Assembly (NCBI GenBank): GCA_016765135.1 | Contig: JAESQN010000044.1 | Coordinates: 126,001 to 190,000 of the forward strand | Direction of reading: 5' to 3' | Length of the DNA: 64,000 nucleotides | Source: Robiginitomaculum sp. | GTDB taxonomy: Bacteria > Pseudomonadota > Alphaproteobacteria > Caulobacterales > Maricaulaceae | Part shown: piece by piece, positions 1 through 64,000 of the stretch | Numbering within the stretch: position 1 is the stretch's first letter | Layout of the letters: the number at the start of each line of letters is the position of its first letter | Made by a program: the position numbers and the translations under genes | Notes under the pieces: model-generated | Told to the model about the DNA's origin: nothing | Database searches by the model: none | What the model saw: the letters and a program-made list of their open reading frames with translations, nothing else

Positions 1-213
1 GATCAAATTTTTGGCACGGCCACATTCATGGAGGATAGGATACCTGAGCAGTACGGTACAATTGCCGAAGATGAGAGCAAATGGTATCAACAACTTTGGT
101 GGCCGTTTTTTCGTTTGCCTTCGGTAAAATACTCGGATAAAAATTTAGACTTTTTAGGCGAGCAGGGAAAAAAACCTAAATCCAAAAAACCGCTAATTGG
201 CCCATTTTTTTGA
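1..213 (+). CDS. possible 3' end of an unidentified protein gene (partial)
   Basis: A reading frame is open from the first base of the window to a TAA-type stop at 213, giving 70 residues, with an internal ATG at 28. The peptide is rich in aromatic and charged residues (a KWYQQLWWPFF stretch) and ends in a lysine/proline-rich tail. I recognise no family. It could be the tail of a gene starting left of the window or a chance frame. It is followed directly by the rpsD promoter region, which fits a gene end here. Confidence 0.25.
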   Translation, partial: DQIFGTATFMEDRIPEQYGTIAEDESKWYQQLWWPFFRLPSVKYSDKNLDFLGEQGKKPKSKKPLIGPFF

Positions 214-236
214 GTATATAGACTGTAAAACACCGC

Positions 237-262
237 TTGACATTACCACGTTCCCATATAAT
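237..262 (+). promoter_or_regulatory. candidate promoter of rpsD
   Basis: A perfect TTGACA lies at 237-242, followed by ATATAATACA (256-265). Read as TATAAT (257-262) the spacer is 14 bases, which is short; read as TAATAC (259-264) it is 16. The start would be near 270, giving a leader of about 105 bases before the rpsD ATG at 375. Confidence 0.55.
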
Positions 263-269
263 ACACGCG

Positions 270-374
270 CAACTCCGCTATGGCGGGGTTTACGGGTTGG
301 TGTGGTGCCGCCGTTTTTTATCGCCCTCTGGATTGGCCGGGGAGCCGGGCCACGTCGCATAAAGGTGCTTACGC
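270..374 (+). other. rpsD leader with small hairpins
   Basis: This GC-rich leader between the promoter and rpsD has two short self-complementary stretches: CTCCGC/GCGGGG near 273-290 and GGCCGG/CCGGGCC near 335-352. S4 represses its own operon through mRNA structure in some bacteria, so a regulatory role is possible. That is inference; no known S4 leader motif was recognised. Confidence 0.25.
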
Positions 375-992
375 ATGTCAAAACGTCATTCCGCTAAATA
401 TAAAATTGATCGCCGTGTTGGTGAAAATATTTGGGGTCGCCCTAAATCTCCAGTTAACAAACGCCCATTTCCGCCGGGACAACATGGCCAGAATCGCCGT
501 GGCAAATTGTCAGATTACGGTACACAATTGCGCGCCAAGCAAAAACTCAAAGGTTATTACGGCAACATCACCGAGAAACAGTTCCGTAGTATTTACAAGA
601 CCGCCGATAAAATGCGCGGGGATACATCTGAAAATCTGATTGGTTTGCTGGAATCTCGTCTTGACGCCGTGGTTTACCGGACGAAATTTGTCCCGACCGT
701 ATTTGCAGCTCGTCAATTTGTTAATCACGGCCACGTCATGGTCAATGGCAAGCGGGTCAACATCCCGTCTTACCGTTGCAAAGCTGGTGATGTCATTGAA
801 GTGCGCGAAAAATCCCGCACTATGGCCATCGTTTTAGAAGCTCTTGAGAGCGCAGAACGTGAAATCCCGGAATATTTGGATTTGGATCCGAAGGTTATGA
901 AAGTGACTTATGTGCGCGTTCCGTCATTCGACGAAGTACCGTATCCGGTGGTTATGGAACCAAATCTAACGGTCGAATTTTACTCCCGCTAG
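375..992 (+). CDS. rpsD: 30S ribosomal protein S4
   Basis: S4 is a primary 16S rRNA-binding protein that nucleates assembly of the 30S subunit body. The 205 residues match the usual 204-206 of alphaproteobacterial S4. The N-terminal S4 part carries the conserved PFPPGQHGQ stretch (31-39), and the S4 RNA-binding domain spans about residues 93-152 ([11 protein letters not shown], then [11 protein letters not shown]). An AAGG motif about nine bases before the ATG supports this start. It is a lone ribosomal gene with its own promoter; the next gene is convergent and ends 40 bases downstream. Confidence 0.97.
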
Positions 993-1031
993 GTTTTAAC
1001 GCAGTTTTCGAAGTGGGCGCGCCAGTCGCGC

Positions 1032-1649
1032 CTACTTGCCGCCGCGTTGCCAGACAATCCGGTAATCAAAAAATGCTTTTAGGCTTGTGTCTGGAAGCTT
1101 TATGACTTGATCTTCAAAATAATAAAACCCGGATTCAGAGACAGTAAATTCAATAAACCCGGTTGTGCGTTTGTTGATATCTATACTTTGCTCGCCCAGT
1201 ATTTCGCAGTTGAAAATTTCTAATATTGGTTTGGATTTGCACTGCTTTATTTTCAAAGTTAATTTGCTACGGCTGGGCAAAGAGTAAGTCGCCTGAATGG
1301 TTTGCCCTTTGCGCATATATATGCGGTTCGTGGAAAGAGCTTCTAAAAATGGTGAAAATATGGTGCGTTCTTTAGCCTGCACCATGCTTCTAACATTTCT
1401 TTGTGCATTGTCCGCCCGAACGGATTGGCTGATACCGACGATTTTACCGACATCAAGGAAGGCGCCAATATAAAAAAGACTACAATAAGTTGCAAAAAAT
1501 GCGCCAAGGGTCACGAATACACTTAGATACATGCGGCGAAATGTGCGTTTTCGTTTGGTTTTACGGCGATGCAGGCTGTTTTCCGACTCTTCGAGTAGAA
1601 TTGCTGTCCAGCTTCGTTCCCGGCTTTTATTACTAAAATTCAATAACAT
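1032..1649 (-). CDS. membrane-anchored protein of unknown function
   Basis: The product is 205 residues from the ATG at 1649. A GTG at 1664 would add five residues; GGA stands close before the ATG, so that start is preferred. A basic cytoplasmic stretch (RRKTKRKRTFRR) precedes one strongly hydrophobic segment at about residues 40-63, so a single-pass protein with an outside C-terminal domain is likely. That domain is beta-rich in appearance, contains two cysteines (KQCKSKPILEIFNCE) that could pair, and ends in an aromatic motif (SGFYYFEDQVI). I recognise no family. It is convergent with rpsD, and the gap holds a short GC-rich hairpin. Confidence 0.6.
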   Translation of the reverse strand: MLLNFSNKSRERSWTAILLEESENSLHRRKTKRKRTFRRMYLSVFVTLGAFFATYCSLFYIGAFLDVGKIVGISQSVRADNAQRNVRSMVQAKERTIFSPFLEALSTNRIYMRKGQTIQATYSLPSRSKLTLKIKQCKSKPILEIFNCEILGEQSIDINKRTTGFIEFTVSESGFYYFEDQVIKLPDTSLKAFFDYRIVWQRGGK

Positions 1650-1743
1650 AGTTCCACATATCACTCCATTATACTAATAATGGCGTGATATTAACGTGGT
1701 TAGGTTTAGAATAGGTAAATATCCTCCCTAGGTTGTGAAACTC

Positions 1744-2085
1744 TTACGATATGGCTATTTTTTTATCCGTAAGCAGGGTTTTGAGCTCTCCAGTTTCGAA
1801 CATTTCGCGCACAATATCACAACCGCCAACGAATTCACCTTTGACGAACACTTGCGGAACCGTGGGCCAATTGTTGAAATCTTTGATGCCTTGACGGATT
1901 TCCGGGTCGTCCAATACATTCACAGAAGTATATTCTGCGCCGAGATAGTCGAAAATTTGCACAACGGTTGATGAGAACCCGCATTGTGGGAATGTCGGTG
2001 TGCCTTTCATGTAAAGTACAATGTCATTACTGGTCACGGTGCTTTTAATCTGGTCTTTGGCCGTATCGGTGGATGTATCTGTCAT
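1744..2085 (-). CDS. grxD: monothiol glutaredoxin (Grx4/GrxD type)
   Basis: This 113-residue CGFS-type glutaredoxin has its single active cysteine at C35 in PQCGFS, the TVP glutathione-binding loop (WPTVPQVF), and the GGCDI motif near the C-terminus. Proteins of this class bind a [2Fe-2S] cluster with glutathione and work with BolA proteins in iron-sulfur cluster delivery and iron sensing. The bolA gene lies immediately upstream on the same strand, 22 bases away, so the two probable partners are co-transcribed behind the purine genes. Confidence 0.95.
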
Positions 2086-2107
2086 GGTGTTTTCCTTGAA
2101 TTATTGG

Positions 2108-2338
2108 TTATTTTGCTTTGGTTTCGAGGGCTAGGGCGTGAAGTTCACCCCCCATTTTTCCTTTGAGCGCCCCGTACACCAGTTGATGTTGGGCGATACG
2201 CGACAGGCCCGCGAAGGCCGGGCTGGTGATAACGGCTTTATAATGATCTCCATCACCTGCCAGGTCGACTAATTCCACATTCGCGTCCGGCAAGGCGCTT
2301 TTGATCATGGCAATAATGTCATCGGCTTGCATAGCCAT
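2108..2338 (-). CDS. BolA family protein
   Basis: The product is 76 residues, the length of a minimal BolA/YrbA fold. The conserved class motifs are visible: a histidine in GDGDHYKAVI and the MGGELHALALET end, whose histidine is a cluster ligand candidate in BolA-glutaredoxin complexes. The gene sits between purL and grxD, a pairing common in alphaproteobacteria that supports a role in iron-sulfur trafficking. It starts 20 bases after the purL stop and is probably part of the purC-to-grxD transcript. Confidence 0.93.
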   Translation of the reverse strand: MAMQADDIIAMIKSALPDANVELVDLAGDGDHYKAVITSPAFAGLSRIAQHQLVYGALKGKMGGELHALALETKAK

Positions 2339-2358
2339 AGAGGTCTCCAGCAGGTATT

Positions 2359-4602
2359 TTAGGCATCCATATATTCGGGTAGCCAGCTTTCATACTGCAT
2401 ATGGGTGTCTTGTAGGGATAAGTCAAATGCGCCGCTGGCAATTAACCTGTTCCCGCCAATTTCACCGACTTTTTGTACGGGAATTTTGAGCGCTCGAGCC
2501 GTACTTATAACCGGGTTTAAGCTGTTTTCTTCAACGGCCAAGAGGTAGCGTCCCTGGTCTTCACCAAACAGCCAGGCATAAAGCGGAACGTCACACGCGT
2601 GTTTTAAGGTGAAACCCAAGCCGCTCGCAAATGCCATTTCTATGGCGGATAATGCAAGTCCACCGTCAGATAAGTCGTGGACGGCTCGAACCCGGCGGTC
2701 GCGGATGAGGCGTCGTACATATTCCCCGTTAGCTTTTTCAGCCTGTAAATCTACGGGCGGGGGGGCATAAACCGGGGCGTCTGGCCTATCATGGCCTAGA
2801 ACCAAATGGGCATAAAGGGACGAGCCGAGCCAGCCCTCGGTTTTGCCCAAAAGCACAAGATGATCACCAGCTTTGGCACCCTTCAAAGTGCTAAAGCGGC
2901 TCAAATCTTTAATCAGGCCAACACCACCAATACACGGGGTTGGCGGGATAGCTTGACCGTTAGTTTCATTATACAGGGACACATTTCCAGAAACCACGGG
3001 GTATTTTAGCGCCCGGCAGGCCGCATTGATGCCTTCAATAGAGCGGACAAACTGCCCCATAACCTCTTTGCGTTCCGGATTGCCAAAGTTCAGGCAATCG
3101 GTGATGGCTATGGGTTCAGCGCCCGTACAAGATAAATTGCGCCATGTTTCAGCCACCGCTTGTTTACCGCCTTCAAAGGCATCGGCGGCTACATATCTTG
3201 GGGTACAATCCGTGGTGATGGCAATGGCTTTGTTGGTGCCGTGAATACGGACAATAGCCGCATCTCCGCCTGAATTGGAGTTGTCGACAGTATCGCCCAT
3301 GACGCTGCGGTCATATTGCTCCCAAATCCAGCGTTTGGAGGCAATATCAGGGCTAGTGATTAGGGTTTTGACGATAACTCCATAATCCGTTCCCCGTGTA
3401 ACCGGGTCAAAAATTGGGTCATTTTCAAGAACATCCAAATTCTTGGGGGCAGAGTAGGGACGATTTAGGTTTGGCGCATCGTCGCCCAAAGGAGCAATGG
3501 GAATATCGCAGACGGTTTTGCCTTTATGGATAAGTACCAAATTCCCGGTGTCGGTGGTGATACCAACTTCTGCCACATCCAGATCCCATTTGTTGAAAAT
3601 GTCAATTGCGATTTGCTCTTTTCCAGGTTTCAAAACCATGAGCATGCGCTCCTGGCTTTCTGACAGCATCATTTCGTAAGGTGTCATGTCGGTTTCGCGC
3701 TGGGGTATATTATCAAGATGCATTTTGACCCCGACACCGCCTTTGTCAGCCATTTCAATTGACGAGGAGGTCAGCCCGGCGGCCCCCATGTCCTGAATGG
3801 CGATAATGGCGTCGGTGGCCATCAATTCCATGCAGGCTTCAATCAGGAGCTTTTCGGTGAACGGGTCGCCGACCTGTACGGTTGGGCGCTTTTCTTCACT
3901 GTCATCATCAAATTCCGCCGAAGCCATTGTGGCCCCGTGGATGCCGTCGCGCCCGGTTTTGGAGCCGACATAAAAAATCGGATTGCCGACACCTTTGGCG
4001 GCGGAATAAAATACTTTGTCCGCTTTGGCGAGGCCGACACACATAGCGTTGACCAGGATATTGTCATTATAACCTCGGTGGAAATTGGTTTCGCCGCCAA
4101 CCGTGGGTACGCCGACACAATTCCCGTAACCACCAATGCCGTGCACAACTCCCGCCAATAAAGTCTTGGTTTTAGGGTGTGACGGGTCACCAAAGCGCAA
4201 AGCATTAAGATTGGCAATAGGCCGTGCACCCATGGTAAATACGTCGCGCATAATACCGCCGACGCCCGTTGCTGCGCCTTGGTATGGTTCTATATAAGAG
4301 GGGTGGTTGTGGCTTTCCATTTTGAAAACAATCACGTCACCATCATCAATATCAATCACCCCGGCATTTTCGCCTGGGCCTTGAATGACCCGCTTGCCAG
4401 TAGTCAACATTTTCTTCAAATGCCGTCTTGAGGATTTATAGGAACAATGCTCCGACCACATCACCGAGAAAATGCCCAGCTCTGTGATATTAGGTTTGCG
4501 CCCTATTCTGTCGCAAATAATTTCGTATTCGCTCTCGGATAGTCCGTGCTCGGCCACGACTTCGGGGGTGATAACAACGTCTTTCATCGCCACTTTTTTC
4601 AT
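2359..4602 (-). CDS. purL: phosphoribosylformylglycinamidine synthase subunit PurL
   Basis: This is the large subunit of FGAM synthase, which converts FGAR, ATP and glutamine-derived ammonia to FGAM in de novo purine synthesis. The 747 residues identify the small PurL type that needs separate PurQ and PurS, both encoded just upstream. The active-site SEHCSYKSS motif is at residues 50-58, followed by the nucleotide-binding MESHNHPS and GAATGVGG motifs near 95-115. Its ATG overlaps the purQ stop by 4 bases, implying translational coupling. An internal methionine at residue 6 is an alternative start. Confidence 0.97.
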
Positions 4603-5261
4603 CGTATGGCCTCCAACACACTTTTAAACAGCCCTACACCGTCGGTGCCGCCAGTTAAGGGATCAACGGCCCGCTCCGGATGCGGCATCATGCCAAGTAC
4701 ATTGCCAGCTTTGTTGCATATTCCGGCAATATCGTTCAGCGAACCATTTGGGTTATCTATATATTTAAACACGATTTGTCCGGATTGCTTGAGTGTATTT
4801 AATGTCTCGTTATCCGCATAATAATTGCCGTCAAAATGGGCTATCGGCACGGTGATTTCATCCTTTCCCCTATAGGCGCGGGTGAACATGGTGTCCCTGT
4901 TGACGATTTTGAGTTTTTGTGGGCGGCAGACAAAGCGCAAGCCTTTGTTGCGCATCAAGGCACCGGGCAAAAGCCCCGCTTCTGTCAGGATTTGAAACCC
5001 GTTGCAAAATCCCGCCACGGGCAGGCCGGTTTTGGCCTTTTGGATAATATCTTTAAGTATGGGCGAACGTGCTGCGATGGCACCAGAGCGTAAATAATCT
5101 CCGTATGAAAATCCGCCAGGAATGACGACAAAATCCACACGGGGTAAGCTGGTTTCCTGGTGCCAGACCATGAGCGGTTTTCGGCCAGTGACTTTCTCTA
5201 ATGCAACCGCAGCATCACGGTCACAATTCGAGGCGGGGAAGACAATAACGGCGCTTTGCAT
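4599..5261 (-). CDS. purQ: phosphoribosylformylglycinamidine synthase subunit PurQ
   Basis: This is the glutamine amidotransferase subunit of FGAM synthase, supplying ammonia to PurL. The 220-residue class I GATase domain has its nucleophile C86 in GFCNGFQ, the oxyanion region PGGFSYGD (48-55), and the His-Glu of the triad in MPHPERA near the C-terminus. It overlaps purL by 4 bases and follows purS by 11 bases, so the three subunits are made from one message. Confidence 0.97.
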
Positions 5262-5272
5262 AAAGCCTGTTC

Positions 5273-5539
5273 CTATTTGGTTTTCTTGTCTGTTTTTTGG
5301 TCGATAATTTCGATCTGGTAATCTTCAATGACGACATTGGCCAGAAGCTGCTTACACATTTTTTCAACATCTATTCTGGCTTGTTCTGCGTCTTTGGTAT
5401 TAAGTTCCAGCTCTATAATCTTTCCCTGACGGGCGCTTGTGACACCTTCAAACCCCATATGGGCCAGTGAGCGGGCAATGGTGCGACCTTGTGGATCCAA
5501 TACACCTGATTTAAGAGCGACCCTTATAATGGCTTTCAT
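5273..5539 (-). CDS. purS: phosphoribosylformylglycinamidine synthase subunit PurS
   Basis: PurS is the small bridging subunit that docks PurQ onto PurL. The 88-residue product has the family's N-terminal [17 protein letters not shown] and the central [16 protein letters not shown] signature. A lysine-rich C-terminal tail (DQKTDKKTK) makes it a few residues longer than the usual 80. Its ribosome-binding region lies inside a 14-base tandem duplication that also contains the purC stop codon. Confidence 0.95.
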
Positions 5540-5540
5540 A

Positions 5541-5567
5541 TACTCATCCTCATCTACTCATCCTCAT
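5541..5567. repeat. tandem micro-duplication at the purC/purS junction
   Basis: TACTCATCCTCAT occurs at 5541-5553 and again at 5555-5567, one base apart. On the minus strand the upstream copy ends the purC frame (Asn-Glu-Asp-Glu-stop) and the downstream copy supplies the GAGGATGAG purine stretch before the purS ATG. The junction looks like the product of a local slippage duplication. Confidence 0.8.
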
Positions 5568-6330
5568 TGGAAACGATTGATAATTTTGGCGGCGTGCCGG
5601 GGTTTTGCTTGAGTATACCAAGCCGGGTTGCCACTTCTGTATAAGCATCAACCACATCGCCAAGGTCGTGCCGAAACCGGTCTTTGTCCAGTTTCTTTTT
5701 GGTAACACTGTCCCAGAGACGGCAGGAGTCCGGGCTGATTTCGTCAGCCAGTAAGATCATTTGGTCACCATTTTCGTCAGTATAGCGACCAAATTCGATT
5801 TTGAAATCGACCAATTGAATGCCAATCCCCTCAAAAAGCCCGCATAGAAAGTCATTTATGCGTAACGTTAACGCCGTCATTTCGTCGATTTCGGCGGAAC
5901 TGGCCCAACCAAAAGCTAAAATATGTTCTTCCGCCACCAATGGGTCGTTTAATTCGTCTTTTTTATAGCAAAACTCAATGATGGAACGGGGCAGGGCGCT
6001 CCCCTCCTCGAGGCCGAGCATTTTACAAATTGAACCTGCCGCCACATTGCGGCAAATCACTTCAAGGGGAATGATTTCCACTTCTTTGATTAATTGCTCG
6101 CGCATATTTAGGCGTTTGATAAAATGTGTCGGTATCCCGATATCGGCGAGCTTCACCATGATATGCTCTGAAATACGGTTGTTGAGCACGCCTTTGCCAT
6201 TTAGTGTGGCTTTCTTTTGAGCATTAAAGGCCGTCGCATCATCTTTGAAATATTGCACGAGCGTACCTGGCTTGGGGCCTTTATACAGTATTTTTGCCTT
6301 GCCTTCGTAGATTTTTTCTCGTCGGGACAT
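5554..6330 (-). CDS. purC: phosphoribosylaminoimidazole-succinocarboxamide synthase
   Basis: SAICAR synthetase joins aspartate to CAIR in purine synthesis. The 258-residue protein has the ATP-binding start [11 protein letters not shown] (6-16), the substrate region [11 protein letters not shown] (113-123) and the DEISPDSCR motif (196-204). It is the first gene of the purC-purS-purQ-purL-bolA-grxD run. It diverges from the zeta-subunit gene across a 194-base gap that must hold both promoters. Confidence 0.96.
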
Positions 6331-6524
6331 GTTTTTCTGCCATTCGCTTGTTCAGTATATAATGCCGATTCGCATTGTGAGCAGGGAATTTATCCGAGGC
6401 GTAGTCTCACCACAAGGGCGCGGGGGCGAAAAAGAATTTTTATGTGCATAATTTACGATTTATGTTGGCGTTTTCGCCGGGACTTGCTAAATTGCGATCT
6501 TGAAACAAGCTTGTGGAGATAATA

Positions 6525-6848
6525 ATGGCATCTTTTGACGACCGTAAGAGGGCAGCGGAGCAGAAATACGTTTTGAATGCTGAACAGGAATTTAAACTGG
6601 ACGCACGGCGCAATAAATTGCTCGGGCTATGGGTAGCAGAGCTTATTGGCAAAACTGGCAAGGATGCGGACGCCTATGCCGTTGAAGTCATTGTTTCCGA
6701 TATGGAAGAGCCAGGCGACGAGGACGTGTTTCGTAAAGTTAAACAGGATTTAATCGCGGCAGGCATAGAATTGTCCGACATAGAAATCCGCCAGCGTATG
6801 GACGTGCTAATGACCGAAGCCAGAGCGCAAATCATAGACGAGGCTTAG
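6525..6848 (+). CDS. F1F0-ATPase inhibitor subunit zeta family protein (DUF1476)
   Basis: In Paracoccus and other alphaproteobacteria this small helical protein binds the F1 sector and blocks wasteful ATP hydrolysis. The 107-residue product begins with the typical ASFDDRKRAAEQKY inhibitory segment, followed by a four-helix-like region (LLGLWVAELIG, RKVKQDLIAAG, IRQRMDVLMTEA). The ATG at 6525 is chosen over a GTG at 6513 because GGAG stands just before it and the family begins at this point. It is monocistronic and converges on the thioredoxin-like gene only 5 bases away. Confidence 0.93.
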   Translation: MASFDDRKRAAEQKYVLNAEQEFKLDARRNKLLGLWVAELIGKTGKDADAYAVEVIVSDMEEPGDEDVFRKVKQDLIAAGIELSDIEIRQRMDVLMTEARAQIIDEA

Positions 6849-6853
6849 AAAGA

Positions 6854-7318
6854 TTATCCCCCAACCCGAGTTGGGCCGGGGCAGGTGATGTCGAAACCTG
6901 GCTGATTGGTGAGGGCGTGGGTTTTCAAATTCTTTATGTGGGCAACCATGGCGCCCACATCGTACATCAAGTTGACACACCCAAGCGTATTCTTTGTATC
7001 CGCATCAATCATGGCAGCAAAGCCAGTGGTGCCGTACCATTGATTATACTGTTTTACGATCGCCGCATCAAAAGCCAGATGAGCGCTACGTTCCGAACGG
7101 AATGGGTCTGTGATATCAATGTTGATAAATTGGATGCCTGGATCACCCAATGTTTTTAGAGCACGGTCTAAATTGGGTTCGACAATTTTACAAGGTGCGC
7201 ACCAATCAGCCCTGAACATCACCACATACATATCTGGGCGTTGCTGGGCGTTTGCTGAAGTATTTGCCCCTAATAAGGCGAACACTAACACACATAGCAA
7301 TTTTAAAAACTTCATCAT
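6854..7318 (-). CDS. exported thioredoxin-like protein
   Basis: The 154-residue product has an N-terminal signal peptide (hydrophobic run LLCVLVFALLGA, then SANA before the mature QQRPD). A thioredoxin fold follows, with the redox pair C40-x-x-C43 in FRADWCAPCK. A third cysteine in TLGCV and a fourth in DITCPGP occur later. The substrate is unknown; disulfide exchange in the periplasm is the likely activity. It is a paralogue of the next gene, sharing RPD-YVV-FRAD at the start and a central TGF-A-ID motif. The start could also be two codons earlier. Confidence 0.8.
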   Translation of the reverse strand: MMKFLKLLCVLVFALLGANTSANAQQRPDMYVVMFRADWCAPCKIVEPNLDRALKTLGDPGIQFINIDITDPFRSERSAHLAFDAAIVKQYNQWYGTTGFAAMIDADTKNTLGCVNLMYDVGAMVAHIKNLKTHALTNQPGFDITCPGPTRVGG

Positions 7319-7404
7319 AACCATAGACTTACGTAAAATATACACTCGGTGCACCTGCTTTATACAGCACGGCGTGTAAAAGTTTCATGATAACTTGAGG
7401 CGAG

Positions 7405-7430
7405 AAAAAAGGCCCGGACGAACCGGGCCT
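7405..7430 (-). terminator. intrinsic terminator after the second thioredoxin-like gene
   Basis: On the minus strand an 8-bp perfect stem, AGGCCCGG paired with CCGGGCCT (7410-7417 and 7423-7430), has a 5-base loop and is followed directly by a run of six T. It lies about 40 bases past the stop of the gene ending at 7472, so transcription from that gene should stop before the paralogue at 6854-7318. Confidence 0.88.
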
Positions 7431-7471
7431 GAGTTGTCATTATCTTGGGAGTTATTATTTGACCAGATGTA

Positions 7472-7945
7472 TTACTTACCTGGGTCAATATTGTGTGCTG
7501 CTGGGCACTTAAATTGTATCAAACGGTTGGATACGGCCCGGTCATGGGGCAGTCCAGCCGCTGATTTAATCAAATTGGCCATTTTATAGGCATCTTGCTT
7601 GTCGCTCACGCAACCGATCGTGCGGCGGCTTTGGCGGTCAATCACGGCTACAAAGCCGGTCAAGCCAACCCATTTGTTAAACTGGGGTGTGATATTGCGG
7701 TCAAAGGCCGTATGGGCAGACACTTCCCACTTCAGCGGGTTGCTCGTGTCGACAGTAACAAGCTCAACCTTGGAGCTGCGTACCATATTCATGGCGTTGT
7801 CCAATTGGCTTTCCATTACACCACATGTGGCGCAATCATCGGCTCGGAATTGGACCACATAAACGTCGGGGCGTTCAGAGGCTGTTGCTGTTGTGGCGAC
7901 GATGCCGAGTAGAGCAGTACTTAGTATAGCGGTAAATTTTTTCAT
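7472..7945 (-). CDS. exported thioredoxin-like protein, paralogue of its neighbour
   Basis: The 157-residue protein has a clear signal peptide (MKKFTAILSTALLGIVATT, cleavage near ATASE). A thioredoxin-like domain with C38-x-x-C41 in FRADDCATCG follows. The tryptophan usually before the first cysteine is replaced by aspartate, which could change its redox potential or make it a non-standard oxidoreductase. The start at 7945 is set by an AGGA-type ribosome site and the signal peptide; longer in-frame starts would bury that peptide. It ends in its own terminator, separate from the paralogue. Confidence 0.8.
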   Translation of the reverse strand: MKKFTAILSTALLGIVATTATASERPDVYVVQFRADDCATCGVMESQLDNAMNMVRSSKVELVTVDTSNPLKWEVSAHTAFDRNITPQFNKWVGLTGFVAVIDRQSRRTIGCVSDKQDAYKMANLIKSAAGLPHDRAVSNRLIQFKCPAAHNIDPGK

Positions 7946-8095
7946 TGTCTCAATCCTAATCTCTTGAAGTTCAAACCATTTATTATTGTTATGCCGGATT
8001 GATACACTGCAATGGTTATTTATTGGCAAACGCGCCGCTAACGCTTCATTTACCATGAGGGTTTTTAGGGGTAAAAAGAGACTAAGTTGTGTAAA

Positions 8096-9400
8096 TTATT
8101 TAGGAAAAATTCTTGAAAAAATTTCATCTACTTTTGCAAAATGATAGGCAAGGTCAAACATCTCGCCAATTTCGGCGGAATTTAGATGCTTGTTAACGAC
8201 AGGGTCGGCGTTGAGGAGGGCTTGAAACTCGCCTTCCCCGCGCCAACTGGCCATTGCGCTGGTCTGTACGGCCCGATAGGCATCCTCGCGGCTCATACCT
8301 TTTTGGGTCAGGGCCAACATGATGCGCTGGGAATTGTGCAAACCACCAAGCTTGTTGAGATTGGCCAGCATGTTTTCAGGATAGACCACCAGCTTTTCCA
8401 TAACACCAGCCAAGCGGTATAAGGCAAAGTGCAGATGAGCGGTCGCGTCCGGGGCAATGCCGCGCTCGACCGAGGAATGGGAAATGTCCCGTTCATGCCA
8501 GAGGGCGACATTTTCAAGGGCAGGGGTGACAGCGGAGCGCACCAATCGGGCTAGCCCGGTCAGGTTCTCGGTCAATATAGGATTGCGTTTGTGGGGCATG
8601 GCCGAGCTACCCTTTTGGCCTTTGGAGAAAAATTCCTCGACTTCCAACACCTCGGTGCGTTGCAAATGCCGGATTTCCGTGGCTAGGCGCTCGATAGAAC
8701 TGGCGATAACCCCGAGCGTGGCAAAATAGGCGGCATGGCGATCACGCGGAATGACTTGTGTGGAGATGGGCTCGACTTCAAGACCGAGTTTATCCGCCAC
8801 ATAAGCCTCAACACGCGGGTCAATATTTGCAAACGTCCCAACCGCACCTGATATGGCGCACGTAGCGATTTCGGCTCTTGCTGTGACCAGACGTTCACGG
8901 CAGCGCTCAAATTCGGCGTAAGCTTGCGCCATTTTCAGGCCAAAGGTGGTCGGCTCGGCGTGGATAGCGTGGGAGCGGCCAATAGTAGGGGTGAATTTGT
9001 GCTCCAGGGCTTGGGCCTTCAGCGCTGCTAATACCTTGTCCATGCCTTCCAAGAGCAAGTCACTGGCACGAGCTAGTTGCACGGATAAAGTTGTATCCAA
9101 CACATCCGATGAAGTCATGCCTTGATGCACAAACCGCGAGTCGTCTCCAATAAATGTAGCAAGGTGGGTCAAAAATGCGATAACGTCATGTTTGACCTCA
9201 CGCTCGATCTCGTCAATCTTCTCGACGGAAAATTTTGCCGCATTGCCCTTGTCCCATATGTTTTTAGCAGACGCTTTGGGGATAACTCCCAAATCCGCCA
9301 TAGCCGTACAGGCATGAGCTTCAATTTCAAACCATATACGAAACTTGGTCTCTTGGGACCAGATAGCGACCATATCAGGGCGGGCGTAACGAGGAATCAT
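8096..9400 (-). CDS. purB: adenylosuccinate lyase
   Basis: PurB cleaves fumarate from SAICAR and adenylosuccinate in purine synthesis. The 434-residue protein has the fumarate-lyase superfamily signature SSAMPHKRNP (265-274), the TSSDVLDT substrate motif (97-104) and the catalytic-region histidine in GRSHAIHAEP (141-150). It lies apart from the purC-purL run but on the same strand, 15 bases downstream of the MFS transporter gene. Confidence 0.97.
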   Translation of the reverse strand: MIPRYARPDMVAIWSQETKFRIWFEIEAHACTAMADLGVIPKASAKNIWDKGNAAKFSVEKIDEIEREVKHDVIAFLTHLATFIGDDSRFVHQGMTSSDVLDTTLSVQLARASDLLLEGMDKVLAALKAQALEHKFTPTIGRSHAIHAEPTTFGLKMAQAYAEFERCRERLVTARAEIATCAISGAVGTFANIDPRVEAYVADKLGLEVEPISTQVIPRDRHAAYFATLGVIASSIERLATEIRHLQRTEVLEVEEFFSKGQKGSSAMPHKRNPILTENLTGLARLVRSAVTPALENVALWHERDISHSSVERGIAPDATAHLHFALYRLAGVMEKLVVYPENMLANLNKLGGLHNSQRIMLALTQKGMSREDAYRAVQTSAMASWRGEGEFQALLNADPVVNKHLNSAEIGEMFDLAYHFAKVDEIFSRIFPK

Positions 9401-9415
9401 GGGTAACTTTCTATT

Positions 9416-10762
9416 TTATGTAGCTGTATTTTTTGCATTGATTTGGTTTTCATTACGGGCTTGTGCGTCTTTCCAGTCCTTGGGCAATGTACGCGAAACC
9501 ACCAAAAAGCTGGCAATAGAGAGCAGGAAGAACAGACAAACAATTGTTAAAGATAGGCGCACACTATGAACCGATCCGTGGGTTTCCAAGAAAACATCAA
9601 TAAGAATACCCGTCAAAGTGGGGCCGCCGCCAAGGGCAATCATATTGAGAACGAAAAAATACATGGCCGTTGACATGGCGCGCATATTGATCGGTGCCAA
9701 GGTTTGGGCAATGGCAAAACTTGGCCCCAGATAGACACCTAAGAATGTGGTCATGACCGTAACACAGGCCAGATGCAGCCAAATGGTTGGCACCCACAGA
9801 GAAGCAATGGCGGCGGGTAGGGCAATGCCGATTGAGATTGCCGGCACCCAGCCATAGGCGCGGACATTTTTCTTTCCCCACCAATCGGCGACTTTAGCAC
9901 CAAAGAACGTTCCGCCTGCATAAGCAATACCGTTGATAATCCCCAGAACAATCAGCAAGGTTTTGAAGTTAAAGTCCGGATCAAGGCCGATCAAATACTT
10001 GGTTTGGAAGCCTGAAAAAGAATAGGCAACAAAAGAACCTGCCGCGATCCCTAAACACATGGCCCACCATGAAGGGATGCTCAATAAGGTTGCTAAAGCC
10101 TTGAAGAATGGCGGTTTAGCAATCTCTGAAGCGGGCTCACTATTGTCGGATTTTACTGCAACCTCTTCCATAGCCCCGCGTTTTGGGTCGCGCAGAACAA
10201 TACGAACAAAGATAGCAAGTGCGATCCCGACAACACCGAGGATAATAAAAATCCGGCGCCAGTTTACGGCATCGCCGTCCGCGCCGAGCAGGCTGGCGGT
10301 GACAAAATAGGCAAACATAATGCCAAAGGGAATGCCAAGGGCATAGATGGCTAAAGCGCTGGCGCGTTCTTCTTTGGGATAAAGATCTGAGATCATGGAA
10401 TGTGCAGGCGGGCTACCACCAGCTTCACCAATGCCAACGCCCATGCGGGCCAAGCCAATTTGGACAAAATTATTAGCCATGCCGCTTAAGGCTGTAAAGG
10501 CGCTCCACAAAGCCAGTGCCGTAGCCATAATGTTTACGCGGCTATAGCGGTCCGCCAGCCAAGCGATCGGAATACCAGCCACGGCGTAAACGGCGGCAAA
10601 TACTGGTCCGATTAACAGCCCCATTTGAGTGTTGGTTAAACCCAAGTCAGCCTGAATAAAGGGTGCTAAAATCCCGACAATTTGGCGGTCAATAAAATTA
10701 AACCCATAGACAAGTGTCAGCAGGAGTAGAAAAAAAATGCGGTAATTTTTATTGTCTTTCAC
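9416..10762 (-). CDS. MFS transporter, spinster-like
   Basis: This is a 448-residue integral membrane protein with about twelve hydrophobic segments and a central charged loop (near residues 190-215). The first segment carries YGFNFIDRQIVGILAPFIQ and the loop after helix 2 carries WLADRYSR, both typical of the spinster/anion-symporter branch of the major facilitator superfamily. The GEAGGSPPAHSMISD stretch in helix 4-5 also fits that branch. The substrate cannot be told from sequence. It lies directly upstream of purB and may share its transcript. Confidence 0.85.
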   Translation of the reverse strand: MKDNKNYRIFFLLLLTLVYGFNFIDRQIVGILAPFIQADLGLTNTQMGLLIGPVFAAVYAVAGIPIAWLADRYSRVNIMATALALWSAFTALSGMANNFVQIGLARMGVGIGEAGGSPPAHSMISDLYPKEERASALAIYALGIPFGIMFAYFVTASLLGADGDAVNWRRIFIILGVVGIALAIFVRIVLRDPKRGAMEEVAVKSDNSEPASEIAKPPFFKALATLLSIPSWWAMCLGIAAGSFVAYSFSGFQTKYLIGLDPDFNFKTLLIVLGIINGIAYAGGTFFGAKVADWWGKKNVRAYGWVPAISIGIALPAAIASLWVPTIWLHLACVTVMTTFLGVYLGPSFAIAQTLAPINMRAMSTAMYFFVLNMIALGGGPTLTGILIDVFLETHGSVHSVRLSLTIVCLFFLLSIASFLVVSRTLPKDWKDAQARNENQINAKNTAT

Positions 10763-10813
10763 GGTAATCCCCTGATTGTGTTCTTTGTAATTATTGTTTT
10801 ACATTAACCCATC

Positions 10814-11509
10814 TTACATTAGCCCAAGCGTTTTAAAGCTCACTATATTGTTACGCCCTATAATAAGATGATCGTGTACCGCTACGTTTAGAGCTTTGGC
10901 AGCGGTGATGATTTGATTGGTCAAGTCTATATCGCTCTGGCTTGGTGTGGGATCACCCGACGGGTGATTGTGGGCCAGTATGATCGCCGTGGAGGATAAT
11001 TCAAGAGCGCGTTTGATGACTTCTCGCGGATAAACTGGTGCGCGGTCTACCGTGCCTTGGCCCAGGATTTCGTCCGCGATCAAACGGTTTTTCTTGTCCA
11101 GAAACAACACCCGAAATTGTTCCTTGCCTTCAAATTGCATGGCGGAACGGCAATAATCCAACAAGGCAGACCAGGAGGATAAAACCGGGCGCGACAGCAC
11201 GGTTTCCTGAGCAAGTCTCAAAGCTCCCGCTTGCAATATTTTTAAATCCAGCGCGGTTTTTTCGCTAATGCCCTTAACCTCGACCAACAATAGCACGGGC
11301 GCAGAAATGGTTTCGGCAAAACTGCCAAACCTTGCGATTAAGTCTTTGGCAAGTGGCTTGACATCACGGCGCGGTATGGAGCGAAATAGATACAGTTCAA
11401 GCAGTTCATAATCCGCCAATGCCGACACCCCGCCTTCCATAAACCTTGCCCGCAAGCGGTCACGGTGTCCATGATAATGGGGCTTAGGTTTGGGTGCAGG
11501 TTTAGTCAT
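10814..11509 (-). CDS. radC: RadC family JAMM-domain protein
   Basis: The 231-residue protein has an N-terminal helix-hairpin-helix-like region and a C-terminal JAB1/MPN metalloprotease-like domain. The zinc ligands are visible as H180-x-H182 and D193 in [15 protein letters not shown]. RadC was long linked to DNA repair, but its function remains uncertain. The ATG at 11509 overlaps the map stop by 8 bases (ATGACTAA); an in-frame ATG 45 bases earlier lies inside map and is less likely. It is probably co-transcribed with map. Confidence 0.9.
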
Positions 11510-12329
11510 AAGGTGGTCGGTCAAAGCCTGCGGGAGATTTGGTGAATATCTCAACCCCGGTGGCCGTCACGCCGAGAGAGTGTTCAAATTGGGCGGTGAG
11601 TTTTTTATCGCGGGTCACTGCCGTCCAACCATCCGCAAGAACCTTAGTGTGGGCGCGGCCGAGATTGATCATAGGCTCGACGGTGAAAAACATACCCTCG
11701 CGCAATTCCTCGCCTTCCCCGGGATTACCCAAATGCAGGATGTTGGGCGCATCGTGAAACAGACGCCCGATCCCGTGGCCGCAAAAATCCTCGACGACAC
11801 TACACCGTTCCGCTTCGGCAAATTTCTGGATTGCTGCGCCAATATCACCAACTGTATTGCCGGGTTTGATCTGGGCAATGCCCAGCATCAGCGCGTCATA
11901 AGTAATATTGATCAATCGTTCGGCTTTGCGGTTAATTTGTCCGACCGGGTACATGCGCGATGTATCCCCGTGCCAACCATCTACAATTACGGTCACATCA
12001 ATATTAACAATATCGCCGTTTTTGAGCGGTTTAGAACCAGGGATCCCGTGGCACACCACATGGTTTACGGACGTACAGATCGTGTGCTTATAGCCCCGGT
12101 AGCCAAGACAGGCCGGCACGGCACCATTGTCCAGGATATATTCCTGGGCCGCCGCGTCTAACGCTTCAGTCGTGACACCTGGCTTGACCAAAGGCACCAA
12201 CATGTCCAGGCACGCCGCAGCCAGCTTACCGGCCTTGCGCATGCCTGCAAACGCCTCTGGCCCGTGCAGTTTTATGGCGCCGTCTCGGGTATCGCCCGCC
12301 GTGTCGGCTTGTATATAATTCATCATCAT
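11502..12329 (-). CDS. map: type I methionine aminopeptidase
   Basis: This enzyme removes the initiator methionine from nascent proteins. The 275-residue product has the pita-bread fold metal ligands: two aspartates in [18 protein letters not shown], the histidine of GHGIGRLFH, and glutamates in FTVEPM and near QFEHSLGV. The substrate histidine lies in [16 protein letters not shown]. Type I is inferred from the length and the lack of the type II insertion. It overlaps the downstream radC by 8 bases; sfsA lies 39 bases upstream on the same strand. Confidence 0.96.
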
Positions 12330-12368
12330 GGGCGCTCTATACTATAGATTCTTTTTTATGCCACCACC

Positions 12369-13085
12369 TTAATTATCAATAATTTGTATGGGGCGCGTGA
12401 GCGTTATTTCTTCAGGGTTGATTTTACAAGTATAGCACAAGCTTTGCACCCCTGCCGCTTTGGCCAACTTTAATGCTGCGTGGTATTTAGGGTCAACATC
12501 ACTGGCAACGCTGAACCGGTCACAATCATCGCGCTGTACCACATAGAGCATAACGGCCCGTGCGCCTTCACCGATCATATTTGTCAGCTCGTTCACATGT
12601 TTGGCGGCGCGCACACTGGGGCTATCGGGAAATTCCGCCAAGCCGGGTTGGCGCGAAAGCGTGATGCTTTTCACCTCGACATAGCACGGCGGTTTGTCAT
12701 CGTTTTCCAGCAAAAAATCAATACGCGAATTCTCTCCGTATTTCACCTCGCGGCGCAGTCTGTCATAACCCACCAATTCAGGGATATTCCCGCCCCGCAA
12801 TGCTTCTTCCACGATCTTGTTTGGCCATGCCGTATGTACACCGACCAGCGCCCTTTTTGTATCTTGGCTAATTTCAACGATGCGCCAATCGTATTTCAAT
12901 TTTCGTTTCGGATTATCCGCCTGCGATATCCACACCCGTGACCCGGCTTGTTTCAACCCGGACATAGAGCCAGTATTAGCGCAATGGGCCGTAACCAGAG
13001 TTCCGTCTATAAGCTCAATATCAGCAAAAAATCGCTTATAACGGCTGATCAAACGACCTTCGAGCAGAGGAGTTGAAAATTTCAT
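12369..13085 (-). CDS. sfsA: SfsA family protein (sugar fermentation stimulation protein homologue)
   Basis: The 238-residue product has the family start PLLEGRLISRYKRFFAD with its OB-fold-like N-terminal part. A PD-(D/E)xK nuclease-like core follows, including RIDFLLENDD and CYVEVKSIT, ending in the conserved YVVQRDDCDRFSVA and DVDPKYHAAL segments. E. coli SfsA binds DNA and raises maltose metabolism; the role here is not known. It is placed upstream of map on the same strand. Confidence 0.93.
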   Translation of the reverse strand: MKFSTPLLEGRLISRYKRFFADIELIDGTLVTAHCANTGSMSGLKQAGSRVWISQADNPKRKLKYDWRIVEISQDTKRALVGVHTAWPNKIVEEALRGGNIPELVGYDRLRREVKYGENSRIDFLLENDDKPPCYVEVKSITLSRQPGLAEFPDSPSVRAAKHVNELTNMIGEGARAVMLYVVQRDDCDRFSVASDVDPKYHAALKLAKAAGVQSLCYTCKINPEEITLTRPIQIIDN

Positions 13086-13188
13086 AGGGGCTATATGCGT
13101 AAAAAATGCCCAAGGTGCAATTTTTAACTGGCATTAAAGAAATAATTAGCCATATTGCCGCCAAGCTGACCAAAGCCGACGCACAAAT

Positions 13189-13275
13189 GCGGGCGTGGTG
13201 GAATTGGTAGACACGCAAGACTTAAAATCTTGTTTCCGTAAGGAAGTGCCGGTTCAAGTCCGGCCGCCCGCACCA
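13189..13275 (+). tRNA. tRNA-Leu (anticodon UAA)
   Basis: The 7-bp acceptor stem GCGGGCG (13189-13195) pairs with CGCCCGC (13265-13271), followed by the discriminator A and an encoded CCA (13273-13275). The anticodon stem CAAGA/TCTTG holds the loop CTTAAAA, giving anticodon TAA. A long variable arm (class II) and the T-loop GGTTCAAGTCC are present. It is a single tRNA between sfsA and the NDUFA12 gene. Confidence 0.97.
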
Positions 13276-13436
13276 TCATACATTCTTCATTGATGCCGCG
13301 AATAAGAATGATCCATGTGTTCATTGTTTTACTTTGTCATATTCTTGCCATTTTGGCAAAATAATAGTGTGAAATAGGGCTGGACGATTCGGTCGCGCAG
13401 GGCCATATTGCAAGTGAATTTATGAACGGGTATTTT

Positions 13437-13838
13437 ATGTTTAAATTTATCAAGCGTCTGTTTGCCTGGTGGGACGGGGCTACATTGGGGACTTTGTTTG
13501 CCATTAAGCGCAGGGCGAAATTTGTCTTCGAGGATGAATTTGGCAATAAATACTATGAAGAAAAAAAAGTGACCTATGACGGTCGCAAGCGCCGCTGGGT
13601 TACTTATAAGGGCTATGCGGATGCGTCAAAAATCCCGTCCGAGTGGCATGGCTGGTTGCATCATATGTATGACCAGCGCCCCAATGAGGAGCCGCTTGAG
13701 CGCCAAAGTTTCGAGAAACAACATCGTCCTAACATGACCGGCACCGTATTTGCCTGGCGGCCCAAGGGCAGTCTTTGGCGCGGTGGCAAGCGGGATAAAA
13801 CCGCAAGTGATTATGAGGCCTGGTCTCCAGATGCCTAA
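13437..13838 (+). CDS. NADH:ubiquinone oxidoreductase subunit NDUFA12 family
   Basis: This is the bacterial homologue of the B17.2/NDUFA12 accessory subunit of respiratory complex I, found almost only in alphaproteobacteria and mitochondria. The 133-residue protein shows the family blocks LFAWWDGATLGTLF, GNKYYEE, RRWVTYKGYADASKIPSEWH and a C-terminal YEAWSPD. The ATG at 13437 is chosen because the family starts here and GGG precedes it by 7 bases; an ATG at 13422 would add five residues. Its stop codon lies inside an 18-bp tandem repeat shared with the next gene's start. Confidence 0.93.
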   Translation: MFKFIKRLFAWWDGATLGTLFAIKRRAKFVFEDEFGNKYYEEKKVTYDGRKRRWVTYKGYADASKIPSEWHGWLHHMYDQRPNEEPLERQSFEKQHRPNMTGTVFAWRPKGSLWRGGKRDKTASDYEAWSPDA

Positions 13839-13857
13839 AGGTCTCCAGATGCCTAAA
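13822..13857. repeat. 18-bp perfect tandem duplication covering a stop and a start codon
   Basis: GGTCTCCAGATGCCTAAA is repeated head to tail at 13822-13839 and 13840-13857. The first copy ends the NDUFA12 frame (TAA at 13836-13838); each copy has an ATG (13831 and 13849) in frame with the DUF2155 gene. The duplication thus separated two formerly overlapping genes and gave the second a spare start codon. Confidence 0.9.
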
Positions 13858-14283
13858 TTATTCGCATTTTCTATATTGGCAGCAATGTTGATGACGCCAA
13901 TCGCCAGTGCCGCCAATATTATTGGTGACAAAGTGGTCTTGCGGGCTCTCGATAAAGTGACAGCAACCACCGAGGATTATACCGTGATTGTCGGTAATAG
14001 CTTGCGATATGGCTCCCTTGAAATCAAAGTTCAGCACTGTGAAAAACGCCCGCCGGAAGAAACCCCGGAAGTTTTTGTGTTCTTGCAAATCACCGATGCT
14101 CGTTTGGACGGTAAAGGTGGTGAGAGCGAAGCTGCGAAACTGTTTTCCGGCTGGATGTTTGCTTCCAGCCCGGCTTTGTCGGCGTTGGACCATCCGGTTT
14201 ACGATATTTGGGTGCTGGATTGCATTTCGTCCAAACGGGATAATTTGACTGACGCGGAGAAAACCGGATCAGAAAACCCTTGA
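13849..14283 (+). CDS. DUF2155 domain exported protein
   Basis: The 144-residue protein has a signal peptide (LFAFSILAAMLMTPIAS, cleavage after SAA). The DUF2155 domain includes LRALDKVTATTEDYTV, the CEKRPPEETPEVFVFL segment and the C-terminal LDHPVYDIWVLDC. Members are small periplasmic proteins of unknown function. ATG 13849 is favoured because AAGG lies 7 bases upstream; ATG 13831 in the first copy of the duplicated junction is equally in frame. The 3' end overlaps the convergent aat gene by 85 bases. Confidence 0.88.
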   Translation: MPKLFAFSILAAMLMTPIASAANIIGDKVVLRALDKVTATTEDYTVIVGNSLRYGSLEIKVQHCEKRPPEETPEVFVFLQITDARLDGKGGESEAAKLFSGWMFASSPALSALDHPVYDIWVLDCISSKRDNLTDAEKTGSENP

Positions 14284-14876
14284 GACTCGAATTCTCCGAC
14301 TAAACCCAAAGCAGTTTCCAGGCGTCCCAGATAATCATCCCGACTGATTTCCACTGCGCCTAATGAGCGTAAATGCGGGGTGATAAATTGTGTATCCAAT
14401 AACGAAAACCCGCCCGCATTGAGCCGCCCGACCAAATGTACAAGGGCGACTTTGCTAGCATCACGCGCCCGCGAAAACATGCTTTCTCCGAAAAACGCCG
14501 CGCCGATATGTACACCGTACAGACCGCCAACCAGTTCATCATTTTGCCAGCACTCAACGCTATGCGCTCGGCCCATATCGTGTAAACGTGCATACAGATA
14601 TTCAATCCCTGCATTGATCCAGGTGTCCTCATGCCCGATACGCGGCGCGGCGCAAGCCGCAACAACATCAATAAATGCCGTATTGATCCGCACTTCAAAC
14701 CGCCCGGAGCGCACGGATTTAGCCAAAGATTTACTGATTTTAAGTCCGCCCAGTGGTATGACGCCCCGCTCCTCAGGGTCAACGATAAACACATCATCAC
14801 TGTCGCGGGCTTCCGCCATAGGAAACACGCCGTTTGCGTAGAGATTGAGCAGATCAAGCGGGCCAAAATTAGACAT
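14199..14876 (-). CDS. aat: leucyl/phenylalanyl-tRNA--protein transferase
   Basis: Aat attaches Leu or Phe to N-terminal Arg/Lys of proteins, marking them for ClpS/ClpAP degradation (N-degron pathway). The 225-residue protein carries the family hallmarks LYANGVFPMAE, an EDTWIN region, SVECWQNDELVGGLYGVHIG and the FFGESMFSR core, then LLDTQFITPHLRSLGAVEI. The last 28 residues are antisense to the conserved end of the DUF2155 gene and look like an added, poorly constrained tail. The biotin carboxylase gene lies just upstream on the same strand. Confidence 0.95.
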   Translation of the reverse strand: MSNFGPLDLLNLYANGVFPMAEARDSDDVFIVDPEERGVIPLGGLKISKSLAKSVRSGRFEVRINTAFIDVVAACAAPRIGHEDTWINAGIEYLYARLHDMGRAHSVECWQNDELVGGLYGVHIGAAFFGESMFSRARDASKVALVHLVGRLNAGGFSLLDTQFITPHLRSLGAVEISRDDYLGRLETALGLVGEFESQGFSDPVFSASVKLSRLDEMQSSTQIS

Positions 14877-14908
14877 TCGAGTACCAGATAACGGGCTGTC
14901 GGGGAAAC

Positions 14909-16261
14909 CTAAACCTCATCCGGCTTTGCATCGAGCCAGCGTTCCAGCCAGTGAATATCGTAATCGCCATTGATGAAATCCGGCTCGTCCAGCAAGTCTT
15001 CAAACAGAGGCGTTGTAGTTTGCACCCCGGTGATAACGATTTCGCCCAAAGCCCGGCGCAGACGCATCAAAGCACCTTCGCGGGTTTTGCCGTGGACGAT
15101 CAACTTGCCAATCAGGCTGTCATAATAGGGCGGTATGGAGTATCCGGCGTAAAGGGCGCTATCGAGGCGGACGTTTAGCCCGCCGGGCGCGTGAAATTCC
15201 CGGACTTTACCCGGCGACGGCGCGAATGTACGCGGGTGTTCGGCATTGATCCGGCATTCAAACGAATGTCCGGAAAACTTAATATCGTCTTGCGTATAGC
15301 CTAGTTCTTCGCCGGCCGCGACGCGAATTTGCTCGCGCACCAGGTCAATACCGGTGATCATTTCTGTCACCGGGTGCTCGACTTGCAAGCGGGTGTTCAT
15401 CTCGATAAAGAAAAACTCACCGTTCTCATATAAAAATTCAATGGTGCCGACACCCCGATAGCCAATTTTGGAGATAGCCTCGCTGACAACTCTACCGATT
15501 TCGGCCCGCTCGGATTCGTTGAGGGCAGGTGAGGGGGCTTCTTCCAGAATTTTCTGGTGGCGGCGCTGTAGTGAGCAATCCCGCTCGCCCAAATGCACGA
15601 CATTACCGTGGGTATCGGCCAGAATTTGCACTTCGATATGGCGCGGTTTTTCGAGGTAGCGTTCCAGATAGACGGAACCATCTCCGAACGCGGCCAAGGC
15701 TTCCTGACGTGCGCCGTTAAATGCTTCTTCCAAATCATTAGCCGTTTTGGCCAAACGCATACCGCGCCCACCACCACCTGCGGCGGCTTTGACTAGCAAA
15801 GGAAAACCAACTGACTTCGCGACTTCTTTGGCTTCGGCGTAATCCTCGACGCCGCCGTCTGAACCCGGCACTATCGGAATACCAGCTTTGGCAACTGCGC
15901 CTTTGGCGGCAATTTTATCGCCCATAAGTTTGATATGGGCAGCGGTCGGCCCGATAAATATCATATCATGGGCTTCGACAATATCGGCAAAACGGGCGTT
16001 TTCCGATAAAAACCCATAGCCCGGATGTACGGCGTCCGCTCCGGTAATTTCGCACGCGGCAATGATGGCGGGAATATTGAGATAGCTGTCCGCCGAGGCG
16101 TTTGGCCCGATACACACGCTTTCATCGGCCAGACGTACATGCATGGCACTCCGGTCAGCTTCGGAATGCACGGCGACCGTAGCAATACCCATTTCTTTGC
16201 AAGCCCGGTGGATGCGCAGGGCTATTTCGCCTCGGTTGGCAATGAGAACCTTTGTGATCAT
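14909..16261 (-). CDS. accC: acetyl-CoA carboxylase, biotin carboxylase subunit
   Basis: AccC carboxylates the biotin on AccB with ATP and bicarbonate, the first half of the committed step of fatty acid synthesis. The 450 residues cover the full N-domain ([14 protein letters not shown]), ATP-grasp (glycine-rich [12 protein letters not shown], then the catalytic-core [14 protein letters not shown]) and C-terminal domain ([10 protein letters not shown]). The short length shows the free-standing subunit type, not a fused pyruvate or propionyl-CoA carboxylase. It overlaps accB by 4 bases. Confidence 0.97.
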
Positions 16262-16731
16262 GAGATAACCAGCAAAGCTTCGCCGAACTCAACCGGTTGC
16301 CCGTCTTCGACCAGGACTTTTTTCAAAGTGCCGGAGTTTGGCGCTTTAATCGGGTTAAACGTCTTCATGGCTTCGACCAGCAAGACGGTGTCCCCGGCTT
16401 TGATCTTGTCGCCAACATTAAAGAATGCATCCGAATCAGGACTTGAGCGCACATAGACCGTGCCAACCATTGGTGAGGTCACGGCTCCGGCTTCATCAGC
16501 GGGGTTAGCGTCCGCCGTTTCAACTGCCGCTACAGGCGCCGCTGCTGGTTGGGCCATAGGTGCGGCAACTGCTGCCATCGGTACTCCGCCCGCCAATTGT
16601 CGTGTCACCCGCAGGCGCAAATCGCCTTTTTCCATCTCGATTTCAGAGAGGTTCTCAGCATCGAGAATTTTGGCTAGCTCGCGAATAAGCTTGGTTTCCG
16701 GTGAAAGGCTCTTCGGTGTTTTTTGCGGCAT
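16258..16731 (-). CDS. accB: acetyl-CoA carboxylase, biotin carboxyl carrier protein
   Basis: AccB carries the biotin that shuttles CO2 between AccC and the carboxyltransferase. The 157 residues comprise an N-terminal helix region, an alanine/proline-rich linker (about 50-80) and the biotinyl domain. The biotinylated lysine is K123 in VEAMKTFNP; threonine after the lysine instead of methionine is a frequent alphaproteobacterial variant. The accB-accC pair overlaps by 4 bases. aroQ lies 18 bases upstream. Confidence 0.96.
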
Positions 16732-16749
16732 GAAAGTGTCCTTTTGTGA

Positions 16750-17187
16750 TTATAAGAGTGTATCTATAGCGGCGTCGATTGCCAGTAAATAGCTATTCGT
16801 GCCAAATCCGCTGATACTACCCGTGGCTACGGGTGCGATAAATGATGTTTGACGAAAGGCTTCGCGGGCGGCGGGTTGGGAAATATGCACTTCAATGACG
16901 GGAATGGTCAGGGTTTTGAGCGCATCATAAATGGCAACCGAAGTGTGGGTATAGGCGGCGGCATTGATCAAAAGGGCCACGCCTTTGCGTCCGGCCTCCT
17001 GAATTTGCCCAACGATCTCGCCCTCAATATTGCTTTGGTGAAAAGACATGCCGTAGCCCCGGCTCTCACATCTCGCCGCACAAGCCAGTTTTATGTCGTC
17101 CAGAGTGGCCGCGCCGTAAATTTCCGGCTCGCGCTCCCCTAAAAGATTTAGATTTGGCCCATTTAAAATATATATGGTATTAGCCAT
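16750..17187 (-). CDS. aroQ: 3-dehydroquinate dehydratase, type II
   Basis: AroQ catalyses the third step of the shikimate pathway. The 145-residue product begins with IYILNGPNLNLLGEREPEIYG, holding the catalytic Tyr at residue 24. It also has the HQSNIEGE, INAAAYTHTSVA and VHISQPAARE motifs of the dodecameric type II enzyme. The ATG at 17187 is chosen because the family starts there; an upstream in-frame start at 17217 would add ten unrelated residues. It heads the aroQ-accB-accC run, a conserved alphaproteobacterial neighbourhood. Confidence 0.95.
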   Translation of the reverse strand: MANTIYILNGPNLNLLGEREPEIYGAATLDDIKLACAARCESRGYGMSFHQSNIEGEIVGQIQEAGRKGVALLINAAAYTHTSVAIYDALKTLTIPVIEVHISQPAAREAFRQTSFIAPVATGSISGFGTNSYLLAIDAAIDTLL

Positions 17188-17270
17188 ATTAAATATTGTG
17201 TCCTTTTCAAGCCCCACTTAATAGAGATACTTAATAGCAAAACATACCCGAAGCGCAAAGAGTTATTTAT

Positions 17271-17480
17271 ATGCAAATGACGATTACCATTAACGGCGAA
17301 ACCTACGCGGATTTGCAAGCAGGCATGAGCGTGTCGGTGTTACTGGCACATTTGGGTTTTCCCGAAAGGAAAATCGCGGTCGAGTGCAACCGCGAGATTG
17401 TGCCTAAATCAAGCTATGGCAAAACGGCGTTGCAAGACGGCGATGTGCTGGAAATTATTACATTTATTGGAGGCGGTTAA
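17271..17480 (+). CDS. thiS: sulfur carrier protein ThiS
   Basis: ThiS is a ubiquitin-fold protein whose C-terminal Gly-Gly is adenylated and converted to a thiocarboxylate, giving the sulfur of the thiamin thiazole. The 69-residue product has [20 protein letters not shown] and ends in GGG, so the functional tail is intact. It overlaps thiG by one base (TAATG). No TPP riboswitch motif is visible in the 53 bases between aroQ and this gene. Confidence 0.95.
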
Positions 17481-18259
17481 TGGCAGCAAGTAAAGACAAA
17501 TTGATCATAGCCGGGCGGGAGTTTTCTTCGCGGCTCATTATTGGCACGGGTAAATACGAAACCTATGCCCAAAACGCCGATGCTTTGGCGGCGTCCGGTG
17601 CGGAAATTGTCACGGTAGCGGTTCGCCGTGTCAACCTCACCAACCCAGACGAGCCTTTACTGGTCGATTATATCGACCCCAAAAAGACCGTATATCTACC
17701 CAATACCGCCGGATGTTTTACTGGCGAGGACGCAGTGCGGACATTACGCCTGGCCCGCGAGGCTGGTGGGTGGGATTTGGTCAAGTTGGAAGTGTTGTCC
17801 GACCCCAAACATCTATACCCGGACATGGAGGAGACCATGCGCTCGGCAAAGTTGCTGATAGACGAGGGGTTTGAGGTCATGGTCTATTGCTCGGATGACC
17901 CGGTTTTTGCCCGCAAACTCGAAGATTTGGGCTGCGCCGCAATAATGCCGCTAGGTGCACCCATAGGCTCGGGCCTCGGCATTCAAAATCGCGTAAATAT
18001 CCGGCTCATCGTCGAGCAATCCAGCGTCCCGGTCATCGTGGATGCGGGCGTTGGCACCGCATCAGACGCCACAATCGCTATGGAGCTAGGCTGCGACGGT
18101 GTCCTGATGAACACCGCAATAGCCGAAGCCAAACACCCTATCCAGATGGCGACCGCCATGAAACACGCGGTCATCGCAGGCCGGGAGGCTTATTTGGCGG
18201 GAAGAATGCCTCGCAAAAAATACGCAGACCCAAGTTCGCCCCTTGCTGGTTTAATATAA
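17480..18259 (+). CDS. thiG: thiazole synthase ThiG
   Basis: ThiG forms the thiazole phosphate from deoxyxylulose phosphate, an imine donor and ThiS thiocarboxylate. The 259-residue TIM-barrel protein has the Schiff-base lysine K102 in DLVKLEVL, the start of the barrel in [10 protein letters not shown], and the phosphate-binding loops APIGSGLGI and [11 protein letters not shown]. The thiS-thiG overlap implies coupled translation. The other thiamin genes (thiO/thiH, thiE, thiC) are not in the window. Confidence 0.97.
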
Positions 18260-18376
18260 AGGCGGGACTGATTTAAAGGCCAGTTTGATGAATGTTCAAA
18301 CGAGATACTCTTCATTGCTCTGTTGATATTATATATGTTAACAGTGGTCTTCATATTTTGTAAAAAGGGTTAGCCA

Positions 18377-19327
18377 ATGCCGCAAACATTAAAAATAGCT
18401 CTCGCGCAGATCGCACCTGTGTGGATGAACAAGCAAGCCAGTCTCGAAAAAGTGGCAACGAAAATAGATGAAGCTTCAAGCCAGGGCGCAGAGTTAATTG
18501 TTTTTGGTGAGGGGGGTGTTCCAGGGTATCCATTTTGGGTGGATGCCACTGGCGGTGCCAAATTTAACGATCCCCAGCAAAAAGAAATATATGCCTATTA
18601 TCAAAGTCAGGCCATTTGCCTGGAGGACGGGGATTTGGACGCTATATGTGCGCGCCTTAAAGCCCACCAAATGGCTGCCTATATTGGCATCATCGAGCGG
18701 GCGGCAGATCGCGGAGGTCACAGTTTATACTGTTCTTTCGTTTACATTGATCCGCAAGGCAATATTGGCTCTGTTCACAGAAAGCTCATGCCGACTTATG
18801 AAGAACGCTTAGTGTGGGCAATTGGTGATGGGAACGGCTTGCGAACCCACAAGCTTGGCCCGTTTACAGTTGGCGGATTGAATTGTTGGGAAAACTGGAT
18901 GCCACTTACCCGCGCTAGCTTGTATGGGCAGGGGGAAAACTTGCATATTGCCTGCTGGCCAGGCAGCCTTAGAAACACTGAAGACATCACGCCTTTTTTG
19001 GCAAAAGAAGGCCGTTCCTTTGTGGTCAGTGTATCGAGCTTGATGCACCGAAATGATGTACCGCTTGATATGCCTTATGGTCAGGAAATCAGGGACGCGC
19101 TCCCCGAATTGGTCGCAAATGGCGGCTCGTGTATTGCCGCACCTGATGGCTCTTGGGTCTTGCCGCCTGAAATTGAAAAAGAAAGCCTGCGTTACGCTGT
19201 GATCGATTATGATTTTGTGTGCCGTGAACGTCAAACATTTGACCCGGTCGGGCATTATTCAAGGCCAGATGTGCTATCTTTGAACTTGGATCAAACCCGG
19301 CAGTCGTGCTTGAATATACAAAAATAA
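18377..19327 (+). CDS. carbon-nitrogen hydrolase, nitrilase branch
   Basis: The 316-residue enzyme has the complete Glu-Lys-Cys triad of the nitrilase superfamily: E45 in FGEGGVPGYPFW, K136 in HRKLMPTYEERLVW and C170 in LNCWENWMP. These flanking sequences, and CWENWMPLTRASLYGQG in particular, are those of true nitrilases (branch 1) rather than amidases or NAD synthetase domains. It is probably a cytoplasmic nitrile-hydrolysing enzyme; the natural substrate is unknown. It stands alone between thiG and the convergent end of the GTA cluster, only 9 bases from the g15 stop. Confidence 0.88.
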   Translation: MPQTLKIALAQIAPVWMNKQASLEKVATKIDEASSQGAELIVFGEGGVPGYPFWVDATGGAKFNDPQQKEIYAYYQSQAICLEDGDLDAICARLKAHQMAAYIGIIERAADRGGHSLYCSFVYIDPQGNIGSVHRKLMPTYEERLVWAIGDGNGLRTHKLGPFTVGGLNCWENWMPLTRASLYGQGENLHIACWPGSLRNTEDITPFLAKEGRSFVVSVSSLMHRNDVPLDMPYGQEIRDALPELVANGGSCIAAPDGSWVLPPEIEKESLRYAVIDYDFVCRERQTFDPVGHYSRPDVLSLNLDQTRQSCLNIQK

Positions 19328-19336
19328 TACCGGGGT

Positions 19337-22300
19337 TTACACCATATTTTTTATAAACACGCCGCCTACACCCCGCCCGTAACTCACAGACATCTGATAA
19401 ACCTTGAGCGACAATTCCGTTAATGGACTACCCAGTACCGTTTCCAGTTCCGTTATCGGAATTTGCAGGGATTGCGTCACACTTTCCCTTGTCAAAACCA
19501 CCGCCCCGCCGCTATCCAGAAAATCTATTTCATAGCGTTCATTGTCTTCACCTAGCGGCACATCGAGTGGTGCCCAATCGTCGCCGCCAATTCTTGTGCG
19601 GCGGGTCCAGCTTATGTTTATATTGGTGCCGACCCGTGCGGCTTTTATATGGACAGGAGAGAGGGGGCGGAGGTGGTTTGCCTTATAGTTTAGCGTGAAG
19701 TTTTCCAATCCCTCGCGGCCATTTGTTTCCAGTGTAAACGCCAGTTCACTACCGCGTAAATCTGGGCTGGTGGTATGGTCTTGCCAGCCTTGGCTCAGAT
19801 AGACCACGCGGGCGCCCGCCGGGACGGTTACGCCAAGCACATGATCAGTGCCGTATTGGCCGCGCAATAATTTGCTGATGCGGTATGTGTTCGGGGCTAC
19901 CAGATCGGCATTTGCGGCTTGCAGGATTTCCCAACCTTGGTTGGTTTCTACTGCCAACATATTACCGCCTGACAACACATCTTGGTCGGATAGGGACGCA
20001 AGCAACACGCCCGGTAATAAAACATCGACCTGCGTAGCCATATCAAACCGCCCGACCGGGCCGGACGGGAGGTCGTTCAAGAGTGCGCCTATTACAATAT
20101 ATGTGTCGGTGAGTGTTTCCTGCCCGCTCTCTCCCGCAATCACAGTTTGCGCGAATGGATTGACAACAACCCCAACCAGCGGGCCAGTGCGCGTACCCTC
20201 ACCAGTAAAATCCGCTATATCCAGGCCATAACCTTCGGGGGTTGATACCCATGACGGCGTGCCGACTACGCCCGGCTCACCGCCGCTGGAGATATCTACG
20301 GCCCCGGTTTCAATGCGCCTTGCCTGGGCTGTGCGTCCGCCGAGGCCGTCCAGTGCGGTGATTTGCCAGTCCCCGTCCGTTTGGTCGAGCCGAATAATAT
20401 CGCCAGTTTCAAGCCCGAGCAAAGACGGCGGTATTGCAAAATCGAGAGTTTCGTTTTCCTCCAACACTTGTTCAAGCAAGCTGGCCGCAATGGTCTTCGC
20501 CTGCCCGGTGTCTAGCACCAATGGTGCGGAAATATCTATGATACGTTCGGTTTGTGTGAATAAATCCCGGGCCATGGCCGAGCCGCTTTGGTAATCTTGT
20601 GCCTGGTCTATAAAGCCAATACGCACATCTTTGATGCGGCTCTCGGCGTCGGTGCGTTTGAGGCTCAGACTAAGCTGACCATCTGAAAACACCAAATTGT
20701 CCGGCACAAGATCAAACAATCCCTGCGTACCACGAGAGGCAAAACTCAAGCCGTCTGCACGCTCAATCAAATCAAATCCGTAGAGCCGCGATAACGGTGT
20801 CAAAGCGGCCCGCGCACTCATGGGCCTGTCCAGAACATAGCCGCTGACCATGCCAAGTACTTTGTTAACATCGGGTGCGTCCGCGCCGCTTGAAATACTT
20901 ATATCGCTGACAATATCGGCAAGACTGACCAGTCCGGTACGCCCGCTTATCCAGTGGCCAGTACGCCAGTTACCACCATCCGACCATACGTCCAGTCGTG
21001 CCGGAAAATCCGGGAAAGGCCGTGCGTCCCAACACCAAATATGGGCGCGGGACAAATCAACCATGGGGCCGCCGTACACGCTCGATACCGGGTTTTTGTT
21101 ATTATCCTCCTGCCAGTATCCGAGAAAAATCTCGATATATCTGCGCTGGATTAGATCGTCTCGCGCCGCGCTGGAATAATAGGGCGCAAAGCTTTCGGAC
21201 GATTTTGGATCCCAAAATACATTTGGCTGGTTGGCACCTTTGTCAATGGCCGGGCAGCCGATTTCGGTAAACCAGATGGGTTTGGATTGCGGCACCCACG
21301 GGCTGGCACTTGCTTGCTCAACTCCGTCAATTCTATCGTAATGTGGATTGGCCCACCAGGATTTTACGTCCTTATTGCAGTACACCCACGGCTTGTTATA
21401 AGCCCCATCGGTGATAGGAGTACGGGTCTGGCTATCGCGGTCAGCACTACTGGCATAATACCAGTCATAGCCCTCGCCGCCTTCCATATTAGACGTCAAA
21501 TAATCTTCATCATAAATGCGGGCGTAATTTTGCGCGTCCAAATGATCCGCACTGTCGCGCCAATCGGACAGAGGGAAATATGCATCTATGCCGACCGCAT
21601 CGATATTGCTGTCGGCCCATAACGGATCGAGATGAAACCGCACATCACCGGAGCCGTCGCCCGGCTGATGCCCGAAATATTCCGACCAATCGGCGGCGTA
21701 GCTTATTTTGGTGCCAGCCCCCATAACCGAGCGCACATCTGCGGCTAATGTTTGCAATGCGCTCACGGCCGGATAATCATTTCCTGCCCCGCGCACCGTG
21801 GTCATGCCGCGCATTTCCGAGCCAATAATAAATGCATCCACCCCACCTGCGACCTGCATGAGATGGGCGTAGTGTAATATCATGCGGCGATATTTATATT
21901 CCGCCGGGCCATTGTAAGACACCACTCCGCCCGACACCGAGAAATCACTGGCGCTGGTTGCACCAAAAAAACTTTGCACCTGCGTGGTCGCGGCGGTGGT
22001 TTTATCTACACTGCCTGGTTGGCCTGCGGCGGGGGTGCAGGTGATGCGCCCGCGCCACGGAAATACCGGTTGGCTATTGCCGCCGTATGGATTGGGCAAT
22101 GTGTTGCCGCCCACCACATCCATCAAGATAAACGGATACAGTGTGACTGAAAGCCCGCGTGCATTCAAAGCCTGTACGGCTTCAATGACCGTATCGTCGC
22201 TGGGCGTACCGCCGTAAACGGGCCGCTCGTCAATCTGTGATATCAAATAAGCATTGGCGCGGGTATCGCTACCGACCTGCCAATTGCCCGGCTTGTCGAT

Positions 22301-23173
22301 GCGGTTACGGCTCTCGGCACCGGGGCGCAATTGGCATTCCGCCAGCCGCAAATCATCTCCGAACCAGCTGATTATCAAGGTGACATGGGTGCAATTGGGC
22401 AGGCCGGATTGTAACTGGTCAAGGGCTGCATCCATATCGGAGCGGCCAGACAGATTATTCATATTAACCGGGCGGCTGGTGCCGGGGCCGAGACGTTCTT
22501 CGGTGATGGTGGTGCCGTAAGCAAATTCACCAGAGCCGGGGATGAGGTCAACGCCCGTGACCAAATCTTCCATGCGCGGGGTGTTGTCGGTACGTTTTGG
22601 CGCACGGACAATTTCAAAATTAAGCTGGGGCAGGCGGGTGCCAAAATCTTCCAGCGGCATGTCTTCAAACACCATATAAGCGGTGCCGCGAAAGGCGGGT
22701 ACGGCGGTGCCTTCAATCTCGGCTATCAACGGGTCGGGTGCTTGATCTTCACCGCCTTTGTAGAGCCGCGTGTTTAAATCTTTAATCTGCAATGCCTGAC
22801 CATTGGCCCATATTTGCCCGACTTCGAGAATTTCGCCTTCGCACAAGCCGACGGCAAAACTAAGCGTATAGCTATAATTCCTTGTGCGCGGGCCACCACC
22901 TTTGCCGCCGCGCTTTTCTTCCGTCCTATGTTCCCTGACTCGCGTCGCCCAGATCACCTGGCCAGCCATCCGCGCCCGACCATAAATGCGGGCCATGGGC
23001 GCGCCGTCCTGGGAGCTTTGGATATGCAGGGTTTGCAGGCGCGGGCCTTCAAACACCCGGTTGTCCAGCGCACGGGTAAGGGCTTGCCCGGCATAGGCAA
23101 CACCGACGCGTCCGGCAGTTTGTAACAGTGTTTGGCCAAAAGCTTTGGCCCCGGTCAAAACGAGATTGGTCAT
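19337..23173 (-). CDS. GTA g15-type tail/baseplate protein with TIM-barrel domain
   Basis: This is the largest GTA gene, 1278 residues. The N-terminal part has a phage-like hub region, with SFAVGLCEGEILEVGQIWANG near residue 115. The middle (about 420-730) is the GTA TIM-barrel domain related to glycoside hydrolases, with acidic residues in DAFIIGSEMRG and PIWFTEIGCPA. The C-terminal half contains the phage-tail_3-like region and ends in beta-rich repeats. In RcGTA the homologue forms the outer baseplate and contacts the cell envelope. It is the last gene of the cluster and begins 1 base after g14. Confidence 0.93.
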   Translation of the reverse strand: MTNLVLTGAKAFGQTLLQTAGRVGVAYAGQALTRALDNRVFEGPRLQTLHIQSSQDGAPMARIYGRARMAGQVIWATRVREHRTEEKRGGKGGGPRTRNYSYTLSFAVGLCEGEILEVGQIWANGQALQIKDLNTRLYKGGEDQAPDPLIAEIEGTAVPAFRGTAYMVFEDMPLEDFGTRLPQLNFEIVRAPKRTDNTPRMEDLVTGVDLIPGSGEFAYGTTITEERLGPGTSRPVNMNNLSGRSDMDAALDQLQSGLPNCTHVTLIISWFGDDLRLAECQLRPGAESRNRIDKPGNWQVGSDTRANAYLISQIDERPVYGGTPSDDTVIEAVQALNARGLSVTLYPFILMDVVGGNTLPNPYGGNSQPVFPWRGRITCTPAAGQPGSVDKTTAATTQVQSFFGATSASDFSVSGGVVSYNGPAEYKYRRMILHYAHLMQVAGGVDAFIIGSEMRGMTTVRGAGNDYPAVSALQTLAADVRSVMGAGTKISYAADWSEYFGHQPGDGSGDVRFHLDPLWADSNIDAVGIDAYFPLSDWRDSADHLDAQNYARIYDEDYLTSNMEGGEGYDWYYASSADRDSQTRTPITDGAYNKPWVYCNKDVKSWWANPHYDRIDGVEQASASPWVPQSKPIWFTEIGCPAIDKGANQPNVFWDPKSSESFAPYYSSAARDDLIQRRYIEIFLGYWQEDNNKNPVSSVYGGPMVDLSRAHIWCWDARPFPDFPARLDVWSDGGNWRTGHWISGRTGLVSLADIVSDISISSGADAPDVNKVLGMVSGYVLDRPMSARAALTPLSRLYGFDLIERADGLSFASRGTQGLFDLVPDNLVFSDGQLSLSLKRTDAESRIKDVRIGFIDQAQDYQSGSAMARDLFTQTERIIDISAPLVLDTGQAKTIAASLLEQVLEENETLDFAIPPSLLGLETGDIIRLDQTDGDWQITALDGLGGRTAQARRIETGAVDISSGGEPGVVGTPSWVSTPEGYGLDIADFTGEGTRTGPLVGVVVNPFAQTVIAGESGQETLTDTYIVIGALLNDLPSGPVGRFDMATQVDVLLPGVLLASLSDQDVLSGGNMLAVETNQGWEILQAANADLVAPNTYRISKLLRGQYGTDHVLGVTVPAGARVVYLSQGWQDHTTSPDLRGSELAFTLETNGREGLENFTLNYKANHLRPLSPVHIKAARVGTNINISWTRRTRIGGDDWAPLDVPLGEDNERYEIDFLDSGGAVVLTRESVTQSLQIPITELETVLGSPLTELSLKVYQMSVSYGRGVGGVFIKNMV

Positions 23174-23174
23174 A

Positions 23175-23636
23175 TTATGAACTCAAATTTGGAAATGAAT
23201 AGGCGTAGGCGCAGCGGCTTTGCCAGAACGGGGCGAGGAACGAGCGTGTCACCGACCGACCCCAATAGGCATGGACGATCAAATCGGGCTCGACTAAAAC
23301 GGCCATATGCTTGGCCTGCACACCCGCTTGCATCCGAAACAATAATATGTCGGCCGGGCGGGCATCTTGAAGGCTAATCGGGTCAAGGTGATGATCGCAA
23401 GCGGATTTCAGAATTTCACCTTCGCCAATTTCGGCCCAGTCGGGTGTATAAGGCGGCATTTTGGCTGGCTCGCTGCCGTACAGTTTGCGCCAAATACCGC
23501 GTACCAATCCGAGGCAATCGCAGCCCGCATGCTTTGTAGAGCATTGGTGCTGATAGGGTGTGCCAACCCAGCTTAGGGTTTCGTCGATGATGGCCCTTCT
23601 GGATACATCATGGCGGGATATAGTTTTTAGCATCAA
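23175..23636 (-). CDS. GTA g14-type NlpC/P60 cell-wall peptidase
   Basis: The 153-residue protein is an NlpC/P60 cysteine peptidase. The nucleophile is C41 in GCDCLGLVRG, with the catalytic His at H110 (QAKHMAVL) and a third polar residue H122 (VHAYWG). In RcGTA the homologous protein is part of the tail tip and is thought to open peptidoglycan for DNA delivery. It overlaps g13 by 4 bases and directly precedes g15. Starting at the second methionine would shorten it by one residue. Confidence 0.92.
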   Translation of the reverse strand: MMLKTISRHDVSRRAIIDETLSWVGTPYQHQCSTKHAGCDCLGLVRGIWRKLYGSEPAKMPPYTPDWAEIGEGEILKSACDHHLDPISLQDARPADILLFRMQAGVQAKHMAVLVEPDLIVHAYWGRSVTRSFLAPFWQSRCAYAYSFPNLSS

Positions 23637-24292
23637 GAATAACGGGACGAGCCGTCCTTTTGGTCGGTTTCTCGCGGTGCACTAAAGGCCGCATCTTCTC
23701 CGATCAAATACGGGAAACCGCGAAAATTTACGGTGTTTTGAAACTGGTTTTGGCACGCATTATAGGTGCGCGGGCATGTAGTGCCGGGCGGGAAATTGTT
23801 CACATCAAGGCCGCAACGTGCATCCGCAAAACTGGCGTCACAACTTTTGGCGAATACCCGTCCGGTCGAACGTTCCAACACTGCGGCGCGGCCAACCAGC
23901 TCGGCTTCAAACTGGCCGTCTCGGATTTGAATGTCTCCGAGCCGTCCGCTCCAGATAAGCCCGTATTCGCTCGTATCTATCCAGTTAACGCGACTGATTT
24001 CAACCCGCGCACTATCATAAAGTCCGGCGCGAATATGGGTCTCCGTAATCACATCAGAACTAAGAAGCCCTTGCACGGAACTATTGTCCAAAGCAAAGCC
24101 GAGCCGCGCATCTATATCGGACGGGCTAAAGCCGGACGCAGCCTGATAGGTAGTGCCGTCCACATTCACATCCCGGTCATGATCGGTAAAACCGAGCACA
24201 TTTCCGTCTTGTCTTGTCAGCTTCCATACCCAACATAATGTTGTGGCCTCGCGTTCAATATGGGCCTTAAAACCTTGAGAAAATTCACGCAT
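23633..24292 (-). CDS. GTA g13-type baseplate hub protein (DUF2163)
   Basis: The 219-residue product shows the DUF2163 features CWVWKLTRQDGNVLGFTDHD, YQAASGFSPSDID and LGDIQIRDGQFEAEL. The C-terminal part has a four-cysteine pattern (CDASFADARC, then TTCPRTYNAC). In the RcGTA structure the hub protein binds an iron-sulfur cluster through cysteines, and this pattern fits that role. It overlaps g12 by 8 bases and g14 by 4. Confidence 0.92.
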   Translation of the reverse strand: MREFSQGFKAHIEREATTLCWVWKLTRQDGNVLGFTDHDRDVNVDGTTYQAASGFSPSDIDARLGFALDNSSVQGLLSSDVITETHIRAGLYDSARVEISRVNWIDTSEYGLIWSGRLGDIQIRDGQFEAELVGRAAVLERSTGRVFAKSCDASFADARCGLDVNNFPPGTTCPRTYNACQNQFQNTVNFRGFPYLIGEDAAFSAPRETDQKDGSSRYS

Positions 24293-24887
24293 GGGTTTTG
24301 ATCTCGATCAACGGCACATTCACGGCTCCGCCCGCTCCGAAAGCTTCCAGAGATGTGCTTAATTGCGCGATATCAAAACGCACCGGCACATCAAATTCGA
24401 AGCTGGCGGATATTTGTACGCCGTTGGCCGGGGCTGTGTTAAACACCACCATCCCAGTTTCAAAATCAACGCTGTAATTAGTCGTTGATTGGGCGTTTAA
24501 CTGAATGTTTAAAGTGCTAGCCACAGGTTTGGTAATGATGCGTTGCCACGAACCTGCCATATCAAAATATGTTTTACTCAATTGGAACTGCGTGGTTTGA
24601 CCGTCACCAATACTGATATTGCCACTAGCATCATGATCCACAGGGTCGCGAAACCGAAAGCCGTATAACTGCCCGCGCCGCGCTTCAAAAAATGCGATCA
24701 AAGTACGCATGTCCTCCAGGCTTTTAATCCCAACCCCGGCGTCATATTTACGCCGCGAGTCCGCTTGCGCAGCATTGCGTTGTTCGTGACCACTGGCCAG
24801 GGTAATGATTTCGGTCTGGCGCACCGGCCCACCACTGGCCCCAAAGGCGAGCGGCAGCGGAAAGCTGACATCGTGAAATGAAGACAT
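24285..24887 (-). CDS. GTA g12-type distal tail protein (DUF2460)
   Basis: The product is 200 residues from the ATG at 24887 (MSSFHDVSFPLPLAFGASGG), the conserved family start; the frame stays open upstream into a repeat element, but that extension is not part of the family. Typical DUF2460 motifs include RRKYDAGVGIKSLEDM, FEARRGQLYGFRFRDP and DFETGMVVFNTAP. The protein is a distal tail/baseplate component. An inverted-repeat element of about 205 bp separates it from g11, unlike the tight spacing elsewhere in the cluster. Confidence 0.92.
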   Translation of the reverse strand: MSSFHDVSFPLPLAFGASGGPVRQTEIITLASGHEQRNAAQADSRRKYDAGVGIKSLEDMRTLIAFFEARRGQLYGFRFRDPVDHDASGNISIGDGQTTQFQLSKTYFDMAGSWQRIITKPVASTLNIQLNAQSTTNYSVDFETGMVVFNTAPANGVQISASFEFDVPVRFDIAQLSTSLEAFGAGGAVNVPLIEIKTHA

Positions 24888-24911
24888 GTTTGTTGGTTCC
24901 TGTAATGTTTT

Positions 24912-25117
24912 CTTCCCCCATTTTTCATGGGGGAAGCACCCCAAAGGGGGGATGGGGGCGCGCACCTCTTGTGCGCACCAAACTCTCGTCCCTCACTATT
25001 GTTTCCTACTGCCGCAAGAGCGGCAGGCCCCCATCGCCTACGCAAGAGCTTCGGCACCATTCGCGTCACGGGGCATTTGCTCCGCTTTGGCTCAAACCCC
25101 ATGAAAAATGGGGGAAG
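24912..25117. repeat. inverted-repeat element A inside the GTA cluster
   Basis: This ~206-bp intergenic element has perfect 21-bp inverted ends (24912-24932 and 25097-25117), each end itself a small palindrome (CCCCATgaaaaATGGGG type). A 30-base inner segment at 25028-25057 matches 28 of 30 bases at 29856-29885 in element B. A further stem GCCGC/GCGGC lies near 25013-25026. It fills the g11-g12 gap and appears non-coding. It resembles REP/RIME-type palindromic elements of alphaproteobacteria. Confidence 0.8.
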
Positions 25118-25123
25118 GAAAAA

Positions 25124-25534
25124 TCAAATAAATTTTTGCCCTTGCGCCACTGCCCTTGCCAAAGACGCAGAGATTTGCCCTTGGGATTTTTGGAAACTGC
25201 TGGCGTCATTTACGCCTGTAATATTCATGACGATGTTGAGCGGGTTTGCAGTTTGCGCCGCGCCGCCAGATTGGCCACCGCCAAGTGCCGCGCCTAACGG
25301 TTCCAGCAATAACTCACGAATGGCCAGGCTGGCCAGATCACGGGTAATGGCCGCCGCCATATCGCGAAACGAAAACTCGCCGCTTCTGGCGGCTTGCTCC
25401 AAGGATCTGGCTATGCGTTCTCCGGCTTGTTCAAAGCTTTGCGCCGCCAAATCCGCTGCGTCCCTGGCCGGGCCCTCAGCAAAATCCGCCAACGCCTGTC
25501 CTGCTCTTTGGCTTGCTCTTTCTGTCTCATCCAT
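25124..25534 (-). CDS. GTA g11-type short tail tape-measure protein
   Basis: The 136-residue protein is mostly helical: a long charged amphipathic stretch (EGPARDAADLAAQSFEQAGE) is followed by the tape-measure C-terminal block FSFRDMAAAITRDLASLAIR, a glycine-rich segment (LGAALGGGQSGG) and ASLARAVAQGQKFI. In phages this protein sets tail length. RcGTA already has a reduced version of about 220 residues, and this one is shorter still. The ATG at 25534 overlaps the end of g10.1 by 8 bases. Confidence 0.82.
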   Translation of the reverse strand: MDETERASQRAGQALADFAEGPARDAADLAAQSFEQAGERIARSLEQAARSGEFSFRDMAAAITRDLASLAIRELLLEPLGAALGGGQSGGAAQTANPLNIVMNITGVNDASSFQKSQGQISASLARAVAQGQKFI

Positions 25535-25730
25535 AATTATTCTCATTATTTTTTGCGTCTGGGTAAGTGTTCATCAATTCATCAAATTTTTCGCGGGTAA
25601 TGCCTTCGCTGCCTGCCCCGGCAATCAGAACCAGCCAATCGCACACTGACATTTGCCAAAATTCATGCGGGGACAAGCCAAAGCCGCGCACGGCGGTTTT
25701 CAGCCACATATCAAATGGCCATTCTGTCAT
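25527..25730 (-). CDS. GTA g10.1-type tail assembly chaperone
   Basis: The 67-residue product contains MWLKTAVRGFGLSPHEFWQM, the hallmark of the small GTA/phage tail chaperone that follows g10 and helps load the tape-measure protein. Its C-terminal half (ITREKFDELMNTYPDAKN) is acidic and helical. It overlaps g10 by 4 bases upstream and g11 by 8 downstream, as expected for a chaperone made together with its clients. Confidence 0.85.
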   Translation of the reverse strand: MTEWPFDMWLKTAVRGFGLSPHEFWQMSVCDWLVLIAGAGSEGITREKFDELMNTYPDAKNNENNYG

Positions 25731-26059
25731 GCACCCATTCCCGCAAATGTCTCTTCAAACAGACGCGCCAATGCGGGCATATATTCGCAAGGTTTGGCTC
25801 GCTTTATCATGGCTGGAACGTGGGTGTCGTTATGGCCCTGGGCGCACAAAACACAGTCCAGCAAAGCAAGAGCATCTGCAGAATTATAGTTGTTTTTGGA
25901 AAAATCTCTAATTTTTTCAGCTAATTTCACTGGCCCTTTAACCTTGAGACGGCTCTCGATATGGGCCAAAGTACCCAGCGTTAAGCGCAAACGATAAGTG
26001 CGTCCTTCGATTTTGACGGCCACATCGCCCTTTTGAAATCCGTTTGTTTCCCTTGACAT
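25727..26059 (-). CDS. GTA g10-type tail tube chaperone family protein
   Basis: The 110-residue protein has the family core VAVKIEGRTYRLRLTLGTLAHIESRL, then a helical C-terminal region ending in MPALARLFEETFAGMGA. The family is the GTA TAC-like group, which acts with g10.1 during tail assembly. It starts one base inside the g9 stop and overlaps g10.1 by 4 bases. Confidence 0.87.
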   Translation of the reverse strand: MSRETNGFQKGDVAVKIEGRTYRLRLTLGTLAHIESRLKVKGPVKLAEKIRDFSKNNYNSADALALLDCVLCAQGHNDTHVPAMIKRAKPCEYMPALARLFEETFAGMGA

Positions 26060-26469
26060 TAGAGTGCCGCAAATACTGGTTTACCAGCAGATACCAATAC
26101 CAGTTCATAACTGGCTTCACCTCTGTAACTACCAGCATAATTCAACGCCGAGATTAGAAAGGTTCCGGTAATCGTGCCAAAGTCCGGGATAATAATCTCA
26201 TAGGTTTTGGCGCTTTGGTTAAAGAAACTAGCTCTTACCAAGGCATCGGACGCGCTATCCCTGAAGATACCTTCGCCGCTAATCTCCACCATTTTTATCC
26301 CGGCACCTGGCAAAAGTTCGCGCCAGGCGTCTTCGCTCCCTGAGTCGGTAATGTCGATGGTTTTGGCCCCGAATTTAAACCTTTTGGTGCGAAGCCCGGC
26401 GACCGTAACAAATACATTCTGGTCATTTTCTATTTTGATGAGCATGTCTCGCCCGCGTTGTGCAGCCAT
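26059..26469 (-). CDS. GTA g9-type major tail tube protein
   Basis: The 136-residue product begins MAAQRGRDMLIKIENDQN and contains TVAGLRTKRFKFGAKTIDIT, SEDAWRELLPGAGIKMVEI and GTFLISALNYAGSYRGEASY, all typical of the TP901-1-like tail tube protein of GTAs. Stacked hexamers would form the tail tube. It lies between g8 (13 bases upstream) and g10 (1-base overlap). Confidence 0.93.
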   Translation of the reverse strand: MAAQRGRDMLIKIENDQNVFVTVAGLRTKRFKFGAKTIDITDSGSEDAWRELLPGAGIKMVEISGEGIFRDSASDALVRASFFNQSAKTYEIIIPDFGTITGTFLISALNYAGSYRGEASYELVLVSAGKPVFAAL

Positions 26470-26482
26470 GATGGCGTCTCCT

Positions 26483-26899
26483 TCATGTTGGTTGAGTTGT
26501 GGCGTTAAAGCGGATAACGCCGTGCAGGGTGCGCCCGTCCGGAGCGCGGAAATTGTCGGTAAAAATTACATTGGCACTGACCAAAACTCCCTCGGTTAAT
26601 TGCCAGCCACCACTCTCAAGTACGCCGGACACGGCATTGGTCAAGGCCATGATTTCGGCTCGTCCACCGTAACGTGACCATAAATGCAAGGTCATATTAT
26701 GAGCGGTCATCGGGCTAACGTCGCCGCCAATGTCTTCGCTGCGCAAGGGGCCGTAGGTGAGATAAGGATAGATCGGGTCTTCCGGCGCATGGTCGTATAA
26801 TCGAGGTGTATTGCCCAACACGCTTTGCACCGCCACATCTGCACCAAGTGCGGCATGGACGGCTTTGGCGAGGGATTGTGCCTGATTGGTATCGGTCAT
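26483..26899 (-). CDS. GTA g8-type tail terminator/completion protein (DUF3168)
   Basis: The 138 residues match DUF3168: the helical N-terminus LAKAVHAALGADVAVQSVLG, then LYDHAPEDPIYPYLTYG, a DIGGDVSPMTAHNMTLHLWSR beta core and a C-terminal TLHGVIRFNA. In RcGTA the corresponding protein ends the tail tube at the connector. It overlaps g7 by 4 bases. Confidence 0.9.
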   Translation of the reverse strand: MTDTNQAQSLAKAVHAALGADVAVQSVLGNTPRLYDHAPEDPIYPYLTYGPLRSEDIGGDVSPMTAHNMTLHLWSRYGGRAEIMALTNAVSGVLESGGWQLTEGVLVSANVIFTDNFRAPDGRTLHGVIRFNATTQPT

Positions 26900-27213
26900 T
26901 GTTCTTCTTCCTCACAAATTAAATGAAGCCGTTCACTGCGGTTATCTGGATCGGACGCGGTCAAGACCCGTAGCGTGCGCTCATCCCACAACAAGCGGGT
27001 GCGTTCGGGAAAATCCCGTTGCCAGCGAATGGTGACGCGGTAGGTTTTGGTGATGGCAGCGCGGCCATTTTCAGCCCGCTCGCTCGCCGTGTTGGGTTTG
27101 ATATGGGCCCAGGCCTGGGCGTATAAAACCCAAACCGTTTGTACACCGCCGAACTCGTCCGGCGTGGTTTGGGGTACATAAATTCCGAGCCTGGTACGTA
27201 AATTCCCGATCAT
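26896..27213 (-). CDS. GTA g7-type head-tail adaptor (stopper)
   Basis: This is a 105-residue head-tail joining protein of the SPP1 gp16/HK97 gp10 group. It begins MIGNLRTRLGIYVPQTTPDE and has the usual GGVQTVWVLYAQAWAHIKP and FPERTRLLWDERTLRVL segments. It overlaps g6 by 4 bases upstream and g8 by 4 bases downstream. Confidence 0.9.
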   Translation of the reverse strand: MIGNLRTRLGIYVPQTTPDEFGGVQTVWVLYAQAWAHIKPNTASERAENGRAAITKTYRVTIRWQRDFPERTRLLWDERTLRVLTASDPDNRSERLHLICEEEEQ

Positions 27214-27773
27214 AACCGCACCGTTTTATAGGGTGCCAAGAGGGCTTCGACGATAACGGGAATGGCAGGCGCTTCGGAGGTTTCACGAAACTCGAAAGCA
27301 TGGGTCAATAACAGGACAATGGCTTGTCTTAGCGGCAAGGGAATGTCGTCCGGCGTATCGCCATAGCCAGCTTCGAACTCGATTTCAAGCGTAGTGAACT
27401 CGGCCAGATAATCCGTCCAGTTTTTATCAGATTTAAGCCGGATCTCACCAGGCTCTTTTTTCGCACTCACGGTAAAATCGCTAGGCGGAATATCAACGGC
27501 CTGATCGTTTTCCGCAATCAGCGTCATCCGGATTACCGAAACCAAAGGCGGTCGCGGCAAACAGATACCCCGTCCATGCGGCACAGGTATTCGGTAAATA
27601 AAGCTACGACGGATCAAAGTGCGGCCAATGGTGTTTTCCACTTGGTGGCGAGTGGTTTTGATCAGGGTTTCGATCAACGCATCTTCAGCATTGCCGTCAA
27701 TACGCATAAAAAGTTTCGCATAAGCAAGATCAATCGGCTCCACCAAAGGAGGCGCTAGGTCAATAAGGGACAT
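27210..27773 (-). CDS. GTA g6-type head-tail connector (adaptor) protein
   Basis: The 187-residue protein from ATG 27773 (MSLIDLAPPLVEPIDL) shows the phage connector features YAKLFMRIDGNAEDALIETL and RHQVENTIGRTLI near the start and PLPLRQAIVLLLTHAFEFRE in the C-terminal helix. The longer frame start at 27785 is less likely. It is the first gene after the 200-base gap that follows the capsid gene, and overlaps g7 by 4 bases. Confidence 0.9.
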   Translation of the reverse strand: MSLIDLAPPLVEPIDLAYAKLFMRIDGNAEDALIETLIKTTRHQVENTIGRTLIRRSFIYRIPVPHGRGICLPRPPLVSVIRMTLIAENDQAVDIPPSDFTVSAKKEPGEIRLKSDKNWTDYLAEFTTLEIEFEAGYGDTPDDIPLPLRQAIVLLLTHAFEFRETSEAPAIPVIVEALLAPYKTVRL

Positions 27774-27977
27774 AATTTTTCTCAAAATAACGGATGTTTG
27801 TAACGGGTATTTATATGCTGCTTCCCCCGCAATCCCTCAACGGAATTTCCATAAACATTTAAATAGAAAACTAGTTTTGTTTTCACATAATCTTATGAAA
27901 ATTGGAAAGGTGAATACTATAAGTGGCTGTCCCCGCAAGGGGGAGGACGGGGACAGCCTTCGCGTTTACGAGTAGGG
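27774..27977. other. gap between capsid (g5) and connector (g6) genes
   Basis: This 204-base A/T-rich spacer holds no gene. Its only clear structure is the 10-bp hairpin at 27925-27958 just after the capsid stop; the rest, next to the g6 start, shows TTTTT and AAAA runs but no clear promoter. Confidence 0.6.
27925..27958 (-). repeat. strong hairpin just downstream of the capsid gene
   Basis: GGCTGTCCCC (27925-27934) is perfectly complementary to GGGGACAGCC (27949-27958), a 10-bp stem with a 14-base loop that itself can pair. It lies 20 bases after the capsid stop on the minus strand. No T-run follows, so it is more like an mRNA 3'-end stabiliser or partial attenuator than a full terminator. 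Confidence 0.75.
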
Positions 27978-29222
27978 TTAGCTCGCCGCGAATTTCAGAG
28001 TTTTGATGGCATTGAAATCTTGAATGCCGCCGCCGACCCGCTTGGTTGTGTAGAACAACACATAAGGTTTGGCAGAATACGGATCGCGCAATACCCGCAC
28101 GCCTTGACGGTCAACGATTAGATAGCCGCGCCTGAAATCGCCAAAAGCTATTGAGTAGCTGTCAGAAGCAATATCGGGCATGTCCTCGACTTCGACCAGC
28201 GGATAACCAAGCAATGATGAAGGTTGTCCGGCGGTGCTGGCGGGTTGCCAGATATAATTGCCGTCCGCGTCCTTGAACTTTCGAAGTGCGCCAACAGTGC
28301 GGCGGTTCATCATAAAGCTGGCATTCGCCCGGTAGCGGACTTTGGGTGCATAGATCAAATCAATCAACGCATCAATCGGCTCGGCAGTGTCAAATGCACC
28401 GTCGCTGCCGGTGGCAACATAACCGACATTGCCCCATGTATGGGACGCTTCGGCAACGGCAGTGTAATTCAAGATGCCGCTTGGTTTGTTAACGCCATCG
28501 CCAGCGGTAAATGCCGCAGTTTCCTGGGCCGCAAACACATCGCGAACCTCGTCGGCCAGCCATTGGTCAACATCGGCAACACCGTCGTCGAGCAAGATTT
28601 GCGTGGCGGCTGGCATGGCGTAAAGTTCGCCGGTCGGAAAGTCCAGAAGCTCCATTTGCGGGGCCGTGGTTTCGGGTCTGGCATCGGTTTCACCGGCCCA
28701 GCCTGATGCGGCACCACCAGCACTAACCGGTTTTTTGAAGTTTATAGCTCCAATAGAACGGATCGTGGAAATTGTCCGAAACGGTGAGGCTTCGGCCAAC
28801 GCCCGGTCAATGCGGCTTTCGGTTTCAGCCGGAGCAACATAGCCGCCCTCTGCGCCGACGCCTGCTGTTAGTGCTTTGCCTTCTAGGGCACCGAGAGCAT
28901 TTGCGTCTCCGGTACGGATATAGCTTGACCATGCGGATTTGGCTTCGCTTTTTTGCGAACCAACACCAATATGGGGCTGGGCATTTTTAATGGCCAGGCG
29001 TTCGATTTTGCCAGTTTGTTGATCCAGCGCCGCGTTTAAACGCTCGACCTTTTCGTTAAGCAAAATGTCAGCCGATTGCTTGGCTTCAATTTCGGCCAGA
29101 CGTTGATCATTGGCGTCTTTGAAAGCCGCGAATGTGGCGGAAAAATCGGCTTGTGCAGTGCGCATTTCGGCCGATTTAACCATTTTGGTTTCTTTCTTAG
29201 GGGTGGTTTTGGAATTTCTCAC
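27978..29222 (-). CDS. GTA g5-type major capsid protein (HK97 fold)
   Basis: The 414 residues comprise an N-terminal coiled-coil scaffold-like delta domain (about 20-85, with DQRLAEIEAKQSADILLNEK) followed by the HK97 capsid fold. Landmarks are LTAGVGAEGGYVAPAE, ATQILLDDGVADVDQWLADE, FMMNRRTVGALRKFKDADGN and the C-terminal RDPYSAKPYVLFYTTKRVGG. The protease from g4 probably removes the N-terminal part. Translation starts at GTG 29222, because AAGGAG lies 7 bases upstream inside the end of g4. Confidence 0.95.
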   Translation of the reverse strand: MRNSKTTPKKETKMVKSAEMRTAQADFSATFAAFKDANDQRLAEIEAKQSADILLNEKVERLNAALDQQTGKIERLAIKNAQPHIGVGSQKSEAKSAWSSYIRTGDANALGALEGKALTAGVGAEGGYVAPAETESRIDRALAEASPFRTISTIRSIGAINFKKPVSAGGAASGWAGETDARPETTAPQMELLDFPTGELYAMPAATQILLDDGVADVDQWLADEVRDVFAAQETAAFTAGDGVNKPSGILNYTAVAEASHTWGNVGYVATGSDGAFDTAEPIDALIDLIYAPKVRYRANASFMMNRRTVGALRKFKDADGNYIWQPASTAGQPSSLLGYPLVEVEDMPDIASDSYSIAFGDFRRGYLIVDRQGVRVLRDPYSAKPYVLFYTTKRVGGGIQDFNAIKTLKFAAS

Positions 29223-29710
29223 ATTATTCTCCTTTGTGAGGTTGGGTGTTCATAAGCGAACGTTTTATCGATTTGGGCGTCGATTTGGGTGATGCGTGCA
29301 GCACGCAGCATTGGGAAGGCGACGATGGATACTTCCCAAAGCTCTAATTCGTTCAGTTCTCGTCCGGGGTTTAGAGCCTTGCTCCGCAAAGTTCGGTAAC
29401 CGATGGACAGGCCTTTGAGCGCACCGGAACGCACCAGTCTGGCCGTGCGGTCGGCTCGCTCCTCGCCGAGGAAAATATCGCCGGACACAAACAGTCCCGT
29501 AGCGTCTTCAAACATACGGTGCCAAACCCCGATGGGTTCTTTGGTTTCATGGGCGAACAGCATGGGTAGCTTGCCGTCTTTCAGGGACAAAAGACTGGCG
29601 GCAAATGCGCCCTTGCGGACAATGTCTCCGCCCAGGTCTTTCTTGCCAAACAGGCTGGCATAGCCGGAAATACGCATACGCCCGGTATGCGGTGAGTGGT
29701 TTGTGTTCAT
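29219..29710 (-). CDS. GTA g4-type prohead protease (HK97/U35 family)
   Basis: The 163-residue protease starts at ATG 29710 (MNTNHSPHTGRMRISGYASL). Its catalytic His lies in MLFAHETKEPIGVW and the Ser in SGALKGLSIGYRT, with LWEVSIVAFPM near the end, the usual order of the U35 family. It would cut the capsid N-terminus during head maturation. It overlaps the capsid start by 4 bases. The frame is open upstream into element B, but that stretch is not part of the family. Confidence 0.93.
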   Translation of the reverse strand: MNTNHSPHTGRMRISGYASLFGKKDLGGDIVRKGAFAASLLSLKDGKLPMLFAHETKEPIGVWHRMFEDATGLFVSGDIFLGEERADRTARLVRSGALKGLSIGYRTLRSKALNPGRELNELELWEVSIVAFPMLRAARITQIDAQIDKTFAYEHPTSQRRIM

Positions 29711-29763
29711 GTGTCGGGTTCTTTTCTTTGTGGTGTTTTGCGACAAATTTAGAGTATGTTTTT

Positions 29764-29914
29764 CTTTCCTTCCTCCGTTCTTTACGGGGGAAGTGGGCGC
29801 CTCTTGGCGCTCGATGGGGGGTAATCTCACGTCTTTCGTCAGAGTGTAGTTGTTCCCCCCATCGCCTCCGCAAGAGCTCCGGCACTTCCCCCGTGAAAAA
29901 CGGAGGAAGGAAAG
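29764..29914. repeat. inverted-repeat element B inside the GTA cluster
   Basis: This 151-bp element has 30-bp inverted ends (29764-29793 and 29885-29914; 28 of 30 complementary), each end also a small palindrome. The inner segment 29856-29885 is 28/30 identical to 25028-25057 of element A. It fills the gap between g3.5 and g4 and is probably transcribed with the cluster. Confidence 0.8.
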
Positions 29915-29935
29915 AAGGCGGTATACTCCAGGTTT

Positions 29936-30175
29936 CTAATTCTTCTCTTGATCCAGACGGCGTTCTATTCTTGCCAGGGACTGTCTTGCCATGATCATTT
30001 GTTCTTCGAGACGGGCCATGCGTTCGACGACCAGCGGGCTGGCGGATGTGGTTCTTTCCAAAGTTTTCAACCTTGCTTCGGCGGCACCGCCCCACATGAG
30101 CGCCCCGGCACTTTGGATGGCTAATGTGACGATAATGCCGACACTTACGGTGCGCTCCAGCTTTAGTCCGTTCAT
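29936..30175 (-). CDS. GTA g3.5-type small membrane-associated protein
   Basis: This is a 79-residue protein with one N-terminal hydrophobic helix (VSVGIIVTLAIQSAGALMW) followed by a charged coiled-coil-like tail (RLKTLERTTS, RMARLEEQMIMARQSLARIE). A small protein of this shape sits between portal and protease genes in many GTA clusters (orf g3.5). Its role in head formation is not well defined. It overlaps the portal gene by 4 bases. Confidence 0.78.
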   Translation of the reverse strand: MNGLKLERTVSVGIIVTLAIQSAGALMWGGAAEARLKTLERTTSASPLVVERMARLEEQMIMARQSLARIERRLDQEKN

Positions 30176-31356
30176 GCTGTTGGCTCCGACATTGGTGCGA
30201 GACTGGCCCGCTCGCGTTTTTCATCAACGCTCATGAAATCGATGTTGTTTAAGGCGGCCAATCTCGCGCTACGCTCTGCGGCCAGGGCCGGGATGTCATC
30301 TATATCCGGGACAATGCGCAAATCATCGCCGTACCAATCAGCCAGCCAGCCGCCTAGACTATCGGCGGTTTTGCTTACCAGTGGTAAAATAGTTTGACGC
30401 CAAAAGGCCAGATTGGCTTCTTTGTAATTGGCATAGGTATTGTCACCGGGAATGCCCAGCAACATTGGCGGCACCCCGAACGCCAGAGCGATTTCACGGG
30501 CTGCCTCGCGTTTGGCATTGATGAAATCCATATCGGTTGGGCTCATGCTCATGGACTTCCAGTCCAGACCGCCCTCCAGTAATAAAGGCCGCCCGGCAGC
30601 GCTGGCACCCGAATGCTTGTTCTCAAGCTCGGATTTTAGTCGCTCAAACTGCTCATCGCTTAAATTCTCTGCGCCGCTTGCGCCTTTGTAAACCAGCGCC
30701 CCGCTTGGTCGCGCGGAATTATCCAGCAGCGCCTTCGTCCAGACACTGCCGGAATTATGGACATCAACGGCTTTGGCGGCGGCTTCCAGGGGAGAGAAGC
30801 CGTAAATATCATCGGTCGGATGGAACAGGCGCATATGATGCACGGCCAGCAAGCCGGTGTTTAGCGCAGGCGCGAAGCGACGCCTTTTGCCCGCGACTTC
30901 ATAATCCCATGCTATTGGCCAGCCGGTATTATCGGTCACGGCCCGCATACGGTCGGGGCGTAATGTGAATAATGCGGCGGGCATATCGTCTACCAACACG
31001 GCTTCCAAGAAGCTGTCACCGCCCAATTGTAAATAACCATAAACGCTTTCGAAAAATTCAGCGCGGGATATTTTTGGATTGGGTGAGCGCAACAGGCGTT
31101 CTATCGGGTCAGTCCCGCTACATTCATTATCGCGGCGCACGCAAAATGGCACTGACGCCGCCGCTTCAGCGATTAAGCGAATACAGCGGTAAGCCACCGC
31201 ATTGCCCTGATAGCCTTCACGGGCCAAGGCGCCATAATTATGGGGTGTCCAGTGGGTGGCATTCGCTAATTGCAAAGCCACCAAAGGTGCGCCAGCACCG
31301 GAATGAGATTTAGTTTGAGGGGTACGGGCAAATGCCGTCCGCAGCCAGGTTTTCAT
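30172..31356 (-). CDS. GTA g3-type portal protein (HK97 family)
   Basis: The 394-residue portal has the family landmarks GNAVAYRCIRLIAEAAASVPF, the PIERLLRSPNPKISRAEFFE clip region, and the long C-terminal FGVPPMLLGIPGDNTYANYK. Twelve copies would form the vertex through which DNA is packaged. Start ATG 31356 (MKTWLRTAFARTPQ) is chosen because the upstream in-frame extension has no family match. It overlaps g3.5 by 4 bases. Confidence 0.93.
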   Translation of the reverse strand: MKTWLRTAFARTPQTKSHSGAGAPLVALQLANATHWTPHNYGALAREGYQGNAVAYRCIRLIAEAAASVPFCVRRDNECSGTDPIERLLRSPNPKISRAEFFESVYGYLQLGGDSFLEAVLVDDMPAALFTLRPDRMRAVTDNTGWPIAWDYEVAGKRRRFAPALNTGLLAVHHMRLFHPTDDIYGFSPLEAAAKAVDVHNSGSVWTKALLDNSARPSGALVYKGASGAENLSDEQFERLKSELENKHSGASAAGRPLLLEGGLDWKSMSMSPTDMDFINAKREAAREIALAFGVPPMLLGIPGDNTYANYKEANLAFWRQTILPLVSKTADSLGGWLADWYGDDLRIVPDIDDIPALAAERSARLAALNNIDFMSVDEKRERASLAPMSEPTA

Positions 31357-31503
31357 AAGATATCCGTAAGTTTGATTTCTCTGGCTCTGAACTGCGCTTA
31401 TATAAGAGACGCAATTTCTGACCATGGATGAAATCTACCCCAACTTGCGGGGTCATGGAAATATCTCTGCCTTGTATTGGTATTTATTTGATTTAATAGA
31501 GTT

Positions 31504-31935
31504 TTATGCCGCGCCCATCAAGGAAACACTTTGGTGACGTTGGCCTTTTCCGGCGTAGTTCATGGCTAAGGCATAGCTTTTGCGGGTTTGTGCGCGTAGT
31601 GTGTGAGCCCCAAGCATGGACGCTATGGTTATAGCACCCCGGTAGGCTGAAATGGCAGCTTCGATTGCGGACATGTCCCCTTCATTTTTACCAATGTTCA
31701 ATAACACATCACCAAGTTTCTTTTGGACGCGGGCATCTTCGATCTGGGCTGTGTCCGGAGAATAAAGCCCTTCAGCCGTTCGCATGGCTTGCACCGCTTC
31801 GATTAGGGGCGTTACTTCACCAGTTTCGTTGGCTAATGCAATCATGCGCAATGCCATCTCCCGGTTAAGACTTGCTAATTCTACGGTCGCGGTTTTGTGC
31901 TCGCGCCGTAACCTAAATTTGTTCGCTATCGCCAT
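31504..31935 (-). CDS. unknown helical (TPR-like) protein within the GTA cluster
   Basis: The 143-residue protein is set by GGAGAG 4 bases before the ATG at 31935. It is almost all alpha-helix in character, with repeating helix pairs such as IEAVQAMRTAEGLYS and IEAAISAYRGAITIASML that resemble tetratricopeptide units. I recognise no named family. Its place between the terminase side and the portal, on the same strand and in the same transcript direction, suggests it is co-expressed with the GTA. It could be a passenger gene. Confidence 0.6.
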   Translation of the reverse strand: MAIANKFRLRREHKTATVELASLNREMALRMIALANETGEVTPLIEAVQAMRTAEGLYSPDTAQIEDARVQKKLGDVLLNIGKNEGDMSAIEAAISAYRGAITIASMLGAHTLRAQTRKSYALAMNYAGKGQRHQSVSLMGAA

Positions 31936-31994
31936 TATTCTCTCCACATTTGCAATATTTGTGGCCCTTTTGAGCGATTATGGTTAAAAACCCC

Positions 31995-32528
31995 TTAATT
32001 ATCAAGGTTAAACATTGATTCAGCTTCCGTATTTTTCCAAAGGGTTTGCGCGAAACGGTTGAAATCTGTTCCGGTTTTTGTGCGCAACAAATTTATACCG
32101 GCATGTTGAAATATCGCATCTTTAAAGCCGTCAACCATCTTGGCTTCGTCGTCCAAATGAGAACGTCCGTCCAACTCAATTGCATAAATAACACGCCCGC
32201 GTCCGTCGCATATAATAAAGTCTACGTGGCGGGATTTTATTCTGCCTCGGTATTGCCAGCGTAGGCGGGTGTCTTTGATGGCTCGCTTGACCCGCAAAAT
32301 ATCTTCGAGGCGGACTTTAGCCATGACGTGAAACCCGGGCTGTTTATGTCGGAGCAGGGCCGTAAACAATGCCTGTTCAGGGGCGTTGACAAATAAACTC
32401 TCGCAAGCTTCATAGGCCATTAAGGTTTGTCTATCCGCTTGTGTGCTTTTTGGAACTGGCCATTTGGCCCGGCGCAAAACCAACCAAAATACGGCACCAA
32501 TTCCGGCGGTAATCAATAATTCAAGCAT
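31995..32528 (-). CDS. DUF2726 protein: membrane-anchored, nuclease-like domain
   Basis: The 177-residue product (ATG 32528) has an N-terminal transmembrane helix (LITAGIGAVFWLVLRR). A DUF2726 domain follows: ALFTALLRHKQPGFHVMAKV, then RHVDFIICDGRGRVIYAIEL and DGRSHLDDEAKMVDGFKDAIF. The D-x(n)-E-x-D pattern in the core is that of PD-(D/E)xK-like nuclease folds, but activity is not shown. A TTG at 32564 directly after the terminase stop is an alternative start, with no ribosome site. It lies between large terminase and portal, where standard GTA clusters have no such gene. Confidence 0.75.
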   Translation of the reverse strand: MLELLITAGIGAVFWLVLRRAKWPVPKSTQADRQTLMAYEACESLFVNAPEQALFTALLRHKQPGFHVMAKVRLEDILRVKRAIKDTRLRWQYRGRIKSRHVDFIICDGRGRVIYAIELDGRSHLDDEAKMVDGFKDAIFQHAGINLLRTKTGTDFNRFAQTLWKNTEAESMFNLDN

Positions 32529-32565
32529 AGAACATATAATGAACAAGTAGAAAGGTGTTTGCAAG

Positions 32566-33855
32566 CTATAATGTTCTGACCTTGGGGAGCGGCGGTCTTG
32601 CCTTGAGTAGCAAGTCCGTCACCGCCCAGACCAGTGCATCGGCACGGTCTGGGCTTTTTCTCGGCCCGTCAATAGCGCCCAGTGAACATAGCTCATCTTC
32701 CAATGCTGCCAAACCGCGCACATGTTTGACTTTGCCGCGTTCATAGAGTGTTGCCACAGGTTCGGCGCGGGCAGTCTTGGATTTGGACGCATAAACAGTG
32801 CGCAGTGGCGTTTCACCTTCAATGGCATCCAGCACCGCATTGACCATTTCACCGCCCTGATTGATCTCGGCCAGCAGATAGTCTGCGTCCCAGTCGCGCC
32901 ATAATTCCACCGCAAGCGCCGCCCATTCAACGGGCTTTAATCCTTGTGTGGTGGCATCGTGCAACACATAGACCACCGCTTGCGCTCCGAAGCCTGAACG
33001 CCCGGCTACAATCAGGCCGCACGCATCTGCTTTGGCACCGGAACTGGCAGGCGGGTCAATGGCAACGACGATTTTTTCTAAACCTTTCGGTGCTTTGTCC
33101 ACCAAAACCTGGTCGATCAGGGCGCGTGTCCACAGTGCACCTTCGCGGTCTTCCAGTATTTCGCCGTTCAACTCCTGACGGCCCAATCTTGTACCGCCGT
33201 AAATTTCATATATGTTGCGTATGAAAGCAGGAGACAGGTTTTTTTCATTGTCTTTGGTGGCCGTCCGGCTCACGACTACGCTTGGTTCGGCCATGAGTTT
33301 TTTTAAAGAGATTATAGGTTTTGGGGTCGTTGTTATGACGAGTTGAGGCGTTTCTCCCAGCCGTAATCCCATGCGCAAATTTGACAATGTATCTTCGGGG
33401 TAGGCCCAGGCGCAAAATTCATCTGCCCAGGCACAATCGAATTGTGGCCCGCGTAACCCGTCCGGGTCTTCGGCGGAAAACACCTGTCCCACGGCTCCGT
33501 TCTCCCATTCCAGCCGCCGCCGTGATGAAATGTAATAGGGTCGGTTATCGTGTGTTTCTATATTAAGTAGCCCACTTTTCCCCTCGATCATAACCTCGCG
33601 AGCTTCATTGTATGTCGGTGCCACCAGAGCAATACGCTTGGCTCCGTCCGCGACTTGTTCACGAACCCATTCGGCTCCCGTCCGGGTTTTGCCTGCTCCT
33701 CGACCGCCGAGAAGTAGCCAAATGCGCCAATCCCCTGGTGGCGGGGTTTGGTCAGGGCGACGGATTACGGGCCACGCAGAGTTCGTGCCTATGTAGTATT
33801 TCAGTTTGTCCCCGTCCAAACCACTCAAGGCGCGGACCATTTCTTCCTGGGTCAA
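32566..33855 (-). CDS. GTA g2-type terminase large subunit
   Basis: This is the DNA-packaging motor, 429 residues. The ATPase has Walker A GGRGAGKT (50-57) and a Walker B-like CAWADEF (about 145-150). The RNase H-like nuclease domain carries acidic residues in VVAIDPPAS and near the C-terminal SPDRADALVWAV. The domains look intact, so packaging should be functional. Its start overlaps the candidate small terminase gene by 4 bases. Confidence 0.95.
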   Translation of the reverse strand: MTQEEMVRALSGLDGDKLKYYIGTNSAWPVIRRPDQTPPPGDWRIWLLLGGRGAGKTRTGAEWVREQVADGAKRIALVAPTYNEAREVMIEGKSGLLNIETHDNRPYYISSRRRLEWENGAVGQVFSAEDPDGLRGPQFDCAWADEFCAWAYPEDTLSNLRMGLRLGETPQLVITTTPKPIISLKKLMAEPSVVVSRTATKDNEKNLSPAFIRNIYEIYGGTRLGRQELNGEILEDREGALWTRALIDQVLVDKAPKGLEKIVVAIDPPASSGAKADACGLIVAGRSGFGAQAVVYVLHDATTQGLKPVEWAALAVELWRDWDADYLLAEINQGGEMVNAVLDAIEGETPLRTVYASKSKTARAEPVATLYERGKVKHVRGLAALEDELCSLGAIDGPRKSPDRADALVWAVTDLLLKARPPLPKVRTL

Positions 33856-34205
33856 ACAAGGCCCCCGTTTTTGCTAATAAGTTCTGCCAATTCTGTGGCC
33901 AAAGCCTCTTTTTCTTCAAGAGTATAGGTCTGCTTCGCAGATATTTCGGCGTCTACAATTGCTTTATTATGGGTGAGTATCTCTTTGACGGTTTTCATGA
34001 GGATAGATATTTCACGGGCATGTTTATCTGCGACCATCTCGCTTTCCAAGTCGCTTGAATATTTGATTAAAGCGTTTATGCGTTTAACCAAAAGCTCCCC
34101 ATCAATGTAAAACCCCGAATAAGGATCAGCGTAAAGTTCAGGGCCGGGATCGGTCTTTATTGGTATTAAGTCTATCGAATTGATTGTCAGGGTTTGTTTG
34201 GTCAT
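33852..34205 (-). CDS. candidate GTA small terminase (g1 position)
   Basis: The 117-residue protein from ATG 34205 has no strong match that I can name. It has a central helical stretch (VKRINALIKYSSDLESEMVA) and a second long helix ending in EEKEALATELAELISKNG, suited to oligomerisation. Its position immediately before the large terminase, overlapping it by 4 bases, and its size are those of RcGTA g1, shown in R. capsulatus to be a small terminase. An upstream in-frame start at 34232 is less likely. Confidence 0.6.
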   Translation of the reverse strand: MTKQTLTINSIDLIPIKTDPGPELYADPYSGFYIDGELLVKRINALIKYSSDLESEMVADKHAREISILMKTVKEILTHNKAIVDAEISAKQTYTLEEKEALATELAELISKNGGLV

Positions 34206-34372
34206 ATCCGAACAATGGGGGGGGATAGTCAATCATGGATAAGATTTATCAAAGAACGTTCAGCCTGCGACAAGTCCGCACACTTTAGCTGTTGGGCGCT
34301 GTTATTGCAGGGATATTAGGAAGTTTATGTGAGTGTTTCAATATTGGAACCAAAGCACGAGTGGAGATGAAA
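34206..34372. other. divergent regulatory gap of the GTA cluster
   Basis: This 167-base gap separates the first GTA gene (minus strand) from the JmjC-type gene (plus strand) and must hold the main GTA promoter. Visible signals are a G-run (nine G at about 34217-34224) and a GAACGTTC palindrome at 34254-34261. No clear -35/-10 pair is seen on either strand. Confidence 0.4.
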
Positions 34373-35320
34373 ATGCAACTTATTCAAAATTGGACACAGG
34401 AAAACCGCGATAATTACGGCAAGCAGGTTATGGTGGTTAAACATGCTATGAACGAAACGGGCTTGTTCACGGACGAAGCGCTAGCGGAAATGCTGGATGC
34501 GCATCCAAGCCATTTAATAGATTTCCAACATCTTCCAGACAATCCTGAATACCCGGACCAGCAAGTGACTGTGGATTTTAGTGGTGCGGACGGCGCTACC
34601 ATGCTCAGGGCGGCCAAATCATCCGGCAAGGTCTGGATCAATGTACGCGAGGTTATGAACCGTCAGCCAAAATACAAAAAAGTCCTGGAACAATTACACG
34701 GGGAACTGGAAGAACATACCGGCAAGAACGCAGACCGTCGCAATTGCCGTGGCGGGATTTTAATCTCGTCTGCGAGCGCGGCAACACCTTATCATTCCGA
34801 TCCGACTTTAACACATTTGTGTCATATACGCGGCCATAAAAAAGCCTGGGTTTATCCAAAAACGCAAGATTTTTTACCTGACGCTGCCTATGAAAGCATT
34901 GTATTGGGCGAAGTCGACGAAGATATGCCGTTTAGTTATGATATGGATGCGTTTGCCGTCATTGCAGGTGCGGATTTGCACGGCGGCGAGATGGTAAGCT
35001 GGCCGCACCGCTCGCCGCACAGGGTCGAAAACGTGACTTTTTGTGTATCCATGGTTATGGAGTTTTCCACCAGACGTAGTGCGTTCACCAATGCAGGCAT
35101 GTTCGCCAATGGCGTGCTGCGCCGTAAATATGGCCGCAATCCAAGCTGGGCACATGCATCAGCCCCCGAAAAGGTCGCGAAAGCCGCCTTGGGCCGACTG
35201 ATGATGAAGCTCGGCACCCGCAAAACATTTCGCCGCAAAGACTTGGTGCGCTTTAAACTGGACGAGACGGTTGAAGGCTTCGTCCGCGCAGTCGCAAAGC
35301 CATATGAGCGGGTGCATTAG
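34373..35320 (+). CDS. JmjC/cupin-type Fe(II) oxygenase-like protein
   Basis: The 315-residue protein has an HxD iron motif at H141-S142-D143 (TPYHSDPTLTHL), followed by RGHKKAWVYP and the distal histidine region SWPHRSPHRVENVTF (H212 or H216), as in JmjC and cupin-8 hydroxylases. Such enzymes use 2-oxoglutarate to hydroxylate proteins or small molecules. The target is unknown. The start at 34373 has GGAG six bases before it. It diverges from the GTA cluster. Confidence 0.72.
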   Translation: MQLIQNWTQENRDNYGKQVMVVKHAMNETGLFTDEALAEMLDAHPSHLIDFQHLPDNPEYPDQQVTVDFSGADGATMLRAAKSSGKVWINVREVMNRQPKYKKVLEQLHGELEEHTGKNADRRNCRGGILISSASAATPYHSDPTLTHLCHIRGHKKAWVYPKTQDFLPDAAYESIVLGEVDEDMPFSYDMDAFAVIAGADLHGGEMVSWPHRSPHRVENVTFCVSMVMEFSTRRSAFTNAGMFANGVLRRKYGRNPSWAHASAPEKVAKAALGRLMMKLGTRKTFRRKDLVRFKLDETVEGFVRAVAKPYERVH

Positions 35321-35383
35321 GGCAGATATCTGAGCGGCTGGTATCAATTGTAAATGAGCCACATTTGTTGGATGGTTAGGTTG

Positions 35384-35932
35384 TTAAAATGGTAGTTTTA
35401 AATCAGGACATTTGCGGGCTAGTACTTGCGCAAATGCACCGTGACCATTGTAGAGATAGCTCCAATAAATCCTGCGACCTTCATTAGTTTGGACGTACCA
35501 ATACTGGGTAACGGTTGTTCCCGTACTCGTAATGTCTGACCATTGTATCTGGGTTCGGGATTTTCCGAGGATGGGGCCAAACATTTTTGAGGCCCCCTCT
35601 ACATATTGCGTGTTCCAGTTTACGTCATGTATTGATGACAGTGATGGAGCCATAAAACCAGACATTGCCGCACCCATAAGCGTGAGAAACAGGCCGAGTA
35701 CTATCTCAGACATACCGTAAACTACCACAGCAAATAGACCGGAAAGTATCATAATAATTCCAAAAACAATGGTAAGCCATGCGGTGCCTTTGCCCGGTGA
35801 AATGATGCCTTCGTACTCAGTCAACACAATTGCTTGGGCGTTACGGGCGTGGGTTTGGATTTTGTAGATGCAAAACACGGTTAAAGAGACAATTGCGGCG
35901 GAGGTAACTACTTGTGCAAGAATATCAAACAT
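35384..35932 (-). CDS. membrane protein of unknown function
   Basis: The 182-residue product has three hydrophobic segments: near 5-22 (AQVVTSAAIVSLTVFCIY), 50-72 (WLTIVFGIIMILSGLFAVVV) and 75-97 (SEIVLGLFLTLMGAAMSGFM). A soluble C-terminal half rich in aromatic residues follows (VTQYWYVQTNEGRRIYWSYLYN). I do not recognise the family. It is single-gene, convergent with the JmjC-type gene and divergent from mraZ. Confidence 0.6.
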   Translation of the reverse strand: MFDILAQVVTSAAIVSLTVFCIYKIQTHARNAQAIVLTEYEGIISPGKGTAWLTIVFGIIMILSGLFAVVVYGMSEIVLGLFLTLMGAAMSGFMAPSLSSIHDVNWNTQYVEGASKMFGPILGKSRTQIQWSDITSTGTTVTQYWYVQTNEGRRIYWSYLYNGHGAFAQVLARKCPDLKLPF

Positions 35933-36055
35933 AGGCTCCTCCTTTCATTCATCCGCCAGATATATATATTCCTCATTCAGCTATCAAGATGAAAGCCCGC
36001 TACTTATAATCTTTCGGTGTAGTGATATTCAGGCATCATCCCTCTTAGGGAAAAT

Positions 36056-36083
36056 GGGGAAAGGGGAAAGGGGAAAGGGGAAA
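36056..36083. repeat. GGGGAAA tandem repeat (4 copies)
   Basis: Four perfect head-to-tail copies of the 7-base unit GGGGAAA form a homopurine tract, preceded by a degenerate GGGAAAAT. It lies about 230 bases before the mraZ start and 120 bases before the divergent gene. Copy number may vary by slippage. Confidence 0.9.
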
Positions 36084-36144
36084 GATAATGAGCGCCGCTA
36101 AGCTTGCAAGCGATCAATGGAATGGTTGGAATTTGTTAAGACGT

Positions 36145-36159
36145 TGGGTTTAGATTGGG
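36145..36159. promoter_or_regulatory. second pair of TGGG boxes upstream of mraZ
   Basis: TGGG occurs at 36145-36148 and 36156-36159 on the plus strand, starts 11 bases apart, like the spacing in the triple array nearer mraZ. It could be an auxiliary MraZ site, but two short boxes are weak evidence. Confidence 0.35.
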
Positions 36160-36253
36160 CGTTAACAAATGTTCGATTTATGTTCTGGCTGCGCCTGCGA
36201 ATTTTGTCTCAAAACCCGCATTTATACTTAATAATGTACTAATTTGCATTGTA

Positions 36254-36279
36254 TCCCATTAAATCCCATGCTATCCCCA
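36254..36279. promoter_or_regulatory. MraZ operator candidate
   Basis: Three CCCA boxes at 36255-36258, 36265-36268 and 36276-36279 read TGGG on the minus strand, with starts 10 and 11 bases apart. In E. coli, MraZ binds three TGGGN repeats separated by 5-base spacers in its own promoter. The array ends 35 bases before the mraZ ATG, so autoregulation of the dcw cluster is likely. Confidence 0.75.
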
Positions 36280-36314
36280 TAGTAAGCGGCGATGATTCTG
36301 CCGTGGGGGATCGT

Positions 36315-36803
36315 ATGTTTTTGTCATGTGTCACAAATGCGCTAGATGCCAAGGGGCGGGTCTCCGTGCCTGCGGATTTCCGTGCGGTTATTGCCAGTGA
36401 CATTGCGTCTGGGCATTTTGACGGCATTATTGTTTGGCCCAGTGTTGACGGGTCTTGTCTTGAGGGTGGCGGCATTGCCCTGATGCGTATTTTTCAGGCT
36501 TCGCTCGATAATATGGATCCTTGTGATGATGACCGCATGGTTTTTGAACATGCTATATTCGCTAAAAGTCGGCGTCTGGCCTTTGATGGTAACGGGCGGG
36601 TGTCTCTGCCCAAAGACCTGGCTATGAATGTTGGCCTTGATAAGCAGGTGACATTTGTTGGCTTGGGTCGCAGGTTTGAAATATGGAATCCGCAGGACTA
36701 TAATGCTAAGTCCGAGGAGACCAGTGCTGCGGCGCGAGAAAGTGGCCGCAGTTTACGGCTGCTTGGTCGGCCCGGTGTCACAGGTCGCGGGGCGCAATCA
36801 TGA
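36315..36803 (+). CDS. mraZ: transcriptional regulator MraZ
   Basis: MraZ is an AbrB-like DNA-binding ring protein that controls the dcw cluster in enterobacteria. The 162 residues contain two SpoVT/AbrB-type half-domains: FLSCVTNALDAKGRVSVP at the start and ARGSRRLAFDGNGRVSLPKD-like in the second half, both with the DxxGRV/GNGRV motif. The ATG at 36315 fits the family start (MFLS) and has GGGGA before it. It overlaps rsmH by 4 bases. Confidence 0.95.
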   Translation: MFLSCVTNALDAKGRVSVPADFRAVIASDIASGHFDGIIVWPSVDGSCLEGGGIALMRIFQASLDNMDPCDDDRMVFEHAIFAKSRRLAFDGNGRVSLPKDLAMNVGLDKQVTFVGLGRRFEIWNPQDYNAKSEETSAAARESGRSLRLLGRPGVTGRGAQS

Positions 36804-37786
36804 GCCACACGCCCGTTTTGCTGGATGAGGTTTTGGCGGCGTTGTCACCTGGAGACAGCGAAACTATTATCGACGGCACATTTGGGGCAGGGGGCTATAG
36901 CGCGGCTATATTGCGGGCTGCTAATTGCAAGCTGGTCGGCCTTGATCGTGACCCACGGGTTGGGCCACATGTGGAGCGTCTGGCGGCAAAGTTTGGCGAG
37001 CGGTTTAGCTTTGTACAGGCCGAGTTTTCCGGGCTGGATCAGGTCACAAGTGGGGCGCAGGTCGACGGTGTCGTGCTGGACATTGGTGTGTCGTCCATGC
37101 AGTTGGACGAGGACTTGCGGGGGTTTTCTTTTATGCGCGACGGGCCTTTGGATATGCGCATGTCAAGCTCGGGGCCAAGTGCGGCGGACGCGGTAAAGTA
37201 TATGTCTCGCAATGACTTAGAGAGAATATTTAAAGTTTACGGCGAAGAGCGCCGGGCGCGAAGGTGTGCCGATTTTATTGTGCGGGCGCGGGACGAAAAT
37301 CCGGTTGAGACAACGGGCGCGCTTGCTGATATACTTACAAGGGCGCTGGGTCAGTCTGGAAAGCGCCATCCGGCGACACGGGTGTTTCAGGCGCTTAGAA
37401 TTTTTATCAATGACGAGCTTGGTGAGTTGGTGCGTGGTTTGTTGGCGGCGGAGCGGATTTTAAAGCCGGGTGGTCGTTTGGTTGTGGTCAGTTTTCATTC
37501 GTTGGAAGACCGGATCGTTAAGTCGTTTTTGCGCCGCAGGAGCGGTGAGGTCAGAGGTGGGTCGCGGCATTTGCCGCCGCAAAGCGTTAATGAAACCGCC
37601 CCGTCATTTGTCCTCAAAAAGCGCTCTGGAGTCAGTGCCGGGAAAGACGAGTTGCGCGCTAATCCCCGCGCACGTTCTGCCCGCTTGCGTGCTGGTGTGC
37701 GTACGGATGCAGAGCCGTGGTCAGAGGAAAATAATTTGCTCCCGGTCGTTCCTGGTCTGGATGTTCTTGAAGGGTTGGTCGCATGA
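36800..37786 (+). CDS. rsmH: 16S rRNA (cytosine-1402-N4) methyltransferase
   Basis: RsmH (MraW) methylates C1402 of 16S rRNA in the ribosomal decoding centre. The 328-residue protein has the SAM-binding DGTFGAGGYS, HTPVLLDEVL at the start, VVLDIGVSSMQLDEDLRGFSF, and the C-terminal VVSFHSLEDRIVK, all diagnostic. It overlaps both mraZ and ftsL by 4 bases, so translation is coupled. Confidence 0.97.
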   Translation: MSHTPVLLDEVLAALSPGDSETIIDGTFGAGGYSAAILRAANCKLVGLDRDPRVGPHVERLAAKFGERFSFVQAEFSGLDQVTSGAQVDGVVLDIGVSSMQLDEDLRGFSFMRDGPLDMRMSSSGPSAADAVKYMSRNDLERIFKVYGEERRARRCADFIVRARDENPVETTGALADILTRALGQSGKRHPATRVFQALRIFINDELGELVRGLLAAERILKPGGRLVVVSFHSLEDRIVKSFLRRRSGEVRGGSRHLPPQSVNETAPSFVLKKRSGVSAGKDELRANPRARSARLRAGVRTDAEPWSEENNLLPVVPGLDVLEGLVA

Positions 37787-38127
37787 GATACCGTAGCTCC
37801 ATAGCGCCGCGCACCAGCAAGTTAAGCTGGATATTTTTGATGTTGATGGGGGTTGTTATGATTGTAATTTTGTATTCGATCAAAGCCAAAACATTGGCGG
37901 TGAAGATGAGGGTTAGTGCGTTGGAGCGAGAATTAACCCATGAGCAACAAGCCGTGCATGTTTTGGCAGCAGAAATTGCGCACCTGCAACGTCCAGAGCG
38001 GTTGCGTGTTTTGGCGGAGGCGCAGCTTGGTTTGCAGCCTACACCAGTAGAGCGAACATTGACGTTGGAGCAGGCGGCGCAGCAATTGCGAGAAGATAAC
38101 TCCAGGGCGAAAGGTGGTTCGCAATGA
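37783..38127 (+). CDS. ftsL: cell division protein FtsL
   Basis: This is a 114-residue bitopic protein with a short cytoplasmic N-terminus, one transmembrane helix (about 15-31, IFLMLMGVVMIVILYSI) and a periplasmic coiled coil (VSALERELTHEQQAVHVLAAE). The QRPERLRVLAEAQLGLQP segment is typical of alphaproteobacterial FtsL. It forms the FtsQLB divisome complex. It is identified mainly by its fixed place between rsmH and ftsI, overlapping each by 4 bases. Confidence 0.88.
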   Translation: MRYRSSIAPRTSKLSWIFLMLMGVVMIVILYSIKAKTLAVKMRVSALERELTHEQQAVHVLAAEIAHLQRPERLRVLAEAQLGLQPTPVERTLTLEQAAQQLREDNSRAKGGSQ

Positions 38128-39833
38128 AAGACTTGTCGCCAATAGCATTGCCGGAATTACCCCGCGAAAACACATTTTTGGCGTCTGCGCCGACATTAAG
38201 TGTGCTGGACGGGGAATTGAAATTCATTCGTCAGGCTCGGGTGCGGATTATAGTGGGCGTGTTGATTTTCGGTTTGTTCCTGTTGTTACTGGTTTTGCGT
38301 TTGGCAGAAGTGTCCTTGATGCGTGCGCCAAAAATTTTACCGGGAATGGCGGTTAATGTTGTCAAGACCCGTGCGGATATTGTTGACCGAAATGGAGAAT
38401 TGCTGGCGACAAGTTTGAATACATATTCACTCTATGCCGAGCCGCATAAAATTTGGGATCCCGTGGCTTCTACGGAGGCTATTATCTCGGCGCTTCCGGG
38501 TCTTGACCCGGCAGTAATTGAAGAGCGGTTGTCGTCGGGTAAATCATTTGTTTGGCTCAGTCGCAACCTTACCCCAAAAGAACGCCAGTCGGTTTTCTCG
38601 GTCGGGTTGCCGGGGTTGGGGTTTCGAATTGAGCCCAAGCGCGTTTATCCCAGAGGGAAATTGGCTTCCCATGTGCTCGGGTTTACGGATATTGATCTGA
38701 ACGGTACTGCAGGTGTAGAGCGAGCATTTAATAAACATTTGGCTGAAGAGGCGGCCCTCCCAAAGCAATTGTCCCTTGATATGCGTGTGCAGTTTGCCGT
38801 TGAAGACGAATTAAGTGCAGGTATGAAAAAATTTCAGGCTGATACAGCGTCTGGGATTGTAATGAATATCAAGACCGGAGAAATTCTTGCAATGGCGTCA
38901 ATGCCGGATTTTAACCCAAACCGTTCCGGGGCAGCATTGCCCAGTAATCGCCTTAACCGTGCCTCAATGGCACTATATGAACTTGGCTCAACCTTCAAGC
39001 CGATCACTATGGCTCTGGCCCACGAGACAGGTGTCATCAAAGACGGAGAGAAGTTGCTTGTGCAAGACAAATTAGTCATACAAAAAAAATCGATCACTGA
39101 TGATCATCCTAGTCGTGTGGCCTTGGGTAAATATGATATATTGGCACAATCATCCAACCGTGGTGCGGCCCTAATTGCCCTTAGGGCTGGCGCGGAAGCG
39201 CAACAGGATTTGCTCAGGAGACTTGGTATGTTTTCGCGTGTGCCGATCGAACTACAAGAAAGTGCTGCCCCATTAGTAGCAACAGAATGGCAGGATATCA
39301 CTACGGCGACAGTGTCTTACGGGCACGGTATTTCCGTAACGCCTTTGGCTTTGGCTACGGCTTTGGCGACACTGCTCAACGGCGGCATGTATGTTAGTCC
39401 GACCATAGAAAAGCACCGTATGGGGCAAGCTATTAAATCTCACCGGGCCGTATCAAGCCAGACATCCAAGGAAGTTGTCGATATGATGCGTTATGTTGTG
39501 ACAAACGGTACGGGTAGAAATGCCGCCGTTAAGGGATACGAAGTCATGGGCAAGACGGGTACGGCGGAAAAGCTTATAAACGGCGAATATGCCAAGAAAC
39601 GACTGGTGACATCTTTCGTGTCTGCGTTTCCCCATTCCGATCCGCACTATCTGGTATTTATTGTTTATGATGAACCCAAAGCTTATGAGGGTAGCTGGGG
39701 GTATGCCACGGCTGGCTGGAATGCGGCGCTCACGGCGGGCGCCGTGGTCGAGCGAACCGCGCCCTTGCTTGGGGTTAAGAAAGTGGTGGAAGCCAATGGG
39801 TTAAACCAGGCTGTTGCTGGAGGCGCGCAATGA
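38124..39833 (+). CDS. ftsI: peptidoglycan transpeptidase FtsI (PBP3)
   Basis: FtsI is the septal class B penicillin-binding protein that cross-links peptidoglycan with FtsW. The 569 residues have one membrane helix (about 43-62), the PBP dimerisation/pedestal domain (KTRADIVDRNGELLATS), and the transpeptidase domain with S289-T-F-K292, S343-S344-N345 and K477-T-G. All catalytic motifs are intact. It overlaps ftsL and murE by 4 bases. Confidence 0.97.
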   Translation: MKDLSPIALPELPRENTFLASAPTLSVLDGELKFIRQARVRIIVGVLIFGLFLLLLVLRLAEVSLMRAPKILPGMAVNVVKTRADIVDRNGELLATSLNTYSLYAEPHKIWDPVASTEAIISALPGLDPAVIEERLSSGKSFVWLSRNLTPKERQSVFSVGLPGLGFRIEPKRVYPRGKLASHVLGFTDIDLNGTAGVERAFNKHLAEEAALPKQLSLDMRVQFAVEDELSAGMKKFQADTASGIVMNIKTGEILAMASMPDFNPNRSGAALPSNRLNRASMALYELGSTFKPITMALAHETGVIKDGEKLLVQDKLVIQKKSITDDHPSRVALGKYDILAQSSNRGAALIALRAGAEAQQDLLRRLGMFSRVPIELQESAAPLVATEWQDITTATVSYGHGISVTPLALATALATLLNGGMYVSPTIEKHRMGQAIKSHRAVSSQTSKEVVDMMRYVVTNGTGRNAAVKGYEVMGKTGTAEKLINGEYAKKRLVTSFVSAFPHSDPHYLVFIVYDEPKAYEGSWGYATAGWNAALTAGAVVERTAPLLGVKKVVEANGLNQAVAGGAQ

Positions 39834-41257
39834 TGCTGTCTGCGTTAATCAAGCCAATAAAGTTGAACGGGCTTGATGTAGCTATCACTGGAATAACTTC
39901 GGATAGTCGCGCCGTAAGAGCAGGGGATTTGTTCGCGGCCTTGCCGGGGACGCTGGCCGATGGCCGCGATTATATTGAAAGTGCGCTGGAGAACGGGGCT
40001 GCGGCCGTGTTGAGTTTGCCGGGGCTTTCGGACATGCCTGTGCCGTATGTTGCGGCTGAAAATCCCCGCAAACTTTATGGGCATATTGCCGCCAGGCTTT
40101 ATCCTGAGCAACCAAAGACTATTGTGGCCCTGACGGGGACGAACGGAAAAAGCTCGACCATAGAGTTTTTGCGGCAAATTTGGGAGTATGCCGGGTTTAA
40201 TGCCGCGTGCTTTGGGACGCTCGGTGTGACCCGGAAGGAAGGTGTGGAGCCATTAAAACACACCACGCCTGACGCGGTGGCCTTGCACCAAACTCTGGCT
40301 GGATTGGCAAAAAATGGTGTTACCCATACAGGCATGGAAGCGTCGTCCCACGGGCTACAGCAATACCGCCTTGATGGGGTGAAATTGGCGGCGGTCGGGT
40401 TTACCAATTTGACCCAAGACCATTTTGATTATCACGATAATATGGAAGATTATTTTCTCGCCAAGTCCCGCTTGTTTAGTGAGCTTGCAGACAAGGGGTT
40501 ACCCGCAGTCATAAATGTTGACGGGGAATACGGACGGCGCATGGCAGGGGTGGCCAAAGATGCGGGGCTTGAGGTTATGAGCGTCGGCTGGGCGGGTGAG
40601 CATATCCGCATTGCCGAATTGACCCCGCGTGCGTCGAGCCAAAGCTTGCAATTGATGTGGGACGGTAAGCGTACCAAAATAGAATTACCTTTGGCGGGAG
40701 AATTTCAAGTGCTGAACGCCGTTAGTGCTTTGGGGTTAGCGGTTAAAACGGGTGTTGCCAAAGATGTTGCGCTTGAGGCATTAGAGCATTTGCGCGGCGT
40801 GGCCGGGCGGATGGAGTTGACAGGCCGCACGGATGCGGGTGCGCCAGTATTTGTCGATTTTGCCCATACGCCGGACGGTCTGGAAAAGCTGTTGCGCGGC
40901 GTGCGTCCGCATACAATGGGGCGGATCATCGTCGTATTTGGTTGTGGGGGTGACCGCGACCCGGACAAACGCCCCAAAATGGGAGTTGTTGCCGACAAGT
41001 TGGCGGACATGGTGATTGTCACCGATGATAATCCCCGCTCGGAAGTGCCAGCGGATATTCGCAAGGCTGTGTTGGCGGGATGTCCTGATGCGCAAGAAAT
41101 AGCAGGTCGGGCTGAAGCTATAGCGCATGGAATTTCCCTGTTACAAAAAAACGATTGTTTGGTCATTGCCGGGAAAGGCCATGAAACTGGTCAGATTATT
41201 GGCGGTGAAACTATCCCGTTCAGCGATGTAGCCGTGGCGCGTGAGGTTTTAACATGA
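39830..41257 (+). CDS. murE: UDP-MurNAc-tripeptide synthetase (meso-DAP adding)
   Basis: MurE adds the third residue of the peptidoglycan stem. The 475-residue ligase has the ATP motif GTNGKSS (103-109), the EASSHGLQQYRLDG substrate segment and the DDNPRSE motif with D400-N-P-R403. The DNPR sequence marks meso-diaminopimelate specificity (lysine enzymes differ), so this organism has DAP-type peptidoglycan. It overlaps ftsI and murF by 4 bases. Confidence 0.97.
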   Translation: MMLSALIKPIKLNGLDVAITGITSDSRAVRAGDLFAALPGTLADGRDYIESALENGAAAVLSLPGLSDMPVPYVAAENPRKLYGHIAARLYPEQPKTIVALTGTNGKSSTIEFLRQIWEYAGFNAACFGTLGVTRKEGVEPLKHTTPDAVALHQTLAGLAKNGVTHTGMEASSHGLQQYRLDGVKLAAVGFTNLTQDHFDYHDNMEDYFLAKSRLFSELADKGLPAVINVDGEYGRRMAGVAKDAGLEVMSVGWAGEHIRIAELTPRASSQSLQLMWDGKRTKIELPLAGEFQVLNAVSALGLAVKTGVAKDVALEALEHLRGVAGRMELTGRTDAGAPVFVDFAHTPDGLEKLLRGVRPHTMGRIIVVFGCGGDRDPDKRPKMGVVADKLADMVIVTDDNPRSEVPADIRKAVLAGCPDAQEIAGRAEAIAHGISLLQKNDCLVIAGKGHETGQIIGGETIPFSDVAVAREVLT

Positions 41258-42654
41258 GGGCGCTTTGGACACATAGAGAAGCCGAGTTGGCAACAGGCGG
41301 GCAGGCGGTTGGAGAATGGGATGTGAACGGTTTGTCCATAGACACACGCTCATTGGAAACAGGCCAGCTGTTTGTGCCGCTCAAAGATATTCGGGACGGC
41401 CACGATTTTATTCCAATGGCCTACGAGAAAGGTGCGGGTGCTGTTATTTCCGAACACCCGGTTTCTGACACCCCGGCCCTAATTGTTCCTGACGGTTTAA
41501 AGGCTCTTGAAGATTTGGCCATTGCAGCGCGTAAACGCTCGTCCGCCGTCCGCATCGCCGTGACGGGCAGTGTTGGCAAAACCAGCGTCAAGGAATTGAT
41601 CGCCACCATGTGCCGCGCCGCTGGGAATACCCATGCATCGATTAAATCCTATAACAATCATTGGGGCGTGCCGCTGACTTTGGCGGGCATGGCACAAGAT
41701 ACGAAATACGGCGTATTTGAAATGGGCATGAACCATGCCGGAGAGTTGGCGGCTCTGTCAAAAATTGTGCGGCCAAATATTGCGCTGATCACAAAAATTG
41801 CACCCGCCCATATGGCGCATTTTGAAAATATTGAAGGAATTGCCAAGGCCAAGGCAGAAATATTTGCATCCTTGGAAAAGGGCGGTACGGCGATCATTCC
41901 AGCGGACAGTCCGCATGCGTCCTTGCTGGCACAGCAGGCTGGAAACGTAAATGTGTTGCGCTTCGGCTTTGACGAACATGCGGATGCCCGCATCTTGTCG
42001 AGTAGCAACACACCCAGTGGCAGCCGTGCCCGTATGGATATTTTGGGCGAGACTGTTGATGTTGAAATACCGCTTGTAGGTGCGCACTGGATTGAAAATG
42101 TTGCGGTGGCTTTACTGGTGGTGAAAGTTGCAGGTGTTGATTTAGAATTAGCTAGTAATGCATTGAAAACACAAGGTAATATATCCGGACGCGGGCAGGT
42201 GTTCAATCTTTGCGTTGATCAAAAGCAAATTCGTTTAATCGACGAAAGCTATAACGCTAACCCGGAAAGCATGCGGGCGGCCATTGCTGTTTTAGGCTTA
42301 AACAGGGGGCGTAAAATTGCTGTTCTTGGAGATATGTTGGAGCTTGGAGACGACGAAGCGGCCATGCATGTCGACTTGTTTGGCCCCTTGCAAGATGCGA
42401 AAATTGATCTGGTGGTCACTTGTGGTGAGTGTATGAAGAACTTGAATGACGTTTTACCCAAAGCCGTAAACGGTGGTTGGTACAAAGATCACAACGCGTG
42501 CCTTGACGGCCTCATATCAAGCGTTAAAGACGGTGATATTGTGATGGTTAAGGGGTCTAATGCTTCTGGTATGGGTAAATTGGTCGCAAGTTTAAAGCAA
42601 TATTCGCACGCAAATAATAACAGTAACAAAAAGGACAAGACCCATGTTTTATGA
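41254..42654 (+). CDS. murF: UDP-MurNAc-pentapeptide synthetase
   Basis: MurF adds D-Ala-D-Ala to UDP-MurNAc-tripeptide. The 466-residue ligase has the P-loop [12 protein letters not shown] near 103-114, the [13 protein letters not shown] substrate stretch, the [13 protein letters not shown] motif and [11 protein letters not shown] in the central/C-terminal domain. The C-terminal tail is short and rich in Asn and Lys (NNNSNKKDK). It overlaps mraY by 11 bases. Confidence 0.97.
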
Positions 42655-43741
42655 ATGGCTGGCACCTTACGCCGAACAATTTCAGGCGTTTAATTTGTTC
42701 AATTATATCACGTTTCGGGTTGGCGGGGCGGTGATGACCTCCATGCTGATCGCTTTTATATTCGGGCCAAAACTGATCCGGACGCTCAGGCTGAAGCAGG
42801 GCAAAGGGCAACCAATTCGCGAGGATGGCCCTGAGGGGCATATTGTGGCAAAAGCCGGTACGCCCACCATGGGCGGTTTGCTGATTTTGATCTCTATGGT
42901 GGTTTCCACGTTGCTGTGGGGCAATCTCGGTAATCCGTATTTATGGGTGGTTTTATTGGTCACAATCGGGTTTGGCGCGGTTGGTTTTGTGGATGATTAT
43001 TTGAAGGTTTCCAGACAAAATCCGAAAGGTCTGAACGGCAAGATTAAGTTGGTCGTAGAATTTGCCATTGCCGCAATCGCTGTTTATGTCCTATCCAGAA
43101 TTTCACCTAGTGAGCCGTCGCATTTTAGCACCGGGCTTGCGGTACCGTTCCTCAAGGATACATTGTTTAATCTGGGAATTTTCTTCATTCCGTTCGGCTG
43201 TATCGTTATCGTTGGTGCGTCCAATGCGGTTAACATGACGGACGGGCTTGACGGGCTGGCTATTGTGCCAGTGATGATCGCGGCGGCCAGTTTTTCAGCT
43301 ATTGCCTATTTGGTAGGTAATGCGGTTTATGCGCCTTATCTGGGTGTGCCTTATGTGCCTGGTAGCGCCGAGATTACCATTGTTCTTGGATCATTACTGG
43401 GCGCAGGGCTTGGCTTTCTCTGGTATAATGCACCGCCTGCCATGATTTTTATGGGTGATACAGGTTCTTTGGCTTTGGGCGGGGCCTTGGGCGCTGCTGC
43501 CGTAGCGACAAAACACGAAATCGTTTTGGCGATTATTGGCGGGTTGTTTGTTTTGGAGATGGTGTCTGTCATCGTACAGGTGGCTTCGTTTAAACTCACG
43601 GGTAAACGCGTGTTTCGTATGGCTCCCATTCATCATCATTATGAGAAAAAGGGCTGGGCAGAACCCACTATTGTTATTCGTTTTTGGATCATCGCCGTTA
43701 TTTTGGCCATGATCGGTCTTTCAACACTGAAACTTAGATAG
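42644..43741 (+). CDS. mraY: phospho-MurNAc-pentapeptide translocase MraY
   Basis: MraY makes lipid I on the inner face of the membrane. The 365-residue protein has about ten transmembrane helices and the family motifs [17 protein letters not shown], the [10 protein letters not shown] catalytic aspartate loop and the [11 protein letters not shown] histidine loop near the C-terminus. It begins inside the end of murF. Confidence 0.97.
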
Positions 43742-43757
43742 GTAATACGCAACCACC

Positions 43758-45284
43758 ATGATTGAGGCTGGAACATTTAAGGGAAAAACCATTGCCGTTT
43801 TCGGGCTGGGGCGGAGTGGTATCACTGCGGCGCTATCCTTGCAAAAAGGTGGGGCCGATGTTCTGGCGTGGGACGACAATGAAGCCAGCCAAAAATCCGC
43901 CAAAGACCAAGGTGTGCGTGTCAAAGATTTGACAAAGGCTGATTGGGACAAGATAGATGAATTGATGTTATCACCCGGCGTCCCCCATGAACTACCAAAA
44001 GCTCATTGGAGCGCAGAGAAGGCCAAGAATGCAGGCGTGCCTATCATTTGCGATATAGAGATTTTCGCTCGCGAGGTCATGGCCCGCGCTCCAGAGCGCC
44101 GCCCCAATATCATCGCAATTACGGGCACTAATGGCAAATCTACCACGACGGCTCTCATTGGTCATATATTGGCAGAAGCCGGGCGCGATTCGCAAGTTGG
44201 CGGTAATATCGGGCGCGGGGTGCTTGATCTGGAAGATATTTACGGTGGGGCCAACTACGTATTGGAACTGTCATCATATCAGCTTGAGCGCACATATAGT
44301 CTTAAAGCCAATGCAGCGATTTTCCTAAACCTGACACCAGACCACCTGGACCGGCACGGTGATATGAAGGCTTATGAGCAGGCCAAATTGCGTATATTCG
44401 CAAACCAGACGAAAGATGATACGGCGATTATCGGTGTTGACGGACCGCAAGGAAAGCGGATTTGCTCCCGGCTTAAAGCGCAAAATGGTCGCCGTGTGCT
44501 ACCCATTTCAGGCAAGCGCTCACTCGGGCGCGGGGTGTGCGTTATCAAAGGTAAGCTGTACTCCATGATGGACGGGCGTTGTGAATTGGTTGTGGATTTA
44601 CGGGATGCTGCGGGCCTTGACGGAGAACATAACTGGCAAAATGCCGCTGCCGCTTACGGAGCTGTACGGGCCTTGGGGCTAAAACCCAAAACTATCGGCA
44701 AAGCCATACTCAGCTTTCCTGGGCTGGCTCACCGCCTTGAAAACATAGGCCATGCCGGGCCCGTGAAATATGTAAATGACAGCAAGGCTACAAATGTAGA
44801 TGCTGTGGCGCAGGCACTTAAGACCTATGACAATATTTACTGGATTGCTGGTGGTCAAGCTAAACAAAATATGGCTAAACAAAATATGGCTAAACAAGAT
44901 ATGGCTAAAGAGGGTGCTCTTGACGCGTTAGCCCCTCATTTTGGCAATATTACCCGTGCCTATTTAATCGGCGAAGCGGCGGACGATTTTGAACGTAGTT
45001 TAAAAGCCAAAAAAGTTACCGCAAAAGTATCCACAGAATTGCGGTTGGCCATAATGTGTGCCACCAAGGATGCGTTGGCATCGCGGGCACCCAATCCAGT
45101 TGTTTTGTTGTCTCCGGCCTGCGCGAGCTTTGACCAATTTAAAGATTTCGAAGCAAGGGGCGACGAGTTTCGCAAGCTTAGTCTTGAAATCATTGGCGTG
45201 TTCGAACGTGAAAAAGCCAATATTGACCCCAGTACTAGCCCGAGTACTAGCCCGAGTGCAACCGGCAAAGAAAACGTCGCATGA
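43758..45284 (+). CDS. murD: UDP-MurNAc-L-alanine:D-glutamate ligase with repeat insert
   Basis: MurD adds D-Glu to UDP-MurNAc-L-Ala. At 508 residues it is about 50 longer than usual. The N-terminal domain (VFGLGRSGITAAL), central ATPase (TGTNGKSTTTALIG) and substrate motif LTPDHLDRHGD are intact. In the C-terminal domain, where the family has a GGxxK loop, there are three head-to-tail copies of a 5-residue unit (AKQNM, AKQNM, AKQDM; residues 368-382). The tail ends in a Ser/Thr/Pro repeat (STSPSTSPSAT). It overlaps ftsW by 4 bases. Confidence 0.96.
   Translation: MIEAGTFKGKTIAVFGLGRSGITAALSLQKGGADVLAWDDNEASQKSAKDQGVRVKDLTKADWDKIDELMLSPGVPHELPKAHWSAEKAKNAGVPIICDIEIFAREVMARAPERRPNIIAITGTNGKSTTTALIGHILAEAGRDSQVGGNIGRGVLDLEDIYGGANYVLELSSYQLERTYSLKANAAIFLNLTPDHLDRHGDMKAYEQAKLRIFANQTKDDTAIIGVDGPQGKRICSRLKAQNGRRVLPISGKRSLGRGVCVIKGKLYSMMDGRCELVVDLRDAAGLDGEHNWQNAAAAYGAVRALGLKPKTIGKAILSFPGLAHRLENIGHAGPVKYVNDSKATNVDAVAQALKTYDNIYWIAGGQAKQNMAKQNMAKQDMAKEGALDALAPHFGNITRAYLIGEAADDFERSLKAKKVTAKVSTELRLAIMCATKDALASRAPNPVVLLSPACASFDQFKDFEARGDEFRKLSLEIIGVFEREKANIDPSTSPSTSPSATGKENVA
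44859..44910 (+). repeat. 15-bp tandem repeat inside murD
   Basis: GCTAAACAAAATATG is repeated three times in frame (44859-44903, last copy with one change), followed by a partial fourth copy. It encodes a polar 5-residue repeat in the C-terminal domain of MurD. A second short repeat, AGTACTAGCCCG, occurs twice near the end of the same gene (45230-45253). Confidence 0.9.
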
Positions 45285-46414
45285 TTGGTCGTTCGCGAAC
45301 CAATCGTTTTGTCGTACTGGAGTGGTGGCGCAGTATTGACCGGGTCACATTGGGCCTGTTTGTGGCGCTGTTAATTTTTGGGCTTGTTTTGTCCATGGCG
45401 GCTAGTCCGGCTGCTGCTAACCGGCTTGGCTATGATAACCCGTTCTTCTTTCTGATGCGCCAAAGCCTGTTTGTCACAATGGGTTTTTTTGGCGCGATTA
45501 TCGTCTCTATGATGCCGATCAATAATGCGAGACGTATCGCAGTGTTAGCGTTAATCGGTGCGGTTATCGTTATGGTGTTATTGCCAGAATTTGGCAATAA
45601 GGTCAAAGGTTCGACGCGGTGGATCAGGATAGGGCCTCTGTCTTTGCAGCCTTCTGAATTCGCCAAACCGGGTTTCGTCGTTTTTGCGGCCTGGATGTTT
45701 TCCGTGCGCAAAAAAAGCCCTGAGTTTCCCGGTGTAGCGATTTTGTTTATAGTCTATGTATTGTTGATTTTTTTGCTGATCAACCAGCCTGATTTTGGCC
45801 AGTCCTTTTTGCTGACCATGATTTTTGGGGCCGTGTTTTTCTATGCGGGATTGTCGTTGAGGTGGATGGTAATTTTGGCGGGGTTGTCATTGGTCGGCTC
45901 TTTGGCCGCTTTCAATTTTTTACCGCACGTAAATGACCGTATAAGCCGTTTCTTAAATCCTGAAGGCTCCGATACTTACCAGACCGACAAAGCTTTGGAA
46001 GCCATTGCTAATGGCGGGCTGTTCGGTCGTGGCCCTGGTGAAGGGAGTATTAAAAACCAGCTCCCCGATGCCCATACGGATTTTATTTTTGCCGTGGCGG
46101 TTGAGGAATTTGGGTTCTTGCTATCGGTCGGCCTTGTTTTTTTGCTCGCGGCTTTTGTCGCCCGAAGTTTTAGGAATGCATTACATCTAACCGATTATTT
46201 TTCGCAATTGGCTGTTGCAGGACTGGCGACAATGATTGGTTTGCAAACCATGATTAACTTGGCCGTTAATCTCAATATCGCGCCGCCAAAGGGCATGACT
46301 TTACCATTTATTTCTTACGGCGGTTCGTCCATGCTAGCCATGAGTTTCTCCGCCGGGTTGATTCTCGCATTTTCAAGAAAGCGACCCGGTGCTTATGGGT
46401 TTGGAGTTGTGTAA
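45281..46414 (+). CDS. ftsW: peptidoglycan glycosyltransferase FtsW
   Basis: FtsW is the SEDS-family polymerase that makes septal glycan with FtsI. The 377 residues form about ten transmembrane helices. Landmarks are GNKVKGSTRWIRIGPLSLQPSEF, the large periplasmic loop with FLNPEGSDTYQTDKALEAI and the conserved PDAHTDFIFAVAVEEFG, and the C-terminal GMTLPFISYGGSSM. It overlaps murD by 4 bases; murG follows after 6. Confidence 0.97.
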   Translation: MIGRSRTNRFVVLEWWRSIDRVTLGLFVALLIFGLVLSMAASPAAANRLGYDNPFFFLMRQSLFVTMGFFGAIIVSMMPINNARRIAVLALIGAVIVMVLLPEFGNKVKGSTRWIRIGPLSLQPSEFAKPGFVVFAAWMFSVRKKSPEFPGVAILFIVYVLLIFLLINQPDFGQSFLLTMIFGAVFFYAGLSLRWMVILAGLSLVGSLAAFNFLPHVNDRISRFLNPEGSDTYQTDKALEAIANGGLFGRGPGEGSIKNQLPDAHTDFIFAVAVEEFGFLLSVGLVFLLAAFVARSFRNALHLTDYFSQLAVAGLATMIGLQTMINLAVNLNIAPPKGMTLPFISYGGSSMLAMSFSAGLILAFSRKRPGAYGFGVV

Positions 46415-46420
46415 GGGTGT

Positions 46421-47503
46421 ATGAATAAACGGATACTACTGGCGGCAGGAGGGACTGGGGGGCATATGTTCCCGGCCCAGGCGTTGGCGGAATACTTGAA
46501 GAATGACGGTTGGGATATTGCTCTGATGACCGATGCGAGGGGCCTCAAACATGCCGGCAATATTCCGGCTGACCCCATGATAGAAGTCCAGGCGGCCAGT
46601 ATCACGCCAAGGCATCCCGTGCGCGCCATTGGCGGTATGTGGAAATTGATGCAAGGGGTGAAAACCGCCAAAGCTTTCATCAAAGACTGGAAGCCGGATG
46701 TGGTGGCCGGGTTCGGCGGCTATCCTGCGTTTCCTGCACTGAAAGCCGCGCAAAGTCTGGGTGTACCAACGGTTTTGCATGAGCAAAATGCTGTGCTTGG
46801 CCGGGTCAACCGGGTGTTTGCCGCCAAGGCAAATTTGGTGGTATCGGGGTTTGAAGTGCTAGAGAAATTACCTAAAAAAGCCAATTGGCAAGTATTGGGT
46901 AATCCGCTGCGGGCGCATATTATAGACGCGAGCCAGAGGGTCTATCAGCTGCCAACTGGTAAAATAAATTTACTGATCGTTGGGGGCAGCCTGGGTGCGC
47001 GGCTTCTAAGCGAGACAGTGCCGCAAGCGGTGGCTTTGCTGCCTGAAGATATGCGCTCGCGTTTGTCAGTTATACAGCAGACCCGAGCGGAAAGCCTGGA
47101 CTTTGCCAGGGACATATATGCGCAGGCAGGCGTTCAGGCCATATGCGAGCCGTTCTTTACGGACATAGAAACTCATCTTGCCAATGCCCATTACATTATT
47201 GCCCGGGCAGGGGCGTCTAGCGTGTCGGAAATTATGGCAATGGGGCTACCATCATTATTGGTGCCTTTGAAAATTGCCATGGATGATCATCAGAGCGTGA
47301 ATGCAATGCCCTTAAAAGACCTCGGGGCTGCCGATATTTTGCCTGAATTCGAGTTTACGCCGGACATAGTTAAATCTATTCTCTTGGAGAGGTTGAATGA
47401 TTCGTTCTGGCTTGAAACCGCATCCCGTGCAACCCGCAACGCGGCCAAACCGGGTGCCACAACTGATTTGGCGAAGTGCGTCACTAATATCGCCATCCGC
47501 TAA
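46421..47503 (+). CDS. murG: UDP-GlcNAc:lipid I GlcNAc transferase MurG
   Basis: MurG makes lipid II by adding GlcNAc to lipid I. The 360-residue GT-B enzyme has the glycine-rich [10 protein letters not shown] near the N-terminus, [25 protein letters not shown] in the acceptor domain (donor-domain boundary), and GGSLGAR plus [15 protein letters not shown] in the donor domain. It is intact and lies in the fixed ftsW-murG-murC order. murC starts 13 bases later. Confidence 0.97.
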
Positions 47504-47516
47504 CGGAAATATAAAT

Positions 47517-48956
47517 ATGCAAACCCAAATGCCATTTGAACATATGCCATTCGATATTGGGCCGATACATTTTGTCGGGATTGGCGGTATCGGTATGAGC
47601 GGCATTGCCGAAGTTATGCTTAATCTAGGCTATCAGGTGCAAGGCTCGGATATCCGCGAAAATGATATTGTCAAGCGGCTCAAACGCTTAGGGGCCACAA
47701 TATATATTGGGCAAAAAACCGAACAGGTCCACGGAAGTGCAGCCATTGTCGTATCGTCGGCGATCTTGCAAGATAATGTGGAACTGGTCGAAGCCCGTGC
47801 CCGCGCTATCCCGGTGGTGCGGCGTGCTGAAATGCTGGCCGAATTGATGCGGCTTAAATGGGCGGTTGCGGTCGGTGGCACTCACGGCAAAACTACGACT
47901 ACATCCATGGTCGCAGCGCTTCTGGACGGCGGCGGGCTTGATCCTACGGTCATCAATGGCGGTATCATCAATGCTTATGGGGCCAATGCCAAATTGGGCG
48001 CAGGCAAGTGGATGGTGGTTGAGGCTGATGAGAGCGATGGTTCTTTCTTGAAGCTGTTTCCAACCGTCGCAATCGTTACCAATATTGATCCCGAGCACAT
48101 GGAGCATTACGGGGAATTTGATAATCTGCGCGCCGCTTTTGACACATTCGTGGAGAATTTACCTTTCTACGGGTTTGCGGTGTTGTGCATTGATCACCCC
48201 GAGGTACAGGCTTTGGTTAGCCGGGTGACAGACCGCAAAGTTGTCACCTACGGGTTTAATGCCCAAGCTGATGTGCGTATTGAAAATTTAAGATACGAAA
48301 ACGGCAGGGCCGTATTTGACGCAGTGTTCCGTTCGCGTGGCGAAGCGGCCGAAATTAGGTGGGCCGATTTGATCTTGCCTATGGCCGGGGATCATAATAC
48401 CCAAAACGCATTGGCCGCTATTGCCGTAGCCTATGAGCTTGGATTGGACGAGGAGCAAGTCCGTGCAGGTCTCAAAGGTTTTAGCGGGGTGAAACGCCGC
48501 TTTACCCATGTGGGCACATGGAATGGTGTGACAATAATAGATGATTACGGTCATCACCCGGTCGAAATAGCCGCCGTGCTTAAAGCTGCGCGACAGGTGT
48601 GCCCAGTCAGCAGCATAAGCAGCAAGGGAAAAATCCATGCCGTTGTTCAGCCCCACAGATATTCCCGCTTGCAGGATTTGTTTGATGAGTTTTGCACCTG
48701 TTTTAATGATGCGGATGCAGTATATGTCACCGATGTTTATGAGGCTGGAGAAGAACCAATAGACGGTATCGACGGCCCGGCACTGGTAGAAGGTTTGGCA
48801 CGACACGGTCATAGAAATGCGCAGTCTGTTGAGCGCAAGACATTGGCTAAGACCTTAAAGTCTGTTATAGAGCCGGGCGATTATATAGTCTATCTTGGTG
48901 CCGGGGATATTACGTTTTGGGCCGCAGAGCTTCCCGAAAAACTAGCGGAGCTGTAA
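47517..48956 (+). CDS. murC: UDP-MurNAc:L-alanine ligase
   Basis: MurC adds the first amino acid of the stem. The 479-residue ligase has the Rossmann start [17 protein letters not shown] motif [22 protein letters not shown], and [18 protein letters not shown] in the C-terminal domain. A short Ser-rich insert ([11 protein letters not shown]) lies just before the conserved [10 protein letters not shown]. The ATG at 47517 fits the family start; an in-frame ATG at 47397 lies inside murG and is not likely. Confidence 0.96.
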
Positions 48957-48958
48957 AT

Positions 48959-49894
48959 ATGACATTTCCTTCCATTTTGCACCAATTGCCTGAAGTACGA
49001 GGGAAGCTGAAGGAAAATGTGCTTTTGGCACCCTTTACCTGGTTTCGGGTTGGTGGCGTTGCCCAGGTCTTGTTTATCCCTGAAGACGAAGCGGATTTAG
49101 CTTTGTTTCTGGCGCAAGTGCCTATGGATATTCCGGTGCAAGTCTTGGGCGTTGCCTCCAACACCTTGGTGCGCGACGGAGGTGTGCCGGGTGTTGTCAT
49201 CCGACTTGGCCCTAATTTTGGTAAAGTAGATTTGTTGGGCGAATACAGAATACGCGCCGGAGCGGCATGCCTTGATTCCGTATTGGCAAAACATGCCGGC
49301 GCTTCGGGCATTGGCGGCCTGGAGTTTTTTGTTGGCATCCCGGGAACTGTCGGTGGGGCGTTGCGGATGAATGCCGGTTGTTACGGAGGGGATACTAAAA
49401 GTGTATTACTTGATGTTGTGGCTTTGGATCGGCGCGGGCGGCGGCAAATATTATCGGTACGCGAAATGGGATATACCTATCGGCACACAGATGTGCCTGA
49501 GGATTTAATCTTTATACAAGCGGTGTTTCAAGGCTTTGAGAAGCATCCGAGCCATATTTTTACCCAAATGAAGAAGATTAAAGAAGACCGGGAGTTGTCA
49601 CAACCGCTTCGGGAGAAAACCGGCGGTTCGACATTTAAAAACCCTAACCCAAAACTATCTGGGGGACGTGGTGCCTGGCAAGTCATTGATGCGGCTGGCG
49701 GACGCGGGTTTGAAATCAGGGGGGCGCAAATGTCGGAAAAGCACTGTAATTTTATGATCAATAAAAACAATGCCAGCGCGGCCGATTTGGAAGAGCTTGG
49801 GGAAACTATTCGCGCCAAAGTTTTGGTGTCTGAAAAAATCCGTCTGGAGTGGGAAATCCGGCGCATTGGTGTAAGGCGCGTAAATCATGGTTGA
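48959..49894 (+). CDS. murB: UDP-N-acetylenolpyruvoylglucosamine reductase
   Basis: MurB reduces UDP-GlcNAc-enolpyruvate to UDP-MurNAc with NADPH and FAD. The 311-residue protein has the FAD-binding [10 protein letters not shown], the [16 protein letters not shown] loop, [19 protein letters not shown] and the catalytic-Ser [10 protein letters not shown]. Start 48959 follows GGAG and lies 2 bases after murC; the longer in-frame start inside murC is rejected. It overlaps ddl by 8 bases. Confidence 0.96.
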
Positions 49895-50828
49895 GAAAAT
49901 TGCAATTCTGATGGGCGGTATGTCGGCAGAACGTGAGGTGTCTTTGGTCTCTGGTGATGCCGTCAATGAAGCTTTGGAGGCGGAGGGTTTTAAAACAATA
50001 AAGATTGATGTGGGGCAGGATTTGTGGGCGCAATTATCGCGTGCCGACCCGGATGTGGTGTTCAATTGCCTGCACGGCGAATGGGGAGAGGACGGCAGGG
50101 TGCAGGGTGTGCTGGATTTATTTGGCAAACCTTATACCCATAGCGGCGTGCTGGCGTCTGCCCTGGCCATGGATAAACACCGGGCAAAAATCGTTTTAAA
50201 GGCGTCCGGCATCCGTGTGCCCTTGGGCAAGTTGGTTGAGCGTAAGCTTGCGGCGCAAAAACATGTGATGCGACCGCCCTATGTGGTCAAACCCAATGCC
50301 CAAGGCTCTAGTGTTGGCGTATATATTGTGCCCAAAGGCGCCAAACACCCGCCCCTGGACATCGCCATGAACGAAAAAATGGGGGCGTTGGTGCTAGCGG
50401 AACGATTTGCGCCTGGCCGGGAGTTGACCGTTAGTGTGATGAACGGGAAAGCCTTGTGTGTTACTGAAATTATAGCCCATACGACATTTTACGATTATGA
50501 AGCCAAATACGCTGATGGTGGCTCCAGCCATATTGTTCCAGCTAAAATCCCCGCCGAAGTCGCAAAAATTTGTATGAAATGGGCTGAAATTGCCCACCAA
50601 GCTCTAGGGTGCCGGGGGCTTACCCGGTCTGATTTTCGCTATGATGATGAGAAAATCAACAAAAAGTCGACAAAAAAGGATATAGTAAACAAAATCGTAA
50701 TGCTTGAACTTAATACTCAACCGGGAATGACCCCAAAATCGCTTTCGCCAGAACAGGCCGAGGCGACGGGCATGAATTTTCGCCAGCTTTGCCGCTGGAT
50801 AGTTGAGGACGCTACATGGCCAAGGTAG
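49887..50828 (+). CDS. ddl: D-alanine--D-alanine ligase with lysine-rich insert
   Basis: Ddl makes D-Ala-D-Ala for MurF. The 313-residue ATP-grasp enzyme begins with [18 protein letters not shown] and has [31 protein letters not shown] and [10 protein letters not shown]. Between SDFRYD and LELNTQ there is a lysine-rich stretch ([16 protein letters not shown], within residues 253-271) where family members usually have only a few residues. The enzyme should still be active. It overlaps ftsQ by 13 bases. Confidence 0.95.
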
Positions 50829-51733
50829 GAAATATGGGTAGGGCTGGCAAGCCAAGGAAAGCTGCGAAGTTTGGAGGTGCGCGGCGGGTAAGCCCGCTTA
50901 AGCCGGGATTGCGCGGAGCGCGCAACTGGGCAACAGCGCAAATCCGCAGTGCCAGTTATTCACGCCGCAAGTTTAACCGTCTTTTGATCACGGCCTTGGC
51001 CTTGATCTTTGGAGTTGTTTGGGGCGGGTTGTGGCTCGGTGGTTTTTTACCGCAAATTTCGTCAAACATTGACCAATTTAAAAAGCAACGATTGGTCGGT
51101 ATGGGCTTTGTTGTGAAATACGTGGATGTTGTCGGTGAAGGCCGTGTCCAGGAAGACAAAATCCGGCAAATGCTGGGTGTCAGGCCGGGTGATTATTTGT
51201 TTGATATGGATATTGAGAATGCGCAAGAGCGGATTCAATCTCTGAGCTGGGTGGAAACGGCAGTTGTACGCCGTTTGTGGCCTGACCGTATTGTGGTACA
51301 TATAAATGAGCGCAGACCCTATGCTCTGTGGCAGACCAATCAAACCATACATGTGGTTGATAATACAGGTGCAGTTATCTCTCCAGCGGATGCAAGAGAG
51401 TTCGCACATTTACCATTTGTCGTTGGCCCCGGTGCTGCGTCCCGTGCGCAAACCGTATGGACGATGCTGAAATCTCATCCGGATGTGTTTGAAAGAGCGG
51501 AGGCAATGGTTTTTGTGGGCGGCAGGCGATGGGATATTGTATTAAACGGCGGGTTGCGAATATTGTTGCCAGAACAAAACCCTGGTGCGGCGTTGCATAG
51601 GTTTGATACATATAATCAACAATACGGGCTTCTCGATTTGAATTTGCAACGTGTTGATATGCGGGTGAAGGGTCGATTGACGTTAAAGCCAAGAGACGCG
51701 GAAAAACGCGCCCGAAAACCTAAGAGAGTTTAG
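50816..51733 (+). CDS. ftsQ: cell division protein FtsQ
   Basis: FtsQ is a bitopic divisome scaffold. The 305 residues include a long basic cytoplasmic N-terminus (about 1-60), one membrane helix ([20 protein letters not shown]), a POTRA domain ([20 protein letters not shown], then [20 protein letters not shown]) and the FtsQ beta domain ending in [13 protein letters not shown]. It lies between ddl and ftsA, and is 3 bases from ftsA. Confidence 0.93.
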
Positions 51734-51736
51734 GGA

Positions 51737-53017
51737 GTGGCGTTGTTTTCTGGTCGTTCAGGCACCGCACAGCCTGAAATATTTGCTATTCTTGATGTGG
51801 GCTCCAGCAAAGTTGTATGTTTTATCGGCCAGCAGGAAGAAAATACAGGCGTGCGCATACTTGGTGCAGGTTATCAAGCCAGTGCTGGCTTAAAGGCGGG
51901 TGCCGTGGTTGATATGGAGGCGGCAGAACATACAATCCGGCATGCGGTTGAAAAGGCGGAGCGTGCTGCTGGTTTTGCCATTCAGTCAGTGATCGTCAAT
52001 GTGTCTACCCGTTCCTTGAAGTCGCGCCATATCAATGTGGAAACTAAATTTTCCAGCGCAGAGGTGGCTGACAAAGATTTACGGCGCGTGATTGATACGG
52101 CTATGGTTGAATTTGCGGAACCGGATCAGGCAATATTACATGCCTTGCCACTAAATTGGACGTTGGACGGCGAGCGCGGTATCCGTGACCCACGTGGTAT
52201 GTTCGGGAGCCATTTGGGTGTGGACATGCATTTCGTTACGGCAAATGTCGGGGTTTTACGCAACCTTTCTCACTGTATAGAGCGTTGCCATTTGCGCATT
52301 GAGGGTATGATCGCATCGCCTTATGCAGCAGGGGAGGCGGTTTTGGTCGAAGATGAATTTGATCTTGGCGTTACCGTGATTGATATGGGGGCGGGGATTA
52401 CAACGGCTGCTGTATTCCGTGACCGAACTTTGGCTTTTGTTGACGCTATTAGTGTTGGTGGTAAAAACGTGACAAGCGACATAGCACGCGGCTTGACCAC
52501 GCCGTGGGAAGCTGCGGAGCGTATTAAAACCATCTATGGGTCAGCTTTGGAAAGCCCAGGCGATGATGGGCAGACGGTGCCCTGTCCGCCTATGGGCGCT
52601 GAAGACGAACTACACCAGGAACCGTTATCTGCCCTGACCAGTATTGTACGCTCCCGGGCTGAAGAGACATTTGAAATTTTGCGCGACCGGTTTAAGGCGG
52701 CGGGTATAGGTGATTTTGCCGGGCGCCGTATTGTGCTTACCGGGGGTGCGGCGCAATTGTCGGGTGCCGTGCAGTTGGCAGAATATATATTTGGCAAGCG
52801 TGTACGGGTCGGTCGACCTCACGGATTGTTCGGCTTGCCGGACACGATGACAGGGCCGGACTTTGCCGTGGCCGCAGGATTGATCAAGCACGTTTTTCAA
52901 GAAAAAAGAGAAGCCATATCCGGGCCGCCTGATTTGTCTGGGCGACGAATTCGCCAGCGCCGCTACGCGGGCGGAAATGTTGTGCGGTCTTTCAAGTGGT
53001 TTAAGGATAATTTCTAA
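51737..53017 (+). CDS. ftsA: cell division protein FtsA
   Basis: FtsA is the actin-like protein that tethers FtsZ to the membrane. The 426 residues have the phosphate loop ILDVGSSKVVCFIG, the 1C domain (about 90-170), VIDMGAGITTAAVF and VLTGGAAQLSG. The C-terminus ends in a basic/hydrophobic segment (NVVRSFKWFKDNF) suited to an amphipathic membrane-targeting helix. Translation starts at GTG 51737; AAGAGAG about 8 bases before it supports this. Confidence 0.96.
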   Translation: MALFSGRSGTAQPEIFAILDVGSSKVVCFIGQQEENTGVRILGAGYQASAGLKAGAVVDMEAAEHTIRHAVEKAERAAGFAIQSVIVNVSTRSLKSRHINVETKFSSAEVADKDLRRVIDTAMVEFAEPDQAILHALPLNWTLDGERGIRDPRGMFGSHLGVDMHFVTANVGVLRNLSHCIERCHLRIEGMIASPYAAGEAVLVEDEFDLGVTVIDMGAGITTAAVFRDRTLAFVDAISVGGKNVTSDIARGLTTPWEAAERIKTIYGSALESPGDDGQTVPCPPMGAEDELHQEPLSALTSIVRSRAEETFEILRDRFKAAGIGDFAGRRIVLTGGAAQLSGAVQLAEYIFGKRVRVGRPHGLFGLPDTMTGPDFAVAAGLIKHVFQEKREAISGPPDLSGRRIRQRRYAGGNVVRSFKWFKDNF

Positions 53018-53042
53018 AGAGCAGCTCATTTTCTTTGTAGCA

Positions 53043-53056
53043 TTAACGTATGTTAA
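53043..53056. promoter_or_regulatory. TTAAC palindrome between ftsA and ftsZ
   Basis: TTAAC-GTAT-GTTAA (53043-53056) is an inverted repeat with TTAA half-sites 6 bases apart, in the 98-base gap before ftsZ. CtrA boxes are TTAA-N7-TTAA, so this has one base too few in the spacer. It could be a variant CtrA site, as CtrA represses ftsZ in Caulobacter, or part of a promoter. Confidence 0.35.
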
Positions 53057-53115
53057 AGGTTTTACGTGGACTTTAGCGTTAATGATTTGCAAACCATAAT
53101 GCCGAGGTCCCACAC

Positions 53116-54573
53116 ATGAGCATCAAAATATCCCTACCAAAAGCCCCCGAGTTGAAACCCCGCATTGCCGTTATCGGCGTAGGCGGTGCCGGTGGAAATG
53201 CTGTTAATAATATGATCAATTCCGGCCTGGACGGGATCGAGTTCTTGGTTGCCAATACGGACGCCCAGTCGCTCGCTTTGTCCAAAACCGAGCGACGTAT
53301 TCAAATGGGAGGGGCTATCACGCAGGGGCTTGGTGCTGGTATGCGCCCGGAAGTTGGCGAGGAGGCCGCGGAGAGTTCACTGCAAGAAATTATGGAGCAC
53401 CTGGACGATACAAACATGTTGTTTGTCGCAGCTGGTATGGGGGGCGGAACCGGAACCGGAGCTGCGCCTGTTATCGCAAAGGCTGCGCGGGAACGCGGGA
53501 TATTAACTGTTGCGATTGTCACCAAGCCTTTCCAGTTCGAGGGCTCAAAGCGTATGGCATTGGCGGAAGCCGGTATTGAAACTCTCTATAATTGTGTTGA
53601 TACTTTAATTGTTATCCCAAATCAAAATTTGTTCCGCATTGCGACTGAAAGCACAACCATGGCTGATGCATTTGCCATGGCTGATGAAGTACTGAACTCC
53701 GGCGTACGGGGGATTACTGATTTGATGGTTGTGCCAGGGCTGATTAACCTGGATTTTGCTGATGTGCGCACTGTGATGGGCGAAATGGGCAAGGCTATGA
53801 TGGGTACAGGCGAAGCAACAGGTGAGCGCCGCGCTATTGAGGCCGCAGAAAGTGCAATTGCCAATCCGCTTTTGGATGATGTATCCCTCAAGGGTGCCAA
53901 AGGTGTGTTGATCAATATTACGGGCGGTTCTGACTTGACGCTTTACGAGGTTGACGAAGCGGCCAGCTTAATCCGTGGTCAGGTTGACCCAGATGCCAAT
54001 ATCATTGTCGGGTCAGCGCTTGATAAGGATCTGGACGGTATTGTACGTATTTCTGTCGTCGCCACGGGTGTGGATAGTAATGAAATTTATGCGCCGCTGG
54101 TTGCCGATATTGAAACACGTGCGGAGCCCGAGGAACAGGTGGAAGTAGCTCAAACATCAAAGAGATATTCGAATACCACAGGTGCTGAAAATGATTTTGA
54201 GCCCACATATAATGAGACGACTGATTTGCCGGACGATATAGCTATAGAGGAAGTGCAATCAGAAATACCTGAAGACAGGTTTGTTTCACGGCCCAAAGAG
54301 CCTGCGCCATTTACATATACGCGACCTAATATTGAAACACCCGATGCGCCAACAGTTTCGCCAACTGCAAGCCTGGAAAGAGAAACCATTGCGTCCGTAG
54401 AAACGCAAACGGTCGTTAAGCGTCCGTTCGGGTTTTTTGGCCGCAAAAAGACCAGGCCTGTTGCGCCAATCACTAGGCCTGATTTGACGTCAAATAAAAC
54501 AGGTGATTTGTTCGGAGTCGACGAAGATGACGAACTGGAAATTCCGTCTTTCTTACGCCGGCAAAACAAGTAA
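53116..54573 (+). CDS. ftsZ: cell division GTPase FtsZ
   Basis: FtsZ polymerises into the Z-ring. The 485-residue protein has the GTPase core with [12 protein letters not shown] near the start, the tubulin signature [12 protein letters not shown] (about 106-117) and the T7 loop region [12 protein letters not shown] long acidic, variable linker (about 325-465) follows. It ends in the conserved C-terminal peptide EIPSFLRRQ that binds FtsA. The 98-base gap upstream may contain its own promoter. Confidence 0.98.
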
Positions 54574-54925
54574 CATTTAGGAGTGCCGCCTAAAAAGGCT
54601 CTGATCCTTGTAAGCTGACCACTCAAAATGCCGAGTAAATAAACGCTGAAACCTGTAAGGTGGATGCCGCGCAAGAGGCGTAAATCCTCCTGCGGGGCTC
54701 AAGCCGTTTGACATATCAACATGTTTGCCAAAGGGAAACGCGGTGGTTTCGGGGCTGTTTTTGAACTGAATTTATGGTCAGTAATATACGCGTAAATCAT
54801 TGAAAACATTAGGTTAAAACTTGTTCATAAACTGTAACATACTGTAACATAGCTTTTGTTTTCTTGTAGGTATTCCTCCACTAGAGTTTATAAATTAAGC
54901 CACACTAATATGATGATGTTTCTGT
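54574..54925. other. ftsZ-lpxC spacer with hairpin and tandem repeat
   Basis: This is a 352-base gene-free stretch. It contains a hairpin (AGGTGGAT-GCC ... GGC-gtaa-ATCCTCCT, 54658-54691, one mismatch), a TTGAcataTCAA palindrome (54708-54719) and a perfect 10-base tandem repeat ACTGTAACAT at 54831-54850 about 75 bases before lpxC. The first part could be a structured ftsZ 3' UTR or a small RNA, and the repeat an operator of lpxC; both are inference. No ORF of note. Confidence 0.5.
54831..54850. repeat. 10-base tandem repeat upstream of lpxC
   Basis: ACTGTAACAT is repeated head to tail with no change, 76 bases before the lpxC ATG. Direct 10-base spacing on one DNA face is typical of regulator binding sites, but the protein is unknown. 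Confidence 0.6.
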
Positions 54926-55882
54926 ATGACAATTGATATGCCGATTATCCCCGTACAAAGGCAAGCGACATTACGTAATGTTGCTCGGTGCGAAGGTGTA
55001 GCTTTGCATGGTGGGCAGCATGTCCACCTCGTGCTCAAGCCTGCGCCGGTCAATACCGGTATTGTATTTGTGCGAACGGATGTGGGTGATATTGAAAATG
55101 AAATAGCCGTGCGCGCTGACGCTGTGACTGATGTGAAGCGGTGCACGACAATTAGTAATGTGGCGGGTGTACAGGTTTCTACAATAGAGCACCTCATGGC
55201 GGCACTTTCAGCTAGCGGTGTTGATAATATCGTGGTTGAAATAAATGGCCCCGAGCTTCCTGCATTGGACGGCAGTTCTGAACCGTTCTTAAAATTGATA
55301 GAGCAGGTCGGGATGGTATCCCAAGAAGCGCCGAGGCGGTATATCAAGGTCTTGAAATCTGTTGAGGTTCAGGCTGGCAATGCCTATGCACGCATTGATC
55401 CATCTCCATACCTGTATCTGGATGTTACCATCGATTTTGAAGATGCTGTCATCGGTCGTCAACGCATTGAAATCGAACCGGATGTGAAGGCTTTTCGGGA
55501 GCGTATGGCCTCTGCCCGGACATTTGCTCGCGCTCATGAAGTTGTGGCGTTGCGCGAAGCAGGCCTTAGCCTTGGTGGTTCTTATGACAACGCCATTGTC
55601 GTTGACGGCGGCACAGTCTTAAATCCAGGTGGATTGCGCTTCGCAGACGAATTTGTTCGCCACAAAGCACTGGATTTGTTGGGAGACATGTATGTGGGTG
55701 GGCCACTTTTAGGGCGGGTAACCACGGTGTGCGCAGGTCATGCGATTAACCATCAATTGCTGCTTGCTTTGTTCGCTGATCCGGATGCATGGAAATTCAC
55801 TTACCAGACAGCACCGTCAGCACTGTCTAAGAATGCGTTCCAAGGCGTTTCTAGGCTTGAAGAGACCGTATCAGCCTTGTAA
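54926..55882 (+). CDS. lpxC: UDP-3-O-acyl-GlcNAc deacetylase LpxC
   Basis: LpxC carries out the committed step of lipid A synthesis. The 318-residue zinc enzyme has the two-fold LpxC start GVALHGGQHVHL, a zinc ligand H89 in STIEHLMAAL, and the HKALDLLGD motif with zinc ligands H246 and D250. Its presence shows a lipopolysaccharide outer membrane. It follows ftsZ, as in many proteobacteria. Confidence 0.97.
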   Translation: MTIDMPIIPVQRQATLRNVARCEGVALHGGQHVHLVLKPAPVNTGIVFVRTDVGDIENEIAVRADAVTDVKRCTTISNVAGVQVSTIEHLMAALSASGVDNIVVEINGPELPALDGSSEPFLKLIEQVGMVSQEAPRRYIKVLKSVEVQAGNAYARIDPSPYLYLDVTIDFEDAVIGRQRIEIEPDVKAFRERMASARTFARAHEVVALREAGLSLGGSYDNAIVVDGGTVLNPGGLRFADEFVRHKALDLLGDMYVGGPLLGRVTTVCAGHAINHQLLLALFADPDAWKFTYQTAPSALSKNAFQGVSRLEETVSAL

Positions 55883-55984
55883 GAGCTGTCTTTCCTAATC
55901 TTAATGCTATTTTGTTTGACCAAATGCGTGTAATCTGCGAGTCGGAGTGCATAAAAGAGCAGGCAAATGAACGAGAGCCATATT

Positions 55985-56845
55985 ATGAAGTTTTTTTCTA
56001 ACACTGGACGCATACTGCGCCCCGCAATTGCGGTGTTTGTCATTGGGCTTGTTCTCAGTGGATGTTCGACCTTCGGGCGCAAGCAAAAAGCCAAATTGGC
56101 CTATGTGGAACGCCCGGCAGAAACCTTGTACACAAATGCTTTAGAAAAAATGGATGCCACACGTTGGGCCGAGGCTATTTTGTTTTTTGATGAAGTGGAG
56201 CGTCAGCATCCGTTCTCCCGCTGGGCACGCCGTGCCATGTTGATGTCATCATTCGCCCATTATCAGTCAGGGGATTATGATGATGCTGTTGCAGGCGCAC
56301 AAAGGTTCATCAGCCTACACCCTGGTAGCGATTCGACACCCTATGCCTATTATCTCATCGCTATAAGCCATTACGAACAAATCTTTGATGTTGGACGCGA
56401 CCAAGGTACGACAGTGCTAGCAGAGTCGGCACTACAGCAAGTCGTGCGCCGCTACCCAGATTCGGATTATGCCCGCGATGCCCGGCTAAAACTGGAGCTG
56501 ACCCACGACCATTTGGCTGGTAAGGAAATGGATGTTGGGCGTTATTATTTACGCCAAGACCAGCATTTAGCGGCGATTGGTCGGTTCAAAAATGTTGTGA
56601 AAAAATACGATACCACGTCCCAGGTCGAAGAAGCCTTGCACCGCTTGGTGGAGGTCTATGTATCTTTGGGTTTGATCAATGAAGCCAAAAATGTGGGCTC
56701 GGTTTTGGGTTATAATTACCCAGGCGGTGAGTGGTATCATGATAGCTATACCTTGCTTTCAAAATACGGTGTTGATCTTCACACAGAAATCAAGGTCGAA
56801 CGCGAACGTGGTTATTGGCGACGGCTGAAAGAACGCTTGTTCTAG
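55985..56845 (+). CDS. bamD: outer membrane assembly lipoprotein BamD
   Basis: BamD is an essential part of the BAM complex that inserts outer-membrane proteins. The 286-residue lipoprotein starts at ATG 55985 and has a signal ending in the lipobox LVLSGC (Cys27). Several TPR units follow: LYTNALEKMDATRWAEAI, ALLSSFAHYQSGDYDDAV-like and AEALHRLVEVYVSLGL-like. The stop codon TAG (56843-56845) lies inside the left end of the downstream inverted-repeat element. An ATG at 55967 would place the signal further from the N-terminus. Confidence 0.93.
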   Translation: MKFFSNTGRILRPAIAVFVIGLVLSGCSTFGRKQKAKLAYVERPAETLYTNALEKMDATRWAEAILFFDEVERQHPFSRWARRAMLMSSFAHYQSGDYDDAVAGAQRFISLHPGSDSTPYAYYLIAISHYEQIFDVGRDQGTTVLAESALQQVVRRYPDSDYARDARLKLELTHDHLAGKEMDVGRYYLRQDQHLAAIGRFKNVVKKYDTTSQVEEALHRLVEVYVSLGLINEAKNVGSVLGYNYPGGEWYHDSYTLLSKYGVDLHTEIKVERERGYWRRLKERLF

Positions 56846-57132
56846 GGCCTGTGGACAATTAGGACAGGGCACTGGTTTTCGCCCATTTGTTCCAGGTTCG
56901 TACTGTTTGGCGCAGGACATGCCATAGTATATTCAAGCCAGATCAGTGCGAACCTGGAGCACATGGGCGAAAATCCCTCTTTTTAGTTGAAATGTTGTGG
57001 GACACCTGCCATTTTCCCGCTGATAGCCTACGAAAATGCTTGAATTAGCGAGCTAGTCCATCGCATTTCGTGAACTATCAGCAGCAAAATGGCAGGTGCC
57101 AGTGCCCTGTCTTAATTGTCCACAGGCCCTAG
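56842..57132. mobile_element. cloverleaf-shaped inverted-repeat element (MITE-like)
   Basis: This 291-bp non-coding element has outer inverted ends at 56842-56875 and 57099-57132 that match at 33 of 34 positions, beginning CTAGGGCCTGTGGACAATTA. Inside are two long hairpins: 56876-56905 with 56944-56973 (30 bases, one mismatch and two G-T pairs) and 57001-57039 with 57063-57100 (a few mismatches and one bulge). Folded, it forms a three-way junction. CTAG at each tip could be a target-site duplication. No transposase is encoded, so it would need an enzyme in trans. Confidence 0.8.
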
Positions 57133-57155
57133 GAGCTTGCGGAAGGGGACGCTAA

Positions 57156-60919
<3,764 letters not shown>

Positions 60920-60924
60920 TTAAC

Positions 60925-60952
60925 TTGTCAACAACTCTTAGGTATGTACAAT
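60925..60952 (+). promoter_or_regulatory. promoter of the Fic pair
   Basis: TTGTCA (60925-60930) and TACAAT (60947-60952) are separated by 16 bases, a good sigma-70-type match, 25 bases before the first gene of the pair. It lies just after the ligA stop, so the pair is independently transcribed. Confidence 0.6.
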
Positions 60953-60977
60953 AATCTTGAAACTCGGAGGAAGAATC

Positions 60978-61184
60978 ATGGCAGAGCGCAAACCGTTTTT
61001 AAAACCAAGTAAGGTGAACAAAAATTTGCAAGATTTGTTAGAAAAGGCAAAGGACGTAGTAATAACGGACGCACAATTACGCGAACAACGTGTTAGTTTT
61101 GCTTTTGGGAATGCTCTTGGGTCGAGTTCGATTACCAAAGAGAGCGTGAAAAGGGCTTCAAGTACAATTCGGATTTGTAGATAA
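60978..61184 (+). CDS. small antitoxin-like protein upstream of Fic
   Basis: The 68-residue product from ATG 60978 (GGAGG seven bases before) starts MAERKPFLKPSKVNKNLQDL and has a helical middle. It contains an S-x-x-x-E pattern (SITKES) near the end that resembles the inhibitory (S/T)xxxE(G/N) motif of Fic-inhibiting proteins, but ends in Ser instead of Gly or Asn. Together with its position 14 bases before the Fic gene this suggests an antitoxin, which is inference. I do not recognise the family by name. Confidence 0.6.
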   Translation: MAERKPFLKPSKVNKNLQDLLEKAKDVVITDAQLREQRVSFAFGNALGSSSITKESVKRASSTIRICR

Positions 61185-61198
61185 AAGAGGAATTGCGA

Positions 61199-61798
61199 AT
61201 GATTGTTCGCGAGAAAGATAATCCGGAGTTATTTACACGGGTACAAGAACAAAACCTTCTGCGGCAGTATGATTTACTGACAAATTGTATTGAGCTTGCT
61301 TTGCTTAGAGGGCCAGAAGCTTTTGATAAATACACGCTTTGGGCGTTGAACCTTACGGCAGTTGCAAATATTACACAGTTTGGAGGACGCTATAGAAAAG
61401 AGCCTATTTATGTGGGCTCCCATCTTCCACCACATTTCAATGAAGTTGATAATTGGATGGACCGGTTTATTTCTTTCGTCCATGAAAACTGGGATACAGG
61501 CGACCATCCGACGCTCATACCCGCCTATGCATTATGGCGTTTGAACTGGATACATCCATTCGTTGAGGGAAATGGAAGAACTGCTCGTGCTGCGTGTTAT
61601 TACTTGTTGTGTTTGCGTCACGGTGGGCTGTTACCAGGAAGTAAAATTGTCCCGGAGCGTATTAGAGAAAACCGCGAACCATATTATGCCGCCTTGAAAG
61701 CTGCTGATAAGGCATGGAGTGAAGGCCATTTTGATGTAACCGAACTTGCAGATTATTTGCAGGGTTTGTTAGAAAAACAGCTAATTGACAAAGATTAA
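61199..61798 (+). CDS. Fic family protein (AMP-transferase or relative)
   Basis: The 199-residue protein has the complete Fic motif HPFVEGNGRTAR (119-130), with the catalytic His, acidic/Asn and Arg residues, and a flap-like region near residues 80-100. Fic enzymes usually add AMP to target proteins; some use other nucleotide groups. The ATG at 61199 has AAGAGG about 8 bases before it. A small antitoxin-like gene precedes it and it converges on the aminopeptidase gene, overlapping by 4 bases. Confidence 0.9.
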   Translation: MIVREKDNPELFTRVQEQNLLRQYDLLTNCIELALLRGPEAFDKYTLWALNLTAVANITQFGGRYRKEPIYVGSHLPPHFNEVDNWMDRFISFVHENWDTGDHPTLIPAYALWRLNWIHPFVEGNGRTARAACYYLLCLRHGGLLPGSKIVPERIRENREPYYAALKAADKAWSEGHFDVTELADYLQGLLEKQLIDKD

Positions 61799-63603
61799 AC
61801 CTCCGCACACGCCTTAATCAACCAAGTGGTGACCTTATAGTCTACTAGCGGGCCGATTTCTTCCAGTACGCGCTTGTGATAGCTGTTGAGCCAGTCAATT
61901 TCGTTCTGGCTTAACCTGTCTTTGTCTATCAAAGCACGGTCTATGGGGGCCAGTGTCAGGGTGTGGAAGCCCATCATGTCGCGCTCGCCGCCTTTTATGT
62001 GGGCTGGCTCGGTGACATATTGCAGGTTTTCTATGCGGATGCCGAATGCGTCCGTTTTATAATAGCCTGGCTCGTTGGAGACGATCATGCCGGGTTCAAG
62101 TGCAACGGAACTGGGCGTTTTGGCGATACGCTGCGGGCCTTCGTGGACACCGAGATATGCCCCGACGCCGTGGCCTGTGCCGTGGTCATAATCGAGGCCG
62201 TGCGCCCAGAGGGACATGCGGGCTAGGGCATCCAGGGCATGTCCGGTAGTGCCCTTTGGGAAGCGTACTTGGGACAGGGCGATATGGCCTTTCAGGACGA
62301 GGGTGAAAGTCTTTATCATCTCGCGTGTAGGTTTGCCGATGGGTACGGTGCGGGTAATGTCGGTGGTGCCGTCCACATACTGTCCGCCGCTGTCGATCAG
62401 ATATAATGAACCTGGCTCCAGCTTTTTGGCCGTGGCGGTGCTGACCCGGTAGTGGACGATAGCCCCGTTGGAACCTACGCCGGATATGCTCTCAAAACTC
62501 AAGTCTTTGAGAACGCCCGTATCGGTGCGAAAAGCTTCCAATTTCTGCGCCGCACTAATCTCGTCCGCTTTGCCGTCCTGGGCTTCAGTAGCCAGCCAGT
62601 GCAGGAAGCGGGTGACGGCGACCCCGTCGCGGACATGAGCGGCGGCGGCCCCGGCTATTTCTGCGGCGTTTTTACGGGCTTTGGGGAGGGCTATTGGATC
62701 CATTGCCTTGATGATAGTGGCGCCGGCGTTTTTGAGGGTCTCGAACATAAAGCTGGAACTGCCCGCCGGATCGAGCATGACGGTTTTTCCCGCCAAATTG
62801 CCCAAATAACCCGCCAACTCATCTTCGCCCGATATGGAGACCTGATTGCCAAAATGCTCGCGGATTTCGTCGGTGATCTTGTCTGGGTCTATGAATAATT
62901 CCGCACTGGCATCAGCATTGATGATCAAGCTAGCTAACGGTAAAGGCGAACACATAACATCACCACCGCGCACATTCAAAAGCCATGCGATAGAGGCGGG
63001 GGCGGTGACCAAGGCCGCGTCCGCGCCTTTGTCTTTGACGGCTTTGGCAATTTTCTCGCGTTTGTCGGCGTGGGATTGTCCCGCCAATTCCAAAAGCTGT
63101 ATCGTCAGTTCTGCCTTGGGGGCAGGGGGGCGGTTCGTCCATGCTTGGTCTATGGGATTGGTTTCCACGGCTTGTAATTTTCCGCCTGCGGTTTTTACGG
63201 CTTTGACAAGATGCGCCAGCGCATCCGGGCTGTGCAATTTTGGATCATACCCAATGGTCAACCCCGCCGCGTTGTCCTTTAACCAGGCGGCCATGCCGCC
63301 GCCTTCGAGACGCGCAAAAGCAAACAGATTTCCGTCTACTTGCGTCCGCACTTGCAAGGTATAGCGACCATCTACAAACATGGCGGCTTTGTCCGTAAGC
63401 ACTATGGATGCCCCCGCAGAACCAGTAAAGCCCGTGGCCCACATCAAACGCTCATTACAGTCGGGCAAATATTCATTATTATATTCGTCCTCATGTGGGA
63501 TGATAAATCCGTCCAAGCCAAGCCCGGTGAGGGTCTTTCGCAGTTTTGGTAAGTTCCTGCGGCCATAGTCCGGCCCGCCCTGTACGTCAAAATTCTGGAT
63601 CAT
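61795..63603 (-). CDS. aminopeptidase P family protein (Xaa-Pro aminopeptidase)
   Basis: The 602-residue metallopeptidase has two N-terminal creatinase-like domains (KLRKTLTGLGLDGFIIPHED, later PASIAWLLNVRGGDV) and a C-terminal pita-bread domain. The metal ligands are in LIDSGGQYVDGTTDITRT, GTGHGVGAYLGVHEGPQ and SNEPGYY. The three-domain size of about 600 fits the XPNPEP1-like branch that removes an N-terminal residue before proline. It converges with the Fic gene by 4 bases. Confidence 0.94.
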   Translation of the reverse strand: MIQNFDVQGGPDYGRRNLPKLRKTLTGLGLDGFIIPHEDEYNNEYLPDCNERLMWATGFTGSAGASIVLTDKAAMFVDGRYTLQVRTQVDGNLFAFARLEGGGMAAWLKDNAAGLTIGYDPKLHSPDALAHLVKAVKTAGGKLQAVETNPIDQAWTNRPPAPKAELTIQLLELAGQSHADKREKIAKAVKDKGADAALVTAPASIAWLLNVRGGDVMCSPLPLASLIINADASAELFIDPDKITDEIREHFGNQVSISGEDELAGYLGNLAGKTVMLDPAGSSSFMFETLKNAGATIIKAMDPIALPKARKNAAEIAGAAAAHVRDGVAVTRFLHWLATEAQDGKADEISAAQKLEAFRTDTGVLKDLSFESISGVGSNGAIVHYRVSTATAKKLEPGSLYLIDSGGQYVDGTTDITRTVPIGKPTREMIKTFTLVLKGHIALSQVRFPKGTTGHALDALARMSLWAHGLDYDHGTGHGVGAYLGVHEGPQRIAKTPSSVALEPGMIVSNEPGYYKTDAFGIRIENLQYVTEPAHIKGGERDMMGFHTLTLAPIDRALIDKDRLSQNEIDWLNSYHKRVLEEIGPLVDYKVTTWLIKACAEV

Positions 63604-63692
63604 AATATTTCCCTATTTGGCATAATTGTTTGGCCTAATCTATACGCGGCGCTCGCAAACTGCAAATCATTACAGTGTTGCAATAATCGTGG

Positions 63693-63708
63693 TTAACGAT
63701 AGCTTAAC
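63693..63708. promoter_or_regulatory. perfect CtrA-type box
   Basis: TTAA (63693-63696), seven bases, then TTAAC (63704-63708) is an exact match to the CtrA consensus TTAA-N7-TTAAC of Caulobacter-like alphaproteobacteria. It lies 90 bases before the aminopeptidase start (minus strand) and 123 bases before the 47-residue gene (plus strand). Which one it controls is open. Confidence 0.7.
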
Positions 63709-63830
63709 TATGCATTTGTGCATAGGAGTATTGCTGTTCTAGCCGTTCATTTTTTGCACTTTTAGCGCTATATGATGGGCATGATAGTAACCGCTTCAAT
63801 GGTGAGGTGGTTCAAATGAAGGAGACCGTC

Positions 63831-63974
63831 ATGGCTAAGGTATTCCACCCTGGTGATGTCATAAGTGTAAAGACAAAAATCAATCCGGCAAAGGTGAGTA
63901 AACCAGCCGCGACTATAGGCTTTCTTGCACGCCGCGTCGCTCGTGAACAACGCCGCGCCCGCCGCGCATTGTAA
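63831..63974 (+). CDS. 47-residue very basic small protein
   Basis: The gene encodes 47 residues (MAKVFHPGDVISVKTKINPA at the start) and ends in an arginine-rich helix (LARRVAREQRRARRAL). AAGGAG stands 6 bases before the ATG at 63831; an in-frame ATG at 63816 is less well placed. I recognise no family. The arginine-rich tail could bind nucleic acid or a membrane, but that is inference. It is downstream of the CtrA-type box. Confidence 0.65.
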   Translation: MAKVFHPGDVISVKTKINPAKVSKPAATIGFLARRVAREQRRARRAL

Positions 63975-64000
63975 AGACGAGCACTTTAATATAACAGCAG

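Follow-up and report, generated by a model that had tools for sequence, protein, structure and literature searches.

The closest described counterpart of the locus studied here is the gene transfer agent (GTA) cluster of Caulobacter crescentus, CcGTA, in which gtaQS likewise place two additional genes in the gap between terminase and portal (gtaT - gtaQS - gtaP; PMC11150451, PMC9632790). Embedded in CcGTA there is also a host gene that is not part of the GTA: CCNA_02873, which is annotated as bleomycin resistance and lies on the antisense strand. In Caulobacter, CtrA does not regulate GTA synthesis (PMC9632790). Genes within GTA clusters are usually assumed to belong to the GTA, and discussions of GTA persistence treat the cluster as a single selective unit.

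We analysed a stretch of 64,000 nt (the window) from a Robiginitomaculum sp. genome, whose close relatives, where identified by name, are Robiginitomaculum and Hellea species. It contains an RcGTA-type GTA cluster, that is, ordered head-tail genes with terminase, portal, protease, capsid, and megatron. Two further genes, orfB and a gene for a DUF2726 protein, stand between the large terminase and the portal. Together with their promoter they occupy 31504-32564, slightly more than in the original prediction. The features are as follows.

33852..34232, minus strand: candidate GTA small terminase at the g1 position, overlapping the terminase start; no family match, function assigned from position alone
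32566..33855, minus strand: GTA large terminase (Terminase_6N/6C)
31995..32528, minus strand: DUF2726 protein gene; ORF 31995-32564, likely start ATG at 32528, 177 aa
31984..31998: predicted CtrA-type full site TTAA-N7-TTAA; minus-strand sequence TTAAGGGGTTTTTAA, then CCATAAT
31504..31935, minus strand: orfB; ORF 31504-31947, likely start ATG at 31935, 143 aa
30172..31425, minus strand: GTA portal (Phage_portal, 2e-79)
19337..30168, minus strand: remaining GTA cluster, including tail genes
29219-29830, minus strand: S78 protease of the GTA
27978-29222, minus strand: GTA major capsid
27210-27785, minus strand: GTA adaptor
19337-23173, minus strand: GTA megatron (g15; NF048004, 1592 bits versus a cut-off of 800)

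The original prediction of two additional genes between the large terminase and the portal, on the strand and in the direction of the cluster, was thus borne out: the flanking genes are a true terminase and a true portal, and both ORFs are on the minus strand. Orthologues of orfB and of the DUF2726 gene occupy the same slot in many genomes with dN/dS values of mostly 0.03-0.2, and for these reasons we regard both ORFs as genes rather than chance reading frames. The likeness to gtaQS rests on position, and no CtrA box has been described for CcGTA, unlike orfB (see below).

The DUF2726 protein matches Pfam PF10881 well above the cut-off (E=1e-20; 74.2 bits versus 24.7) and has a transmembrane helix at its N-terminus (residues 2-20, numbered from the ATG at 32528). 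Because basic residues come after this helix, the DUF2726 domain is probably cytoplasmic. Its AlphaFold2 model has a mean pLDDT of 93.5, and the top Foldseek matches of the model were TnsA, VRR_NUC, FAN1, and PvuRts1I, with weak E values (~0.01 and above) and a high probability for the best. Residues E51, D103, E118, D120, H124, D133, and K136 (same numbering) are invariant among 25 sequences. The core fold and the conserved acidic and K(H) residues suggest that the protein has a PD-(D/E)xK-like fold and is a putative nuclease. DUF2726 belongs to the PD-(D/E)xK superfamily, near DUF559 and MTES_1575; the profile match, the D/E/H/K core, and the fold neighbours TnsA, VRR_NUC, and FAN1 make up the likeness of the window protein to it. 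In a previous report, DUF2726 was named as a REase-fold DNase fused to AbiJ-NTD3 (PMC3710099). The window protein differs from the known DUF2726 proteins in its N-terminal membrane helix, its GTA setting, and the lack of an AbiJ-type fusion. Profile, helix, model, and structural neighbours all agree with the membrane-anchored protein with a nuclease-like core that had been proposed from the DNA, and modelling for a PD-(D/E)xK site, suggested at the same time, gave a fold of this type.

The orfB protein had no match in Pfam, PHROG, NCBIfam, or PADLOC. Its AlphaFold2 model (pLDDT 88.9) comprises helices at residues 2-38, 42-55, 65-85, 88-108, and 111-127, with a tail at 134-143 below 50, and the predicted fold is a helical hairpin bundle with a disordered C-terminal tail, in keeping with the TPR-like helical protein originally predicted for the gap. 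Helical hairpins are in common with TPR and other helical-repeat proteins, and there were weak matches to large TPR proteins; the structure search returned generic helical repeats only (designed repeats, sNASP, LGN), also weakly. Unlike members of the TPR family, the window protein has no Pfam TPR match, and the hits of its relatives to the TPR profile are sporadic and below threshold. OrfB is a new lineage-restricted protein family of TPR-like helical type.

The C-terminus of orfB is Ala-Ala or Val-Ala in 49 of 49 proteins, and the dozen or so residues before it differ among the proteins in both sequence and number and are disordered in the model. Since Caulobacter ClpXP recognizes non-polar C-terminal residues (PMC8973945) and the non-polar (A/V)A end is conserved, the tail is most simply read as a putative ClpXP-type degron; an accessible non-polar end after a predicted disordered tail is what the sequence of a ClpXP substrate would be expected to have. 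As judged from codon substitution, orfB is under strong purifying selection with or without a GTA: dN/dS was 0.027 in the GTA-less pair G088-G089 and 0.05-0.19 elsewhere, ratios that are rough because many pairs are close to saturation at synonymous sites.

We found orfB in 53 of 137 family genomes, belonging to eight genera and all, where sampled, on one branch of the PBP1A tree. Strong-scoring DUF2726 orthologues were present in 33 of the 137 and directly preceded orfB in 32. A scan of 84,980 species, with one genome per species, gave 41 orfB loci, titled Robiginitomaculum, Hellea, Algimonas, Hyphomonadaceae, and uncultured Caulobacterales and Alphaproteobacteria. When the terminase-portal gap was compared across the order, as had been recommended, the two genes were adjacent in most of the other genomes examined; adjacency is therefore the usual state and the pair is an insertion. 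The gap inserts of the order relatives examined are unrelated to the pair. On gene order and distribution, these comparisons show a single entry of the pair into the gap, in an ancestor of the Robiginitomaculum/Hellea lineage, and the gap itself, by the same kind of comparison, is a permissive insertion site that is open to host genes. The PBP1A tree is of a single gene and comes from a quick search, and the orfB and DUF2726 trees are short with several weak deep branches. Relatives are mostly metagenome-assembled genomes, which makes single absences uncertain; the arrangements in G011 and G086 described below are contiguous and hence unaffected by assembly gaps.

Several other origins were considered. 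A phage or plasmid origin of the pair was rejected, as no phage or plasmid relatives were found and orfB has no PHROG, and an RNA element was rejected because there was no Rfam match. An independent mobile cassette is not favoured, because the ancestral GTA site holds orfB alone in G011 and the pair in G086, and because the gene trees are in broad agreement with that of PBP1A, with some deep branches weak or long. The restriction-type nuclease might also form a defence or immunity pair with orfB as its sensor or adaptor, lodged in the gap as in a prophage cargo site. The earlier naming of DUF2726 as a REase-fold DNase with AbiJ-NTD3 fusions (PMC3710099) is consistent with this, as are the patchy distribution and faster divergence of the DUF2726 protein. 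However, PADLOC recognized no known anti-phage system, no phage or plasmid relatives were found, as noted above, orfB often occurs without the nuclease, and inheritance is vertical on the whole, so that we consider a defence role highly improbable.

In 44 of 49 genomes, the 200 nt preceding orfB contain an exact TTAA-N7-TTAA box. In the same scan, which covered 260 nt per gene with 60 nt of these inside the open frame, the box was found for terL in 0/36, DUF2726 in 0/31, portal in 1/35, protease in 0/31, capsid in 0/28, and adaptor in 0. In all, 554 kb contained 64 boxes, 51 of which precede orfB; the binomial value for the box is descriptive only, as it ignores shared ancestry. The 7-nt spacers are of 41 different kinds among the 44 sites, and the distance from the box to the likely orfB start is usually 42-60 nt. 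Every site has a C directly behind the second TTAA, at a position that the search left free, and in most sites CAT comes next, giving the logo TTAA-N7-TTAAC-CAT. According to the definitions of full and half sites for CtrA (PMC3692519, PMC6180460), the orfB box resembles those of the alphaproteobacterial CtrA regulon: a full site TTAA-N7-TTAAC is merged with a half site TTAACCAT and thus reads TTAA-N7-TTAACCAT, and its distance to the start is nearly constant. On the other hand, orfB differs from the members of this regulon in being a lineage-specific gene that has not been described as a CtrA target.

The box was found both where orfB lies at the GTA site and where it lies beside purA, as well as in G011. 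No exact box was found at orfB of G086, where there is just a half site, or at orfB of G093 and three Algimonas loci. The box of the window (31984-31998) overlaps the stop codon of the DUF2726 gene. These results suggest that orfB is under CtrA control from its own promoter, to which CtrA presumably binds directly. CtrA activates from sites near -35 and represses from half sites that cover -10 (PMC6180460). In the window, CATAAT, a possible -10 element, overlaps the second half site, which would suit repression by CtrA more than activation; both readings of the promoter are possible. Terminator and promoter scans at the locus were no better than in shuffled sequence and for that reason were not used for operon structure. 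Two more exact TTAA-N7-TTAA boxes are present in the window, at 6739 and 63693.

The distribution of the two genes differs from that of the GTA. DUF2726 is absent from the nearest relatives of the window genome (G002 and G007) as well as from G001, G009, and G021, all of which carry orfB and the GTA genes. G002 retains the last seven DUF2726 codons (AMFNLDN versus SMFNLDN in the window), and G009 has a short 3' remnant. Since both remnants sit just before the orfB promoter, DUF2726 was evidently lost with the promoter spared. In terms of gene content, these genomes show DUF2726 to be dispensable for the GTA: the GTA genes stay unharmed whether it is there or not.

OrfB, conversely, was retained in 10 GTA-less genomes. 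In GTA-bearing relatives, the ancestral GTA site reads PBP1A< ycgN> terL> ... g15> dnaJ> orf130> RR> HK>. In G011, which is 99% complete and nested within the genus of the window on the PBP1A tree, it reads PBP1A< ycgN> orfB> dnaJ> orf130> RR> HK>, with the cluster deleted on both sides of orfB; terL, portal, and g15 were not found anywhere in this genome. In the genus g19, terL and portal were found in 0 of 10 genomes, but orfB is present in nine and has DUF2726 adjacent in four. G086, sister to the rest of g19, carries the pair at the ancestral site (PBP1A< ycgN> DUF2726> orfB>), and in the other eight orfB-bearing g19 genomes orfB lies beside purA. By the gene content of these genomes, survival of orfB after complete GTA loss is shown. 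A flagellar role for orfB was rejected, because the gene and the box upstream of it are retained in 19 genomes where FliF was not found.

The genome of Hellea balneolensis DSM 19091 yielded no portal. The expected portal place after orfB is taken by a BCCT transporter and other genes, and terL, DUF2726, and orfB are open. At this locus (L083, 5426-8287), the BCCT transporter and two other genes replace the portal and the later GTA genes; the terminase and megatron are still open, and the type strain thus appears to have a gutted GTA. Rather small genomes that lack GTA terminase and portal, orfB, and PBP1A (G067, G072, G073, G084) are possibly streamlined.

A GTA component should be present with the GTA and lost with it, and neither orfB nor DUF2726 follows this pattern. 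The original prediction offered GTA-linked functions, with DNA processing or release as examples, as one possibility, and this interpretation is mostly not supported. Position, strand, and the conserved slot are consistent with a producer-side function of that kind, which might also be lysis timing, and so is the history of the pair, which has remained beside the GTA in most lineages and was carried along when the cluster was relocated in the window's subclade; because of this history, some link to GTA physiology is possible. However, the genes were retained after GTA loss at least twice, orfB has a promoter box of its own that is not common to the GTA genes, and DUF2726 was lost without decay of the GTA genes. 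A producer-side function is therefore very unlikely. Absence from close relatives with intact GTAs, which was said in advance to speak against a GTA link, applies to DUF2726 in the five genomes named above, whereas orfB is present there. Occurrence mainly outside GTA clusters, likewise named in advance, applies at least in part: orfB, sometimes with DUF2726, is found in GTA-less genomes. Of the earlier guesses, 'cargo genes' comes nearest, if cargo is taken to mean a host gene carried as a passenger.

The alternative that we take most seriously is that the pair serves the recipient, in uptake or integration of GTA-delivered DNA, with GTA-less lineages keeping it to receive the particles of their neighbours; GTA-less 'cheaters' have been discussed (PMC10883770). 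In Rhodobacter, CtrA controls the GTA recipient genes comEC, comF, and dprA, and PMC13236601 cites a CtrA-regulated recipient capability. The CtrA box of orfB would fit such control, a membrane-anchored nuclease-like domain would suit incoming DNA, and a GTA is nearby in most lineages. Nevertheless, recipient genes are widely shared whereas the pair is limited to one lineage, the nuclease gene is absent from many GTA-bearing genomes, and the GTA-less g19 is an old group comprising about ten species. We thus regard a recipient role as unlikely.

Taken together, the sequence comparisons argue that orfB and DUF2726 are probably host passengers in the GTA cluster rather than GTA parts: a lineage-specific, CtrA-controlled gene and an optional nuclease partner. 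Under this passenger reading, CtrA would govern the transcription of orfB at a promoter belonging to this gene, separately from the GafYZ-type regulation that is known for GTA clusters, and the orfB protein would be removed by ClpXP via the (A/V)A end. From this presumed turnover, the amount of orfB may track the cell cycle or developmental state. The protein could then act as a small helical adaptor with a short lifetime, either during the cell cycle or in a state determined by CtrA, for instance stationary phase. The putative DUF2726 nuclease, presumably anchored in the inner membrane, may be an optional partner of orfB acting on DNA near the membrane, a link suggested by gene order alone. 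More tentatively, and with the balance somewhat against it, orfB might be a new cell-cycle factor of Robiginitomaculum/Hellea, made under CtrA and removed by ClpXP, that tethers or regulates a membrane nuclease; the GTA would have been its home through most of the history of the lineage, with a job independent of the GTA. Repeated natural deletions split particle genes, which go, from a regulated host gene, which remains, and thereby offer a clean criterion for distinguishing GTA genes from lodgers. The locus also extends the CtrA regulon of a little-studied Caulobacter-related lineage by one likely member.

Other features of the clusters were as follows. In Algimonas- and Hellea-type loci (L190:194-1314, L193:699-1514, L195, L188), genes for GafY-like (DnaA C-terminal helix-turn-helix, PF08299) and/or GafZ-like (DUF6456, PF20057) proteins lie directly upstream of the terminase, and these regulators are thus joined to the structural cluster; in the window they are not at that place. 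In another family of the order, the terminase-portal gap contains a ParA-like ATPase together with a small protein, encoded on the opposite strand (L096:3268-4661, L105:4982-6329). In single genomes, it contains a MauG-type di-haem peroxidase, a PIN-domain gene, or an IS1595-like transposase (L185:4136-5956, L189:3589-4206, L080:7058-8047), and secreted proteins are also among the gap inserts in relatives. In the window's subclade, the GTA cluster has moved from the ancestral PBP1A-ycgN/dnaJ site, and in the window (27210-36803) it now lies ~2 kb from mraZ and the division and cell-wall cluster.

Follow-up and report, generated by a model that had tools for sequence, protein, structure and literature searches.

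A cloverleaf-shaped IS5-type MITE on the bamD stop codon belongs to an apparently undescribed class of elements in Proteobacteria

The window analysed here, a 64,000-nt stretch of a Robiginitomaculum sp. genome, carries between bamD and recN a 291-bp element that is almost certainly an IS5-type MITE inserted on the bamD stop codon. Its body is a conserved cloverleaf core, and the evidence strongly supports a phylum-wide class of elements built on this core, a class that has apparently gone undescribed hitherto. Numerous unrelated terminal repeats flank the same core, and two or more of these repeats belong to IS5-family insertion sequences (ISs). The window copy is a divergent member of this class: the tip words of its arms are kept, whereas CTAGGAG/CGACGC, the base-loop words seen in other members, have been lost. 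Taken as a whole, an IS5-moved MITE with a conserved cloverleaf core, whose fold would act as DNA, is in our view a highly probable explanation of the element.

An inverted-repeat search recovered the 34-bp outer ends of the original prediction, with 33 of the 34 positions paired (97% complementary), and also the two further long hairpins that had been placed between them, here of 98 and 96 nt (Table 1). Inner inverted repeats lie at 56876-56905/56944-56973 in arm A (30 nt, 90%) and at 57003-57035/57066-57098 in arm B (33 nt, 85%). The three-way junction proposed earlier proved to be four-way, a true cloverleaf, because a small TCCC...GGGA hairpin stands between the arms, giving a layout of 34 + 98 + 29 + 96 + 34 nt. 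This central hairpin is kept in relatives, at sizes from 7 to 29 nt across the family. The predicted RNA fold of the element reaches -186.3 kcal/mol compared to -85.6 +/- 5.1 for dinucleotide shuffles (z = -19.8), and the opposite strand has a z of -15.1 against such shuffles. As predicted, the bamD stop TAG falls inside the CTAG at one tip (56843-56845), 23 bases separate the element from recN, and no transposase is encoded, the 291 bp being too short for such a gene and consisting mostly of paired inverted repeats. No promoter or terminator was detected above chance within the element.

Table 1. Positions of the cloverleaf element, its parts and the adjacent genes in the window
Feature	Position	Strand	Remarks
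Whole cloverleaf element	56842..57132	+	291 bp, counting the outer C and G of CTAG
Stretch matched by covariance model R1	56843-57131		180 bits, at G000:C38:182843-183131
Outer stem, left side	56842..56875	+	inverted-repeat match
Terminal repeat, left, 19 nt from TA	56843-56861		TAGGGCCTGTGGACAATTA; common to IS5-family ISs
Outer stem, right side	57099..57132	-	terminal repeat 57113-57131
TA target duplication, left copy	56843..56844	.	with 56845, bamD stop TAG
TA target duplication, right copy	57130..57131	.	read from empty-site comparison
Arm A, 98-nt hairpin	56876..56973	+	
Arm A tip-loop word CGCAGG	56911-56916		kept
Arm A tip-loop word TTCAAG	56932-56937		kept
Small central hairpin TCCC...GGGA	56974..57002	+	95% of cells paired in family alignment (helix 6)
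Arm B, 96-nt hairpin	57003..57098	-	
Arm B tip words			those of arm A, on the other strand: GCGATGGAC...TTCAAGC
bamD 3' end	55997..56845	+	282-aa frame; stop TAG finished inside element boundary
recN start codon	57156..57158	+	23 nt 3' of element

The search for bamD-recN junctions without the element, which the original prediction had proposed, was successful in 12 relatives, these being the congeners whose junction was read; the bamD orthologues of 12 congeners are 78-91% identical. The gap from bamD to recN in the relatives read is 6-47 nt, with one of 159 nt. In five congeners (G010, G003, G012, G006 and G001) the empty site TTC-TAG is intact and recN starts 6-33 nt past bamD. The junction of the closest relative, G010, reads TTCTAG GGGTTTACGGGGGGACGCTAA ATG; the window has a TA on either side of the element and retains the recN context GGGGACGCTAA-ATG. 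This comparison shows that TA was duplicated and that the bamD stop codon was rebuilt. CTAG does stand at both element tips, as had been noted, but the four-base target duplication read from it did not hold, the duplicated part being TA. C-TA...TA-G flanks were present in 47 of 72 two-ended copies and other flanks in the remaining 25, in a tally whose search pattern included the TA. These 25 copies without C...G outside the TAs rule out a 4-bp CTAG duplication and indicate a duplication of TA with a preference for YTAR, mostly CTAG.

A search for other copies of the ends, also suggested in advance, showed that they occur many times elsewhere in the genus. A near-full copy was found at G013:C53 (84% over 237 nt), partial or decayed copies are present in the window's own genome (G000), and G003 contains elements of 163, 68 and 267 bp with the same terminal repeats. 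The element thus has the marks of a MITE, namely terminal inverted repeats shared with ISs, a target duplication with its empty site, multiple copies and no transposase, and we infer that it moved by transposition. Many lone terminal repeats without a partner were also seen near genes (L099-L110 and sites in G000), that in L100 just upstream of an apparent dnaN; such unpartnered repeats may be relics of decayed elements.

The earlier suggestion of an IS5-type mobile element was borne out by these empty sites and by the ends (TAGGGYCTGTGGACAWTTA), which match the ends of IS5-family ISs of 845-884 bp. Scanning ~85,000 species genomes with TAGGGYCTGTGGACAWTTA returned more than 118 loci; the matches listed were mostly from Alphaproteobacteria and included at least seven IS-sized two-ended elements in this size range. 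Viral contigs bearing this end were not found. The IS-sized elements that were translated encode overlapping transposase ORFs, and the partner transposases matched PF13340 DUF4096, PF01609/PF13586, DDE_Tnp_1 and NCBIfam NF033580 IS5_3 above cut-off, profile matches that place the partner in the IS5 family. In Roseibium marinum, a single 846-bp IS of this type, whose ends deviate from the pattern by one mismatch, occurs alongside 12 or more cloverleaf copies that share 96-99.6% identity. On the Sulfitobacter plasmid NZ_CP085169, an annotated IS5-family transposase gene accompanies an 845-bp IS with the same ends. In a Neisseria MAG, the IS (L154) and 166-bp one-armed MITEs (L260/L267) share GTCGAC in place of GTGGAC, showing that IS and MITE ends changed together and suggesting that transposase specificity and MITE ends shifted together. 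No matching IS5_3 transposase was found in the window's own genome, so the inserting partner is absent there. A second end type, TAGGGTCAGGACCYATTAA, likewise belongs to IS5-family ISs, which brings the terminal-repeat types matched to this family to two; for the plasmid terminal repeats GAGCGGTTCTAGG, TAGGAGCCTGTCTGAG, TAGAGCGTTTTCAGG and TAGGTAGTGTACTCAT no clear IS was identified.

Elements with these repeats form a modular series with no, one or two arms, of 40-68 bp, 163-166 bp and 268-291 bp, respectively, the minimal ones (L157, L170, L215, L095, L151 and L177) being two terminal repeats only. Outside Proteobacteria, L123 (Eremiobacterota) and L158 (Leptolyngbya) are two-ended elements with the same terminal repeat and without the two-armed core.

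Across Roseibium, Roseospira, Hellea, Kiloniellaceae, Rhizobiaceae and further lineages, elements of 267-291 bp take up a fold with an outer stem of ~31 bp, two arms of ~96 nt and a hairpin of 7-29 nt. We aligned 21 divergent alphaproteobacterial elements, with orientation assigned by arm similarity. The other cores in this alignment share 34-58% identity with that of the window; nevertheless, 91 consensus pairs hold in 90% of cells. Two-sided changes numbered 404, compared to 121 +/- 9 in shuffles and at most 106 when the partners were slid; relatedness is modelled by the sliding control and not by the shuffles, and the gap is large. The young copies of R. marinum have one-sided changes only, and two-sided changes accrue with divergence. 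This order fits selection on folded DNA and correction by template switching alike. Loops and stems were equally conserved within the TAGGGYCTG set (0.85 vs 0.85 bits), and the difference across ends is weak (0.63 vs 0.50 bits, p = 0.08); generally better conservation of loops than of stems is unsupported, and particular words alone stand out. Two cloverleaves contain extra hairpin-forming DNA, nested in an arm in one of 425 bp (L128:5918-6342) and at the centre in one of 386 bp (L218:85-470).

What the original prediction had missed is that this shape is the conserved hallmark of a very large class, which also occurs with unrelated ends. We surveyed genomes with a covariance model, R1, which was trained on this geometry and whose hits are therefore selected for it, with rough E-values. 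R1 matched in 36 of 387 sampled alphaproteobacterial genomes (32 of 264 genera) and in 10 of the 14 genomes of the window's genus. At E <= 1e-15, matches were present in 58 of 398 Pseudomonadota genomes, 36 of them outside Alphaproteobacteria, and 41 of the 232 sampled Pseudomonadota genera were R1-positive. Decayed and differently shaped elements are under-represented in this sample, which was drawn via intact ends or the model. Reverse-strand matches of known members reached about 100-145 bits, indicating that much of the R1 score is due to structure alone. By sequence, gamma-type relatives were found in Azotobacter, Pseudomonas aeruginosa and Halomonas replicons, and no gamma-type copy was found in E. 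coli genomes.

RNAfold topology and loop words served as checks outside R1. The MFE folds of 64 of 70 non-redundant elements had two arms and an outer stem, with arms of 97.4 +/- 4.7 nt and an outer stem of 30.3 +/- 2.3 bp in the folded elements. The R1-aligned set includes 42 elements whose ends, of 41 distinct sequences, have at least 7 mismatches in 19 positions to the reference end. The arm-loop word series AGGM...GCNG...CAAG...ACG was present in 27 of the 41 non-redundant far-end elements; in 50 shuffles, the count averaged 0.08 and never exceeded 1. Three elements (L333, L330 and L316) have core sequence in common with the Hellea elements and ends that are not. Collectively, these results strongly suggest that the core is conserved across the phylum.

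Two further members were seen in other settings. The window's own genome has a second cloverleaf-like element, with an outer stem and two arms (L323, G000:C21:16673-16969), whose ends (TAATATAGACCCACTTTG...) are unrelated to those of the window element. On the P. aeruginosa PA83 plasmid NZ_CP017294.1 (L366, 8550-8817), a gamma-type cloverleaf lies between co-directional genes, as in the window, its neighbours being an acyl-CoA dehydrogenase and a CaiB-type CoA-transferase.

The G-T pairs of the inner stems had been read in the original prediction as a sign of selection on folded RNA, a reading that was not upheld. At pairs predicted on both strands, mismatches were 33 G-T and 43 A-C, and in the union of both strands' pairs they were 108 G-T and 107 A-C. 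With G-T and A-C equally frequent, neither strand is favoured. Pairs predicted on one strand only gave 100 G-T vs 51 A-C, so that the apparent excess is an artefact of one-strand pair prediction which is gone in the symmetric test; the 198 G-T vs 88 A-C of the R1-aligned set probably reflect the same bias. The loop words of the two arms are identical and lie on opposite strands, which fits DNA symmetry better than a one-strand RNA. From pairing without strand bias and from the same words on opposite strands, we infer that the fold is important, or is preserved, at the DNA level, and our best guess is that the core has its role as folded DNA.

Template switching, which copies hairpin sides during replication, would produce paired changes by mutation alone and with no function. 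This process has been reported to create and maintain hairpins (PMC8794818), and it would account for the frequency of paired changes, for their lack of G-T bias and for young copies being one-sided while two-sided changes come with divergence. However, elements with unrelated ends have conserved unpaired words breaking their arms at constant positions, and the arms stay at ~97 nt, whereas correction alone would be expected to remove these breaks and allow arm lengths to drift. We regard template switching as a doubtful, if serious, contender. A structured RNA that is spread by the MITE and selected as a transcript, for example for nuclease protection or for regulating the transposase or neighbouring genes, is unlikely. 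Strong folding and covariation are in its favour, as is the slightly better folding of the A-to-B strand in most elements, a weak hint of strand preference, and the window copy is probably inside a transcript, judging from the short bamD-recN gaps in relatives. The lack of a G-T excess over A-C and the opposite-strand loop words speak against it, as do the absence of any Rfam match above gathering score and, weakly, a crude gene-context check with a crude ORF caller, in which no consistent orientation around the copies was seen.

It is improbable that the element is an ordinary MITE, that is, a chance internal deletion of one IS5-family IS with incidental hairpins. Such an origin would explain the IS5-family end match, the TA duplication, the lack of an ORF and the multiple copies, but not an architecture and loop words that are fixed across unrelated ends and across Alpha- and Gammaproteobacteria; moreover, no match to the core model was obtained at any IS locus examined. 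A local regulatory RNA or attenuator specific to bamD-recN, which the co-directional flanking genes and the stable fold could suggest, is refuted as the origin by the empty sites and dispersed copies, no relative read having the element there and copies and ends being found elsewhere, the opposite of the pattern (same place in relatives, no other copies) that the original prediction had linked to such an RNA.

In the explanation that we prefer, an IS5-moved MITE with a conserved cloverleaf core, an IS5-family transposase would move the non-autonomous element in trans via its 19-bp terminal repeats. Insertion would occur at the TA inside YTAR (mostly CTAG), with duplication of the TA. Here, the CTAG that holds the bamD stop was hit, and the empty sites show that the duplication restored TAG, leaving bamD intact, and that recN was displaced by ~290 bp downstream. 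The body is the class core, in which an outer stem of ~30 bp carries two ~97-nt arms and, between them, a small third hairpin. While single-stranded, as on the lagging strand, the element would form hairpins or a cruciform, and it is a real possibility, though one we hold at somewhat under even, that the transposase complex or a host factor binds these hairpins, or that they bring the ends together. If bamD and recN are co-transcribed, as is likely, the element would also fold as RNA and could affect recN expression, a possible secondary effect. More tentatively, there may be a superfamily of non-autonomous elements across Proteobacteria that is defined by its fold, in which the folded DNA cloverleaf with its fixed arm lengths and loop words is the selected unit and repeatedly swaps ends to parasitise different IS5-family transposases.

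MITEs are usually classed by their ends and seen as shrunken ISs with passenger interiors. In the class described here, it is the ends that change fully and the interior, with its fold and loop words, that endures, in more than 30 alphaproteobacterial genera and into Gammaproteobacteria. The question of function in the interiors of bacterial MITEs becomes experimentally addressable, and the class is a large natural data set with which to separate folded-DNA selection, RNA selection and template-switch correction. Genome annotation would probably miss such elements or misread them as regulatory RNAs. If the superfamily reading is true, the core would have a function of its own, for instance in binding, as folded ssDNA, a factor of the host or of the transposase. 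With its fold and not its ends as the defining trait, it would then represent its own kind of mobile element.

No earlier description of cloverleaf, cruciform or covarying bacterial MITEs, or of the end sequence, was found in Rfam or in the literature searched, whose coverage leaves out many subscription journals. NEMIS/Correia, RUP and IS870-type CTAG insertions are likewise small palindromic mobile repeats by genes, and IS870 makes a stop codon at CTAG; we know of no two-armed core with conserved loop words in any of them. A likeness of the arms to kink-turns or integron attC was considered and set aside. The IS5-family ISs (IS427-like, NF033580 IS5_3, such as those of R. marinum and NZ_CP085169) have the same 19-bp terminal repeats and TA/CTAG target as the elements described here, but differ in encoding a transposase and in having no match to the cloverleaf core. 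REP/REPIN sequences, including the CGTC-tagged REPs of Alphaproteobacteria, are also intergenic palindromes, often in inverted pairs near gene ends, but they are 20-40 bp long with 8-9-bp stems (CGTC type) and have no IS5-type ends (PMC3733652), and the length and IS5-type ends of the window element speak against membership in this group. MITEs such as QMITE2 of Coxiella burnetii are likewise non-coding, with terminal inverted repeats and transcripts predicted to be stably folded; in contrast, they have 7-9-bp duplications, and the passages on them in a review describe no conserved cloverleaf (PMC10969869). The R0 and R2 repeats of Pseudomonas fluorescens SBW25 are also MITE-like, with inverted ends that match IS ends of the same genome, but they are 89 and 110 bp long and form one hairpin each, from inverted repeats of 24 or 43 bp, and a conserved core with several arms is not described for them (PMC2718517). 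R200, a 320-bp repeat of the same strain whose structure is not given in that source (PMC2718517), might be a member of the cloverleaf class.
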